Origin: Bacillota bacterium
GTDB lineage: Bacteria; Bacillota; Clostridia; Peptostreptococcales; Anaerovoracaceae
Assembly: GCA_017432345.1 (NCBI GenBank)
Contig: JAFRJI010000026.1
Coordinates: 1 to 51,060, forward strand
DNA length: 51,060 bases
Reading direction: 5' to 3'
The first letter of the stretch is position 1. Each line of letters opens with the position of its first letter. Positions 1 to 51,060 of this stretch are shown piece by piece. The notes under the pieces are model-generated. The model was given only the letters and a program-made list of their open reading frames with translations, was not told the origin of the DNA and did no database searches. The position numbers and the translations under genes are program-made.

Positions 1-1326
1 ATTTCCGGAAACGATCACATCATCATAAACGACCGTGTCGTATGATGTGCCCTTTGTTTTAATGCTTTGTGTTGCAGACCAATCTGAATAAAAGTAAGGT
101 AATGAGACAAAAGTTGCATACGTTCTAAGCCTTACATAATATGTTTTATTTCCACTAAGTCCACTAACTGTCTTTGCTACTGTATCTATATCCTTAATTC
201 TGATAGTCTTCTTGTTTTTCGTAAACTTTTCGTTTGTAGCATACTGAATCACATACCCATCCGTTTCTAATTCTTGCTTATTCCATGAAACCTCAAAGGA
301 ATGTTCCCCAGCTTTCAAGCTCGTTATTGTTGTTCCGATTGGATTGATTTGATAGGCCTTTTTCACCATTCCGGAATATCTGTCACTGAATGTGACGTAG
401 ACTCCGGCTGCTCCAACATCCGTATCGAACTTATACTCCAGTGAGTAGTACTTCGGATCAATGGCTTTCCCCTTGGAGTCCTTGACCGTGACTGCCGGAT
501 GGATCGGGCTCCCTGTATAGGTAAATGATTTACCCTCTAGTTTCACTGTTTTTACACGGTGGATAGATTCGGATTTCTTTTTGCCGCAAAGGCTGCATTT
601 CCAGGTGAGCGAACCATCTTTTTTCAGTGTTGCCTGCTTGAGTTTGTGAATTTCGTATTTGTGCGGTTTATATTCTTCGATCTTTTTTTCTCCACACACC
701 GTGCAGGTATATGTTTTCTCTCCCGGATGCTGACAGTCACCATCTTTGGTTACCGTACCGGCATCCCAGGTGTGAACTTTGCAGATATCCGGCAAATATC
801 CGCTGTATGTGAAGTAGGAAACGTCCGGATCTGAAAAATCGGCCGTGACACCTACCTGCGCGCAGGTATAGTTATTCCACCAAGCGTTTTGCTGAATCAG
901 AGTCACGGTCGTTCCGTTGACGCTTTTTACCAGAGCCCAATGGACTGTGTTATTGAATCTTACGATATCCCCCTTTCTTGGAGTTCTTGTCTCAGTAAAT
1001 TGTCCGCTGCTGGCCTGGGGAATGGATGTTGTACTTTGCAGATTTGAAACATTGATTCCGTATACATTCTGGTAAAAAGCCTTTACGATGACAAAACAAC
1101 CGTATGTCCAATCTTTTGCCAGACTTGAGCTATATGGAATCGTATAAACTGCATTTGTGGTTGTCCCTCTATAAGTGATGCTATCAACTACCTGTCCGAC
1201 ATGAGTTATTTTTGGCGCACTGGCTGGGGCTGATACGGCATTGACTTCACTGGTAATCGGCGAAAAGCCGATTATAGCAGCGACCAGAACGGCTACAATC
1301 CAAATTCTTACACTTATTGACTTCAT
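1..1326 (-). CDS. Secreted CHAP/NlpC-P60-like protein with CxxC repeats and Fn3 domain, partial
   Basis: This gene runs off the left edge, so its C-terminus is missing; 442 codons are open. Residues 1-33 form a signal peptide. Residues 70-180 look like a CHAP or NlpC/P60 cysteine peptidase/amidase: Cys77 lies in a helix-like DWTYGC segment and His129 follows a GDIVRF motif (119-124), as in that fold. Next come two zinc-ribbon-like units with paired cysteines (C208/C211 and C244/C247), then a fibronectin-III-like domain (about 335-425). The start is the ATG at 1326, 18 bp after the upstream gene's stop, so the two are probably co-transcribed. Cell-wall hydrolysis is an inference from the Cys-His pattern; the third catalytic residue is not clear. 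It could instead be an inactive adhesion protein. Confidence 0.75.
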   Translation of the reverse strand, partial: MKSISVRIWIVAVLVAAIIGFSPITSEVNAVSAPASAPKITHVGQVVDSITYRGTTTNAVYTIPYSSSLAKDWTYGCFVIVKAFYQNVYGINVSNLQSTTSIPQASSGQFTETRTPRKGDIVRFNNTVHWALVKSVNGTTVTLIQQNAWWNNYTCAQVGVTADFSDPDVSYFTYSGYLPDICKVHTWDAGTVTKDGDCQHPGEKTYTCTVCGEKKIEEYKPHKYEIHKLKQATLKKDGSLTWKCSLCGKKKSESIHRVKTVKLEGKSFTYTGSPIHPAVTVKDSKGKAIDPKYYSLEYKFDTDVGAAGVYVTFSDRYSGMVKKAYQINPIGTTITSLKAGEHSFEVSWNKQELETDGYVIQYATNEKFTKNKKTIRIKDIDTVAKTVSGLSGNKTYYVRLRTYATFVSLPYFYSDWSATQSIKTKGTSYDTVVYDDVIVSGN

Positions 1327-1344
1327 CTTCTTCTCTCCAGTTGC

Positions 1345-4227
1345 TTACTTCACCTTTACCTTCATCGCCTTAGACAGTATGCCCAAGTATGTGTTGCCAG
1401 ATTTGGTCTTGACCGGGCGGACCTTGACGAAGTATTTCTTGCCCTTCTTCAGCTTCTTGATGGTGCATTTCGTCGTGGCTTTGCCCTCGATGGTGATGAT
1501 TGCCGCATTTGACATATTGCTCTTCAACGAATACTGGACCTGGTAACCGCTGGCTTTCTTGTCCTTTGTCCAGGTAACGGTGATTTTCTTCTTTCCAGCC
1601 TTTGCAGACTTGAGCGGTGATGAGTTCATGTAACGATATGCGACATCCGACCACGCGGCGCGCACCCATTTTCCGTCTGTCTGTTTCATGTATCCCGCGA
1701 TCCGGAATTCGCAAAGGCTTGATTGTTCCAGTCCCTTGATGATATAGGTGTCGGTTCCGGCACTCCAAGCGTTCATCCAGTCGTTCTTGCCTGCCAGCCG
1801 ATACTGGATCCGGTAATTGTCCACCGCATCGTCTATCGGGAACTTGATCTTCATCTGCTCTTTCTTAAGGTTTCCGACCGTCTTGATCTTGCCGGTGTCT
1901 ATGACCGGTATCTGTTCATCGACCGTCGCTTCGTCCACGGTTTCTTCAGCCGGAGTGATCGTATCAATATCTTTCGGGACCGGCTCGGTCCTGATCGTTC
2001 CGCAGTTGCCGCAGGTGAAGGTCCTCACGCCTTCTGCTTCCGCTGTAGGATAGGTCGTGATCTCGCCTTCATTCCATGTGTGACCAAGGGCATCTAACGG
2101 CATTGTTTTCTTTACCGGTTTGAAGTCCGGATTCTCAAATGAAGCCCTGTATACGATCTCACCTTTTCCCTCACAAGTCGGCTCGACCGTTACTACTGAA
2201 CTCGTCTTTACGGTCTCACTCTGTACGTGCGTCGTGTCCCTTTCACAGGTCCTGGAAGCGGTTACCTCACTGAGATCTTTCGGTGCCTTATACGTCACCT
2301 TTCCCCATTGGTGTCCCAGTGCAGAAATGGTCTCGGTTTCCTTTTCCCCACAGACAAAGCAAGTGGTGGTTCTCTCACCGGCTGTTTCACATCCGGGTTC
2401 TTTGGTGACTGACGCAAGGCCCCAGCAGTGTGCCACGGATTCATCAAACGGAGTCCCCGGCGGATATATTCCGTCGTAGATGTATCCCTTGTCCGGTACA
2501 GCTTTCGTGTTCCTGTCTAAATGCAGACCCGGGATCTCATCCTCCGTGATGGTCACCATGTCAACGTATTTCTCATCGATCTGCCCTCTTTCGCCCAGTT
2601 CAATGATCGTTTCAGCGTTCGCGCAGAAGTTATTGAATATGATGCCGGAGGCGATCCATATGCCATCTTTGTATTTGAAAACGACGGTCTTTGTCTCTTC
2701 TGTAATGTCTCCTACCTCGTATACCTTCTCATATTTATTTGTTTCCGGGTTGAGGGCGTATTGGTAACTGCATTTGATTTGAGGAACCGTCACATTCTTA
2801 AGCAAAATGCCGCTGGTCGGATGATCCTCGAAGGTCGCGCCCTGTTCGAACACCCGCCATTCGCCTACATATCTTCCATCTACCCAGACATCTCTGGCAT
2901 AGCCCAGATTTCCGCCCCAGTAATTTTGGTATCCGACGCCGAACTCACTACTGTCGAAAACATCGCCATCGCGGTCACCGTACTGGTAAAAATACGCGTA
3001 CTCGACCGATCCGAGATTCCATTTTCCGTTTGTCTTGGAATGGGTCCCTGAAAGGCGTGCCCAGGATCCGTCGCCGACTGTGTTGTACATATCCTTCCAT
3101 GTGAGCGCGTCATCACGTGGAATATCGTCCTGCATCTCTATGGACGCATAGTTGTTCAGCAAAGTGTGGACACCGTCCAGCGTAATATCGGTTCCTCCCG
3201 CACCAAACGTATAATACAGAAGGATCTTGTCTTCGCTGACTCCTTGTCCCTTGCCATTGCCTGATCCGCCATAGGTCCGGGTCTCTCCGTTATAGGTCAC
3301 ATCGATCAGGTCATGTTCGCTGCTGTTCCACTGGTACGTGGCGGAACTGTCAAGGCGTTTGGCCACCGCGCTCATCATCGACGGGAATCCCACGGAATCG
3401 TACCGGTAAGGATAGATCGCGCTGGCGAACAGCGACCGGTTGTCTTTACGATTATACGGACTGTAAATGTAAAAGCTCTGGTCGATGTGGCCAGCGGTCA
3501 CGGCAAACCAGTACTCATCCGTCTTGACCAGCTCCCCGCGAATAAAGGAACCGCTGTAGAGGCAAATCGAAGAAAATCCCGTTTGGACTGCGCTCATATT
3601 ATCAAAGAAACTGCTCTTGTTCGCATATGTGTCGATCAGATAATCCACATCGTCCTTAAGCACAGGCAGGTTCATTTTCTTTGTTGTGTCTGTCCAGGAA
3701 GGATTCGATGAATTCGGGTTTTCTGTAATCTGTAAAGTTACCTCTCCGCCATCCGTGTCCCCACTGTAAAAGATATATCCTCCATCTACGCGTCCGGTCT
3801 GTTCATCTTCATACTTCACATCCGCATAAATGTTCCCGCTCACCGAGATCACCGAATTGTCGCCATAGATCGACGATTTATCTGCAAACCGAAATGAGCT
3901 TGGATCCGGATTGTCCGTTTCTACAAAGAAATATTCATTAAATGGCAAAAGCAGCGGTGTGATCTTATAGCTATAGCTGCCGGCATCCACGCCGGATGCT
4001 TTCAATTTGCCCGGATCACTGATAGATTTCTCAGGTTCCTCCGCAACCTCCTCTTCCGGCAGCGCACTGTTAACATCTACGTCACCGAAACCAACATACG
4101 ATTCATCTACGATGATTTCACCCTGATCCGGGGCATCTACCGATGTCCTTTCTGCAGTCCAGCCTATCATTGGCAAAAATGCAAACACCATTGCCAGCCC
4201 CAGTATCATCGCAAGTATTCTTTTCAT
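1345..4227 (-). CDS. Large secreted protein of unknown function, CxxC repeats and two Fn3-like domains
   Basis: A 960-aa exported protein with a signal peptide (residues 1-24, MKR start, hydrophobic core, WTA end). Residues 80-590 resemble no family I recognise; they are rich in Tyr, Trp, Asp and Gly, as in extracellular beta proteins. Residues 600-750 hold repeated HxW...C...CxxC units (C613, C623/C626, C739/C742) like those in many Clostridia surface proteins. Two fibronectin-III-like domains follow (about 785-865 and 870-960), and the protein ends in KAMKVKVK. It has its own promoter at 4330-4358 and shares a transcript with the partial gene to its left. I see no sortase motif or surface repeat anchor. 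A surface or matrix role is inferred only from architecture. Confidence 0.8.
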   Translation of the reverse strand: MKRILAMILGLAMVFAFLPMIGWTAERTSVDAPDQGEIIVDESYVGFGDVDVNSALPEEEVAEEPEKSISDPGKLKASGVDAGSYSYKITPLLLPFNEYFFVETDNPDPSSFRFADKSSIYGDNSVISVSGNIYADVKYEDEQTGRVDGGYIFYSGDTDGGEVTLQITENPNSSNPSWTDTTKKMNLPVLKDDVDYLIDTYANKSSFFDNMSAVQTGFSSICLYSGSFIRGELVKTDEYWFAVTAGHIDQSFYIYSPYNRKDNRSLFASAIYPYRYDSVGFPSMMSAVAKRLDSSATYQWNSSEHDLIDVTYNGETRTYGGSGNGKGQGVSEDKILLYYTFGAGGTDITLDGVHTLLNNYASIEMQDDIPRDDALTWKDMYNTVGDGSWARLSGTHSKTNGKWNLGSVEYAYFYQYGDRDGDVFDSSEFGVGYQNYWGGNLGYARDVWVDGRYVGEWRVFEQGATFEDHPTSGILLKNVTVPQIKCSYQYALNPETNKYEKVYEVGDITEETKTVVFKYKDGIWIASGIIFNNFCANAETIIELGERGQIDEKYVDMVTITEDEIPGLHLDRNTKAVPDKGYIYDGIYPPGTPFDESVAHCWGLASVTKEPGCETAGERTTTCFVCGEKETETISALGHQWGKVTYKAPKDLSEVTASRTCERDTTHVQSETVKTSSVVTVEPTCEGKGEIVYRASFENPDFKPVKKTMPLDALGHTWNEGEITTYPTAEAEGVRTFTCGNCGTIRTEPVPKDIDTITPAEETVDEATVDEQIPVIDTGKIKTVGNLKKEQMKIKFPIDDAVDNYRIQYRLAGKNDWMNAWSAGTDTYIIKGLEQSSLCEFRIAGYMKQTDGKWVRAAWSDVAYRYMNSSPLKSAKAGKKKITVTWTKDKKASGYQVQYSLKSNMSNAAIITIEGKATTKCTIKKLKKGKKYFVKVRPVKTKSGNTYLGILSKAMKVKVK

Positions 4228-4329
4228 TTCTTCCGGTCTCCTCTTGTCAGCTATTTAACGTCCTCCGTCATAAAGACTAATCAAAGGGCACTCCTTCCGT
4301 ATGTCATCAAACAACAGAAGTATATGGTC

Positions 4330-4358
4330 ATTATACCACACTGGGTTATCGGAACAAA
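4330..4358 (-). promoter_or_regulatory. Promoter of the 960-aa exoprotein gene
   Basis: On the minus strand the extended -10 TGTGGTATAAT (4330-4340) is preceded 16 bp upstream by TTGTTC. The start codon at 4227 leaves a leader of about 95 nt. Confidence 0.55.
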
Positions 4359-4401
4359 TCACATAGATGCTTTTGGGAGAACTGCTGCCCGTCACAAAAG
4401 C

Positions 4402-4431
4402 AGCAGAGACCGGAATGTTCCGATCTCTGCT
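4402..4431 (-). terminator. Terminator after the DUF6273-like gene
   Basis: A 14-bp stem with one G-U pair (AGCAGAGA...TCTCTGCT arms) and a very short loop is followed on minus by GCTTTTG. It lies 86 nt after the stop at 4517 and just upstream of the next promoter, so it separates the two transcripts. Confidence 0.65.
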
Positions 4432-4516
4432 GTTAGGCGTGTTCCCCGCTTGCCTTGTTGCTTAGTACTCTATTGTCATTTTCGTTTCCGCACATAGCCT
4501 GAATGTCCGTTACCAG

Positions 4517-6364
4517 CTATTTCGTCACTTTGATTCTCACGGTCACATTTTTATCAAACGGCTTGTAGTCCTTGCTTCCCGAATCGGATATGTTCACCCT
4601 GAGCCGGTAGATTCCTCTCTTCAGGCCCTTCCGGACTGTGATCTTACCAGTCTTTTCATTGACCGTGAACTTCTTGGAGCTCTTATTCGCCTTCACCTTC
4701 TTGAAGGTAACCTGACCAGCCTGGTTTTTAATGGAGTAAGCTTTTTTGGCAGTGATCTTTTTTGTCTTCTCCAATTTCCCGGACTTGGACTTGATTTTGA
4801 CGGTCTTGCCTTCGGCGATCATGATACTGTCCATTCTGACGATCGGCGTCACGCTGACCCGCAGGTGCCCTTCTTTCACCAATTCGTTCACATCCAAAGT
4901 CGCATTGTTTACGATCACCTTGGTATGGTCACCGAAATACCAGCTGGCGCCTGAATCAAGGTAGATATCTGCCAGATAGGATTGATCCGCGCTCATCGTC
5001 GTGTTCAATCCCTCCACTTCTTCCGTCGCGGGATCGATGGAGATCCAGACGCAGTGATTGGTCGCTTCCGAGAAGGTGTACTTTGATTCATCCGCAAGCG
5101 TTACCAGAGGTTTGTTCGTCTGCTGGTCCCAAAGCCACATGGTTCCGGGTCCAAGAGGAAATGGTTTGGAAGGTGTGCTGACCGGCGTCCCGGAATCCGG
5201 CTGTGTAACTGTCAGCTCCACCTGATCGAGCTCATTTAATTGGTCAAAATTGATTTGTATCAGTTTGCTGGCATAATCCGTTTTGTAGTCTTCATTGATC
5301 TGCTCATTGAACACGTAGAGTGTATCGCCCTCATTGAATTTTCCGGACAGGTCGACGGTGAGGTCTCCGCTGGTTGCCGAAGCCCTAACCAACCTTCCGT
5401 AATAGGTAAAGTTGTCTGAGCTGTCCTTTATCAGGGCAGATATGTATTCGTTCTTCCCAGGGACAGCTCCGGAATAAGAGATCTGCAGGATGCCGTCCAC
5501 CGCAGTGGATGAGGCTGCAGCATCAAACCCCTGGTGCTCCTTTTCCAGCAGCGTCGTCTTCCATTCGTTGGTTGGATTGGTCCCGATCTTCTGAAGAGCG
5601 TTCTCACCCGAATCGCCGGAAGTCTTGCCGCCCTTAGCGGCGGATAAGAAGAGTGTGTTGATTGGGTCCAGGAAAAAAGCCGGCCTTACGCCTGATTCGT
5701 TTGACACATTCCTGCTGCCGGAAAGATGCTCGGTGTATATACAGGCAGCGCCTGTATTATAGCTCGCCGGCGTTCTCAGCCACCAATGGATACATTCCCC
5801 GTCCTTATCGTAGACCCTGACCGCCTCTTCGCACAAGCCGACGGCTTCCCATGAGGAGAGGGGCCATATCACGGCGTTATCGATTCCCCTTCCCTTCATT
5901 TTTTTCAGATCGCCGTTTTCGCCGCCGCCTTCGAGCTTGCGCGGGAAAGCACCGTATAGTTCGGCTTCGCTGAATTCGCCCACGATATCATAAACGCGGG
6001 CCTCTAACTCGGAATTATTGTAGGCATTGGCGTACGGATCGTCCATCTGTTCCGTGTCGTTGAATTTGGAATATAGATCGATGTCCTTCAGAAGCAACGT
6101 GGCGCATGCATCATCCTCAATAAACTCATCGCCCTTACCTTCAAATGCTATAACGATCCATTTGCGACCTGCGTAATGAACGACCTGCATATCTGCAGTA
6201 TTCGGGTTATTTTGCAGAACACTGTATCTTGCTATGACCGGGCTGCCACTGTCATTCACATCAGCGTATGCCTCCATGCGATCCTGAGGCAATGCCAGAA
6301 AAACCATCGCGATCGAAAGGGCGGCCGCCGCTAGAATGAGCATTCGTTTTTTGATCCTCTTCAT
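4517..6364 (-). CDS. Secreted DUF6273-like protein
   Basis: A 615-aa exported protein starting MKRIKKR, with a signal peptide ending near AYA (33). Residues 60-245 match the DUF6273 pattern I know: WWLRTPA at 194-200 and GVRPAFFLD at 225-233, the two halves of a signature found in many gut Firmicutes surface proteins; function is unknown. The middle (250-480) is beta-rich with no clear family. The last 100 residues form a lysine-rich beta-sandwich ending in VTVRIKVTK. It follows the 827-aa beta-helix gene by 57 bp with a strong GGAGGAGG site, so these two are likely one transcript that ends at the hairpin at 4402-4431. The first seven residues are identical to those of that neighbour. Confidence 0.8.
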   Translation of the reverse strand: MKRIKKRMLILAAAALSIAMVFLALPQDRMEAYADVNDSGSPVIARYSVLQNNPNTADMQVVHYAGRKWIVIAFEGKGDEFIEDDACATLLLKDIDLYSKFNDTEQMDDPYANAYNNSELEARVYDIVGEFSEAELYGAFPRKLEGGGENGDLKKMKGRGIDNAVIWPLSSWEAVGLCEEAVRVYDKDGECIHWWLRTPASYNTGAACIYTEHLSGSRNVSNESGVRPAFFLDPINTLFLSAAKGGKTSGDSGENALQKIGTNPTNEWKTTLLEKEHQGFDAAASSTAVDGILQISYSGAVPGKNEYISALIKDSSDNFTYYGRLVRASATSGDLTVDLSGKFNEGDTLYVFNEQINEDYKTDYASKLIQINFDQLNELDQVELTVTQPDSGTPVSTPSKPFPLGPGTMWLWDQQTNKPLVTLADESKYTFSEATNHCVWISIDPATEEVEGLNTTMSADQSYLADIYLDSGASWYFGDHTKVIVNNATLDVNELVKEGHLRVSVTPIVRMDSIMIAEGKTVKIKSKSGKLEKTKKITAKKAYSIKNQAGQVTFKKVKANKSSKKFTVNEKTGKITVRKGLKRGIYRLRVNISDSGSKDYKPFDKNVTVRIKVTK

Positions 6365-6421
6365 CGATTTTATCCTCCTCCATTATCAAATCCAATATAG
6401 TTCACGTACAGGATTATGGTC

Positions 6422-8905
6422 CTACTTTCTGATCTTTACTTTCTTTTGGTTCAACGCCTTTCCGAGAATGACTTTGCTTTCACCGGTGATCCGGTTGGTC
6501 ACCTTAGTGTACGGCTGGACTTTGAAGTAGTATGTCTTTCCTTTCCTGAGTTTCTTCAGGGTGAACTTCTTCGCTTTCGCGGACACCTTCTTCGTCTTCA
6601 CACCTTTCTTGAAGTTTTTGCTCGTGCTGCAGCTGATCTTATATCCGGTGACACCGGAGGCTGCTTTCCACCTGACCAGTGCTTTCTTCCCTTTCAGGTT
6701 GTTCGCGCTGGTTACCTTCGTTGATTTGGCTGCAGCCTTGCCCTGAGAGATCACATCGTCCGCGGCCGCAAGTTTGCTGACCGTCTCCTCTGAAACGAGC
6801 ATCAGCTCCTCATCTGTCAGCGCCAGATAGGCGTTGATGATATAATCAACGAGGTTTTCGTCTGCGAGAGTCACGGGATCCGGCAGCAGCTGCGCCAATG
6901 CCTCAGTAGACGGTTTCATAGTGCCCTCAGCGTCTTTGAACACGATATTGCCGGAATATAGGATATCTTCGGTCTGACCTGGGGAAAGCTCTTCGACCAA
7001 CATTATAGATGTGATCGCCTCATCCGTAGCCGGCAACCACGGATAAAACTTCCCGGTTTTCCTGCTGCTGTCCATATCAGTCAAAACTACCTGCTGCATT
7101 CCGTAGGAATATCCGTTGGAACAAGCCATGTTTCTAAGAATATTATAGATCGAATTCTGTGCTACCTGGGTAAAGGTCACCTCTACAGGGTGCACCGCAT
7201 CATTATTTCCGTTAACGACCTTCCCGGAAATACCTCCGGCATTCACGGAACCGCCGGTGATAACCACGGTCGAATGATCGGGATCATGACCACCGATGTC
7301 GTATTGATGATTGTCGCTTCCAGCTCTGGCGATCACGGTTCCACCGCTGATCTCGATGCTGCATTTATTATCACCGCCGTTCTTGTTCTCTGTCGTTCCA
7401 ATTCCGGGTGCCTCCTCGGAACCATACGCATCAATAATTCCGCCGGAGATCTTCACCTCACAGCTAATACCCAGACCATTCCCCATGCCGGCTCCTATAG
7501 CAGGACCTCCGTTAGACTTACTGGTCGCATGCACTATACCACCTGTTATCTGCAGATCTTCTACACCGGCGCCCTCTCCGGAACCGATCGCTGCGCCAAG
7601 CCCATGATTGATTGCCGTTACCACACCGCCGTTGATATGGATCCCTGTCGCGGAGACATGATTGCCTCCGAGATCATAATCAATCTGACCGGAACCGATG
7701 CATGCCCCGGTATGTTTGCCACTGTTCTCTGCATATACATCACCGCCATTGATTACGATATTTTTGGCAAGGGACGCGTTGCCAGCACCGATCACCGCAC
7801 CGTAGCTTTGCGCATAAGCCTTGATATCACCGTCATTGATCGTGATGTCCTGCACGTCGCAACCGGCTCCTCCTCCTATTGCAGCCGCGCTCTCTGCGCT
7901 GGTTTCAGCCGTGATCTCGCCGCCGTTGAATTCGATGTTTCCCATGAGATTCCTATTGAAATACGGCACGGAGCCAATCGCTGCAGACAAGTCGCCAGCC
8001 TTGGCGACAATGCTTCCGGGGACACTCTCATTCTCTGTATCAAATACAAGCTTCGATTTCATGCCTTCTTTACGAATGGCGGGGCACATATAACCTTCCA
8101 GATAGACAGAAGCATCCTCTTTGGAAAGAATACGGATCGTACCATCCACATCCCTGACCCAGATCGGCGCTGTACGTGTACCGGCGTAGGATCTGGCGGT
8201 GCAGTTGATATTCAGACCATCCGCCAGATAAAGATCGACATCTCCGCTCTCTACGATGACACGGACAGTTTCGCTTTGTCCTTTTAGGGTGAAGTCACCC
8301 GGCTCACTGATGTATACCGTTGTATTCCAACCCGCTTTGCTGACATCATATACATCCCCAGGCTTCATTTTGACCGTGTACCAGATTCTCAGATCATTCT
8401 CGGGATTCGCCTCGGCTTCTTCTTCGCTGATGAACTCGTCCTCAGTGACGGTCAGTGTTACCTTGAGGGTATCATATTGAGGGGTTATGCCTCTCTCGAC
8501 CAGCTCTGTGGGGTTCTCAATGGATAAGCTGAGAACGGCTTGCCCGCAGCTTTCTGCCTGCCAGCCCCATCCATGCTCATTCCGCGAAACGCGGACCACA
8601 TCTCCGGTCCCGGGATCTTTTTTCTGCTGTTCTGTGACCACCACATCGTCGACCGAATAATCGAAGTTCTCCGATGACATATCCGGCCCGCTGACGGTAA
8701 CGATATTCACTTCGCTGTACCCACTCATCGTCCCCAGACTGACTGCAGAGTCATAGACATGGTAATCAAACGTATAGGCACTATCGCCGGCATTCCCATC
8801 CTCCGCGTACACGGATACCGCCAGGCCCAACATCGCGATGCCAAGAAGCGCGACCGTCAGACCCGCTGCTGCGACAATAGGTATCCGTTTTTTGATCCTC
8901 TTCAT
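6422..8905 (-). CDS. Secreted right-handed beta-helix protein with C-terminal Fn3-like domain
   Basis: An 827-aa exported protein (signal peptide 1-34, ending VYA). Residues 200-560 hold ten or so degenerate repeats of about 25-30 residues with AAIGGG / IGSG / ISGG-type turns and alternating small hydrophobics, typical of a carbohydrate-binding-like right-handed beta-helix. Residues about 660-720 form a helical linker (LPDPVTLAD...), then a lysine-rich Fn3-like domain closes the protein with KKVKIRK. The linker and Fn3 domain are close homologues of the C-terminus of the gene at 9487-12696, also at nucleotide level. The ATG at 8905 follows AAGGAGGAAGAACCG. A surface adhesin or glycan-binding role is inferred from fold only; no catalytic residues are visible. 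Confidence 0.8.
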   Translation of the reverse strand: MKRIKKRIPIVAAAGLTVALLGIAMLGLAVSVYAEDGNAGDSAYTFDYHVYDSAVSLGTMSGYSEVNIVTVSGPDMSSENFDYSVDDVVVTEQQKKDPGTGDVVRVSRNEHGWGWQAESCGQAVLSLSIENPTELVERGITPQYDTLKVTLTVTEDEFISEEEAEANPENDLRIWYTVKMKPGDVYDVSKAGWNTTVYISEPGDFTLKGQSETVRVIVESGDVDLYLADGLNINCTARSYAGTRTAPIWVRDVDGTIRILSKEDASVYLEGYMCPAIRKEGMKSKLVFDTENESVPGSIVAKAGDLSAAIGSVPYFNRNLMGNIEFNGGEITAETSAESAAAIGGGAGCDVQDITINDGDIKAYAQSYGAVIGAGNASLAKNIVINGGDVYAENSGKHTGACIGSGQIDYDLGGNHVSATGIHINGGVVTAINHGLGAAIGSGEGAGVEDLQITGGIVHATSKSNGGPAIGAGMGNGLGISCEVKISGGIIDAYGSEEAPGIGTTENKNGGDNKCSIEISGGTVIARAGSDNHQYDIGGHDPDHSTVVITGGSVNAGGISGKVVNGNNDAVHPVEVTFTQVAQNSIYNILRNMACSNGYSYGMQQVVLTDMDSSRKTGKFYPWLPATDEAITSIMLVEELSPGQTEDILYSGNIVFKDAEGTMKPSTEALAQLLPDPVTLADENLVDYIINAYLALTDEELMLVSEETVSKLAAADDVISQGKAAAKSTKVTSANNLKGKKALVRWKAASGVTGYKISCSTSKNFKKGVKTKKVSAKAKKFTLKKLRKGKTYYFKVQPYTKVTNRITGESKVILGKALNQKKVKIRK

Positions 8906-9116
8906 CGGTTCTTCCTCCTTTTCTATTCAGACCTTTCTTCACCGTGATCTGACCAGCCTTTGCAAGGCTTTTGATAGATTTATTGTATTACTATATTACT
9001 ACACTAAAGCATTTTCCATGCCAATTCTGCTTTTGAAAAGGTATTTTTCGGAATCTTCGATAAATACCGCCTTTCCCGCCCCAAAAGACTCTCTGCGCCA
9101 AGGCTGGACAGATCAC

Positions 9117-9172
9117 TTTGAACCGTTTTCGGTTCAAATACGTCGGACTTATGAAACGTTATCGGTTCAAAT
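9117..9172. repeat. 22-bp palindrome plus a third half-site
   Basis: TTTGAACCG-TTTT-CGGTTCAAA is a perfect inverted repeat at 9117-9138. The half-site CGGTTCAAAT (9130-9139) recurs at 9163-9172, 33 bp away, about three helical turns. It looks like an operator, roughly 210 bp upstream of the 827-aa gene, but no cognate regulator is in the window. Confidence 0.45.
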
Positions 9173-9223
9173 CGTCCTTGTTCAGTCGTAGTTCGTGCAT
9201 TATTCACCCGAAACTAACAGCTT

Positions 9224-9326
9224 TGTAAGTAATGCTTTGGTTTTTCTCTTTCTTACTAAGAGTGCTGACCAGATTATTTACCCCTAATGAATGTTGGCAA
9301 ACCCTAAAAGGCCCTGATTACTTACA
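9224..9326. repeat. 10-bp inverted repeat with 83-bp interior
   Basis: TGTAAGTAAT at 9224-9233 is the exact reverse complement of 9317-9326. The interior is AT-rich and not coding. It could be a long-range RNA stem or the remains of a small element; target-site duplications are not obvious. Confidence 0.3.
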
Positions 9327-9338
9327 TACATTTGAGTA

Positions 9339-9373
9339 AACGCAACAGACTCCCGATGGGAGTCTTTTGCGTT
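9339..9373 (-). terminator. Long hairpin, possible terminator of the 1069-aa gene
   Basis: AACGCAA-c-AGACTCCC, loop GAT, GGGAGTCT-t-TTGCGTT: a 15-bp stem with one mismatch, 114 nt after the stop. A second small hairpin (GGGAG-AGAA-CTCCC, 9376-9389) lies between. The following T-run is poor. The stem core recurs exactly at 12948-12984. Confidence 0.45.
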
Positions 9374-9486
9374 ATGGGAGAGAACTCCCTTATTGATACA
9401 ATGCTTCGTTGCAATCAAAAGCGACATAACGTTACGGCAGATGCAAACAGGAATTCATGCAAAGGCTGGTCTGTCCTCTGCTGATC

Positions 9487-12400
9487 CTACTTTTTGATCT
9501 TCACTTTCTTTTTGTTCAATGCCTTTCCGAGAACGACATTGCTCTTCCCTGTGATGCGGTTGGTCACCTCGGTATAAGGCTTGACCTGAATGTAATAGAT
9601 CTTTCTTTTCTTGAGCTTCTTCAGAGTGATCTTTTTCGCGGTCTTTTTCGCCTCCTTCGTTTTCACGCCTTTCTTGAAGTTCTTTTTTTTGCTGTAAAGG
9701 ACCTGATAGCCGGTAACATCAGGAGTCGCCTGCCACTTGACCAATACTTTCCTGCCCTTCTTATTCTTCGCTTTGACTACCTTTGTTCCTTTCGCCTCCG
9801 CTTTGCCTGTAATGATCACATCTTCGGCACTGGCCAGCTTTTGCAGATCCATTTCTGAGAAAATCGCTTTCTGGTTGTCGGTCAGTGCGAGATAGGCATT
9901 GACTGCCGCGTCGACGACCGCCTCATCGTCCAATGTGACAGGCTCCGGCAACCCCGCAATCTGTTCTGACACCGTCAACACTGCGATGGTGTCAACAGCC
10001 TTGTTCAGCTTATTCACCATTTCTGCAGGAATTACCTTTTGCTGAGACTCCTCCAGCGCGTCAAAGTCTCCTTTGACCTTGTCCACCTGCTCCTTGTCGG
10101 CCAGGGTGACCGGATCCGGGAGAGCTCGGATCTCATCCGCGACTATCTCGGCCGGTGTCGGAGCTTCTATCGTGAGCCTGCCTGCTGCATATTTGATGTT
10201 GTAGTTGCCGGTCACATTCGTTTTATTTGAATCGATGATCTTCGCAGCGTCCGGCGTGATCGTTTTGGCGGTTGTATCCGCCGTCAGGGTGATTTCATCA
10301 AGCACGTGTCCGTTCAAAGCACCGGTCAATTCCGCCTGATCCGTCCCTTCTTTGATGCTGTCTCCCTCTTTGATCGTCTGATCTTTTGCTGTGACCGTGG
10401 CATCTTTCTTTACAATCGTTGCTTCTACGACAGCTGGATCTGAGTCACCGTAGGACTTGTCGCCGGCAGCTTTGTACCAGACATAATAGGTGGCCGCATC
10501 GGTACCGGTTGGGATGTCGCTGCTCCATCCTTCGGTCGGCGCTGCGGTCCCGTCAATTCCGATGGCATACTGCATCGTGCCGTTTTTCGCCTCACCTGCT
10601 GTGACCAGCTCCTGAGCCGACCCGGAGTAGGTCGGGTTTGTTGCCGCCGGAGGATTCATTACAGTCGCTGCGTCTTTCCAGCACGCGGTTACGGTGACGA
10701 CTCCGTCTGTAGCGCAATTACTGGATATTACAACTTTATTGAAGTTTGCATCATCCGGATAGAATATCCCATCGACTCCACTCATTTTCCAGTGGTCGAA
10801 GGCTTTGCCCGGCTTCGCTTCAAATGTGCATTTCGGGAATGTATATTCCTGGCCTTCTCTTACGGTGACTGGCGTCATTGTGCCAGTACCACCGTCACCG
10901 GGATCATATTTGAGCTCATATGAAGCAGTGGGCTGTTCGTTTTTTTCAAGCTGCGCCTCACCATCTGTTGTGCTGGAAACGCTGTAGTTATTATCGTCGC
11001 TGGTAAAGATATCGGCTGCGGTTTTGCCTTCTGGAAGTTTACCGGACAGGCCGTCGGTGAATACACCGGTCATAACATTGGAACCATTTACCGGATAAAC
11101 ACCGATACGTGCGTTACCGCTGATAGTAGTTCCGTCGCTTACCTTGATCTTTACCTCGCTGCTCCCTTCGAGCAAAAGGTTATGCTCCGTATTCCCTGTG
11201 ATCACAGGCGCGATGCCGCTTCCTTGGAGAAAGACCCCTGTTGTATCCAAGTGCATATTGTGTATATATACACCTGTTTTGTTGTTCGTGATCGAACCGT
11301 TTTCAATTATTGTCGTTCCATATGAATCAACACCAGAAACGCTGTTGTTCTTTATATCGCCATTATACAGAGTAAAGACCGTGCCTGAACTTAAATCCAC
11401 ACCGTCGTAACAAAAAGAGATCTCCCCATTATACATATTGAATTTTGAATCTGATTCATTCAGGTCTACGCCGTAGTCATCACAATTTGAGATTTTTCCG
11501 CCATACATGTTGAATGTTGTCGATTCTTCATCAAGAAGTACACCATCCTCTTCTTTACTTGATATTACACCGGCAGACTCTCCAGTACCTTCATCATATA
11601 GATTGAGCGTACTATTTCTTTTATTTAGAACTATAGTACCATCATCATCCTCTTCTGAAGTAATATTGTGTTTGTTGAGACATAGATTGGTCGTGCCTGC
11701 GGGAACATCCCAGGAGTCGCTACCTAAATCCACGTCCTGGGTCAGATAATAGCTGCCTTCTTCGTCAGGCAAGCTGTCAGAAGCAGTCCATGGCTTGAAA
11801 GTGATATCACCATGATTATGCTCTGCTGTTGCCTTCATGCACCGATAGCGATCACCGGTGTAAGCGGTTCCATCGCCTGTAGCAAGCAACTCCGTCGGTG
11901 GATCTGTGTTCGCATCGCCATAGAGCTTCACGTCCTTACCGAGGATGAGATCACCGTGTGAATGGGAAGTAAACCCTGCGCCAATACCTTTCCCGCCATT
12001 TCCAGCTTTTGCTGTTACGGTTCCGCCATAGATGGTAACGTTACCGCCATTGGCATATTCTCCACCGCCTATACCCGCTGCCGAGACTCCGCCTCTTGCC
12101 GTGACATTTCCGTTGTAGATGGTAACTGTTCCGCCTTTCCCACCGAGTTCATCATAATCAAACCCGCCACCGATACCTGCTGCCCAATCTCCTCCCTGAG
12201 CTATGATTGTTCCACCATGGATGTTAATTGTTCCGGCTTCAGAATTATCGTTTGTCCCTATCGCCGCATAGCTTTTCCTTTCTACATCACTAATATGACA
12301 TTCTATATTAAGTTCACCCGTATCAGCGCTCTGCCCATAGATATTGAGCGTATCATTTTTACCGACAATAATACCATAATACGTTGCGTTCAGCTTTGCT

Positions 12401-12696
12401 CCATCACAGAGGATGAGGTTAAGTGTACCGTTGACTTTGATGTCAGAAAGAGCATCGATATCATTTCCATCGACCACATACCACCCGCTTATTCCTTCAT
12501 AATCGACAAAATCGTCGGGAAACACAGTATAGTCCGATACCGTCTTAATTTCGCTGGATAATGTTCCATTGCTGTAAGTATATTCAACATACGAAACCGG
12601 CTCATTTGCCCATACCGTCGCGCTCATCCCCAGCATCATTGCCAGCATGAACAAAGTGCCCAATATAATCCTTATAGCTGTTCTTTTATGTTTCAT
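9487..12696 (-). CDS. Large secreted beta-helix / InlB-like / MBG-like protein
   Basis: A 1069-aa exported protein (signal peptide 1-30, ending VWA). Residues about 40-280 hold GGG-type beta-helix repeats (AAIGTND, AAGIGGG, AGIGGGEY), about 380-540 a second helix with MYGGKIS/MYNGEIS repeats. A segment near 600-690 resembles the InlB B-repeat (YDPGDGGTGT...FDHWKM...ACWKD), followed by an MBG-like sandwich (about 695-840: YSGSAQELV, GNYNIKYAAG). Two LPDPVTL/LPEPVTL helical linkers and a lysine-rich Fn3-like domain ending KKKVKIKK close it. The last 150 residues are closely related to the 827-aa neighbour. It is a likely multidomain adhesin; anchoring is unclear because no LPxTG or SLH motif is present. 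Confidence 0.82.
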   Translation of the reverse strand: MKHKRTAIRIILGTLFMLAMMLGMSATVWANEPVSYVEYTYSNGTLSSEIKTVSDYTVFPDDFVDYEGISGWYVVDGNDIDALSDIKVNGTLNLILCDGAKLNATYYGIIVGKNDTLNIYGQSADTGELNIECHISDVERKSYAAIGTNDNSEAGTINIHGGTIIAQGGDWAAGIGGGFDYDELGGKGGTVTIYNGNVTARGGVSAAGIGGGEYANGGNVTIYGGTVTAKAGNGGKGIGAGFTSHSHGDLILGKDVKLYGDANTDPPTELLATGDGTAYTGDRYRCMKATAEHNHGDITFKPWTASDSLPDEEGSYYLTQDVDLGSDSWDVPAGTTNLCLNKHNITSEEDDDGTIVLNKRNSTLNLYDEGTGESAGVISSKEEDGVLLDEESTTFNMYGGKISNCDDYGVDLNESDSKFNMYNGEISFCYDGVDLSSGTVFTLYNGDIKNNSVSGVDSYGTTIIENGSITNNKTGVYIHNMHLDTTGVFLQGSGIAPVITGNTEHNLLLEGSSEVKIKVSDGTTISGNARIGVYPVNGSNVMTGVFTDGLSGKLPEGKTAADIFTSDDNNYSVSSTTDGEAQLEKNEQPTASYELKYDPGDGGTGTMTPVTVREGQEYTFPKCTFEAKPGKAFDHWKMSGVDGIFYPDDANFNKVVISSNCATDGVVTVTACWKDAATVMNPPAATNPTYSGSAQELVTAGEAKNGTMQYAIGIDGTAAPTEGWSSDIPTGTDAATYYVWYKAAGDKSYGDSDPAVVEATIVKKDATVTAKDQTIKEGDSIKEGTDQAELTGALNGHVLDEITLTADTTAKTITPDAAKIIDSNKTNVTGNYNIKYAAGRLTIEAPTPAEIVADEIRALPDPVTLADKEQVDKVKGDFDALEESQQKVIPAEMVNKLNKAVDTIAVLTVSEQIAGLPEPVTLDDEAVVDAAVNAYLALTDNQKAIFSEMDLQKLASAEDVIITGKAEAKGTKVVKAKNKKGRKVLVKWQATPDVTGYQVLYSKKKNFKKGVKTKEAKKTAKKITLKKLKKRKIYYIQVKPYTEVTNRITGKSNVVLGKALNKKKVKIKK

Positions 12697-12739
12697 TTTT
12701 CAATTCTCCCTTTTGAGCAAGAAATCTGCTTCCGTTATT

Positions 12740-12768
12740 ATTATACAAAAGACTACACATTGATACAA
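12740..12768 (-). promoter_or_regulatory. Promoter of the 1069-aa exoprotein gene
   Basis: Minus strand TTGTAT (12763-12768), 17-bp spacer, TATAAT (12740-12745). The -35 box lies inside the hairpin at 12747-12781, so terminator and promoter overlap. A GGGAG site precedes the ATG at 12696. Confidence 0.6.
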
Positions 12769-12781
12769 TGCGTAGTCTTTT
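12747..12781. terminator. Bidirectional-looking terminator hairpin
   Basis: AAAAGACTAC-a-CATTG, loop ATA, CAATG-c-GTAGTCTTTT: 15 paired bases with one mismatch, with eight Ts on the plus side and TTTTG on the minus side. On minus it follows the tRNA-Gly 3'-end fragment at 12785. Confidence 0.65.
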
Positions 12782-12784
12782 TTT

Positions 12785-12803
12785 TGGAGCGAATGAGGGG
12801 AAT
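12785..12803 (-). pseudogene. Duplicate of the tRNA-Gly 3' end
   Basis: The 19 bases at 12785-12803 are identical to 12985-13003, the CCA, discriminator, acceptor strand and part of the T-arm of tRNA-Gly, exactly 200 bp away. Upstream of it on minus the tRNA body is missing and is replaced by GC-rich sequence. Confidence 0.75.
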
Positions 12804-12945
12804 TACGCGGAGGGGCCCTCCACCCATCCGCCGTCCTGCGCGGGCCCTCCGCGGCCCGCTTGGACCCGTCGCTACGAAACAGTCCACTGGACTGTTTCGC
12901 TTTACGCTCCGGCCCGTTCGGGTTCGATTCCCTTTAATTTGCCCA
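12785..12945. repeat. GC-rich palindromic element bounded by tRNA 3'-end sequences
   Basis: The segment is much richer in GC than its flanks. It contains a CGCGGAGGG/CCCTCCGCG inverted repeat (about 12806-12854) and a perfect 25-nt odd palindrome with CGAAACAGTCCA arms (12875-12899). Its left end is the tRNA-Gly 3' end in minus orientation; its right end carries the T-arm sequence GGTTCGATTCCC (12921-12932) in plus orientation, followed by a degenerate acceptor-like stretch. It resembles a non-autonomous repeat associated with tRNA genes. Open frames across it have low-complexity products and no ribosome binding site. Confidence 0.5.
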
Positions 12946-12947
12946 TG

Positions 12948-12984
12948 TAGAACAAAAGACTCCCGATGGGAGTCTTTTGTTCTA
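12948..12984 (-). terminator. Terminator of tRNA-Gly
   Basis: A perfect 17-bp stem (TAGAACAAAAGACTCCC arms, loop of 3) immediately follows the tRNA CCA on the minus strand. Its core AGACTCCC-GAT-GGGAGTCT is shared with 9346-9365. Confidence 0.7.
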
Positions 12985-13058
12985 TGGAGCGAATGAGGGG
13001 AATCGAACCCCCAACCTCAGCTTGGGAAGCTGATATTTTACCACTAAACTACATTCGC
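12985..13058 (-). tRNA. tRNA-Gly(CCC)
   Basis: The minus strand folds as a cloverleaf: acceptor GCGAATG/CATTCGC, anticodon stem TCAGC/GCTGA with loop TTCCCAA (anticodon CCC, reads GGG), T-arm loop TTCGATT and encoded TCCA at the 3' end. It is 74 nt including CCA. A promoter lies at 13097-13125 and a hairpin directly downstream. Confidence 0.92.
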
Positions 13059-13096
13059 AAGTTATTAGACAGTCGGTGAAACCGGTCTGCCCTCAA

Positions 13097-13125
13097 AGTA
13101 TACCACAGTTTTCGTTATTGCGTAA
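13097..13125 (-). promoter_or_regulatory. Promoter of tRNA-Gly
   Basis: TTACGC (13120-13125), 17-bp spacer, extended TGG-TATACT (13097-13105) on minus, about 38 bp before the mature 5' end. Confidence 0.55.
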
Positions 13126-13141
13126 CTGCAAAGTTTACTTT

Positions 13142-13297
13142 TTACTGTTCTTCCCTTGCGCGTTCCTTCTCCCGCAACGCCGCTTCCAGTCCGGTCACTG
13201 CCGCAAAAGGCATAAACTGCTTGGCGCGCAGTTCGATCGGCATCGGGTTCCGCCCCGGCGGCATTGTTTTTTCTTTACCGTTCTTCTTATTCTCCAC
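13142..13297 (-). CDS. YolD-like small protein
   Basis: A small basic/acidic protein of 51 aa with the signature RAKQFMPFAAVTGLEAAL followed by a charged helix, as in YolD-like proteins that accompany UvrX-type Y-family polymerases in Bacillota. I chose the GTG at 13297 because GGAGG lies 8 nt upstream; an ATG at 13348 would extend the frame 51 bp further into the polymerase gene without a ribosome binding site. With the GTG start the gene overlaps the polymerase stop by 11 bp, which suggests translational coupling. Its biochemical role in the family is not settled; partnership with the polymerase is inferred from this arrangement. Confidence 0.75.
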   Translation of the reverse strand: MENKKNGKEKTMPPGRNPMPIELRAKQFMPFAAVTGLEAALREKERAREEQ

Positions 13298-14630
13298 TCT
13301 TATGTCCTCCGATTTGGCGATTCCGTTCCATTCCCGTCGATTCCTCATGCAGGTTCGAGCCTTTGACCATTGCGTTCCTGCCGTATTTTTCTTTGATATC
13401 GATCATTGCCTGCTGGACCTTCTTGTCTTTTTCCAGAACTTCCTGACGGTCCTTGCTGTGGGATGCTTCGGCGACATCGAACAGGCTGATCTGCCGCGTG
13501 CCCTCGTCAGGACGCACGTTGTTGCAGGAAACCGTCACGCGGCGGATGTCCCGGCTGCGGTCCATGATCCGCTCATACAGTGCCACGACTTCCGGAACGA
13601 TGACAGACTCTTCGCAACTGCCGCCTTCAAAGCGGACCGTACCGCCTTCGCGCGGGCCGTAACTACCGTCACGGGTGCCATCACTGCCTTCCCTATGACT
13701 TCTGGCCTGGCCCGACTTAGCATAGCCCACCGAAATCGTCACCGAATCGGCGACAAGGCCTTTGCGGACCAGATCGAGACACATTTGATCCGTCATCTCA
13801 CGGATGATGGTGCGGCCTTCTTCGAATGTGTAGTCGCGCATCAGCACCTGCCCGTTGGACAGAGAATTGGTCTTCGGTTTATACGCCTTGATATCGGCAA
13901 TCGTCACCGGCTCCCTGCCCCATGCGTGGTCGATCAAAAGCTCCGCATCCACGCCGAACATGCGGTACAGCATCTCCTCGTCGGCCTTTGCAATATCACC
14001 CATGGTATAGAGGCCGACCTTTTCGAGACGCCGCGCTGTCCCCGGACCGATGCGCCAGAAATCCGTTAGCGGTCGGTGATTCCATAACGTCTCGCGGTAA
14101 GTTTCCTCATCCAGTTCGCCGATGAAGTCCGGTGCGTGTTTGGCGGTGATGTCCAGCGCGATTTTTGTAAGATAAAGGTTCGTTCCAACGCCGCAGGTAG
14201 CGCGCACGCCGATCCGGTCGGTGATCTCTTTCATAACGCGCACCGCCAGCTCCCGGGCAATGCAGTTATACACATGCAGATACGCCGTCACATCGATGAA
14301 CGCCTCGTCGATGGAATAGACATGGATGTCATCCTTCGAGAAGAAATCCAGATAGATGTCATAGATCTCCGCCGCGTAGTCGATGTACTTCTGCATCCGT
14401 GGCGGGGCCATGATGTACCGGATGTTTTTCGGTATTTCAAAAACCCGGCATCGGTTCGGGACGCCGAGTTTTTTCATGGAAGGCGAAACGGCAAGACAAA
14501 TCGTCTTGTCGCTTCGCTCCGGATCTGCCACCACGAGATTGGTCGTCATCGGGTCGAGACCCCGTTCTACGCATTCTACCGATGCGTAGAACGATTTCAG
14601 ATCAATGCAAATGTATTGTCTATTTCGCAT
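13287..14630 (-). CDS. Y-family DNA polymerase (UvrX/UmuC-like)
   Basis: A 447-aa translesion polymerase. The N-terminus has CIDLKSFYASVECVERGLDP, the UmuC/UvrX form of motif I with the catalytic Asp and steric-gate aromatic. SIDEAFIDVT is the second catalytic motif; WRIGPGTARRLEKVG is the helix-hairpin-helix of the thumb. The little-finger region (about 230-350) contains a Gly/Ser/Arg-rich insertion (HREGSDGTRDGSYGPREGG), probably a disordered loop. It overlaps the preceding M28 gene by 11 bp and the YolD-like gene by 11 bp, so all three are likely one transcript. No LexA-like operator was recognised upstream. I cannot distinguish DinB from UmuC naming safely. Confidence 0.9.
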   Translation of the reverse strand: MRNRQYICIDLKSFYASVECVERGLDPMTTNLVVADPERSDKTICLAVSPSMKKLGVPNRCRVFEIPKNIRYIMAPPRMQKYIDYAAEIYDIYLDFFSKDDIHVYSIDEAFIDVTAYLHVYNCIARELAVRVMKEITDRIGVRATCGVGTNLYLTKIALDITAKHAPDFIGELDEETYRETLWNHRPLTDFWRIGPGTARRLEKVGLYTMGDIAKADEEMLYRMFGVDAELLIDHAWGREPVTIADIKAYKPKTNSLSNGQVLMRDYTFEEGRTIIREMTDQMCLDLVRKGLVADSVTISVGYAKSGQARSHREGSDGTRDGSYGPREGGTVRFEGGSCEESVIVPEVVALYERIMDRSRDIRRVTVSCNNVRPDEGTRQISLFDVAEASHSKDRQEVLEKDKKVQQAMIDIKEKYGRNAMVKGSNLHEESTGMERNRQIGGHKSGE

Positions 14631-16674
14631 ACTTGTTCATCAGCTTCGTCGCCTTGACGATGCCCTGCAGCTCATCCGCGTAGACTTCAGCGAGGTACTT
14701 CTCCTGTGTGGCTTTGAGGGCCTTCAGCTCGGCGATCTCCTCCGTTACGTCCGGGTTCTCCTCATCGTACTTCGCGCAAAGGCTTCTAGTCACCTTGCTC
14801 GTGTCGGCATGAGGAAATTCGATCAGGCCTGCGCCCCAGGTGTCGTCTCTCTTTTCAAAGAGCTGGTTTTTCATGTAATCGCAGGTCTCTTCATCAAAGT
14901 TCATGTCATACCATGACCAGTCGACCGATGAGATATAGTCATCGACTGCCGTCTGGACGTCGCCGTCCTTGAGTGCCTTGATCGCAGCGTCGAGATACTC
15001 GACGTTGTCCTCGTACATGTCATGCCGCACGATAGATTCCACGTTCATGAAGTCCAGTCCCAAAAGCGAATCCTGAAATGCCTTATAGACTTCCTGCGTC
15101 TGCTTGTTCAGTTCAATGGCTGCATCTAAATCGTCTCCGGCTTCGACTTCATCCATCTTGGTCTGCAGTGCGTCCGCTGCTGCATACGCTGCATCCAGCT
15201 GCGGCCGGATCGCCTCTCTCTGACCGTCGTCCAGTGACTTGTCATAATTCTTGATTCTGGCCTTGAAGTTCAGCGGTCTTACCTTGCATGCATCCAGGTC
15301 GATGACCAGCTTGCCGTAAGTCTCCATCACTTCGACGAGTCCTTCTCCGCTCAAAGGCTGCGCTTCGTAACTGTCATAAGTGGAGTGGTAACCGAGGTCA
15401 TCGTACTTGGTTCCTTCACCAGATCCTGCCGAAATGGCCGGGATGCCCTGTCTCGTCCACATGAAGTCTTCCGTATAGGTGCTGAGGTTGCTGTAGGACC
15501 AGCTGTAGTCCTGCGCCTCGTTCAGCGCACCGACGCTGTCCTTCACGAACTTCTTCAGTTCGATGGACGTCATGATTCCGGAGTATTCTTCACCGTCGAC
15601 CGCGTATCCGCCATCGTTATTGACGATTGCAAAGGCCCCTTCGACCCATTCTGGGTGCGTGGTCATGATTTCTTCGTATGCACCTGTAGACCAGTCGTAT
15701 TCGCTGCCTTCACGGCCCCATTCTTCGGATCCGTGGAAGCAGAACCGGATGGTCTTGTCCGGGGTATATCCGCTGTCGATGAGCGCTTTGGCCATAGCGA
15801 TGGAAACGCCGCATCCAAAGGCATCGTCGTAGGTCGAGTGGAAGTATCCATCCATATGGGAGAATACAAAGACTGTTTCGGATTCATCTGTCGCTCCCGG
15901 GATCTCACCATGGACGTTGTGGGTCTTTACGTTCTCCTTTACTTCTGAATCACAGTTGAGGACGACTTTGACGGAGTCTCCGCCGCCAGCCTTGATGGCC
16001 GCCTTCAGCGCTTCACAATCCTGCTCGCTGATGGCAAGTGCCGGCGCGTCAGCCGGTCCGCAAACATCCTGAACGCCGACACGGTCTGTGCCTTCTTCTA
16101 CGAATTCACGCATGGCGACCGCCGCCTTGGCGCCCTTGACTTTTGCCTGATAGGCCGGGTAATTGATCCACCAGTCTTCTTCCTGATTGACTTCAAAGAG
16201 CACCAGCTTGCCGGTTACATCGAGGCCTTCGTAGTCTGCTTCTGTTCCTCTGTTGACATAGACGAGTTCGCATTCCTCGTTGTCAGCCTTGAGCGTTGTC
16301 TGGTATCCGCCGAGGTCGATCTTCTGCTCTTCGCCGTCCGCGTTGGTGAAGGTGATGTTCGCGCCTTTGAACGTCCAGCCGTCGACGGTTGCTTCTTCGA
16401 CTTCAACGTTCTGCAGGCCGATGTCCTTCATGGTCTGCTCAATGTAGTCAACGACCTGCTGCTCTGCCGGGGAGCCGGCGGAACGCATGCCCATGACCGG
16501 ATCATCCCCGAAGCTGCTGATGGTCTCGGCAACTTCCTGAGCCAGTTCTTCATCCAGATTCGCGGCATAGTCGTCGAATGCCTTGCCATATTCGCTGCCG
16601 CCGCTGCTGCCGCACGCGGTCAATCCGAATGCAAACGTAAATGCCACCGCGCATGCGATTATTTTCTTAAGCAT
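14620..16674 (-). CDS. M28-family metallopeptidase lipoprotein
   Basis: A 684-aa exported peptidase. The N-terminus has a lipobox (LTAC, Cys21). A PA-like insert spans about 130-245. The M28 zinc site is visible: His273 (SHMDG), Asp284 (YDDAFG), Glu317/Glu318 (HGSEEWG), Asp354 (NNDGG) and His430 (GYHSTYD), so it should be active. The last 200 residues are helical and charged. M28 enzymes are aminopeptidases or carboxypeptidases, which suits peptide use outside the cell by an amino-acid-fermenting anaerobe (inference). An extended -10 (16743-16751) lies about 70 bp upstream. Pairing with a Y-family polymerase in one transcript is odd and may be just read-through. Confidence 0.9.
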   Translation of the reverse strand: MLKKIIACAVAFTFAFGLTACGSSGGSEYGKAFDDYAANLDEELAQEVAETISSFGDDPVMGMRSAGSPAEQQVVDYIEQTMKDIGLQNVEVEEATVDGWTFKGANITFTNADGEEQKIDLGGYQTTLKADNEECELVYVNRGTEADYEGLDVTGKLVLFEVNQEEDWWINYPAYQAKVKGAKAAVAMREFVEEGTDRVGVQDVCGPADAPALAISEQDCEALKAAIKAGGGDSVKVVLNCDSEVKENVKTHNVHGEIPGATDESETVFVFSHMDGYFHSTYDDAFGCGVSIAMAKALIDSGYTPDKTIRFCFHGSEEWGREGSEYDWSTGAYEEIMTTHPEWVEGAFAIVNNDGGYAVDGEEYSGIMTSIELKKFVKDSVGALNEAQDYSWSYSNLSTYTEDFMWTRQGIPAISAGSGEGTKYDDLGYHSTYDSYEAQPLSGEGLVEVMETYGKLVIDLDACKVRPLNFKARIKNYDKSLDDGQREAIRPQLDAAYAAADALQTKMDEVEAGDDLDAAIELNKQTQEVYKAFQDSLLGLDFMNVESIVRHDMYEDNVEYLDAAIKALKDGDVQTAVDDYISSVDWSWYDMNFDEETCDYMKNQLFEKRDDTWGAGLIEFPHADTSKVTRSLCAKYDEENPDVTEEIAELKALKATQEKYLAEVYADELQGIVKATKLMNKYAK

Positions 16675-16742
16675 TTATTTACTCCTCCTTCTTGATTGTT
16701 CATTATCGTTCGTTACCGTTTGTTATCCTTTTGCTTCTGTCC

Positions 16743-16751
16743 ATTATACCA
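16743..16751 (-). promoter_or_regulatory. Extended -10 promoter of the M28 gene
   Basis: TGG-TATAAT on minus, 69 bp before the start codon, with no good -35 box at normal spacing. Confidence 0.5.
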
Positions 16752-16784
16752 CTAAAACATCTTAGTAGCACACGTTGGCAGCAA

Positions 16785-16814
16785 GAAAAAAGAGGCTTTG
16801 CTATGCAAAACCTC
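16785..16814 (-). terminator. Terminator of tRNA-Pro
   Basis: GAGGTTTTGC, loop ATA, GCAAAGCCTC followed by TTTTTTCT on minus, 8 nt after the tRNA CCA. Confidence 0.8.
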
Positions 16815-16821
16815 CTTTTGT

Positions 16822-16898
16822 TGGTCGGGATGACAGGATTTGAACCTGCGGCCCCTTCGTCCCGAACGAAGTACTCTACCAAACTGAGCCACATCCCG
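16822..16898 (-). tRNA. tRNA-Pro(CGG)
   Basis: Acceptor CGGGATG/CATCCCG, anticodon stem CTTCG/CGAAG with loop TTCGGGA (anticodon CGG, reads CCG), T-loop TTCAAAT, and encoded ACCA. Length is 77 nt with CCA. Confidence 0.93.
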
Positions 16899-16948
16899 AT
16901 ATTTAATTGTGGTTATTTATTTGTGGTCGGCGATTGTCGACCTTTACC

Positions 16949-16977
16949 ATTGTAGTACTGCAACCGCGATTATGCAA
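16949..16977 (-). promoter_or_regulatory. Promoter of tRNA-Pro
   Basis: TTGCAT (16972-16977), exactly 17 bp, TACAAT (16949-16954) on minus, about 50 bp before the tRNA and directly after ribF. Confidence 0.65.
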
Positions 16978-16994
16978 GCTTTTTCTCACGTACA

Positions 16995-17930
16995 TTAAAG
17001 CATGCCGCGGTTGCGGTGGTAGACGCGGGCTTCGATGCAGTCGTTCTGGATCTGGTTTTTCAGCTCATCCACGCTGCCGAATTTCATTTCCGGCCGCGTA
17101 TGGCGGATGAAGTCGACGCGGATCCGCTTGCCGTAAACATCTTCGTCAAAGTTAAAAATGTGCGTTTCGATGTTCTTTTCGTATTTGCCGATGGTCGGCT
17201 TGACGCCAACGTTCGTGATGCTTGGACGGCGGATTCCCTCAATCGTGCACATGGTGATATAGACGCCGTTCGGCGGCGTGATCATGGTCTCATCGACGAC
17301 CGTATTGCAGGTCGGGAAACCAATAGTCCGGCCGAGCTTGTTGCCCACGACGATCTCGCCGTCAATGGAATACATGCGTCCCATGAACTTGGTGCATTCT
17401 TCCATGCGCCCTTCTTCAATGAGCTGCCGGATATAGGTGCTGCTGACGATGATGCCGTCGATTATGTACGGCTCCTGGACGTGGATTCCGATCCCGCGCT
17501 TCAGGCCTTCCCGCACCAGGACTTCCGGCGTTCCGGATGCGCGGTGCCCAAAGCTGTAATTGAACCCGCAATAGGCTTCCCGGATATTGAACTTCTTGAC
17601 CAGGATCTCATCAATGAACGTCACCGGCTCCATGGACAGGATCTCCTTGGTGAAAGGAATGTTGAACATGTAGTCCACGCCCATGCCTTCCAAAATGCTG
17701 ATCTTCTGGTCCGGATAGAGGATGTTCTTGACCGGCGGAACGTTTTCCAGCACGCTGCTGGTGTGATTGGAGAACGTAAAAACGCCGCTCTTCAGCCCGG
17801 CCGCCTCCGCTTCCTTGACGGAACGGTTGATGATTTCCTGATGGCCCTTGTGAACGCCGTCAAAATTGCCCAGCGCCACAACGGTCGGTTCTATATTGGT
17901 GATTTCGTCCAGTGAATTGAATATCTTCAT
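16995..17930 (-). CDS. ribF: Bifunctional riboflavin kinase / FAD synthetase
   Basis: A 311-aa enzyme that phosphorylates riboflavin to FMN and adenylates FMN to FAD in the cytoplasm. The N-terminal nucleotidyltransferase half shows VALGNFDGVHKGHQ (about 18-31) and later SSTYIRQLIEEG; the C-terminal flavokinase half shows GRTIGFPTCN and NGVYITM. Length is normal for the family. The start overlaps the truB stop by 4 bp (ATGA), making it the last gene of the long operon. It is followed by the promoter and gene of tRNA-Pro. Confidence 0.96.
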   Translation of the reverse strand: MKIFNSLDEITNIEPTVVALGNFDGVHKGHQEIINRSVKEAEAAGLKSGVFTFSNHTSSVLENVPPVKNILYPDQKISILEGMGVDYMFNIPFTKEILSMEPVTFIDEILVKKFNIREAYCGFNYSFGHRASGTPEVLVREGLKRGIGIHVQEPYIIDGIIVSSTYIRQLIEEGRMEECTKFMGRMYSIDGEIVVGNKLGRTIGFPTCNTVVDETMITPPNGVYITMCTIEGIRRPSITNVGVKPTIGKYEKNIETHIFNFDEDVYGKRIRVDFIRHTRPEMKFGSVDELKNQIQNDCIEARVYHRNRGML

Positions 17931-18940
17931 CGCTTTTCAATAAATACCTTGTCTGCCTTTAATAAGTTGCTCTCTATGTCGTAATATCCGGTTCCCAGGA
18001 ATTCTCCCGTTTCCCGCTGATAAACCTTGTAAATGCGGTCGTACCGCCGGCCGCGCGCGTTGAGCGGTATCGATCCGTCTTGCCGGCGCGTCCTCATGTA
18101 CTCCGCATCCGGCTCCTGCAAAACCTGCGTCTTCCGCCACGCAATAGCATTGCCGCGGCTAAAGGACACCGTCCCTTCTTCGCTGAGCTGCAAAGTTCCG
18201 AAGTGCACGAGCGGATAGTCGACGGGCAAAAGCTGTCGTTCCAGCTCCGCTGCGTAGGAGTCTGCCCGCCGTTCCTTGATTTCCTGCGGGCGCAGGACTG
18301 CCGGACTCCCGTCCAGAGAAATGTTGCCCACTTCGGTGCGCTCCAGTGCCGTCATGACGCATCCGCAGCCCAGCATCTCGCCGAGGTCGCTGCAGATCGT
18401 CCGGACGTAGGTCCCTTTGGAGCATGTGACATCAAAAACGAACGTCCCGCTGTCCGGAGCGACCGACAAAACATCGATGTTCCTGACGTTTACCGTTCTA
18501 GGTTTTATGTCAATATCTATTTCCTGCCCTTTATACGCGTATTCATACAGGCGTTTGCCGTCGATCCGCACTGCCGAGTACTTCGGCGGGATCTGCTGGA
18601 TCCACCCTTCAAAGGTCTCCAGCCCCTTCCGGATGTCTGCCTCTGTAAACCCTTGAAAGTCTCTGGTTTCAAGGGTTTCGCCCCATATGTCCAGCGTATC
18701 GGTCACCGTTCCCAGCTGCGCCGTGCACCGGTATATCTTGTCGTCCAGGTCCAGATACTCCATGATCCGCGTCGCCTGCCCAACAAAGATAGGCAGTACG
18801 CCGGTCGCCATCGGATCCAGCGTTCCGCCGTGCCCGACTTTCTTTTTCCCTTTGACACGCAAAGCGCTCCGGCAGATGGCCACGCAATCGCTGGAGGTCC
18901 AGTTCTGCGGTTTGTCCAGGATCAGGATGCCGTCCTTCAT
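17927..18940 (-). CDS. truB: tRNA pseudouridine(55) synthase
   Basis: A 337-aa TruB that makes pseudouridine 55 in the T-loop of tRNAs. It begins GILILDKPQNWTSSD, and the catalytic Asp is in GHGGTLDPMATGVLP near residue 42. KYSAVRIDGKRLYEYA is the second conserved block, and CSKGTYVRTICSDLG the third. It is a little longer than average at the C-terminus. Start and stop overlap nrnA and ribF by 4 bp each, so translation is coupled. Confidence 0.96.
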   Translation of the reverse strand: MKDGILILDKPQNWTSSDCVAICRSALRVKGKKKVGHGGTLDPMATGVLPIFVGQATRIMEYLDLDDKIYRCTAQLGTVTDTLDIWGETLETRDFQGFTEADIRKGLETFEGWIQQIPPKYSAVRIDGKRLYEYAYKGQEIDIDIKPRTVNVRNIDVLSVAPDSGTFVFDVTCSKGTYVRTICSDLGEMLGCGCVMTALERTEVGNISLDGSPAVLRPQEIKERRADSYAAELERQLLPVDYPLVHFGTLQLSEEGTVSFSRGNAIAWRKTQVLQEPDAEYMRTRRQDGSIPLNARGRRYDRIYKVYQRETGEFLGTGYYDIESNLLKADKVFIEKR

Positions 18941-19929
18941 GACAGCGCCTCTTCGATGGCTGTGATGACCTGCACTCTGGCTGTTTCTATATCATCATCG
19001 ATGGTGCACCCGGATGCCCGGATGTGCCCTCCTCCGCCGAACAGCCTCGCGATCTCCGCTACATCGGCGTAGGACTTTGCACGGAAACTGACCTTGGTCG
19101 CGCCGGAGAGCTGCTCTTTGAGAACCGCTGCAATCTCCACGCCTTTGAGGTCGCGCAGCACAACGATCAGATGATCCGCGTGTTCCATCTTCGCGTCGCA
19201 TTCCTGCAAAAGCTCCTGTGTGACGCAGGCAATGGCCGCCTGGCCGTCCGCCAGCAGGTCCATGTTCGCCAGCGCGGCACTTTCCAGTCTCGTTTCCCGC
19301 GGATCGACATTCGAATACAGCTGGAGCATGATCGCGTCGTGATCGATGCCGATGTCCATGAGCTCTGCCACGATACGGTGGCTTTCCGCCGTCGTATTGG
19401 AATACTTGAAATTGCCGGTATCCATGCAGATTCCGGTGTAGATGGCGTTGGCGATGGACCGGTCGAACTCGACCCCCATCTCGACGAGCAGCTTGTAGAT
19501 GATCTGCGCTGTCGCCGCTTCCTCACTATCGATGTAATAGAGGTCCTCCGCGGATTCCGCCGTCAGGTGATGGTCGATGCAGATGCTCTTGCGGCCCGTG
19601 TGGAATTTCTCCGCGCGTTTCAGGATCCGGTCGTCGCCGCTGCAATCGATGAACACGCAGATGTCCGGTTGCCGGACGCACTGATGATCCATCGTGCAGC
19701 AAGGCTCGCCGCAGACTCCCTCTCCCGGCTCATCAAGAAACTCGATTAGTTCCGGCAGCAGTTCGTCGATCAGTACCCACGCTTCAATGCCCTGGTTTCG
19801 AAGGGCTTTGCAAAGCGCTACGCAGGAGCCGATGGCGTCCCCGTCCGGGTTCTCATGTGGGAAGAGTATGACGCTTCTGGAATCCAGAAGCGTTTTTGCG
19901 ATTTCTTTTAAGGTTGTATTGCTGATCAT
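18937..19929 (-). CDS. nrnA: DHH-family phosphoesterase (NrnA-like nanoRNase/pAp phosphatase)
   Basis: A 330-aa protein with the DHH signature CIDHHLT and an upstream FPHENPDGDAIGS metal-binding motif (normally H-x-x-P-D-x-D), followed by the DHHA1 substrate domain with FGGGGHIRASGC. NrnA enzymes degrade very short RNAs and cyclic-dinucleotide products or dephosphorylate pAp. Its place between rbfA and truB is the usual one in Bacillota. It overlaps both neighbours by 4 bp. Confidence 0.92.
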   Translation of the reverse strand: MISNTTLKEIAKTLLDSRSVILFPHENPDGDAIGSCVALCKALRNQGIEAWVLIDELLPELIEFLDEPGEGVCGEPCCTMDHQCVRQPDICVFIDCSGDDRILKRAEKFHTGRKSICIDHHLTAESAEDLYYIDSEEAATAQIIYKLLVEMGVEFDRSIANAIYTGICMDTGNFKYSNTTAESHRIVAELMDIGIDHDAIMLQLYSNVDPRETRLESAALANMDLLADGQAAIACVTQELLQECDAKMEHADHLIVVLRDLKGVEIAAVLKEQLSGATKVSFRAKSYADVAEIARLFGGGGHIRASGCTIDDDIETARVQVITAIEEALS

Positions 19930-20264
19930 GATAATTCATTCAGGATCGATTCGATGTGACTGCTGTAGTCCAGCGAATGATCGTATTTGAAGGTCAGCTC
20001 CGGTACGTGCCGGAGTTTCATCCGGTGGCCGATCTCGGTGCGGATGAAGCCCTTGGCGCGGTTGAACGCGTCCAGGACCTCTTCGCTGTCACGGTCGATG
20101 GTCGAAAAGTACACCGTCGCGTAGCTGTTGTCCCCGGAGACCTCGACCGCCGTGATGCTGATCAGGGAATCGAGGCGCGGGTCTTTGAGCCCGTGCAGCA
20201 GCAAGTCGCTGATGATCTTCCGGATCTCTTCGCCGATCCGGCCCTGTCTGTATCCTTTACTCAC
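19926..20264 (-). CDS. rbfA: Ribosome-binding factor A
   Basis: A 112-aa KH-fold protein needed for late 30S maturation and 16S rRNA 5'-end processing. I chose the GTG at 20264 ([16 protein letters not shown]...) because GGAGG lies 9 nt upstream and because any earlier start reads out-of-frame infB sequence. The start overlaps the infB stop by 8 bp. Conserved LKDPRLD and the YATVYFS strand are visible. Confidence 0.94.
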   Translation of the reverse strand: MSKGYRQGRIGEEIRKIISDLLLHGLKDPRLDSLISITAVEVSGDNSYATVYFSTIDRDSEEVLDAFNRAKGFIRTEIGHRMKLRHVPELTFKYDHSLDYSSHIESILNELS

Positions 20265-23073
20265 GTTCGATTTCCTCCATGGTGAAACATTCGATGATGT
20301 CGCCTTCCTTGATGTCGTTGTAGTTTTCGATGCCGATACCGCATTCGTAACCCTGGTTGACTTCACGGGCGTCATCCTTGAACCGCTTCAGGGATGAGAT
20401 CTTGCCCTCGTGGATCACGATGCCGTCGCGGACAAGGCGGATGTTCTCGTTGCGGACGACCTTGCCGTCGGTAACGTAGGCGCCGCCGATGATGCCGACA
20501 TTCGGAACTTTGAACGTCGTCCGGATCTCGACGGTTCCGAGAACGACTTCCTTGTATTCCGGATCGAGCATGCCCTTCATGGCGTTTTCTACATCGTCGA
20601 TGATGTTGTAAATGACGTTATAGGTACGGATCTGGATGCCGTCGCGCTCCGCCATGCTGCTGACGGTGATGCTCGGACGGACGTTGAATCCGATGATGAT
20701 GGACCCGGATGTGCCGGCCAGCATAACGTCGGACTCGTTGATGGCGCCGACGCCAGTGTGCACGATGTTGACCCGAACTTCGTCGTTGGACAGCTTTTCA
20801 AGCGATGAAACGATGGCGCCGACGGAACCCTGTACGTCCGCCTTGACAATCAGGTTCAGTTCCTTGACTTCGCCCTCCTTGATCTGGCTGAACAGTTCTT
20901 CCAGCGTCGTGCTGGCGTTTCTGGCCATGACTTCCTGCCGTACCTTCTGCTGTCTCTGATAAGCGATCTCCTTGGCCTGGCTGGACTTCTTTACGGCGTT
21001 GAACACGTCGCCGGCTACCGGAACATCGGAGAGTCCCAGTACTTCAACGGCCGTCGCCGGACCCGCCTTCTTGAGCTTTTCGCCCTTGCTGTTGGTCATG
21101 AGACGGATCTTGCCCGCGCAGGTACCTGCGACGATGCTCATATCCGACTTCAATGTGCCGTTGAGGACGAGCAGCGAAGCGATAGGGCCTTTGGCCTTGT
21201 CCAGTCTCGCTTCCAGCACAGTACCCATGGCCAGTCTGTCCGGATTGGCCTTGAGTTCCAGTACTTCCGCCTGCAGGAGAATCATCTCCAGCAGATTGGT
21301 GATGCCTTCGCCTGTCTTAGCGGAGACCGGTACGCTGATGACGTCGCCGCCCCAGTCTTCGACCAGTACGCCCTGTTCGGCCAGGTCTTTTTTGACGACC
21401 TCCGGATTGGCGCCCGGCTTATCCATCTTGTTGATTGCCACGATGATCGGCACTCCGGCCGCTTTCGCGTGGCTGATGGACTCGATGGTCTGCGGCTTGA
21501 CGGAGTCGTCCGCTGCGACGACGAGTACGGCGATATCGGTGGCGTGCGCGCCTCTGGCACGCATCGCGGTAAACGCTTCGTGTCCCGGGGTATCCAGGAA
21601 TACGATCTTCTGTCCGTTGATCTCGACTTCCGAAGCACCGATGTGCTGCGTGATGCCGCCGGATTCACCGGCCGTCACGTTGGTGTTCCGAATGGCGTCC
21701 AGCAGGGATGTCTTACCGTGGTCAACGTGACCCATAACGGTGATGATCGGTGCTCTCGGCTTCAGATCTTCTTCTTTGTCTTCGAAGGTCTCGATGCCTT
21801 CTTCTTCCTGATATTCTTCTTCCTTGTCGATGGAACCGATGGCGATCTCAATGCCCAGTTCATCGGCCAGGAGCTGTACCGTATCTTCGTCCAGATTCTG
21901 GTTCTGGTTGGCCATGACACCCATCTTCATCAGCGTCATGATGACCTGCGACAGCGTTGTCTTCGTCTGCTCGCAGAATCCGGCAACGGTGATCGGAACG
22001 TTGATCAGTGTCGTTCCGGTCGGCAGTTCCATTTCCGGTTCTTCCGGTTCGATGGCCTTCGGCTTATTCTGATGCCGTTTCGGTCTGGCGACCTTTTCAA
22101 GTGACTTCGGAGCCGGTTTGCCGCTCTTGCGGCCGCCCCGTTCGAGTCTGGAGAATCTATCGCGTTCTTTATCTCTGTCTTTGTCTTTGCTCTTCTTGCT
22201 GTGGGAGGATTTTGCTTTGGTGTCGGACTGTGCGCCTGCGGACGGCTCGCTCTTACGGGATGGACGAGCTGGTTTTTCGGAGGATTTCGCAGGACGTTCG
22301 GATCTCTTCTTGTCGGTCTTTTCAGCCTTCACGGCCTTTTTCTTTTCGGCAGCGGCTTTCTTGGCAGCCTTCTTGGCGGCAGCCTCTTCTTCGCGCTTGA
22401 TGTCTTCTGCCTTCTTGATGACTTTCAGCGTGATGCGCGGCTTCTTTTCTTCTTTCGCGGCTTCTTTTGCTGCTTCGACCGGCGCTTCTGCAGGAGTTCC
22501 CGCCGGAGCTTCCGCTGGAGCTTCTTTTGGTTCTTCTGCCGTGGCCTTTTCGGCGGCCTTCGCTTCTGCTTCGGCCTTTGCCTTCTCCTCGGCTGCAGCT
22601 GCTGCGGCAGCTTTCTTGGCTTCCTTTTCGGCAGCCTTTTCCTTCGCGATGCGCTCTTCGAGTTTCGCCGTTGATACGACCGGCTTGCCGGCTGGCGGCT
22701 TCGCTCTGCCTTCGACTTCCTTGGATACGACCGGTTTTCCGATCGGCGGCTTTGCCGTCGGCTGTTTCGGAACAGGAATGGTCGCCTTCTTGGTGGTCTT
22801 CTTGATTTCAGGCAGCTTAATATTGGCCGCCTTGACCGTTACTTTCGGTTCGCCTTCCTTTTTCTCCGGTTCTGCTTTTTTCGTCTTGCTTCTTCTCGCG
22901 ACCTTCGTTTCAGCCTTTGCGCTGCCCCTCAGGATCGTGTTCCTGATTACGGTCGCATCGATGTCCTTCAGTTCATCGGTGACCGCGGCGGCCGCGATGC
23001 CCATAGCCTTAGCTTTTTCCAGTACCTCCTCACCGGTCAGCTTCAGCTCTGCTGCTAAATCCTTTATCTTCAT
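20257..23073 (-). CDS. infB: Translation initiation factor IF-2
   Basis: A 938-aa GTPase that brings fMet-tRNA to the 30S subunit. Domains in order: IF2_N (1-50), a very long Lys/Ala/Glu/Pro-rich linker (about 55-345), a second N domain (352-415), then the G domain with GHVDHGKTS (448-456), DTPGHEAF and NKMDKP, domain II, and the fMet-binding C-terminus. I chose the ATG at 23073 because GGAGG lies 8 nt upstream; a GTG two codons earlier is too close to that site. The linker is long but compositionally normal for the genus-level variation of IF-2. Confidence 0.97.
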
Positions 23074-23101
23074 ACGCACATCCTCCTTTATGCATTTCTA
23101 G

Positions 23102-23416
23102 TCACTTTGTTGGGTCGTTTTCGATTTCGCGTCGAATCGTCTCCGCAAAATTCTCATCCAGCACGGCGAATACGGATCGTCCCTCCGCTCCCGTTGCGTG
23201 GGACAGTTCCTCGCCCGTGCCGTATTGGATATGATCCACGCCATAGCGGCGTATCTCTTTCATGATTTTTTTCTCGCTGTTCTCCGAAATATCCTCTGCC
23301 AGGATGACCAGCTTGGCTTTGCCGCGGGCCATGTTGAACGTGCAGGTGTTCACTCCGGAGACCAGGTTGCCGGACTTCTTGGCGAAGCCCAGATAGCTGA
23401 GTACTTTATTCTTCAT
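23102..23416 (-). CDS. ylxQ: L7Ae-family ribosomal-like protein YlxQ
   Basis: A 104-aa RNA-binding protein of the L7Ae/L30e family: LGFAKKSGNLVSG near the N-terminus, then KLVILAEDIS and a C-terminal AVLDENFAETI. Homologues bind kink-turn RNAs. The start at 23416 (MKNKVLSYLG) was chosen because upstream sequence is out-of-frame ylxR; it overlaps ylxR by 11 bp. It sits in its usual place between ylxR and infB. Confidence 0.9.
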   Translation of the reverse strand: MKNKVLSYLGFAKKSGNLVSGVNTCTFNMARGKAKLVILAEDISENSEKKIMKEIRRYGVDHIQYGTGEELSHATGAEGRSVFAVLDENFAETIRREIENDPTK

Positions 23417-23675
23417 ACTGCGCCAACTCCTCAAAGACCCGGTCCAGCTGCTCTTCACTGAGCTCGACGTGCAGGTTCCTCTGCAGCGCCTTCTTCTTTC
23501 TGGCCAGCGCCATGCATTTGCTGTCGCGGCAGAGATACACGCCCCGTCCCGGCGCCCGGCCGGTCGGATCGACGGTGAGCTCACCCTCATAGCAGGCCAC
23601 CCGGATCATTGAATTCTTCGGTTTTGATTCCATGCAGCCGACACAGCGGCGCATTGGCGTCTTCCTAGTTTTCAT
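23406..23675 (-). CDS. ylxR: YlxR/RnpM-family RNA-binding protein
   Basis: An 89-aa DUF448 protein with the diagnostic RRCVGC...K..MIR and GRAPGRGVYLC blocks. The family binds RNA and has been reported to modulate RNase P. The start at 23675 is preceded by GAGG at 6 nt and overlaps the nusA stop by 11 bp. A downstream ATG (MRRCVGC) is an alternative start. Confidence 0.92.
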   Translation of the reverse strand: MKTRKTPMRRCVGCMESKPKNSMIRVACYEGELTVDPTGRAPGRGVYLCRDSKCMALARKKKALQRNLHVELSEEQLDRVFEELAQYEE

Positions 23676-24768
23676 TGACGTCCTCTTCGTAGTAATCGTC
23701 TTCGTAATCTTCGTCATCCAGCTCTTCGTCATCGCCGAAGTACTGGGTATGGCTCTTGATGTCGATCTTCCATCCGCAAAGTCTCGCGGCCAGACGCACG
23801 TTCTGTCCTTCCTTGCCGATGGCCAGGGAAAGCTGGTAATCCGGCACGACCACCGTGGCAGCCTTCTCTTCCTCATCGATCATGACCTCTTCGACCTTAG
23901 CCGGGCTAAGGACGTTCTTGATGAGGATCTGCGGATCTTCATCCCATGTGGTGATGTCGATCTTCTCGCCCCAAAGCTCGTCGACGATGTTGCGGACTCT
24001 GCTGCCGCCCGTTCCGACACAGGCGCCGACCGGATCCACATCTTCGTCTTCAGTATATACGGCGATCTTCGTCCGGGAGCCCGCTTCTCTGGCGATGCTC
24101 TTGATCTCCACGATCCCGTCTTCGATCTCCGGAACTTCCAGTTCGAACAAACGCTCCACGAATCCTGGGTGCGTCCGGCTCAGGAAGATCTGCGGCCCCT
24201 TGGTGCTCTTGCGGACATCCATGATGTAGGCCTTGATGCGGTCATTGACCTTGTAACGTTCCCCGGCCGCTCTCTCTCCCGCGACGAGGATGCCTTCCGT
24301 GTTGCCGATATTGACAAAAATAGTGTCGTTGCTGATTCTCTGGACAACGCCCGTGATCAGGTCGCCCTGACGGTTGATGTAGTTCTCATAGACCATGCCG
24401 CGTTCCGCCTCACGGATTCGCTGCACGACGACCTGCTTCGCCGTCTGCGCCGCGATACGTCCAAAATTCCTCGGTGTAACCTGATATTCAACGATATCAC
24501 CCACCTGATACCGCGGATCGATCTCCAGAGCCTCTTCAATCGAGATCTCCGTCAAATCGTCCTCGACTTCTTCCACAACGTTCTTCTGCATGAGTACATC
24601 GACTTCGCCTGATTCTTCGTTCATCTCCACTCTGACATTGGATGCCGTCCCGTAGTTCTTCTTGTAGGCCGAGACCAATGCCGACTCGATGGCGTCCAAG
24701 AGCATTTCCTTAGGGATGCCTTTCTCTTTCACGAGATCATTGATGGCACTCATAAATTCACTATTCAT
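23665..24768 (-). CDS. nusA: Transcription termination/antitermination factor NusA
   Basis: A 367-aa elongation factor. The N-terminal RNA polymerase-binding domain (about 1-125) is followed by an S1 domain (GDLITGVVQRIS...) and two KH domains (VGACVGTGGSRVRNIVDEL and LAIGKEGQNVRLAARL). The acidic tail ends the protein, as in Bacillota; the long proteobacterial C-terminal repeats are absent. It lies 12 bp after rimP. Confidence 0.97.
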   Translation of the reverse strand: MNSEFMSAINDLVKEKGIPKEMLLDAIESALVSAYKKNYGTASNVRVEMNEESGEVDVLMQKNVVEEVEDDLTEISIEEALEIDPRYQVGDIVEYQVTPRNFGRIAAQTAKQVVVQRIREAERGMVYENYINRQGDLITGVVQRISNDTIFVNIGNTEGILVAGERAAGERYKVNDRIKAYIMDVRKSTKGPQIFLSRTHPGFVERLFELEVPEIEDGIVEIKSIAREAGSRTKIAVYTEDEDVDPVGACVGTGGSRVRNIVDELWGEKIDITTWDEDPQILIKNVLSPAKVEEVMIDEEEKAATVVVPDYQLSLAIGKEGQNVRLAARLCGWKIDIKSHTQYFGDDEELDDEDYEDDYYEEDVNEN

Positions 24769-24780
24769 CTTATTTTCCTC

Positions 24781-25269
24781 CTATATAACAACTGCCAGGC
24801 TTGCTTTCGCTATCTCCGCAAGCCGCAGATCCCAAACTTTGTCGTTGTGGTCCGTGACGGTCACGCGCCAGTCGCCTTCCCCGTCGCTTTCAAAGGCCTG
24901 CAGGACGCCTTCGATCTTCTTGGTCCCGTCCTTGCCTTTGTAGAGCTTGATCTCTACTTCCTGTCCCACATACCGCTCATAGTGTTCCGGCCTCAGCAGC
25001 GGCCGGTCCATGCCGGGTGAACTGACTTCCAGGTAATAGTTCTGGTCGATCGGGTCCTCCGCGTCCAGTTTCCCGCTCAAATAGCGGCTCACCTTCTCGC
25101 AGTCCTCCGTCCCGATGTACCCGTCCCCATCCGCGCGGTCGATGTACACGCGCAGGAACCAGTCCCGTCCCTCCTTGACGAATTCACAGTTGTAGAGCTC
25201 GTATCCGTTCTCCGCCAGGAAACCGTCCAGCAGCTCCGCTGTGACCGCCGTGATCGTCTTCTTTGCCAT
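24781..25269 (-). CDS. rimP: Ribosome maturation factor RimP
   Basis: A 162-aa factor for 30S assembly with EVSSPGMDRPL, the family signature, at about residue 85. I chose the ATG at 25269 (MAKKTITAV) because an in-frame extension to 25374 would run through the hairpin at 25296-25317. A short AGGTG site lies 5 nt upstream. Confidence 0.93.
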   Translation of the reverse strand: MAKKTITAVTAELLDGFLAENGYELYNCEFVKEGRDWFLRVYIDRADGDGYIGTEDCEKVSRYLSGKLDAEDPIDQNYYLEVSSPGMDRPLLRPEHYERYVGQEVEIKLYKGKDGTKKIEGVLQAFESDGEGDWRVTVTDHNDKVWDLRLAEIAKASLAVVI

Positions 25270-25295
25270 ACAGCACCTGCTTACTTCATAAAAGA

Positions 25296-25317
25296 AGAGT
25301 GGGCCACTACCCACTCT
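25296..25317 (-). terminator. Hairpin in the rimP leader (terminator or attenuator)
   Basis: AGAGTGGG, loop TAGTGG, CCCACTCT followed by TCTTTT on minus, between polC and rimP and only 26 nt from the rimP start. It could end part of the polC transcript or regulate the rimP-nusA-infB part. I recall similar hairpins ahead of rimP in other Bacillota but cannot verify this here. Confidence 0.6.
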
Positions 25318-25376
25318 ACGATAACTTACTATTGAATCCTCGACTATAATATCACACGGAACAAGGAAATGCAAGC

Positions 25377-28300
25377 CTAGAAAAAGCTGATCTGCGCGGT
25401 CTCCGGCAGCCCTTCCAGAACGCCATGCTCCCGCAGCTGCTCCAGTACGGTCTTGTTGACGCGGCCCCGTTCACAGACGTCTTCCACCGTCTCGTACGGG
25501 CGCTTCGCGTACTCTTCTGCAAAACCCTTAGCGGCACTTTCGCCCATGCCTTCGATGGCGTTGAACGGCAGCAGGACTTTGCCGTCGTAGACCATGAACT
25601 TCATGGCGTCGGAAATGCCCAGCCGCGCCGGCGCGAACTCATATCCTCTGGCGTACATTTCGTAAGCCACCTCCAGAACGGTGATGTCCGCCTGCTCCTT
25701 CTTGGTCGCGTCCTGCCCCATGGCGATGATCTGGTTCAGCCGCTCTTCCACGGCTTTCTGCCCGGCCAGAATGACCTTGGCGTCGAAGTTGGCGATCTTG
25801 GTCGTAAAGTACGCCGCGTAGAACGCCACCGGGTAATAGACCTTGTAATAGGCTTCCCGCATGGACATCAGCACGTACGCCACCGCGTGCGCCCGCGGGA
25901 ACATGTACTTGATCTTCTTGCAGGAGTCGATGTACCAGTCCGGCACGTCGTGTTCCCGCATCAGCGTCTCCTGCTCTTCGGTCAGGCCCTGGCCCTTACG
26001 GACTTTCTCCATGATCGTGAAGGCGTCCCCGTTCGGCAGGCCGTGCTTCCGCAGGTAGTTCATGATGTCGTCCCGGGTGGCGATGGCTTCCCGCATAGTG
26101 GTCACACCGCCCACGACCAGATCCTGCGCGTTGCCCAACCAGACGTCGGTCCCGTGTGACAGCCCGGATATCCGGACCAGCTCCTCGATGGTCGTCGGCT
26201 GGATGTCATCCAGCATCTGCCGGACGAACGGCGTTCCGAATTCGTGGATCGCGTAGCTGCCGTGGGTGACTTTATCGTCCGGGTCCTTGATGTCCAGTCC
26301 TTCAATGCCCACAAAGATTGTCATGACCTTATCGTCCTTGATCGGTACCGACAGCGGGTCCACGCCCGTCATATCCTTCAGATGGCGGATCATGGACGGG
26401 ATATCGTGTCCCAGTATATCCAGCTTCAGCAGGTTCTTGTCGATGGAATGGTAATCGAAGTGCGTCGTGACGATGTCCGATTTCACATCGTTGGCCGGGT
26501 GCTGGACCGGGCAAAATTCATAGATTTCGTGCCCTTTCGGGACGATGATGACGCCGCCCGGATGCTGTCCGGTGGTCCGCTTCACCCCTTCGCAGCCCTG
26601 CCCCAGCCGCTCGATCTCAAAGCGGTTGGCCGTCACGCCTTTTTCTTCAAAGTATTTATTGACAAACCCGAAGGCCGTGTTCTCCTTGATGGTGCCGATG
26701 GTCCCCGCCTTGAAGACGTTCTCCGCCCCGAAGATCTCTTCCACGTACTTCTGGGCTTTGCTTTGGTATTCGCCGGCGAAGTTCAGGTCGATATCGGGTT
26801 CTTTGTTGGCTTCGAATCCGAGGAAGGTCTCGAACGGGATGGTGAACCCCTCTTTGTTGTACGGCGTGCCGCAGACCGGGCACACCTTGTCCGGCATGTC
26901 GACGCCGCAGTCGTACTCGCCCGTTTCATCCCACTCCAGATTTTTGCAATTCGGGCAGATGTAGTGGGCCGGCAGCGGGTTGACCTCTGTAATGCCGGAC
27001 GCCGTGGCCGCAAAGGACGAACCGACGGAACCCCGGGATCCGACCAGATACCCTTCCTCGATGGATTTTTGCACGAGCATCTCGGCAGACCGGTACATGA
27101 CGGCGTACCCGTTGTCGATGATGGAGTTGAGTTCTTTGTCGAGGCGCTGGCGGATCGGCTGCGGCAGCGGATCGCCGTACATATCCGCGACCCGTTTCTC
27201 GCAGACCTTCCGGAGGTATTCCTCGGCGCCCTCGATCTTCGGCGGGAATTTGCCCTTCGGGACCGGCATGATGGATTCGATCTGATCCGCAATCATATTG
27301 GTGTTCTCGATGACGACCTTGTGCGCCGTCTCTTCCCCCAGATATGCGAATTCTTCCATCATTTCATCCGTGGTCCGGAAATACAGTCCCTCGCCGCTCT
27401 CCGCGTCTTTGTAGCCCTGTCCGGCCATGAGGATGTTCCGGTAGATGGCTTCCTCCGGATCGAAATAGTGGGCGTCGCAGGTGGCGCAGACCGGCCTATC
27501 GTATTTCTCGCCCAGGGCGACGATCCGGCGGTTGAAATTCCGCAGGTCTTCTTCTTCCGCGACCAGCCCTTCCCGAACCATGAACCGGTTATTGATCAGC
27601 GGCTGGATCTCCAGGTAATCGTAGAATTCGACGATCTTCCGGAGTTCCTCTTCCGGGGCGCCGCTCCGGATGGCCCGGAACAGTTCGCCCGCTTCACAGG
27701 CCGATCCCAGGATCAGCCCTTCCCGGTAGGCGCTCAGCACGCTGCGCGGGATCCGCGGCCGTTTATAGAAATAATCCAGATGGGACTTGGAGACCAGCTT
27801 GTACAGGTTCTTCAGTCCCTTCCGGTTCTTTGCCAAAATGATGATGTGATAGGTTCCGTGGGCTTTGTAATCGATGGTCCCGTCGTCGGCGATGCAGCCT
27901 TCGTCATCGTACAGATAGCCTTCGCAGCCGTAGAGGATCTTGATCTTCCCGGACTCGGAGGATGCATCCGGAAAGGCCTGCACGACGCCGTGGTCCGTGA
28001 TGGCGATGGCCTTGTGGCCCCACTCCGCCGCCCGTTTGACCAGTTCCTTCGTGTCGTTGAGGCCGTCCATGGCGCTCATCTTCGTATGCGCGTGCAGTTC
28101 CACGCGCTTCTTCGGATAGGTATCCACCCGCTGCGGGGTATCGGCCTTCTCCAGGCTGTCGGCCATGACCGTAACACACTTGTCGAAAATGTCCCACTGC
28201 GCCATGCCCTGCACTTTGATCCCGCTTCCCGCCGGCAGGTGCTCCTTGATGTCGTCCCATTTGTCGTTGGATACAAAGGCCTTGACCGGGATGCTGGTGG

Positions 28301-28820
28301 TCTTGTTGGTCACGTAGATCGCCGCCAGCTTGCTATCGTTCTTCGTGGTTCTGGCGTCGAGTTTGAAGACGGTCCCTTCCAGCGCCACCTTGCCGCTCTC
28401 GGAGGTGATCTTCTCCAGCGGGGTCACTTCCTCCGTGATGGCGCTGCCCATGACGAGATTGCCTCTGACCGGGACGTACTTCCGCCGGCGGCTGCGCTTC
28501 GCGCCGCCATTGCCGTTCTTACCGGCTGCCGCCTTCTCCTCCTTCGGTTCCTTTGCTTTCGGCTGCTCGACTTCGCTGGCCTTCACGTCCTTATACCGGA
28601 GCTGCAGATCCACGGTCCGGATCCCGTCGATGTTCCGGACCAGATCTGTCTTGATCTGCTCGGCAGTGGCGGCGGACAAAATCAAATTAAGCTCCATCTC
28701 CAGCGTCAGCGTCATGTTCTTGCTGTTGATCGAAGCTTGTATCAATTCTGCCTTCAGGTCGTCTGCCGTAAATTTATCCAGTTTTGAAAAATCAATGTTC
28801 TTTTCGAGGATCTGTCTCAT
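25377..28820 (-). CDS. polC: PolC-type DNA polymerase III alpha subunit lacking the exonuclease domain
   Basis: The 1147-aa replicative polymerase of low-GC Gram-positives, about 290 aa shorter than the usual 1430-1460. An N-terminal domain and OB fold (about 1-235) lead into an uninterrupted PHP domain with all nine likely metal ligands: His243, His245, Asp252, His277, Glu300, His325, Cys375, Asp449, His451. In typical PolC the DEDD 3'-5' exonuclease is inserted between the positions of Glu300 and His325; here only about 20 residues lie there and no DxETTG motif exists. The palm has Asp676 and Asp678 (PDIDLNF) and Asp801 (LKLDILGHD), with a Cys4 zinc finger at C622/C625/C647/C650. There is no frameshift. 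The start overlaps ispG by 4 bp. Confidence 0.97.
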   Translation of the reverse strand: MRQILEKNIDFSKLDKFTADDLKAELIQASINSKNMTLTLEMELNLILSAATAEQIKTDLVRNIDGIRTVDLQLRYKDVKASEVEQPKAKEPKEEKAAAGKNGNGGAKRSRRRKYVPVRGNLVMGSAITEEVTPLEKITSESGKVALEGTVFKLDARTTKNDSKLAAIYVTNKTTSIPVKAFVSNDKWDDIKEHLPAGSGIKVQGMAQWDIFDKCVTVMADSLEKADTPQRVDTYPKKRVELHAHTKMSAMDGLNDTKELVKRAAEWGHKAIAITDHGVVQAFPDASSESGKIKILYGCEGYLYDDEGCIADDGTIDYKAHGTYHIIILAKNRKGLKNLYKLVSKSHLDYFYKRPRIPRSVLSAYREGLILGSACEAGELFRAIRSGAPEEELRKIVEFYDYLEIQPLINNRFMVREGLVAEEEDLRNFNRRIVALGEKYDRPVCATCDAHYFDPEEAIYRNILMAGQGYKDAESGEGLYFRTTDEMMEEFAYLGEETAHKVVIENTNMIADQIESIMPVPKGKFPPKIEGAEEYLRKVCEKRVADMYGDPLPQPIRQRLDKELNSIIDNGYAVMYRSAEMLVQKSIEEGYLVGSRGSVGSSFAATASGITEVNPLPAHYICPNCKNLEWDETGEYDCGVDMPDKVCPVCGTPYNKEGFTIPFETFLGFEANKEPDIDLNFAGEYQSKAQKYVEEIFGAENVFKAGTIGTIKENTAFGFVNKYFEEKGVTANRFEIERLGQGCEGVKRTTGQHPGGVIIVPKGHEIYEFCPVQHPANDVKSDIVTTHFDYHSIDKNLLKLDILGHDIPSMIRHLKDMTGVDPLSVPIKDDKVMTIFVGIEGLDIKDPDDKVTHGSYAIHEFGTPFVRQMLDDIQPTTIEELVRISGLSHGTDVWLGNAQDLVVGGVTTMREAIATRDDIMNYLRKHGLPNGDAFTIMEKVRKGQGLTEEQETLMREHDVPDWYIDSCKKIKYMFPRAHAVAYVLMSMREAYYKVYYPVAFYAAYFTTKIANFDAKVILAGQKAVEERLNQIIAMGQDATKKEQADITVLEVAYEMYARGYEFAPARLGISDAMKFMVYDGKVLLPFNAIEGMGESAAKGFAEEYAKRPYETVEDVCERGRVNKTVLEQLREHGVLEGLPETAQISFF

Positions 28821-29866
28821 TCTTTTTTGTCTTTCGTTTTCGCCAATCGGATCAGTTCATCGATGATGTCTTCTTCTTTTACTTTGCGGATGATCTGGCC
28901 GTCCGCGAACAGCAGGCCTTCGCCCTTGCCGCAGGCGACGCCGATGTCCGCGCCCTTGGCTTCGCCCGGCCCGTTGACCGCGCAGCCCATCACGGCGATC
29001 TTAATCGGTCCCGTCAGTTCCGCCGCGCGCCGCTCGACGCCTTCCGCGATCCGCTCCAAGTCCACCTCGGTCCTGCCGCAGGTCGGACAGGATACGATCT
29101 CCACGTTATTCCTGCGGATGCCCAACGCCGCCAGCAGGGATTTTGCAAAAATCACTTCCTCCACCGGGTCCGCGGTCAGCGAGACGCGCAGTGTATCACC
29201 GATGCCTTCCAGGAGTAACGCACCGATGCCAGCAGCCGATTTGATCTTGCCCATGGACGGCGTTCCCGCCTCTGTGACGCCGATGTGCAGCGGACGGTCG
29301 CAGGCCGCGTCCACGATCTTGTACGCGTCGTAATTCATCTGGACGTCGGAGGCCTTCAGGGAAATGACGATGTCATCGAAGTCGAACCGCTCCAACAGCT
29401 GTACGTTCCGCAGGGCGCTTTCCGCCAGTCCCTGCGCGGTGACGTTGCCGTATTTTTCCAGGATGTCCCGTTCCAGCGAACCGGAATTGACCCCGACGCG
29501 GATCGGCACGTGGCACTGTTTGGCCTTGTCGACCACCGCCTTGACCTTCTCTTCGGAGCCGATGTTGCCCGGATTGATGCGGATCTTGTCCGCCCCGGCG
29601 TCCATGGCCGCGATGGCCAGCCGGTAATCGAAATGGATGTCCGCCACCACCGGGATCGGAGCCTTTTGCTTGATCTCCTTCAGGGCCGCGGCGGATTCCA
29701 TATCCGGCACGGTGAGACGGATGATCTCGCAGCCGGCTTCCTCCAGGCGCCGGATCTGCTCCAGGCTGGCTTTGACGTCGGCGGTCTTGGTATTGCACAT
29801 GGACTGGATGCTGACGGGAGCACCCCCTCCAATGGTGATATTTCCAACTTGTACGCTTTTTTTCAT
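28817..29866 (-). CDS. ispG: (E)-4-hydroxy-3-methylbut-2-enyl-diphosphate synthase
   Basis: A 349-aa iron-sulfur enzyme of the MEP isoprenoid pathway that converts MEcPP to HMBPP. The TIM barrel occupies the first 250 residues; the [4Fe-4S] ligands are in SCPTCGR and MGCAVNGPGE. It lies 18 bp after rseP and overlaps polC by 4 bp. With dxr two genes upstream, this operon supplies two MEP steps. Confidence 0.96.
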   Translation of the reverse strand: MKKSVQVGNITIGGGAPVSIQSMCNTKTADVKASLEQIRRLEEAGCEIIRLTVPDMESAAALKEIKQKAPIPVVADIHFDYRLAIAAMDAGADKIRINPGNIGSEEKVKAVVDKAKQCHVPIRVGVNSGSLERDILEKYGNVTAQGLAESALRNVQLLERFDFDDIVISLKASDVQMNYDAYKIVDAACDRPLHIGVTEAGTPSMGKIKSAAGIGALLLEGIGDTLRVSLTADPVEEVIFAKSLLAALGIRRNNVEIVSCPTCGRTEVDLERIAEGVERRAAELTGPIKIAVMGCAVNGPGEAKGADIGVACGKGEGLLFADGQIIRKVKEEDIIDELIRLAKTKDKKE

Positions 29867-29884
29867 GGTCGTGTTCCTTCTGGT

Positions 29885-30895
29885 TTAGAAGATCGGTATG
29901 ATGAATTTGATCACGTCGTTAAAGGTGACGTAGATCATCAGCGCGAAGAGCAGGCAGATCCCGATGAAGTGGATCTTGCCCTCGGTCTCGTCGGAGACCC
30001 GTTTGCCCGTGAACAGGCGGATGACCAGGAACAGCAGCCGCCCTCCGTCCAGCGCCGGGAACGGCAGCATATTGATGATGGCCAGGTTCAGGCTCAGCAG
30101 CGCCGCCAGATAGATGACGTACAGCACGCCGGATTTGGCGGCCTGATTGGTCGCGTAGACGATCCCCACCGGCCCGCTGAGGTCGGACATCGAGACGTCC
30201 CCCGTAAAGAGCTGCCGCAGCGTATCGTACATCATGACCGCCATCTTGCCGGTGTTCACAAATCCGGCCGCGATGGAGGAGCCCACGCCCCGTTTCATGA
30301 CCGGCGTGATGCCGATCATCTTGCGCTTGGTGTCTTTGTCGTATTTCAGGTCCGTGGTGAGGGTGACCTCTTCCCCGTTCCGCAGCAGCGTGACTTCCGC
30401 TGTATCGTTCTTGCTGTAGCCCAGCGCCTGGATCAGGTCGTCCCACTCGCCGATCGGCGTTCCGTCGACAGCGATAATCTCATCGCCGGTCTGGATGCCG
30501 GCTTTCTCCGCCGGGGATCCGGCGCCGACCTCATTGATGGTCAGGGACGCCTGCCCCACACAAAAAGCGATGACAATGAGCAGCACAATGCAGGTCAACA
30601 GGTTCATGAAGGAACCGGCCGCCAGAACGCACGCCCGCTGCCACGCCGGCTGGTTGTTGAATGCTCTCGGATCTTCGGAGTCTTCGTCCTCGCCTTCCAT
30701 GGCGCAGTAGCCGCCGATCGGCAGGCAGCGCACCGCATAGGTGGTCTCGCCCTTCTCCCACTTGTGGATGGCCGGGCCCATGCCGATGGCGAATTCATTG
30801 ACCTTGACGCCGCAGGATTTGGCCACGATAAAATGGCCCAGCTCGTGGACAAAGATCAGAAAACAGAATATCAATATTGCGTAAATTATCGTCAT
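29885..30895 (-). CDS. rseP: Site-2 RIP metalloprotease RseP
   Basis: A 336-aa membrane protease that cleaves anti-sigma factors and signal-peptide remnants within the membrane. HELGH lies in the first transmembrane helix (about 17-21); NMLPFPALDGGRLL near residue 285 is the second zinc-site motif, and a single PDZ domain (about 120-190) lies between. Four membrane segments are likely. The start overlaps dxr by 4 bp (ATGA). Confidence 0.95.
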   Translation of the reverse strand: MTIIYAILIFCFLIFVHELGHFIVAKSCGVKVNEFAIGMGPAIHKWEKGETTYAVRCLPIGGYCAMEGEDEDSEDPRAFNNQPAWQRACVLAAGSFMNLLTCIVLLIVIAFCVGQASLTINEVGAGSPAEKAGIQTGDEIIAVDGTPIGEWDDLIQALGYSKNDTAEVTLLRNGEEVTLTTDLKYDKDTKRKMIGITPVMKRGVGSSIAAGFVNTGKMAVMMYDTLRQLFTGDVSMSDLSGPVGIVYATNQAAKSGVLYVIYLAALLSLNLAIINMLPFPALDGGRLLFLVIRLFTGKRVSDETEGKIHFIGICLLFALMIYVTFNDVIKFIIPIF

Positions 30896-32073
30896 CTCAA
30901 AACTTCCCGGATCTTGCGATCCTCTTCTAATACCTCTTCCAGACTCAAATGATACTTCGGTTCATGTTCTTCCATAACCTTGACCAGCGTATCCTGGATG
31001 TCCGTAAACCGGATCTTCCCCTTGAGGAACTGGTCGACCAATACCTCGTTGGCCCCGTTCAGGACGACCGGATAGCTGCCTCCGCGGCGGCTGGCTTCGT
31101 AAGCCAGGTCGATCGTCTTGAAGACTTCCCGATCCGCCGGATAGAATTCCATGCCATGCGGCAGAGCGAACAGATCCAGCTGTTTCACCGGCTCGAATTC
31201 CTCCGTTTCGCAGCGGTCCGCCAGATCCAGGCGCTCCGGATACGCGAACGCATACCCGATCGGCACGCGCATGTCCGGCGTTCCCATCTGCCCGATGACG
31301 GAGCCGTCCATGAATTCTACCGCCGAATGCAATACACTCTGCGGATGGATCACAATCTGGATTTTCTCCAGCGGCACATCGAACAGCCACTTCGCCTCGA
31401 TGACCTCCAGCCCCTTGTTCATCATGGACGCCGAATCGATGGTGATCTTGCTGCCCATGGACCAGTTCGGGTGGTTCAGGGCCTGCTCCAGCGTGACACC
31501 TTCCAGCTGCTCCCTGGTGTATCCGCGGAACGGGCCGCCGGACGCCGTCAGGATGATCCGCTTGACGGGATTCCCCGCGCTTCCCTGCAGCGACTGAAAA
31601 ATGGCGCTGTGCTCGCTGTCCACCGGCAGCAGCTTCACGCCCTTTCGTTTCACCGCTTCCATGACCAGTTCGCCGCCCGCCACCAGCGTTTCCTTGTTGG
31701 CAAAGGCGATGTCCTTGCCCGCCTCGATGGCCGCCAGCGTCGGCTCCAGCCCGCGCATCCCCATCAGGGAATTGAGGACCAGATCGGCTTCCGGCATGGT
31801 CGCGATGGCTTTCAGCCCCTCCGTGCCGTAAACGATCTCCGGCCTGCGGATGCCGCTTGCGGCGTCTATGCGTTTTGCAAAATCCTTCGCGCCCGCTTCA
31901 TCCGCCAGACATACGGCCGCCGGTTCGAACGAACGGACCTGCTGCAGCAAAAGCTCCAGACTTCGGGAGCAGCTGAGTGCCGCGACGCTGAAACGGTCTC
32001 TATATTGTGAAATGATGTTGAGCGCCTGGGTCCCGATGGAACCGGTGCTCCCAAGAATGGATATGCTTTTCAT
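30892..32073 (-). CDS. dxr: 1-deoxy-D-xylulose-5-phosphate reductoisomerase
   Basis: A 393-aa NADPH enzyme that makes MEP, the first committed step of the non-mevalonate pathway. It shows SILGSTGSIGTQAL (NADPH site), ANKETLVAGG, LLPVDSEHSAIFQ (metal-binding Asp/Glu), LTASGGPFRG and HPNWSMGSKITIDSASMMNKGLE. Length is normal. It starts 3 bp after cdsA. Confidence 0.97.
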   Translation of the reverse strand: MKSISILGSTGSIGTQALNIISQYRDRFSVAALSCSRSLELLLQQVRSFEPAAVCLADEAGAKDFAKRIDAASGIRRPEIVYGTEGLKAIATMPEADLVLNSLMGMRGLEPTLAAIEAGKDIAFANKETLVAGGELVMEAVKRKGVKLLPVDSEHSAIFQSLQGSAGNPVKRIILTASGGPFRGYTREQLEGVTLEQALNHPNWSMGSKITIDSASMMNKGLEVIEAKWLFDVPLEKIQIVIHPQSVLHSAVEFMDGSVIGQMGTPDMRVPIGYAFAYPERLDLADRCETEEFEPVKQLDLFALPHGMEFYPADREVFKTIDLAYEASRRGGSYPVVLNGANEVLVDQFLKGKIRFTDIQDTLVKVMEEHEPKYHLSLEEVLEEDRKIREVLR

Positions 32074-32076
32074 CGA

Positions 32077-32916
32077 TCAATCCCATGCTCCTATAGAGCC
32101 AAAGACGATAATCAGGCTGACCGCGTAATAGACCAACGGCGCTGTGAACAGGATGCTGTCGAACCGGTCCATGATGCCGCCGTGTCCCGGGATCAGATTG
32201 CCGTAATCCTTGATGCCCATCTTGCGCTTGAAGATGGATGCGGTCAGATCTCCGAACATGGAAATGATGCTGCCCAGGAATCCGACGATCAGGCAGAGAA
32301 CGATGGAGTATTTCATGAAGAAGAGTCCGAACAGACCGCACAGGATCACGCTTCCCAGAACGCCGCCGATGGCGCCTTCCCAGGTCTTTTTCGGGCTGAT
32401 GACCGGGCAGAGTTTGTGTTTGCCCATGGTCACGCCGGCGAAGTAGGCGCAGATGTCCGTTCCGAATGCGGTGATGACCACCAGCCATACCGTGATGCTG
32501 AGCTCATCCAGCATGCCGAGCATCGCCAGATGATAGCAGAAGAACACCACATAAAAGATTCCGACCAACGTCACCATAGCGTCTTCCAGTTTGCGTTCCT
32601 CGATCTTGAACAGATAAAGGAGACATGCCAATACGGTGACGAAGACCCACAGCAGCATGATGTACTTGCTGGAAAATATGACCATGCAGTCCTCGTTGTC
32701 GATGTTGCCCAGCAACCCGAAGACATAGAGCAGGATCGTCGACCCCGCTGCGATCGGGTAGCTCGGCTTGATATCCAGTTCCCTGAATCCGCGGAAGAAT
32801 TCGTACACGGCCAGAAGGCTCAGCACAAAGCATCCCGCGAACAGGACCCATCCGCGCAATATGACGATGATCAGAAGCGGGAGCATGATCAGTCCCGATA
32901 TTATTCTTGTTTTCAT
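32077..32916 (-). CDS. cdsA: Phosphatidate cytidylyltransferase
   Basis: A 279-aa polytopic membrane enzyme that converts phosphatidic acid and CTP to CDP-diacylglycerol. Seven or eight hydrophobic segments are visible. The C-terminal signature is present: SPKKTWEGAIGG, GDLTASIFKRKMGIKDYG and PGHGGIMDRFDS. It lies 33 bp after uppS with a weak ribosome binding site. Confidence 0.95.
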   Translation of the reverse strand: MKTRIISGLIMLPLLIIVILRGWVLFAGCFVLSLLAVYEFFRGFRELDIKPSYPIAAGSTILLYVFGLLGNIDNEDCMVIFSSKYIMLLWVFVTVLACLLYLFKIEERKLEDAMVTLVGIFYVVFFCYHLAMLGMLDELSITVWLVVITAFGTDICAYFAGVTMGKHKLCPVISPKKTWEGAIGGVLGSVILCGLFGLFFMKYSIVLCLIVGFLGSIISMFGDLTASIFKRKMGIKDYGNLIPGHGGIMDRFDSILFTAPLVYYAVSLIIVFGSIGAWD

Positions 32917-32949
32917 ATCTACTCCAATCTATCTGTTTTTTCCGATCGG

Positions 32950-33678
32950 TCAGCGTCCGCCGAAGCGCCGGTCTCTCGACTGGTACCTGGCGATGCATTT
33001 TTCGTATTCTTCCGGCGTGAAGTCCGGCCACAGTACATCCGAGAACACGAACTCGCTGTAGGCTCCCTGCCAAAGCAGGAAATTGGACAGCCTTTCTTCG
33101 CCGCTGGTGCGGATGATCAGTTCCGGATCCGGACAGTCCGCGTGCTGCGCTCCGGTCCAAAGGCCTTCGCCGATCATTTCCTCCGTAATATCCGACGGTT
33201 CCAGTCCGCCGGCTTTCACGCGCTCCGCGATTCCTTCCACACTCCTTCGGATCTCGTCCCGGCCCCCGTAATTGAGGGCGATGTTGAACTGCAGGCCGGT
33301 GTCCTCTTTCGTGCTGGCCAACGTGCGCTCCAGTGCTTCCTTCGAATCGGCCGGGATCATGCTGTAGTCACCCAGCACTTTGACGCAGACGTTGTTGTCG
33401 ATCAGTTCCTTCAGGTCCCGGTTGACGAACGTCACGAGCAGTTTGAAGATGCCGGAGACCTCTTCCATCGAGCGCTTCCAGTTTTCCGTCGAAAACGCGT
33501 AGACCGTCAGGTACTTGATTCCGAGCTTGTCGGAATGGTCCACGATCTTTTTCATGGCTTCCATACCGGCCCGGTGACCGGCCAGCCGCGGCACTCCGTG
33601 CTGCTTCGCCCACCGGCCGTTGCCGTCCATGATGATGGCCACGTGCTTCGGCATGTTTTCTTGATTCAATGCAACCAT
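32950..33678 (-). CDS. uppS: Undecaprenyl diphosphate synthase (cis-prenyltransferase)
   Basis: A 242-aa enzyme making the C55 carrier for cell-wall synthesis. HVAIIMDGNGRWAK holds the catalytic Asp; FSTENWKR, FNIALNYGGRDEI and LIIRTSGEERLSNFLLWQ are the other conserved blocks. The gene is separated from frr by 90 bp that contain a strong hairpin, so its level may be set independently of frr. The ribosome binding site is weak. Confidence 0.96.
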   Translation of the reverse strand: MVALNQENMPKHVAIIMDGNGRWAKQHGVPRLAGHRAGMEAMKKIVDHSDKLGIKYLTVYAFSTENWKRSMEEVSGIFKLLVTFVNRDLKELIDNNVCVKVLGDYSMIPADSKEALERTLASTKEDTGLQFNIALNYGGRDEIRRSVEGIAERVKAGGLEPSDITEEMIGEGLWTGAQHADCPDPELIIRTSGEERLSNFLLWQGAYSEFVFSDVLWPDFTPEEYEKCIARYQSRDRRFGGR

Positions 33679-33712
33679 AGATTTATCCTGTTTGATTTTG
33701 CTTTATCTCTAA

Positions 33713-33746
33713 AAGTGTGTCAGGGGATGGCTCCCTTGACACACTT
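33713..33746 (-). terminator. Hairpin between frr and uppS
   Basis: AAGTGTGTCA and TGACACACTT arms (10 bp, plus GGG/CCC inside) followed by TTAGAG on minus. It is probably a partial terminator or attenuator within the operon, because no obvious promoter for uppS follows. Confidence 0.6.
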
Positions 33747-33768
33747 CATCGTCATTGATATCGGTCGG

Positions 33769-34326
33769 TTAGACTTCCATGATCTCCTTTTCTTTTTCGG
33801 CCACGATCTCGTCGATCTCCTTGATCGACTTGTCGGTCAGCTTCTGGATATCATCGAGGGTCTCTTTCACATCGTCTTCGGTGTATTCCCCTGCTTTCTC
33901 CATCTTCTTGACCTTGTCGTTGGCGTCTCTCCTGAGATTCCGGACAGCCACCTTCGTGTCCTCGCCCATCCGCTTGACGGTCTTGGTCAGTTCTTTTCTT
34001 CTTTCCTCGGTGACCTGCGGGATCTGCAGCCGGACGACCTTGCCGTCGTTGATCGGGTTGATGCCGATGTTCGCGATATTGATCGCCTTTTCGATCTCCG
34101 GAATGCTCTTTGGATCGAACGGCGTGATCATCAGCGTTCTCGGTTCCGGCACGCTGATGTTTGCCAGTGATTTGAGTGGCGTCGGAACTCCGTAATATTC
34201 CACCTGGACTTTATCTACGAGGGCCGCATTTGCTCTTCCCGCTCTGACGGTCGCCAGGTCTTCTTTCAGGAGTGATTCACTCTTCAAGATTTTCTCTTCT
34301 AATGCTTCCATGCTGAATTCGCTCAT
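33769..34326 (-). CDS. frr: Ribosome recycling factor
   Basis: A 185-aa factor that splits post-termination ribosomes with EF-G. LATVRAGRANAALVDKVQVEYYG and IPQVTEERRKEL are signature blocks, and the C-terminal helix is typical. I chose the ATG at 34326 with AGGAGG 7 nt upstream; an earlier in-frame start would read into the pyrH intergene. It follows pyrH by 11 bp. Confidence 0.96.
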   Translation of the reverse strand: MSEFSMEALEEKILKSESLLKEDLATVRAGRANAALVDKVQVEYYGVPTPLKSLANISVPEPRTLMITPFDPKSIPEIEKAINIANIGINPINDGKVVRLQIPQVTEERRKELTKTVKRMGEDTKVAVRNLRRDANDKVKKMEKAGEYTEDDVKETLDDIQKLTDKSIKEIDEIVAEKEKEIMEV

Positions 34327-34337
34327 TGTATTACCTC

Positions 34338-35090
<753 letters not shown>

Positions 35091-35101
35091 TTATCTCCAA
35101 A

Positions 35102-35110
35102 ATTATACCA
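35102..35110 (-). promoter_or_regulatory. Extended -10 promoter of the pyrH operon
   Basis: TGG-TATAAT on minus, 60 bp before pyrH. The -35 region (TACAAT at 17 bp) is poor. Confidence 0.55.
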
Positions 35111-35138
35111 TATATGCCCATGGCATTGTAGTACTTTT

Positions 35139-35909
35139 TTAGCCGTAGATTTTGCGATTGATCACCGACGCGATGTACGCGGCGCCGAACCCGTTGTCGA
35201 TATTGACGACGGATACACCGTTGGCGCAGCTGTTCAGCATGCTGAGCAGCGCCGACAGCCCGCTGAAGTTGGCACCGTATCCGACGCTGGTCGGCACTGC
35301 GATCACCGGCGCGTCCACCAGACCGCCGACGACGCTGGCCAGCGCGCCTTCCATGCCGGCCACAACGATGACAACGTCGGCCTGACGGATGATTTCCAGT
35401 TTATCGAACAGGCGGTGGATGCCGGCAACCCCCACGTCAAAGATCCGACGGACGTCATTTCCGAGGATCTCGGCGGTGACCGCCGCTTCTTCCGCCACCG
35501 GGATATCGGCCGTACCGGCGCTGACCACGGTAACGCAGCCTTTTGCACTCTTATCGCTTGCCAGGGCCGGGATCTCGATGATGCGGGCGGCCTTGTGATA
35601 GACGGCCTGCGGCAGCGCCTCGGCTACGCAGGCGTAGTCGTCTTCGGTCGCTCTGGTCCCCATGAGTCCGCAATCCGTCTCCTGCTGACAGGCAGCCAGT
35701 TCCAGAAAGATGTCGCGGATCTGTTCCTTCGTCTTGCCCTCGCAGTAGATCACTTCCGGAAATCCGGTCCGGATCGCCCGGTGGTGATCCACATTGGCAA
35801 AGCCCAGTTCCTTATATGGAAGCTCCCGTAGAAGCTCCATGGCTTCCTCGGGCTTGATCTTCCCCTGTTCGACCTGCTCCAGAATGTCTTTAATGTACAA
35901 TTCGTTCAT
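35139..35909 (-). CDS. larB: Nickel-pincer cofactor biosynthesis protein LarB
   Basis: A 256-aa protein of the PurE/AIR-carboxylase-like family. The N-terminal helical part (1-100) is followed by the PurE-like Rossmann domain with VVSAGTADIPVAEEA, VVIVVAGMEGALASVVGGLVDAPVIAVPTSVGYG. LarB carboxylates and hydrolyses nicotinic acid adenine dinucleotide in the first step of the nickel-pincer nucleotide used by lactate racemase-type enzymes. larC and larE are not in the window. The start overlaps the GTPase gene by 20 bp with AGGAG upstream. Similarity to PurE is expected and does not make it a purine gene, given the extended N-terminus. Confidence 0.9.
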   Translation of the reverse strand: MNELYIKDILEQVEQGKIKPEEAMELLRELPYKELGFANVDHHRAIRTGFPEVIYCEGKTKEQIRDIFLELAACQQETDCGLMGTRATEDDYACVAEALPQAVYHKAARIIEIPALASDKSAKGCVTVVSAGTADIPVAEEAAVTAEILGNDVRRIFDVGVAGIHRLFDKLEIIRQADVVIVVAGMEGALASVVGGLVDAPVIAVPTSVGYGANFSGLSALLSMLNSCANGVSVVNIDNGFGAAYIASVINRKIYG

Positions 35910-37158
35910 ATTGTCTCCTGTATTTCTCCATGTCGTGCATCAGGATGTTCAGATCCTCGATCCGCCTGGCGACGGTGTACGCGTTCTCCTCTTTGTACAT
36001 GAAGATCGCGTCAAGGGTCTGCTCCAGTTCCCGGTAAATGTCTTCCATCTCTGCCGTATACTGCTCTTTTGTCAGCAATTCCGCCGCATCTTCCCGATCG
36101 ACATAATAAAAATATTCTATACCAAACAATTCCCGCACCTTCGCGGTGAGGATTGCCTTTTCTTCGTTGAGGCGGGCCCGCAGAAAGACCGGTTCGCCGC
36201 CGATTTCCTCCAGCGCTTTGTGCTTTTGCTCGAGGAACGTGTGGATCTCCCGAAAACGGCTGTGGAACACGTTCGGCGCCATTTTCAGGACCTCCCGGTA
36301 GGAGCGGATCTGGACCTTCGTGTTCTCCAGGATCTCAAGAATTTTGCGGCTCACGGACTGTTCCATGATCTCCCCCGCTTTGTGGATCAGATCGTCCCGC
36401 ACCATCGTGCAAAGTTCTTCGACGCCAGTCTCTTTTTTGGCGCTGATCGGGATCAGACGGATGGCACGGGCCTCTTCGCTGTCCGGCTCATAGCCCATGA
36501 TGCTGCAGATCAGCCCGTTGCAGTAATCCAGGTACTCCGCCAGCTCCTCCTCGTCAATGATATCGATCTTGTTCACAGCGAAATAGAACTTGCCCGCGAA
36601 CCGGCGGACGCTTTTGAGGAACTCGATCTCGATCTGGTTGACCGGGCTGTCCACGGACAGCATGAAGATCACGCCGTCGCTTTCCTGCGCGAATGCATAG
36701 GCGGACTTCGAGTTGTTCTCGTGCACGGAACCGACGCCCGGCGTATCTACCAGGATCAGCCCGTCCTTCAGGAAGTCCGACTCGGTCTGCAGTTCCACTT
36801 CCGCCACGCCGCGCATGTTGTCCGGGTTCTCCTGCTCGCTGATGAAGGCGTGGAGATCTTCCACCGGCACTTCCTCGGAAAGCCCGTTCAGGAAATAGAC
36901 CGTCGAACGATTCGGGCCGTACACGATCCGCGTGACGGCGGATGTGATCGGGACGATCCCGACCGGCAGCAGCTTTCTTCCCAGGATGCTGTTGACCATG
37001 GTCGTCTTGCCGCGCTTGAACTGCCCGATGACCGCGATGGTCACTTCGTTTTTTCTCAACTTCTGGACGAGATCCGCGACCTGTTTCGCCTGCAGCCTGC
37101 AAAGCTCATATTCTTCAAATGTTTTCTGTAACCGGATGGTCGTATCCAGAATATCCAT
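35890..37158 (-). CDS. Dynamin-like GTPase
   Basis: A 422-aa GTPase. G1 is GQFKRGKTT (45-53), G3 is DTPG (138-141), G4 is NKID (196-199), and a conserved threonine for G2 lies near residue 72 (PITSAVT). The C-terminal half is predicted helical, like a dynamin stalk, but the protein is shorter than typical bacterial dynamin-like proteins and I see no strong membrane-inserting paddle. Membrane remodelling or stress repair is therefore only an inference. I chose the ATG at 37158, since the upstream TTG at 37176 overlaps the previous stop. Its end overlaps larB by 20 bp. Confidence 0.85.
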   Translation of the reverse strand: MDILDTTIRLQKTFEEYELCRLQAKQVADLVQKLRKNEVTIAVIGQFKRGKTTMVNSILGRKLLPVGIVPITSAVTRIVYGPNRSTVYFLNGLSEEVPVEDLHAFISEQENPDNMRGVAEVELQTESDFLKDGLILVDTPGVGSVHENNSKSAYAFAQESDGVIFMLSVDSPVNQIEIEFLKSVRRFAGKFYFAVNKIDIIDEEELAEYLDYCNGLICSIMGYEPDSEEARAIRLIPISAKKETGVEELCTMVRDDLIHKAGEIMEQSVSRKILEILENTKVQIRSYREVLKMAPNVFHSRFREIHTFLEQKHKALEEIGGEPVFLRARLNEEKAILTAKVRELFGIEYFYYVDREDAAELLTKEQYTAEMEDIYRELEQTLDAIFMYKEENAYTVARRIEDLNILMHDMEKYRRQYERIVH

Positions 37159-37172
37159 ATCGCAGGTGCCTC

Positions 37173-37724
37173 TCAACGGTAAATACTCGTTTCACTGACC
37201 ACGTAGTCCGGCTTCTGATCGTGCGCCTCCGCCGGGATCTCGCTGACGATCTGCAGGTCATAGCAAAGCGCTATGGTCCGGCATTCCGGATGCGTCTGCA
37301 GGTAGCGGTCATAGTAGCCGCCGCCGTAGCCGATCCGTTCGCGCCATGGCGTGAACACCGCGCCGGGCATGATGATCAGGGTCTTGTCGTCCGGCGTCAG
37401 GAACTCTTCGGAGGTAGATTCGCGGATGCCGTACGCGCCGCTGACCAGGCTGTCTTCCCCGGTGTAGGCGTTGAACTGCATGGTGTTATCCTCCATCACC
37501 TTCGGGATCCAGACGCGCTTGCCGTCTTCGGCGGCCACTTCCGCCAGAAGCATCGCGTCGACCTCATTGCGGAACGGCATGTAAAGGCAGATGTCCTCCG
37601 CCTCTTCATAGGCGTCGATGGACAGCACTTTCCGGCATATGACCTGGGATGCCAGGGCGATGGTTTCTTCATCCAGCGCCAGGCGTTGGGCCAGTATTTC
37701 TTTTCGTAATTCTTTCTTATTCAT
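37173..37724 (-). CDS. 5-formyltetrahydrofolate cyclo-ligase
   Basis: A 183-aa ATP-dependent enzyme that turns 5-formyl-THF into 5,10-methenyl-THF. KELRKEILAQRLAL at the N-terminus and RIGYGGGYYDRYL (about 135-147) are diagnostic. The ATG at 37724 was chosen over 37760 because the latter lies upstream of the likely promoter. The gap to the predicted -10 is only 9 nt, so the mRNA may be nearly leaderless. It is the first gene of a three-gene transcript with the GTPase and larB. Confidence 0.93.
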   Translation of the reverse strand: MNKKELRKEILAQRLALDEETIALASQVICRKVLSIDAYEEAEDICLYMPFRNEVDAMLLAEVAAEDGKRVWIPKVMEDNTMQFNAYTGEDSLVSGAYGIRESTSEEFLTPDDKTLIIMPGAVFTPWRERIGYGGGYYDRYLQTHPECRTIALCYDLQIVSEIPAEAHDQKPDYVVSETSIYR

Positions 37725-37733
37725 ACCTTGTCT

Positions 37734-37760
37734 ATTATGCCATATTTCAGCGGTTATCAA
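37734..37760 (-). promoter_or_regulatory. Promoter of the cyclo-ligase gene
   Basis: TTGATA (37755-37760), 15 bp, CATAAT with an extended TGG (37734-37742) on minus. Short spacing and short leader make it tentative. Confidence 0.4.
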
Positions 37761-37848
37761 AAGTTCTTTCTATTTACAATTTCTATTTTCCCTGTCATAC
37801 GCTTTCCTTTTCCTCAAATAACAGGGTTTTATCATGTAATTAAATTAA

Positions 37849-37893
37849 ATAGTCCTGTCAAATCACTTTGATAAAGCAATTTGACAGGACTAT
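37849..37893 (-). terminator. Terminator after the 267-aa exoprotein gene
   Basis: A perfect 15-bp inverted repeat (ATAGTCCTGTCAAAT arms, 15-nt loop) followed by TTAATTTAATT on minus, 101 nt after the stop at 37995. The repeat is symmetric, so it may also act on plus transcripts. Confidence 0.6.
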
Positions 37894-37994
37894 CTGATTC
37901 CATTTATCCCAATTCCAATCTTGTTCCGAACTGTTTTCCCTGTTTTTCGTTCCTTTTCTTTGTTTCTGACAGGAAAAAACGATCTCCTTATGGT

Positions 37995-38798
37995 TTACTT
38001 GACTTTACCGCTTCGCTCCGCGAAGCTCTCCATGCCGTAAACCTCCTTCTTTTTCTTATTGATATGAATCGCCCTCACTCTGTAATAGTATCTCTTTCCC
38101 TTTTTCACTTTTTTATCCGTATAGGAAAGTTTTGATGTCTTTCCGATTTTCTTATATCCATAGTCCAGGTGACTGCTGCGGTAGATGGCGTATTTTTTTG
38201 CCCCGCTCGCTTTAGAGTACTTTACGGTGACTTTCTTCTTTCCGGCCTTTGCAGACTTGATAAACGGTCTTCCCGGAACACCCACTGAAAACGCGACCCA
38301 CGTACACGGGATGTCCTCTGCCCACATATCTTCCGGGGCGACCAGAGAATTCCAATATTCGTCGACCGGCACGTTCCAGATCATTAAAGAATAATATCCT
38401 TTATCGAAATCTTTGAGGCTGAGTTCTTGGTAGACACTATCGGAGGAACCACTTTCGATAGGCGGACAGTCATAACTAAGGTTAAAGTCCAAATTGTAAA
38501 TGATTTCTTCCTCCCAGTCACAGATGGTAATGCATGGCATGGTGTAACATGGTGTAGAATGGAAATAATCCCAATTACCGTGCATCAAAAAATCGATATC
38601 CAGAGTATCCCCTTCTTTCGGGAAAATTGCCTTCCCATCTGTCGGAGCGTATATGTCTACATACTCATTCGAAATAGTATTGGCGGAAACGCCTTTATCA
38701 TTCCCTGCTTTCGGCGCATTTGACGCCCCGAACGAAAAGGCCGTTGTCATCGTCAATGCAAGGGCCACGGATAAACAAATCGCTAATATTCTTTTCAT
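37995..38798 (-). CDS. Small secreted Fn3-like protein
   Basis: A 267-aa exported protein with a signal peptide (1-24, ending FSFGA). Residues 30-165 form an unrecognised beta-rich domain with several cysteines (TPCYTMPCITICDW). Residues 175-267 are a lysine-rich Fn3-like domain (GKKKVTVKYSKASGAKKYAIY) ending SGKVK, the same module as in the 1-12.7 kb cluster. The ATG at 38798 follows GGGGGAG at 7 nt. It lies 93 bp after the 428-aa exoprotein gene and is probably co-transcribed with it. Confidence 0.8.
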   Translation of the reverse strand: MKRILAICLSVALALTMTTAFSFGASNAPKAGNDKGVSANTISNEYVDIYAPTDGKAIFPKEGDTLDIDFLMHGNWDYFHSTPCYTMPCITICDWEEEIIYNLDFNLSYDCPPIESGSSDSVYQELSLKDFDKGYYSLMIWNVPVDEYWNSLVAPEDMWAEDIPCTWVAFSVGVPGRPFIKSAKAGKKKVTVKYSKASGAKKYAIYRSSHLDYGYKKIGKTSKLSYTDKKVKKGKRYYYRVRAIHINKKKKEVYGMESFAERSGKVK

Positions 38799-38848
38799 TG
38801 CTTCTCTCCCCCTTATCTTGTTTCACTGCCGGATATGACGTATACGCA

Positions 38849-38872
38849 GACCGCTGCGTTGCCGCAGCGGTC
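38849..38872 (-). terminator. Hairpin between two exoprotein genes
   Basis: GACCGCTGCG and CGCAGCGGTC arms, 4-nt loop, 20 nt after the upstream stop. No T-run follows, so it is more likely an mRNA 3'-end stabiliser or a pause site than a strong terminator. Confidence 0.45.
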
Positions 38873-38891
38873 CCTGTCAAACTAAGGTGCA

Positions 38892-40178
38892 TTATTTTTT
38901 GACTTTGAGAGTCTTCTTGTAATCTGGTGAGAATCCACCGTATTTATTATCCTGATAGGAATAAACGATTACAGTCGTCTTAAACTTGAAATGCTTTTTC
39001 GATGAATAAACGCCAAACTTCTTTTTGGTAGTGTAACTCTTTTTGTTACCTTTCCGTCTATCCATATTGCTGTAGCTGCCCTGGCAAATAATAACTCCTT
39101 TTGCTTTCGGCTTTTTCTTCATTTTTACCTTGATTTTATAGGTTGTTAAGTAATTGAATACATATCCATTATAAATAATGGTGTACGGCAATTTCTTTCT
39201 CTTTACCTTGACGGCTTTGACGGAACGAACCGGCGGTTTTTTCTTCGTTCCCATCTTGATGGTCACGATCTTGGAAACGTAACCTGAATCCATTCCGCTG
39301 AGGAAATACTCCTCGCCGTTATAGTAGACGACCTTGCCGTAGTACGTGCGGATCTTATACTTGGCAGAAGGTTTGCACTTGGTCATCTGCATGTTGGAAT
39401 ACGGACTTACAAAATAGGTCTTGCCCCAGTTAGCTTTGCCTTTCTTGTACTGCAGGCAGATGTCGCAGTCACTGTCATAGTAATAGCTGCCGACGTCAGA
39501 TGCATAGTATACGAAGCTCTTATTTTCAACATAATAATAGGTCTTGCCATTTGCCGGCTTTTCATATACTAAAGTCGGGATCGCCAGTGGATACGCGACC
39601 CATTCATCAGACACATCATCCACTCCGTCAATTTCAGCAAAATCAACCCAAACATCGTGGTAGCCGACCTCGAATTCCTTCATGTCCACCGTCTGCTGGA
39701 TTTTTGTTTCTCCATAAACGCCTTCCCCCACGCTGTATCCATCAATGTACAGATCCCCGAACGAGGCGTTCACACCAGCCTTGATTTCTCCGGTGATCCT
39801 TGCCGTTCCGTCCAGTTCATTCAGCTGGACATCTAAGGTCGCATATGGACTTTCTTTGGTGTACATCTGGCTCTGTGGATACTCTATCGTCCCACTGGCC
39901 TGAATCGGCAGATTCTGTGTGTCTTCTGCGCTTTCTACTTGCACTTTTCCTGCTTCGTAATCTGTATCAGCCTCACTCTTAAACAACCCTAATGGACCTT
40001 TTTGCGTCTGTACGCCGTCAAGTTCATTCACGTCGCTAAAAATATCAGAGTTGACATGAACTTCCGTTGCGTCAACCTGCGCTGCATCCTTATCGCTAGC
40101 AAATGCGAACTGTCCGAACACAGGCATAAACGAAACTGCAAGCACGAACGCGAGTACTATACTTCCAAATCGTTTCAT
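38892..40178 (-). CDS. Secreted lysine-rich protein of unknown function
   Basis: A 428-aa exported protein (signal peptide 1-24, ending FAFAS). The first 200 residues are acidic and include possible beta domains; residues 200-428 are strongly basic and tyrosine-rich (KAVKVKRKKLPY, YKIKVKMKKKPKAKG) and end DYKKTLKVKK. I recognise no domain. The ATG at 40178 has GGAGGG 8 nt upstream; a longer frame to 40793 reads antisense-like sequence inside putP and is not real. The split between an acidic and a basic half suggests surface association by charge, which is inference. Confidence 0.75.
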   Translation of the reverse strand: MKRFGSIVLAFVLAVSFMPVFGQFAFASDKDAAQVDATEVHVNSDIFSDVNELDGVQTQKGPLGLFKSEADTDYEAGKVQVESAEDTQNLPIQASGTIEYPQSQMYTKESPYATLDVQLNELDGTARITGEIKAGVNASFGDLYIDGYSVGEGVYGETKIQQTVDMKEFEVGYHDVWVDFAEIDGVDDVSDEWVAYPLAIPTLVYEKPANGKTYYYVENKSFVYYASDVGSYYYDSDCDICLQYKKGKANWGKTYFVSPYSNMQMTKCKPSAKYKIRTYYGKVVYYNGEEYFLSGMDSGYVSKIVTIKMGTKKKPPVRSVKAVKVKRKKLPYTIIYNGYVFNYLTTYKIKVKMKKKPKAKGVIICQGSYSNMDRRKGNKKSYTTKKKFGVYSSKKHFKFKTTVIVYSYQDNKYGGFSPDYKKTLKVKK

Positions 40179-40219
40179 GTGATATACCCTCCCTTTTATC
40201 GCTTTATCATGATACATTG

Positions 40220-40249
40220 ATTGTACCATTATTCCTATCCATATGGCAA
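40220..40249 (-). promoter_or_regulatory. Promoter of the 428-aa exoprotein gene
   Basis: TTGCCA (40244-40249), 18 bp, TACAAT with TGG in front (40220-40228) on minus. Confidence 0.5.
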
Positions 40250-40256
40250 CAAAAAA

Positions 40257-40288
40257 ACAACCGGCCGAAAAATAAATCGACCGGTTGT
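40257..40288 (-). terminator. Terminator of putP
   Basis: ACAACCGG and CCGGTTGT arms followed by TTTTTT on minus, 24 nt after the putP stop. Confidence 0.85.
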
Positions 40289-40312
40289 GAAATCTTTCAA
40301 TGCTGTGTTTTG

Positions 40313-41845
40313 TTACTGCTCGTTCACGTGCTCGAACGTATCGATGATCTCCTGCTCCGGAGCTTTGGTGCAAAGGCTCACGATGACATTCACGATCCCG
40401 CCGATGAAGAAGGCCGGGAGCAGTTCGTAGATCGCGAAAGCGCCGCCCAGCGTCGCGATGCCGAATTTCCAGATGAACACCATGGCTGCGCCGCTCAGCA
40501 TCCCGAAGAGAGCGCCCCATCTGTTGGAACGTTTCCAATAGAGCGCGATCAGGACCGTCGGTCCGAAGGCCGCTCCGAAGCCGGCCCATGCGAACTGGAT
40601 GATCCGGAATACGGAGCTGTCCGGGTTCTTTGCGAGGAATACGGCAACGATGGCGATGAAGATGACCGTGAATCTGGCCAGCAGCAGCGCCTGCTTGTCG
40701 GTGAGTTTCAGGCCGAAGCAATCCTGCAGGAGGTTCTTGGAGATGCCGGATGATGCTGCGAGCAGCTGTGAGTCCGAAGTGGACATGGTGCATGCCAGGA
40801 TACCTGCCAAGATGAGGCCTCCGATGATGATCGCCAGAACGCCGTGCTGGCTGAGGAGCATCGCGATCTTGATCATCAGCTTTTCCGCCTCGCTGGAATC
40901 CGTTGCCGGGTCGATGGCGCCTGCCTGGACCATGCCGTATCCAACGATACCGATGAAGATCGCTACGCCCATGGCGATGACGACCCAGATGGTCGCGATC
41001 CTTCTGGAGAGGACCAGTTTCTTTTCATCCTGGATTCCCATGAACCGCAGCAGGATGTGCGGCATGCCGAAGTAACCGAATCCCCACGCCAGCGTGGACG
41101 CGATGGTCAGGATCCCGTACGGTGCCGCCCCGTTGGTCGACGGATCGTAGATGCTGCTGAGGCTCAGATAGCCCTGCAGCTGATCCGCGTTGTCGATGAC
41201 ATTGCTGAGGCCGCCGGCGGTATGGACTCCGAAGAATACGACGACGACCAGGGCGAACGTCATAACGCAGCTCTGGATCAGGTCCGTCGTGGATGCCGCC
41301 AGGAATCCGCCAAGGGCCGTATAGGAAACGATGATGACCGCACTGAGCAGCATGGCTGGGAAGTACGGCGCGTCAAAAAGTGTCGAGAACAGCTTGCCGC
41401 AGGCCGCGAAACCGGATGCGGTATACGGGATGAAGAACACCACGATGATGATTGCGGAGAGCGCCATCAGCGAGTGGCTGCCATCCTTATATCGATTCGA
41501 AAAGAAATCCGGAATCGTGATCGCGTGGATCTTATGGGAATAACGGCGGAGCCGCTTGGAAACGATGAGCCAGTTGAGGTACGTTCCCACAGCCAGGCCG
41601 ATGGCGGTCCAGACCGCTTCGGCGCAGCCGGTCAGCATGGCTACTCCGGGCAGTCCCATCAGCAGCCAGGAAGACATGTCCGATGCCTCCGCACTCATAG
41701 CCGTTACGATCGGTCCGAGTCTCCTGCCGCCCAGGTAGTAGTCCCCTTCGCTTATGTTTCTCTTTGAATAATACGCGCCGATCGTGACCATCATGATCAG
41801 ATAGATGACGATCACTATCAGCATACCAACGATACCGGTTGTCAT
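40313..41845 (-). CDS. putP: Sodium/proline symporter
   Basis: A 510-aa member of the solute:sodium symporter family with about 13 membrane segments. SEGDYYLGGRRLGPIVTAMSAEASDMSSWL is the PutP-type N-terminal signature (spread over residues 32-62), and STSDSQLLAASS near 360 is the second sodium-site region. Proline uptake is inferred by similarity to PutP; other amino acids are possible. The gene has its own promoter with three repeats upstream and a strong terminator, so it is monocistronic. Confidence 0.9.
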   Translation of the reverse strand: MTTGIVGMLIVIVIYLIMMVTIGAYYSKRNISEGDYYLGGRRLGPIVTAMSAEASDMSSWLLMGLPGVAMLTGCAEAVWTAIGLAVGTYLNWLIVSKRLRRYSHKIHAITIPDFFSNRYKDGSHSLMALSAIIIVVFFIPYTASGFAACGKLFSTLFDAPYFPAMLLSAVIIVSYTALGGFLAASTTDLIQSCVMTFALVVVVFFGVHTAGGLSNVIDNADQLQGYLSLSSIYDPSTNGAAPYGILTIASTLAWGFGYFGMPHILLRFMGIQDEKKLVLSRRIATIWVVIAMGVAIFIGIVGYGMVQAGAIDPATDSSEAEKLMIKIAMLLSQHGVLAIIIGGLILAGILACTMSTSDSQLLAASSGISKNLLQDCFGLKLTDKQALLLARFTVIFIAIVAVFLAKNPDSSVFRIIQFAWAGFGAAFGPTVLIALYWKRSNRWGALFGMLSGAAMVFIWKFGIATLGGAFAIYELLPAFFIGGIVNVIVSLCTKAPEQEIIDTFEHVNEQ

Positions 41846-41878
41846 AATACTTTCTCCTTTTTTTCAAAAACTGGTGCA

Positions 41879-41907
41879 AGTATACCACGGAAATTACTAG
41901 ACTGCAA
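41879..41907 (-). promoter_or_regulatory. Promoter of putP
   Basis: TTGCAG (41902-41907), exactly 17 bp, extended TGG-TATACT (41879-41887) on minus, 33 bp before the start codon. Confidence 0.65.
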
Positions 41908-41937
41908 TACAGAACGGAGTACAGACTAAAATACAGA
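41908..41937 (-). repeat. Three TCTGTA direct repeats at 12-bp period
   Basis: TCTGTA (TACAGA on plus) occurs at 41908, 41920 and 41932, exactly 12 bp apart and directly abutting the putP -35 box. This is the usual place for an activator site; the binding protein is unknown. Confidence 0.5.
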
Positions 41938-41957
41938 ATTGCTTTGACAAAAATAAA

Positions 41958-41983
41958 ATAACCGCTGTAATTTCAACGGTTAT
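41958..41983 (-). terminator. Terminator of the TetR gene
   Basis: ATAACCG and CGGTTAT arms with an inner TG/CA pair, followed by TTTATTTTTG on minus, 57 nt after the stop. Confidence 0.75.
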
Positions 41984-42040
41984 ACAATAATCTGAAAAAT
42001 AGACTAAAATCTGATATGAATAATAAACTTTAATATTGTT

Positions 42041-42634
42041 TTACTCGTTTTTCGCCTTTAATCCGGACAATAATCCGGAAATATTCTCTTCTGCGTAACG
42101 CGTCAGCGAATATTCGCCGTTGCAGATGCACCAGTCGTACATCATGGCGCGCTCCACCAGCGCGTAGAGTTTTGTCAGATCGTTGACCGAAAGGTCCGTC
42201 CGGAATTCCCCGCAGACCTGCCCGTCCGCGCAGATCTTCCTCAGCAGGCGGTAATAGTACCGGTTGCGATCCAGCAGGTGCTTCTCCCCTCTCGTGACCA
42301 GCTGCGTCGAGAACAGCCGCGCCAGAAGCTCCAACGAGATGCTGTCCTCGATCATCGCGAAAAGCTCCCGGTTCAGATAGATCAGCTTCTCGAAGTTCGT
42401 CTCGTAACCGGCGAGATTCGGTTCGATCTCCTCGTATTTCCGGTCGAACATATAGGCCAGCGTTCCTAGCAGCGCGTCCTTGCTGTTGAAATAGTGGTAG
42501 AATGAGCCCTTGCTCGTCTCGGACAATTCGATGATCTCATCGACGGTGGTCTTTTCGTATCCCTGTTCGTAAAACAACTCCCAGGCGGCGGAAATAATTC
42601 TGCCTTTTGTATCGCGTGTATTTTTCTTTCTCAT
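42041..42634 (-). CDS. TetR-family transcriptional regulator
   Basis: A 197-aa regulator. The N-terminal helix-turn-helix is clear: TVDEIIELSETSKGSFYHYFNSKDALL (about residues 28-54), the most conserved part of the family. The C-terminal ligand domain has no recognisable specificity. I chose the ATG at 42634: the predicted transcription start lies at or within a base of it, so the mRNA seems leaderless, and no ribosome binding site is present. A 24-bp palindrome covers this promoter and that of the divergent alarmone synthetase, so self-repression and control of that gene are likely (inference). Confidence 0.9.
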   Translation of the reverse strand: MRKKNTRDTKGRIISAAWELFYEQGYEKTTVDEIIELSETSKGSFYHYFNSKDALLGTLAYMFDRKYEEIEPNLAGYETNFEKLIYLNRELFAMIEDSISLELLARLFSTQLVTRGEKHLLDRNRYYYRLLRKICADGQVCGEFRTDLSVNDLTKLYALVERAMMYDWCICNGEYSLTRYAEENISGLLSGLKAKNE

Positions 42635-42639
42635 GGCTG

Positions 42640-42663
42640 TATTATCGCACCTGTGGTATAATA
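42640..42663. promoter_or_regulatory. Candidate TetR operator
   Basis: A 24-bp imperfect palindrome with TATTAT and ATAATA ends; 18 of 24 positions match their mirror. It covers both the tetR -10 (42641-42646) and the alarmone synthetase -10 (42657-42662). Confidence 0.55.
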
Positions 42664-42670
42664 AAGTCAA
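42641..42670 (-). promoter_or_regulatory. Promoter of the TetR gene
   Basis: TTGACT (42665-42670), 18 bp, GATAAT (42641-42646) on minus, 6 bp from the ATG. Confidence 0.6.
42654..42662 (+). promoter_or_regulatory. Extended -10 promoter of the alarmone synthetase gene
   Basis: TGG-TATAAT on plus with a weak -35. Predicted leader is about 27 nt to the GTG at 42696. Confidence 0.6.
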
Positions 42671-42695
42671 GAAAAGCGAACATGGGAGGATGAGA

Positions 42696-43433
42696 GTGAA
42701 TTTACGTGAATACATCAAACAGAAACGGAACGAACGCCTGACGGAACCGATCTCACCGGAGAAAGTCCAGTCCTTTGTCAAGAAGAACGAGCGGCCGTTA
42801 TCGACGCTGTTTACCTACTATGAATGCGCCTTGATGGAGGTGGAGACCAAGTTCAAGGTCCTCAATCAGGAGTATTCCCTGATCCACGACCGGAACCCGA
42901 TCGAATCCATCAAGACGAGGCTGAAATCCGTGGACAGCGTCATCGAAAAAGTCGACCGCTACAACGTTCCGCTTACATTGGAATCCATCGAAAGCAATAT
43001 CAACGACATCGCCGGCGTCCGGGTCATCTGTTCCTTCCCGGATGATATCTATACCCTGGCGGAATGCCTTCTGGAACAGGATGACGTGACCCTGATCCAG
43101 AAGAAGGACTACATCATGAACCCGAAGCCGACCGGTTACCGCAGCCTTCACCTGATCATCTCCGTTCCGATCTTCCTGGAACATAAGAAGCGGGACATGA
43201 AGGTGGAAGTGCAGTTCCGGACCATCGCCATGGATTTCTGGGCGAGTCTGGAGCACAATCTCCGCTACAAGCGGAACATCCCGGAAGATCTGAGCGCGGA
43301 ACTTGCCGAAGAGCTTCTGGAGTGCGCCAGCATCAGTTCCTCGCTGGACATCCGCATGCAGAACATCCGCAAGCGGCTCTCCGAAGACCCGTCGGAAATG
43401 GACGATCTCATCGATTCCACGCAATGGCTATAA
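42696..43433 (+). CDS. Small alarmone synthetase (RelP/YwaC-like)
   Basis: A 245-aa single-domain (p)ppGpp synthetase. NDIAGVRVICSFPDDIY, KDYIMNPKPTGYRSLHLI and VEVQFRTIAMDFWASLEH are the RelA/SpoT synthetase motifs; there is no HD hydrolase domain and no TGS/ACT region, so it only synthesises alarmone. The wording of these motifs is closer to RelP than to RelQ. I chose the GTG at 42696 because GGGAGG lies 6 nt upstream; the ATG at 42690 touches that site. It faces a TetR gene and ends in a terminator inside the convergent neighbour. Confidence 0.9.
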   Translation: MNLREYIKQKRNERLTEPISPEKVQSFVKKNERPLSTLFTYYECALMEVETKFKVLNQEYSLIHDRNPIESIKTRLKSVDSVIEKVDRYNVPLTLESIESNINDIAGVRVICSFPDDIYTLAECLLEQDDVTLIQKKDYIMNPKPTGYRSLHLIISVPIFLEHKKRDMKVEVQFRTIAMDFWASLEHNLRYKRNIPEDLSAELAEELLECASISSSLDIRMQNIRKRLSEDPSEMDDLIDSTQWL

Positions 43434-43442
43434 AAACGAATA

Positions 43443-44318
43443 TCACGCAAAGGCGGCCCATCGGTACGATGCCGCCTTTTTGATTTCCTTTGTTTCCGTA
43501 TCGTACTCGTAAATCGCGTTGGAAAGGACGTCCTTTTCCCGCGTGAACATCTGGTTCCCTTCCGCCAGCATATCGATCAGCGACTCCAGATCGGTTCCTT
43601 CCTTCGGGACCGCAATGAACTCGTGGATCGAGCAAGGCACCACGTAGAAACGCTTTTCCCCCAGCCTTTCGCTGACCTCGACCATCACATCCTCGAATAA
43701 AATCGCCGCGGATCCGAACATCTGATACTGATTCGAGACCATGAAGGCTTTCGCGCTGAGATCCAGGATCATCGGCTGCATGAGTTTCTTCGTGTTGTCC
43801 AGCGCCAGGCGGTGCAGTTCCCTGCGGTCCAGCCCCATATCCTCCATGATGCTCTCGTTCACCAGAATGGAATCGAATCCCCCTTCAGAACTGTGCATCA
43901 TGATGCGGTAGATCACGGACATGTTGATGACTTTCAGATGCGGGATCGTCTCCAGGAGCTGTTGGTTGCGTTCGGTGTTGATCAGCTCCATCACGACCCG
44001 GTCTTTCATCTCCTCGAAGTGGAACGCTTCCGGCCCCGGAAAGGACCTGCCGATATTGTTCATAAAGACGTTGGCGATAATGCGCAGCGTTTCCTCCAGA
44101 TCCTCGTTCTCGCAAAACACTTCGTACATGTCATCCATATACACCATGGGCAGCGCATTGCAAAGCCCTTTGTCCTCCGGAGCCAGCATCAGCGCTTCCT
44201 TGGACTCGTTGACTTTATTGACTATCTCGATCTTCGGCGTGTAATCGTCATAGATCGGCGGCATGAAATCCATGATGCGTTCCTTGACGACTTTGCTGAA
44301 TAAACTCTGATCCATCAT
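43443..44318 (-). CDS. DUF5688-like protein
   Basis: A 291-aa soluble protein without signal peptide or membrane segment. Its pattern (N-terminal KERIMDFMPPIYDD, MVYMDDMYEVF, later MDLGLDRRELHRLALDNT-like helices, and SAAILFEDVMVEVSERLGEKRFYVVPCSIHEFIAVP) matches DUF5688, a family common in Lachnospiraceae-type Clostridia and of unknown function. Start ATG at 44318 has AAGGGG 6 nt upstream. Its 3' end contains the terminator of the convergent alarmone synthetase, 9 bp away. Confidence 0.75.
   Translation of the reverse strand: MMDQSLFSKVVKERIMDFMPPIYDDYTPKIEIVNKVNESKEALMLAPEDKGLCNALPMVYMDDMYEVFCENEDLEETLRIIANVFMNNIGRSFPGPEAFHFEEMKDRVVMELINTERNQQLLETIPHLKVINMSVIYRIMMHSSEGGFDSILVNESIMEDMGLDRRELHRLALDNTKKLMQPMILDLSAKAFMVSNQYQMFGSAAILFEDVMVEVSERLGEKRFYVVPCSIHEFIAVPKEGTDLESLIDMLAEGNQMFTREKDVLSNAIYEYDTETKEIKKAASYRWAAFA
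43449..43481 (+). terminator. Terminator of the alarmone synthetase gene
   Basis: AAAGGCGGC and GCCGCCTTT arms with inner ATCG/CGAT, followed by TTGATTT on plus. It lies entirely within the last codons of the convergent DUF5688 gene. Confidence 0.75.
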
Positions 44319-44367
44319 AATTAACCCCTTTTCTTAATCTCTAATTAAGTGGAAATATTTTACATTT

Positions 44368-44395
44368 ATGATAGCATCGTTTTCCGCAAAGTCAA
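44368..44395 (-). promoter_or_regulatory. Promoter of the DUF5688 gene
   Basis: TTGACT (44390-44395), 16 bp, TATCAT (44368-44373) preceded by TGC on minus. Confidence 0.6.
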
Positions 44396-44410
44396 TAGGA
44401 TTGTAACCAA

Positions 44411-44438
44411 AAAAAGAGAGCGGCAAAAGCCGCTCTCT
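44411..44438 (-). terminator. Terminator of the amino acid permease gene
   Basis: AGAGAGCGGC, loop TTTT, GCCGCTCTCT followed by TTTTTT on minus, 12 nt after the stop. Confidence 0.9.
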
Positions 44439-44449
44439 GCATTACCGCC

Positions 44450-46063
44450 TTACTTGTTGATTGGTGGATATGCTTCTTCAAATGTCTTTTCATCTCCGTG
44501 CAGCGTTACAACGTGACCGACCTTACCAGCCTTGTTGAGGATCTGGTATACGATCATCGGAATAACGATCGCGGATGTAGCGATGATGAAGATAACGAGA
44601 CCGCCGCCGGTATCGCCGACTGCGATATCAGGTTCAAGACCCTGTGCTTCCATACCTGCGATGTAGGCCTTTTCAACAGGTGTCGCGAAGGCCAGCATGA
44701 TCAGGCAGATGATCTGTGCGATCAAAGCGAACCATGGGATCCATGCCATTGGTTTCGGTACTTTCGCCTTGAGGATCTTCTCAGGATCATATCCGTTTCT
44801 CTTAAGTCTTACACGCATTCTCTTCTGCGCTGCGATGATACCTACCCAAGCCAGCGTGCCGGTGAATCCGGACATGCAGAGCAGTGAACCATACAGGTCG
44901 GAGAGTGCTCCGGTCACTTCTGAAATCAGACCGGTGATCAGTACCAGCCACATGAATGCCATCGTGAAGAATACGGCATTTCTCGGTGCCTGGTTCTTGG
45001 ACAGGTGGCTCAGGAACTTCGGTGCCAGACCTTCTGTCGAAAGTCCATACATAGCACGTACTGTTCCATAGAATCCGGTATTACCACAGCTGAACGCCGC
45101 TACCATTACGACTGCACAGAAGATGTAGAAGAATGGTGACAGACCATAGTCTCTGGCGACTTCCGCGAATACCGGTGTACTGTCATCTGCAAGAGCCGTC
45201 GGGTAAATCAGGATTACGAGAAGGATCGGTGCCAGATACAGAGCAACGATACGGTATACTACGCTTCTGCAGGCTTTCGGTACCGCAACTTCCGGATTCT
45301 TCGATTCAGCCGCTGCCAGACCTACGATCTCAGTACCCTGCATGGTTACAAGCACTACTACCATCATTACCGAGATGATCAGTATGCCATGCGGGAACCA
45401 GTTGTCGAATGCGCTCGTTTCAGGAGCAAAGTTGATGCCGGCGCCCTTGAAGCCTTCCGTAATGTTGTAAGCTGTAAGCTCGCCCTGCGGGCTGCCCCAG
45501 AATCCGACCCAGATTCCAAGTCCAACAAGGATAAATAGAATGATGATGATAACTTTTGTGATAGCCAGACCAGACTCGATCTTCGCGAAGATATCTACCG
45601 CGAAACAGTTGATCAATGTCAATGCCATCATAGTACCCACCGCAAAGGCTACATACGCCACAGTACTTGTTATGCCTGTGATAGCCTGCAATGCCGCTGA
45701 TACAGCGATCGCTTCGGATGGTACATAGCATACCCAGTTGAACCAGAATGCCCAACCGAAACCGGTGGAAACGGTTGGCCCTAGGAATTCATTGGTGTAC
45801 GCAATAAAGGATCCGGAACGCGGCAGGTTTACCAGAAGTTCTGCATAGGATATCATCAGTCCGAATACGATGACGCCTACCAACAGGAACGCCCAGAATA
45901 CACCAGGACCCATAACTTCGATGTCCCAGCCTACGCCCAGGAAGTAACAGGATCCGATTACGCCGCCAAGGCCGATAAACGCGACTTGCCATTCGGCTAT
46001 ACCACGTTTTAGATCCTGTGAACCTTCGTCGACAGTCGCAACTGCCTTCTTTTCTTCGTCCAT
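44450..46063 (-). CDS. APC-family amino acid permease
   Basis: A 537-aa transporter with about 12 membrane helices. The N-terminus has IGLGGVIGSCYFLGVG, the APC substrate loop of helix 1, and TMQGTEIVGLAAAESKNPEVAVPKA in helix 6 (the conserved E-x-x-x-P region). The substrate is not predictable; the exported gamma-glutamyl hydrolase gene directly upstream suggests glutamate-like or GABA-like products (inference). It has a very good promoter, a strong GGAGG site and a strong terminator, so high expression is likely. Its codon use leans more to T/A-ending codons than its neighbours. Confidence 0.9.
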   Translation of the reverse strand: MDEEKKAVATVDEGSQDLKRGIAEWQVAFIGLGGVIGSCYFLGVGWDIEVMGPGVFWAFLLVGVIVFGLMISYAELLVNLPRSGSFIAYTNEFLGPTVSTGFGWAFWFNWVCYVPSEAIAVSAALQAITGITSTVAYVAFAVGTMMALTLINCFAVDIFAKIESGLAITKVIIIILFILVGLGIWVGFWGSPQGELTAYNITEGFKGAGINFAPETSAFDNWFPHGILIISVMMVVVLVTMQGTEIVGLAAAESKNPEVAVPKACRSVVYRIVALYLAPILLVILIYPTALADDSTPVFAEVARDYGLSPFFYIFCAVVMVAAFSCGNTGFYGTVRAMYGLSTEGLAPKFLSHLSKNQAPRNAVFFTMAFMWLVLITGLISEVTGALSDLYGSLLCMSGFTGTLAWVGIIAAQKRMRVRLKRNGYDPEKILKAKVPKPMAWIPWFALIAQIICLIMLAFATPVEKAYIAGMEAQGLEPDIAVGDTGGGLVIFIIATSAIVIPMIVYQILNKAGKVGHVVTLHGDEKTFEEAYPPINK

Positions 46064-46156
46064 AGTCTTCCTCCTTCTCAGTTATTCGCTGAAATAATTC
46101 GATAAATCTGAAATTCAACAAATAAAAATACGATTATTACATTTTTCAGACAATTT

Positions 46157-46185
46157 ATTCTAAAGATATACTGTTTGTATGTCAA
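46157..46185 (-). promoter_or_regulatory. Promoter of the amino acid permease gene
   Basis: TTGACA (46180-46185), exactly 17 bp, TAGAAT (46157-46162) on minus, the closest match to consensus in the window; leader about 85 nt. Confidence 0.75.
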
Positions 46186-46207
46186 CGTCTTAGACACATT
46201 TTCTCAA

Positions 46208-46229
46208 AAATGATATTTGCATATCATTT
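46208..46229 (-). terminator. Weak hairpin at the end of the C26 hydrolase gene
   Basis: AAATGATA and TATCATTT arms with 6-nt loop; the stop codon sits in the stem. AT-rich, so probably weak. Confidence 0.4.
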
Positions 46230-47057
46230 CTGCGTTCGTCCCATCAGATCCGTAAAGAATACCAGGTAACTGTCATCGCCTTCCTCGACATTCCACTCCG
46301 GATGGAACTGGACGCCAACGATATAAGAGCAGTCGGTCCGTTCGATGCCCTCGATCATTCCGTCCTCCGATGTTGCCGTTACTTTCAGGTTATCTCCGAG
46401 TTCCTTGATGCCCTGGTGATGCCAAGAGTTCGCATTCAGCGTCGTATCTCCAACGATCTGCGCCAGCAGGGAATCTTCCTCAATGGTCAGGTCGTGATAC
46501 GTAAAGTCTTCCTCCGCGGGATCCCTGTGCTGGATTTTGGAATCCTTATATTCTTCCGACGTCGGGATATCCTGGACCAGCGAACCGCCGCTCAGGACGT
46601 TTAGCACCTGCAGTCCTCTGCACGTGCAAAGCACCGGCATATCCTCATCGATGGCTTCCTGCAGCATGGCCATATCGGACACATCACGTTCCTTATTGAC
46701 CTCTTCCAGATTTTCATCCGGTTCTTCCCCGTAATAGGCCGGGTCCACATCTTCCCCGCCGGTCATGATCAGGCAGTCGACCTTCTCCAGTTCCGCCTTC
46801 GCCTCTTCCTGATCCTTGACCAAAGGCAGCAGAACGGCTTCGCCGCCAGCCTTCTCAACTGTGTGGACGTATGCCATCAGATCTTCTCCATGCTCTTCCT
46901 GATCGATGTCTTCCTGCCATGAGATGCCGACCGCGACTATCTGCGCGTCCTCACTCTCATCGCCGCTGCCGCTTCCTCCGCATGCTGACATGAATACGGT
47001 CATCACGATAACGACCAGGAATGACAGCAGCCAGGTAAATCGACGGTTTCTCTTCAT
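46224..47057 (-). CDS. Exported C26 gamma-glutamyl hydrolase lipoprotein
   Basis: A 277-aa class-I glutamine-amidotransferase-like hydrolase with a lipobox (FMSAC, Cys26), so it is likely anchored outside the membrane. LIMTGGEDVDPAYYGEEP, Cys146 (CTCRGLQVLN) and His252/Glu254 (QFHPEW) form the peptidase C26 / PuuD-type site. Such enzymes split gamma-glutamyl bonds (gamma-Glu-GABA, folate polyglutamate, gamma-glutamyl peptides); most are cytoplasmic, so the export is unusual. I chose the ATG at 47057 with GGAGG 9 nt upstream. A long, structured leader with its own terminator lies just before it. Confidence 0.88.
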   Translation of the reverse strand: MKRNRRFTWLLSFLVVIVMTVFMSACGGSGSGDESEDAQIVAVGISWQEDIDQEEHGEDLMAYVHTVEKAGGEAVLLPLVKDQEEAKAELEKVDCLIMTGGEDVDPAYYGEEPDENLEEVNKERDVSDMAMLQEAIDEDMPVLCTCRGLQVLNVLSGGSLVQDIPTSEEYKDSKIQHRDPAEEDFTYHDLTIEEDSLLAQIVGDTTLNANSWHHQGIKELGDNLKVTATSEDGMIEGIERTDCSYIVGVQFHPEWNVEEGDDSYLVFFTDLMGRTQK

Positions 47058-47117
47058 TACGTATCGCCTCCTCACTTTTTTGTAAGTTATATATCAACTT
47101 CCGCCCAGGTCTAATCA

Positions 47118-47407
47118 AATGAAAATGGGCTACGACCTTTCTTCTAGAACATCGTAGCCCATTATCTGTCAACCATTAGGACCCTCACTTCAGTCACTTC
47201 CTTTCGGTTCCTCCAGACCCTTACGCTCCTTCCGGACCTTCCCGAGTCTTCCTTAGACTTCGCTATTCAGTTGTCTTCGCTTTTCTCGCCCGCCTCTTTC
47301 TTCTCACTTCACGTCCTGATCTCTCACCAGGCTCTCTCTTGGCTGCGCTTCTTAACAATGCATCAACTTTCGCGAATCTATTTCTAAAGGGGCTTTCCCC
47401 TCTCTGT
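47118..47407 (-). ncRNA. Candidate structured RNA of unknown family
   Basis: A promoter (47414-47442) and a very strong terminator hairpin (47124-47163) bracket about 290 nt on minus with no open frame. The RNA is strongly purine-rich and has about nine GGA motifs, several in short hairpin loops: AGTCT-AAGGA-AGACT, TCC-GGAA-GGA, GGT-8nt-ACC. It begins with GGGG-AAAG-CCCC and has a CCTGG/TCAGG hairpin. It could be a free small RNA, or the leader of the downstream hydrolase gene (50 nt beyond the terminator). It lacks the core motifs of T-box, FMN, TPP, lysine and cobalamin riboswitches, RNase P RNA, tmRNA and full SRP RNA. Confidence 0.5.
47124..47163 (-). terminator. Terminator of the candidate structured RNA
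   Basis: AATGGGCTACGA and TCGTAGCCCATT arms (12 bp, 16-nt loop) followed by TTCATTTGATT on minus, 67 nt before the C26 start codon. Confidence 0.75.
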
Positions 47408-47413
47408 GACTTT

Positions 47414-47442
47414 ATAGTAGCACCATTGTCAGAATATTTCAA
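47414..47442 (-). promoter_or_regulatory. Promoter of the candidate structured RNA
   Basis: TTGAAA (47437-47442), exactly 17 bp, TACTAT preceded by TGC (47414-47422) on minus; predicted start near 47407. Confidence 0.6.
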
Positions 47443-47520
47443 TAGCTTGCAAGCATTTTCTTTGTTCTTTTTGTGTATTTAAATGAGCAAAGCGTTGAAC
47501 GGGCAATCAAACGCGATGTA

Positions 47521-47529
47521 TGCTACAAT
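47521..47529 (+). promoter_or_regulatory. Extended -10 promoter of the IMPase-family gene
   Basis: TGC-TACAAT on plus, 20 bp before the ATG at 47549, without a good -35 box. Confidence 0.45.
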
Positions 47530-47548
47530 GTGTAGTGAGGTGACGAAA

Positions 47549-48370
47549 ATGAACTACGAAATGATCCAACAAGAAATCGAACGTCTGGCCCGCAAAGCCG
47601 GCGAAAAAATACTGCATTCAGACGCCGCGTCCCTGCGGGATGTGACCGTGACCACCAAATCCAGCCGGCGCGATCTGGTCACTTCCATGGATCTCGAGAT
47701 TCAGCAAATGCTCATCACCGAGCTGCGGAAGCTGCTTCCCGAAAGCCGGTTCCTCTGCGAAGAATCCATTCCGGAGCTGGCGAACGCCATCCTCACCGAC
47801 CCTTCTGATCTGGAGCGGGGGCTTTGCTTTATCATCGATCCGATCGACGGGACGGCCAACTTCGTGCACGGTATGCGACACTCCTGTACGTCCATCGCGA
47901 TGACGGTTGACGGCGAGACCCGGATCGGCGTCATCTACGATCCGTATCGGGATGAACTCTTCAGCGCGCGCAAAGGCTTTGGCTGCGCATTGAACGGCGA
48001 AACGCTGCCGGTCTTTGACGCGTCCATGAAAAATGAGATCACGGTATTCGGCACCGCGCCGTATGATGAATCGACGAACGCGCCGACCTTCCGGCTGGCG
48101 CACCGGCTCTACGAACTGTCGGCTGATGTGCGCCGCACCGGTTCCGCTGCGCTGGACTGCTGCTGGACGGCCTGCGGACGGTTCGCTCTGTACGCGGAGC
48201 TGTCTCTGTCCGCGTGGGATTACGCGGCCGGCAAACTCATTGCCGAAGAGACCGGATGCATCGTCACCGACATCGGGGGTAACCCGCTCTTATTAAAAAA
48301 TAAGCCGTCCATCTTATGTGGACGGCCTACCGCGGTATCTGAATATCTGAATGTCGAGCAATCTTGTTAA
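47549..48370 (+). CDS. Inositol-monophosphatase-family phosphatase
   Basis: A 273-aa Mg-dependent sugar-phosphate phosphatase. The family motifs are present: EES (CEESIPEL), [12 protein letters not shown] and [17 protein letters not shown]. The true substrate (inositol phosphate, PAP or fructose bisphosphate) cannot be told. The ATG at 47549 follows GAGGTG; an earlier ATG at 47483 lies upstream of the promoter. It converges with trxA, overlapping by 4 bp, and contains the trxA terminator in its 3' end. Confidence 0.9.
48296..48326 (-). terminator. Terminator of trxA
   Basis: GCCGTCCA, 7-nt loop, TGGACGGC followed by TTATTTTTT on minus, 41 nt after the trxA stop and inside the IMPase-family coding region. 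Confidence 0.8.
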
Positions 48371-48675
48371 AGCAGCGCCATGATGCTTTCTTTTGGCTGC
48401 AGCCCCATCGTCTTGTTGACGGCTTTGCCGTCCTTGAAGACGATCAATGTCGGGATGCTCATGATGCCGAACTGGATCGCCAGCTCCTGCTGCTCATCGA
48501 CATTGACTTTTCCGACTTTGAGTTTGCCTTCGTTTTCTTCGGCGATTTCTTCCAGTGTCGGCGCCAGCATCCTGCATGGTCCGCACCAGGTCGCCCAGAA
48601 ATCGACCAGCACCGGAATATCAGACTCCAAAACTTCCTTCTGGAAGTTTTCTTTTGTGATCGTTACTTCTGCCAT
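48367..48675 (-). CDS. trxA: Thioredoxin
   Basis: A 102-aa cytoplasmic thiol-disulfide oxidoreductase with the standard WCGPC active site (Cys31, Cys34), the cis-Pro loop ([10 protein letters not shown]) and full length for the family. No thioredoxin reductase gene is adjacent. It has an extended -10 promoter and a GAAAGGGG-type site upstream. Confidence 0.97.
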
Positions 48676-48709
48676 TGTATATCCCCTTTCTTGTTAATCT
48701 ATTATTCAT

Positions 48710-48718
48710 ATTATACCA
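48710..48718 (-). promoter_or_regulatory. Extended -10 promoter of trxA
   Basis: TGG-TATAAT on minus, 34 bp before the start codon; -35 poor. Confidence 0.5.
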
Positions 48719-48736
48719 AACCGGTCAAGATAAAGA

Positions 48737-48762
48737 AAGGCAAAGTCCGTAGACTCTGCCTT
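48737..48762 (-). terminator. Terminator of the nfnAB transcript
   Basis: AAGGCA-gAGTC, loop TACG, GACT-tTGCCTT followed by TCTTTATC on minus, about 50 nt after the stop. Confidence 0.75.
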
Positions 48763-48811
48763 CCTGCAATGCTAATCCAACAAGTTGGATTTTGGGTCTT
48801 GTTATGGAGGC

Positions 48812-50200
48812 CTATTTAGTCAGGAACTCGTCCATGGATGCTGCGGCGACTTTGCCGGCTCCCATGGCCTTGATAACGGTTGCCGCGCCGGTTACCGCAT
48901 CGCCGCCTGCGAAGATGCCTTCCCGGTTGGTGGCAGCGCCGTCGTCGGTTCCGATACCGCCACGAGGGTTCGCTTCCAGCTGGTCGGTCGTATCGAGGAT
49001 CAGCGTGTTGAGCTTGGTTCCGATGGACATGATGACCATGTCGACCGGGATCTCGAAGTTGGATCCTTCGATCGGGATCGGACGTCTTCTTCCGGACGCA
49101 TCCGGCTCACCCAGTTCCATCTGGACGCATTCGATTGCCTTGACGTTGCCGTCTTCATCGCCGAGGATCTGAACCGGGTTGTTCAGCAGCTTGAAGATGA
49201 TGCCTTCTTCGATAGCGTGGTGAACTTCTTCGGCTCTGGCCGGCAGTTCTTCCATGCTTCTTCTGTAGACGACGGTAACTTCGCTGGCGCCCATTCTCTT
49301 GGCGCATCTGGCCGCGTCCATCGCGACGTTTCCGCCGCCGACGACCGCGATCCGGTCACCGTGCATGATCGGCGTGTCGTATTCTGGCAGATACGCTTTC
49401 ATCAGGTTGATTCTGGTCAAGTACTCGTTCGCGGAGCAAACACCGATCAGGTTCTCGCCAGGAATGCTCATGAAGGACGGCAGTCCTGCGCCGGTTCCGA
49501 TGAATACGGATTCAAATCCTTCTTCTTTCATCAGCTCGTCAACGGTGATAGCTCTGCCGACGACTGCGTCGGTCACGAACTTAACGCCCTTGTCTTCCAG
49601 CTTCTTGACTTCGGCAGCCACGATTTCCTTCGGGAGACGGAACTGCGGGATGCCGTAGACCAGTACGCCGCCTGTCTTATGCAGTGCTTCGAATACAGTT
49701 ACTTCATAACCCTTGTTGACCAGATCTCCGGCACATGCCAGACCTGCAGGACCCGCGCCGATGATGGCGACCTTGTGGCCATTCGTATCGACCGGCTTGA
49801 TTTCTTCATCGCCGTAGTGCTCCGCGTGCCAGTCCGCCGCGAACCGTTCCAGTCTGCCGATGGCAACCGGTTCGCCCTTGGTGCAGCGTACGCATACGCC
49901 CTGGCACTGGTTTTCCTGCGGACATACTCTTCCGCAAATCGCAGGAAGTGAGCTGTCTTCGGAAATGATCTGATACGCTTCCTCGAATTCACCGATCGCG
50001 ATCTGCGCGATGAAGTCAGGAATCTTGATGTTTACCGGACAACCGGCGACACATGGCTTTTTGCGGCACTTGAGACATCTCATGGCCTCTCTGACAGCCA
50101 TCTCTTCCGTGTATCCTTCTGCAACTTCCAGGAAGTTCTTGTTTCTGACGTCCGGCGCCTGTTCCGGCATCGGATTCTGTTCTTTTACGAGATTAATCAT
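48812..50200 (-). CDS. nfnB: NfnB-like large subunit of NADH-dependent ferredoxin:NADP oxidoreductase
   Basis: A 462-aa iron-sulfur flavoprotein of the GltD/SudA type. Cysteines for two [4Fe-4S] clusters are at the N-terminus (CLKCRKKPCVAGCP and CGRVCPQENQCQGVC). GAGPAGLACAGDL binds FAD and VVGGGNVAMDAARCAKRMG binds NADPH. With the adjacent small subunit it matches NfnAB, which bifurcates electrons from NADPH to ferredoxin and NAD. An alternative is the sulfide dehydrogenase/glutamate synthase small-subunit type; no large glutamate synthase gene is adjacent. I chose the ATG at 50200, 9 nt after GGAGGTG; it overlaps nfnA by 8 bp. Confidence 0.88.
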   Translation of the reverse strand: MINLVKEQNPMPEQAPDVRNKNFLEVAEGYTEEMAVREAMRCLKCRKKPCVAGCPVNIKIPDFIAQIAIGEFEEAYQIISEDSSLPAICGRVCPQENQCQGVCVRCTKGEPVAIGRLERFAADWHAEHYGDEEIKPVDTNGHKVAIIGAGPAGLACAGDLVNKGYEVTVFEALHKTGGVLVYGIPQFRLPKEIVAAEVKKLEDKGVKFVTDAVVGRAITVDELMKEEGFESVFIGTGAGLPSFMSIPGENLIGVCSANEYLTRINLMKAYLPEYDTPIMHGDRIAVVGGGNVAMDAARCAKRMGASEVTVVYRRSMEELPARAEEVHHAIEEGIIFKLLNNPVQILGDEDGNVKAIECVQMELGEPDASGRRRPIPIEGSNFEIPVDMVIMSIGTKLNTLILDTTDQLEANPRGGIGTDDGAATNREGIFAGGDAVTGAATVIKAMGAGKVAAASMDEFLTK

Positions 50201-51041
50201 TGTAACGAACACCTCCTGTCAATCTGCATACGTGCGCTCTGTCTTCTGCTTCCTGATCCTTGTAGTAGTTCGATCTCTTGATGAGGTCGTCCCAGTCTAC
50301 CAGCGATCCGTCGAATTCAGGACCATCTACGCATACGAACTTATCTTCTCCACCGATCTTGCATCTGCAGCCGCCGCACATTCCTGTGCCGTCGATCATG
50401 TATGCCGTCAGTGAAGCGATCGAGTGAATACCGTAATCGGATGCCATCTTGCAGGTGAACTTCATCATCATCGGAGGTCCTACCGCAACGATTTCATCGT
50501 ATTCTTTGCCGGATTCGATGAGCTCTTTGAGCTTATCCGTTGTGAATCCCTTTTCGCCATAGGTTCCGTCGTCTGTCATCATGTAGAGATTGTCGACGCC
50601 GGCTCTGAATTCCTCTTCGAGGATGACGAGATCCTTGCTCTTGTAGCCGCAGATCATGTCGACTTCCACGCCGTGATCGTGCATGCCGCAAGCGAGAGGA
50701 TATGCCAGAGCGTTACCGGTACCACCGCCCACTACGCAGACTTTCTTGAGGCCTTCCATGTTGGTCGGCTTGCCGAGCGGACCGACGACGTCCTGAAGGT
50801 ATTCGCCCTCCTGCAGCTGTGCCATGAGCATCGTGGTTCTGCCGACAGCCGCGAAGATCAGGTCGATGGTGCCGGCCTCGGAATCGTGGCCTGCCATCGT
50901 AAGCGGGATTCTTTCACCGTATTCGTCGGTGATCAGAATAACGAACTGTCCAGGCTTTGCCTTGCGAGCTACGAGAGGAGCTTCAATTACGAGCCAGAAC
51001 ATGTTGTCGTTCAGCTGTCTTCTTTTTACTACCTTAAACAT
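50193..51041 (-). CDS. nfnA: NfnA-like small subunit (FAD/[2Fe-2S] NAD-binding)
   Basis: A 282-aa ferredoxin-reductase-like protein: an N-terminal FAD domain (RIPLTMAG), an NAD domain (CVVGGGTGNALAYPLA, CGYKSKDLVILEEEF) and a C-terminal cysteine cluster for [2Fe-2S] (MCGGCRCKIGG...FVCVDGPEF). Tandem with the GltD-like subunit it forms the Nfn or Sud heterodimer. The start at 51041 has AAGGAGAAG upstream; the promoter lies beyond the window edge. Confidence 0.88.
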   Translation of the reverse strand: MFKVVKRRQLNDNMFWLVIEAPLVARKAKPGQFVILITDEYGERIPLTMAGHDSEAGTIDLIFAAVGRTTMLMAQLQEGEYLQDVVGPLGKPTNMEGLKKVCVVGGGTGNALAYPLACGMHDHGVEVDMICGYKSKDLVILEEEFRAGVDNLYMMTDDGTYGEKGFTTDKLKELIESGKEYDEIVAVGPPMMMKFTCKMASDYGIHSIASLTAYMIDGTGMCGGCRCKIGGEDKFVCVDGPEFDGSLVDWDDLIKRSNYYKDQEAEDRAHVCRLTGGVRYND

Positions 51042-51060
51042 TGAATCTTCTCCTTTCTTA

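Follow-up and report, generated by a model that had tools for sequence, protein, structure and literature searches.

A DNA stretch of 51,060 nucleotides from a member of the Bacillota (the window, meaning the whole stretch that was analysed) encodes a PolC-type DNA polymerase III α subunit in which the exonuclease (Exo) domain usually inserted in the PHP domain is missing. This locus raises the question of whether the absence is real, how widely it occurs and by what means such a polymerase might correct its errors.

A PolC without the exonuclease domain

The polC ORF starts with ATG, has no internal stops in its translation and was recognized by both NCBIfam PolC equivalog models above their cut-offs (PRK00448, 1427.6 bits against 873; TIGR01405, 1308.4 bits against 1043.45), each match being split into two stretches of which the better begins at residue 316. 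The Pfam matches were PHP, DNA_pol3_alpha, finger and HHH_6, with no exonuclease domain, and an Exo profile made from Exo-bearing relatives scored −1.6 bits on the protein. A preliminary description of this DNA had proposed a PolC lacking Exo, with OB, PHP, zinc-finger and palm motifs all in frame. Both points were confirmed: the 1147-aa ORF contains the PolC-type features (OB N-terminal to PHP, zinc finger, palm motif, helix-hairpin-helix and C-terminal clamp motif) and lacks the canonical architecture, in which a DEDDh Exo is inserted in PHP. By its sequence, then, the window's PolC is an Exo-less variant and not a canonical PolC. Its parts are as follows.

25377..28820, minus strand: polC, 1147 aa, PolC-type DNA polymerase III α subunit without Exo domain
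28572..28820, minus strand: N-terminal domain, residues 1–83 (predicted strands and helices; low-confidence linker at 86–112)
28143..28391, minus strand: OB domain, residues 144–226, N-terminal to PHP (alignment to 3f2b and predicted strands)
27315..28106, minus strand: PHP domain, residues ~239–502 (Pfam PHP, 119.3 bits on 241–400; 3f2b and DnaE structure alignment)
27849..27920, minus strand: Exo-absence junction, residues 301–324, between PHP strands 294–304 and 323–330
26871..26957, minus strand: zinc finger with four Cys, Cys622–Cys650 (sequence motif)
26787..26795, minus strand: PDID motif (675), Asp676/Asp678 (sequence motif)
26418..26420, minus strand: Asp801 of LKLDILG (KLDILG 799–804; sequence motif)
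25404..25604, minus strand: helix-hairpin-helix region, residues 1073–1139 (Pfam HHH_6)
25380..25394, minus strand: C-terminal sliding-clamp motif QISFF (sequence motif)

We take Asp676 and Asp678 to be palm acidic residues, and Asp801 is presumably the third. The N-terminus is also short, as had been claimed, by ~100 residues (83 before residue 84, against 176–208 in seven PolCs outside the genus), and the absent portion seems to be one of the two usual N-terminal subdomains. Structure prediction, proposed earlier as a check, gave a model with a mean pLDDT of 85.9 whose best match was 3f2b (TM 0.95 over the target, 48% identity).

The gene order at the locus is ispG–polC–rimP–nusA, with the following neighbours.

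28817..29866, minus strand: ispG (GcpE), upstream of polC, with a 4-base overlap with the polC start
24781..25374, minus strand: rimP, adjoining polC downstream
23665..24768, minus strand: nusA, downstream of polC

Among complete loci with room from the named scan, which was ranked by likeness to the query, ispG lay upstream on the same strand in 13/19 Exo-less and 36/52 Exo-bearing cases; for rimP downstream, searched with the window's protein, a query weak across lineages, the counts were 4/16 Exo-less and 24/51 Exo-bearing. An extra, non-primary PolC copy was thought unlikely at this standard locus. The best explanation is that this is the primary PolC on the chromosome of a lineage within the Clostridia, which by its named relatives belongs to the family of Mogibacterium and Emergencia.

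The junction at the missing domain

In the window's PolC, 24 residues separate E300 from H325, where the usual PolC has a DEDDh exonuclease of ~190 residues; the short gap described earlier therefore holds, its length being 24 rather than 'about 20' residues. The spacing between these two metal ligands (the fifth and sixth of PHP) was 12–39 in 139 Exo-less relatives and 204–347 in 153 Exo-bearing ones, with no intermediates, and the loop of 24 in PolC compares with 20 in the DnaE1 of the same genome and in 19 other DnaE1s. The Exo of Enterococcus faecium PolC is described as seated between PHP strands 3 and 4 (PMC12592400). At the junction, the flank residues of Exo-bearing relatives are kept (YLLDD...IDYK..T.H).

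The suggested survey of relatives found the same in-frame 24-residue junction in all 29 fetched PolCs of the genus, which come from separate assemblies; an artefact of assembly or sequencing, for which the sole point is a genome assembled in 51 contigs, is thus ruled out, its probability being negligible. The absence of Exo is a real, inherited feature. Relatives with Exo in place had been named earlier as evidence against this reading, and six fetched family members (L126–L130, L132) do carry it in PolC, but the difference arose in evolution and not through faulty assembly.

Distribution and evolution of Exo-less PolCs

The layout had been called rare and possibly undescribed, and neither description holds. 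Timinskas et al. (2013, Nucleic Acids Res; PMC3919608) already described it, giving PolCs without Exo as 6% of PolCs and 16% of those in PolC+DnaE1 systems, and 47 of the 80 PolCs fetched in our phylum-wide draw were Exo-less. This draw comprised 105 genomes with a match; those left out were the window's own, four already in the set, two fragments and others that were mostly same-genus repeats. The phylum and class counts cover genomes with a PolC match, and the class loci (L183–L242) were chosen partly for short frames, so that the Exo-less share among them is not a frequency.

From 297 aligned rows we excluded L057, L072 and L091 (no PHP letters) and the window's two own rows, leaving 292 (288 distinct, given four pairs of identical frames). 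Well-supported branches forced at least 10 changes between the Exo-bearing and Exo-less states. The Exo-less family rows were placed among Exo-bearing relatives with support of mostly 95–100 (81 for one branch). A single origin of all Exo-less PolCs was rejected (AU p 2.5e-11; 19 Exo-less among 38 rows) in a test that used a quick tree and a group defined after the first tree had been seen, and within the window's family 2 changes were counted, but one origin there was compatible with the data (AU p 0.363).

Exo in a PolC-length frame was found in 7/92 family genomes (frames of 1302–1467 aa), and a DnaE1-rooted tree (330 columns, weak deep support) placed four Exo-bearing family rows inside the Exo-less ones; a regain of Exo in the family is conceivable. 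Most likely, the DEDDh exonuclease domain was lost in its entirety, in an ancestor of the lineage, from the site in PHP that it had occupied, loss being the direction that we infer. Another genome (G079), considered as an Exo-less case beyond the family, has a short frame that stops at the contig end, and Exo is present in it (211 residues).

The PHP metal site

The nine PHP metal ligands named in the preliminary description are the residues stated. Each was matched by order to the ligand table and by alignment, His243 falling in an invariant column.

28092..28094, minus strand: ligand 1, His243
28086..28088, minus strand: ligand 2, His245
28065..28067, minus strand: ligand 3, Asp252
27990..27992, minus strand: ligand 4, His277
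27921..27923, minus strand: ligand 5, Glu300
27846..27848, minus strand: ligand 6, His325
27696..27698, minus strand: ligand 7, Cys375
27474..27476, minus strand: ligand 8, Asp449 (Asn in the inactive Geobacillus kaustophilus PolC)
27468..27470, minus strand: ligand 9, His451

They match in order the set given for G. kaustophilus PolC (H346, H348, D355, H380, E405, H620, C670, N743 and H745; PMC3666897), with Asp at position 8 here, and form the complete string HHDHEHCDH; HHDHEH[C/H]DH is taken as the 'active' PHP motif (PMC12926913). The string was kept in 139/139 complete Exo-less relatives (137 distinct frames), compared with 145/153 Exo-bearing ones, and ligand 8 was Asp in all complete Exo-less rows. 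DEDDh was intact in all eight Exo-bearing rows with a deviant PHP, PHP was intact in both rows with a destroyed DEDDh, and no complete row had neither. This pattern of the two sites never being lost together is weak after counting ancestry, PHP-loss events being few.

Exo-bearing Clostridia conserved PHP almost to the same degree. When pairs were matched for palm identity, the Exo-less ones had a PHP identity ~1 to 3 points higher at 55–80% palm identity, ~5 points higher below 55%, and equal or lower at 80–90%, in a comparison of non-independent pairs that excluded PHP-decayed rows and yielded little. Conservation of PHP need not mean catalysis, as the domain has a structural role too.

For the PHP of a PolC we found one reported assay, on the G. 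kaustophilus enzyme with its Asn at ligand 8, in whose PHP exonuclease activity was undetectable (PMC3666897). The same report describes restoring the missing ligands in E. coli PolIII α, which gave activity indistinguishable from contamination. In Mycobacterium tuberculosis DnaE1, mutation of D226, which corresponds by order to ligand 8, is reported to inactivate PHP (PMC5636811).

How might fidelity be maintained?

We consider it somewhat probable that the PHP domain of the window's PolC proofreads in cis, perhaps with the help of the PHP of DnaE1; of the possibilities raised in the preliminary description, this one stands as the best explanation of the sequence data. Loss of the Exo insert would have left a ligand 5–6 loop of about DnaE1 length, and the complete nine-ligand site would then excise mismatched 3΄ ends, as PHP does in the DnaE1 of mycobacteria and Thermus. 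The DnaE1 of the same cell, with its complete PHP, may share the proofreading, and MutS-type mismatch repair would act afterwards. We infer that this PHP probably binds metal, has exonuclease activity and proofreads.

The DnaE partner in the window's genome (G000:C51, L323; 1196 aa) likewise has the PHP string HHDHEHCDH. Judged from the PHP ligands, the partner would be a DnaE1 with a conserved PHP and not a DnaE3, whose PHP is described as disrupted (PMC3919608). The search of this genome also returned a third, weaker match.

All nine ligands are complete in the DnaE1s of the window's genome and 19 others, which is also in keeping with a PolC that does not proofread and has a limited role, DnaE1 being the high-fidelity replicase or a proofreader in trans. 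Timinskas et al. suggested that in PolC+DnaE1 bacteria, a system without an experimentally characterized example as of 2013, copying of the genome may fall to DnaE1, with PolC confined to special situations, and they cited Exo-less PolCs for this idea (PMC3919608). However, the window's PolC keeps its palm, zinc finger, clamp motifs, standard locus and strong genus-wide conservation, and in Exo-less rows the PHP ligands are free of the decay that an idle PHP would permit; we regard this alternative as unlikely.

Less probable still is that PHP is retained for structure alone, with no proofreading by PolC and mismatch repair bearing the load. A MutS_I match was found in 45/49 genus genomes, the window's included, and PHP has a structural role in E. 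coli Pol III (PMC3666897), both of which fit this explanation. Four Exo-bearing PolCs from the same class or order (L179, L228, L232 and L233), however, have lost six or seven ligands and are still full-length, so structural retention does not need nine.

A separate DnaQ/DEDDh protein acting in trans, the other possibility raised earlier, is very improbable and is not supported in the window's genus. A nuclease search with PF00929 only found no RNase_T-family (DEDDh) match in the genome from which the window comes (81.8% complete), in 37/49 genus genomes, in 17/18 genus genomes that were ≥90% complete and ≤5% contaminated, in 63/92 family genomes (PolC having been read in only part of the 92) or in 24/64 Exo-less genomes of other lineages (PolC read in 61; G390, G318 and G357 assigned by frame length and family). 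At least one match did occur in 12/49 genus and 29/92 family genomes, in 40/64 Exo-less genomes elsewhere and in 5/13 named Exo-less genomes. However, PolC's own Exo accounts for, or is among, the hits in 7 of the 29 matching family genomes, and the 14 genus loci include one apparent recurring protein (8 loci: L034–L040, L043) and a fragment (L041). We take the recurring protein to be KapD-like and genus loci L031–L033 to be DnaQ-like; the N-terminus of family loci L131, L134 and L135 is presumably Cas2-like.

We offer a wider reading tentatively and at slightly less than even confidence: PolC may have repeatedly and independently lost its DnaQ-type exonuclease, and in every case the older PHP exonuclease would have taken over. 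The genus of the window would be an extreme case, with both replicative polymerases lacking DEDDh and most genomes having no protein of the RNase_T family, and with fidelity before mismatch repair depending on PHP sites alone.

The 47/80 frequency, the minimum of 10 changes, the absence of RNase_T matches in the genus and the HHDHEHCDH counts are new here. Because Exo-less PolCs with a complete PHP have no confounding Exo, the question of whether the PHP of a PolC can proofread is testable with one protein and a point mutant. The repeated changes in Exo also allow mutation rates to be compared between natural lineages, and they are relevant to the division of work in PolC+DnaE1 replisomes.

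Comparison with known systems

The window's PolC resembles the Exo-less PolCs of Clostridia and Negativicutes described in PMC3919608 in its PolC domain order, the lack of Exo in PHP and the presence of DnaE1; that source also describes the PolC PHP metal site as strongly conserved. In contrast to the frequencies given there, Exo is lacking here from all genus members whose PolC was read and from most of the family, and two features go beyond the variants it describes: most genus genomes have no RNase_T-family protein match, and the window's subgroup has a shortened N-terminal domain.

With M. tuberculosis DnaE1 (PMC5636811), the protein shares a nine-ligand PHP, a ligand 5–6 loop without an inserted exonuclease and the proposed mode of proofreading; exonuclease activity is known for that enzyme, whereas it is predicted for the window's PolC. 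OB is C-terminal in DnaE1 (PMC3919608) and N-terminal to PHP in the window's PolC.

In fold and sequence, the protein is like the Exo-bearing PolCs of Geobacillus and Enterococcus (3f2b, 9qpc), although ligand 8 is Asp here and Asn in G. kaustophilus. An engineered Staphylococcus aureus PolC without its N-terminal domain and Exo is reported to polymerize fast (PMC3656037), and thus a PolC enzyme can work without Exo. The 3f2b protein had its Exo taken out for crystallization (PMC12592400); the window's PolC, in which Exo is absent by evolution, is a natural counterpart of that construct.

The polC gene and its exonuclease site

The window carries the following features:
25377-28820, minus strand: polC, a single open frame of 1147 aa
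28572-28820, minus strand: the stretch of polC that encodes the N-terminus
26244-28787, plus strand: an 847-aa ORF antisense to polC
13287-14630, minus strand: a Y-family polymerase (IMS, DinB/UmuC-like), ~11 kb from polC
1345-12696, minus strand: four large proteins of 615-1069 aa matching fn3, beta-helix or cadherin, likely surface proteins
35139-35909, minus strand: an AIR-carboxylase domain and, at the N-terminus, a SHOCT-like motif; a dynamin-like GTPase gene adjoins

The product of polC scored above the curated cut-offs of the PolC equivalog models, with a match split into two stretches, of which the one that starts at residue 316 scored better. Pfam detected PHP, Pol III alpha NTPase, finger and HhH domains and no exonuclease domain, and a profile of the DEDDh exonuclease domain (Exo) built from relatives gave no match (-1.6 bits). 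At the site where Exo is usually inserted, 24 residues separate PHP ligands 5 (Glu300) and 6 (His325). The residues named as PHP ligands in the preliminary description were confirmed, and in their order they match the nine metal ligands tabulated for Geobacillus kaustophilus PolC (PMC3666897). The palm motif, the zinc finger and the C-terminal clamp motif QISFF are retained. Among solved structures, 3f2b (PolC of G. kaustophilus) was the best sequence match, with an alignment that begins at residue 130 and extends to the C-terminus. The gene order is ispG-polC-rimP-nusA, with the ispG stop and the polC start overlapping by four bases. The antisense ORF is probably not a gene, because polC has a GC content of 58% and many genes in the window have long antisense frames along them.

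Most genus members read (loci L001-L030) have 84-123 aa before residue 84, and seven loci (L017-L019, L022-L024 and L026) have 177-187 aa, like PolCs from outside the genus (176-208 aa). These lengths point to a second shortening within the genus. The frames at L027 and L028 lack the N-terminus.

Distribution of PolC without Exo

The PolC query matched something in all 61 genomes searched (the window's own and 60 relatives), in several of them in pieces; in three same-genus genomes (G001, G028 and G032), only part of PolC or only DnaE was found. The 30 loci returned comprised the window's own and 29 same-genus PolCs, and since exactly 24 residues occupy the site in 29/29 of the latter, an artefact is ruled out. 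The Exo-less architecture is real and inherited.

We collected 297 PolC rows and retained 292 complete relatives, among which the site held 12-39 residues in 139 and 204-347 in 153, with no intermediate lengths. A phylum-wide draw yielded a PolC match in 105 of 139 genomes, and 47 of the 80 PolCs fetched from it were Exo-less, so that the layout cannot be called rare, as had been proposed. Nor is it undescribed: Exo-less PolCs were already reported (PMC3919608), at 6% of PolCs and 16% for PolC+DnaE1 systems (its Table 2), confined to Clostridia and Negativicutes plus one extra Thermotogae copy. Their spread is wider than reported, and new members are added here. Within the same order, all 27 fetched family members were Exo-less, and Exo was present in 13/13 PolCs fetched from other families; six more family members with Exo (L126-L130 and L132) were located via their Exo. 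We infer that the family is that of Mogibacterium and Emergencia, because named records of these match best. At L169, where the genome is a single contig, polC is broken into two frames (frame 1062 aa; the match reaches position 608 of the 832-residue query), as a result of a frameshift or of an error in sequencing.

Evolutionary history

A FastTree phylogeny of 268 rows required at least 18 state changes and, under a midpoint root, contained 19 Exo-less clades. A more careful tree of 60 rows gave 14 changes, at least 10 of them forced by well-supported branches, with a bootstrap that had not fully settled; such counts carry no direction. A single clade for 19 Exo-less rows was rejected (AU test, P = 2.5e-11, 38 rows). 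The junction length was often typical of a clade, namely 24 residues in 35/42 members of the window's clade, 23 in 8/8 of the f16 family clade, 21 in 5/5 of families f21 and f54 and 12 in 3/3 of f111; in one clade of 10 it varied from 12 to 20.

For the window's family, loss of Exo is the favoured direction, as the Exo-less rows lie nested among Exo-bearing rows (branch support mostly 95-100) and the junction keeps the residues that flank Exo in these relatives. Within the family two changes were needed and one origin was not rejected (P = 0.363), and a tree of 330 columns rooted with DnaE1 placed four Exo-bearing rows inside the Exo-less group; loss may thus have been followed by regain.

Candidate proofreaders

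With Exo absent, PHP itself or a DnaQ-like protein in trans had been suggested as a possible proofreader. We consider PHP proofreading the best reading for this PolC, with a confidence slightly better than even. The ligand set HHDHEHCDH was complete in 139/139 complete Exo-less relatives versus 145/153 Exo-bearing ones, an association that is suggestive only, because rows share ancestry (plain Fisher test, P = 0.0075, the window's own locus row counted). Of the eight deviant PHPs, four had lost six or seven ligands and four had Asn at ligand 8; the DEDDh site was intact in all eight. Asn at ligand 8 also occurs in the inactive PHP of G. kaustophilus PolC (PMC3666897), and a change at D226, which corresponds by order to ligand 8, inactivates the PHP of Mycobacterium tuberculosis DnaE1 (PMC5636811). 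PHP divergence relative to the palm differed little between Exo-less and Exo-bearing PolCs.

The four Exo-bearing PolCs that have lost six or seven PHP ligands are those at L179, L228, L232 and L233 (same order or class). Two PolCs of family f45 (L227 and L235; frames of 1705 and 1646 aa) keep Exo by profile (78 and 66 bits) and an intact PHP, with five of five DEDDh residues replaced; to judge from these residues, their Exo is a retained dead exonuclease.

DnaE1 is a second candidate: DnaE of the window's genome (1196 aa) has nine of nine PHP ligands, and 19 other DnaEs agree. Proteins acting in trans were sought as matches to the RNase_T family (PF00929) alone. None was found in the window's genome (81.8% complete); matches occurred in 12/49 genus genomes (1/18 good ones, there by partial matches only) and in 29/92 family genomes, seven of these in a PolC-length frame. 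In most genomes of the genus, no protein of the RNase_T family turned up. For mismatch repair, MutS_I was present in 45/49 genus genomes, including the window's own. Outside the family, 59/59 genomes of the order had a match, and 20 a single one; where Exo is the sole DEDDh protein, its loss leaves the genome with none. Exo-less genomes of other lineages had a PF00929 protein in 40 of 64 cases and none in 24, and a named Exo-less set in 5/13.

Solo DEDDh proteins in two Exo-less genomes gave very strong matches to the PolC-Exo profile (E = 2.2e-67 for L343 and 2.1e-70 for L349) and may be Exo domains that have left PolC. An Epulopiscium-like Exo-less genome (L064) has a solo DnaQ (frame 238 aa) <6 kb from polC on the opposite strand. 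In three family genomes (L131, L134 and L135), a DEDDh domain follows a Cas2-like N-terminus; we take these to be probable CRISPR adaptation proteins. The frame at L041 has DEDDh motif I only and a start resembling a secreted protein, and looks chimeric.

Comparison with known systems

PHP has been discussed as a possible proofreader (PMC3919608), and was suggested to proofread in Sporomusa ovata PolC after a PHP mutation arose in an adapted culture (PMC4632017). Active PHP and DnaQ have been mapped across bacteria, Clostridia mostly having three active proofreaders (PMC12926913), and an engineered Staphylococcus aureus PolC without Exo polymerised fast (PMC3656037). Our literature search, with subscription papers mostly outside its reach, found no study in which a PolC that naturally lacks Exo was assayed; PHP proofreading by such an enzyme is directly testable.

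In an AlphaFold2 model (31 rows; mean pLDDT 85.9, pTM 0.70), the junction is predicted to be a short loop that connects strand 294-304 with strand 323-330 (mean pLDDT 77 at 311-320); in Enterococcus faecium PolC, PHP strands 3 and 4 flank Exo (PMC12592400). The top Foldseek hit was 3f2b (rmsd 2.7, with a TM of 0.95 over the target), followed by 3f2c and then 9qpc. The 3f2b protein had its Exo taken out for crystallisation (PMC12592400), and 9qpc, unlike the PolC studied here, bears Exo. The loop at the same place in M. tuberculosis DnaE1 has 29 residues and lines a groove toward the PHP site, compared with 18 in Taq and nine in Escherichia coli (PMC5636811); counted from ligand to ligand, it has 20 residues in DnaE1 of the window's genome and 24 in its PolC.
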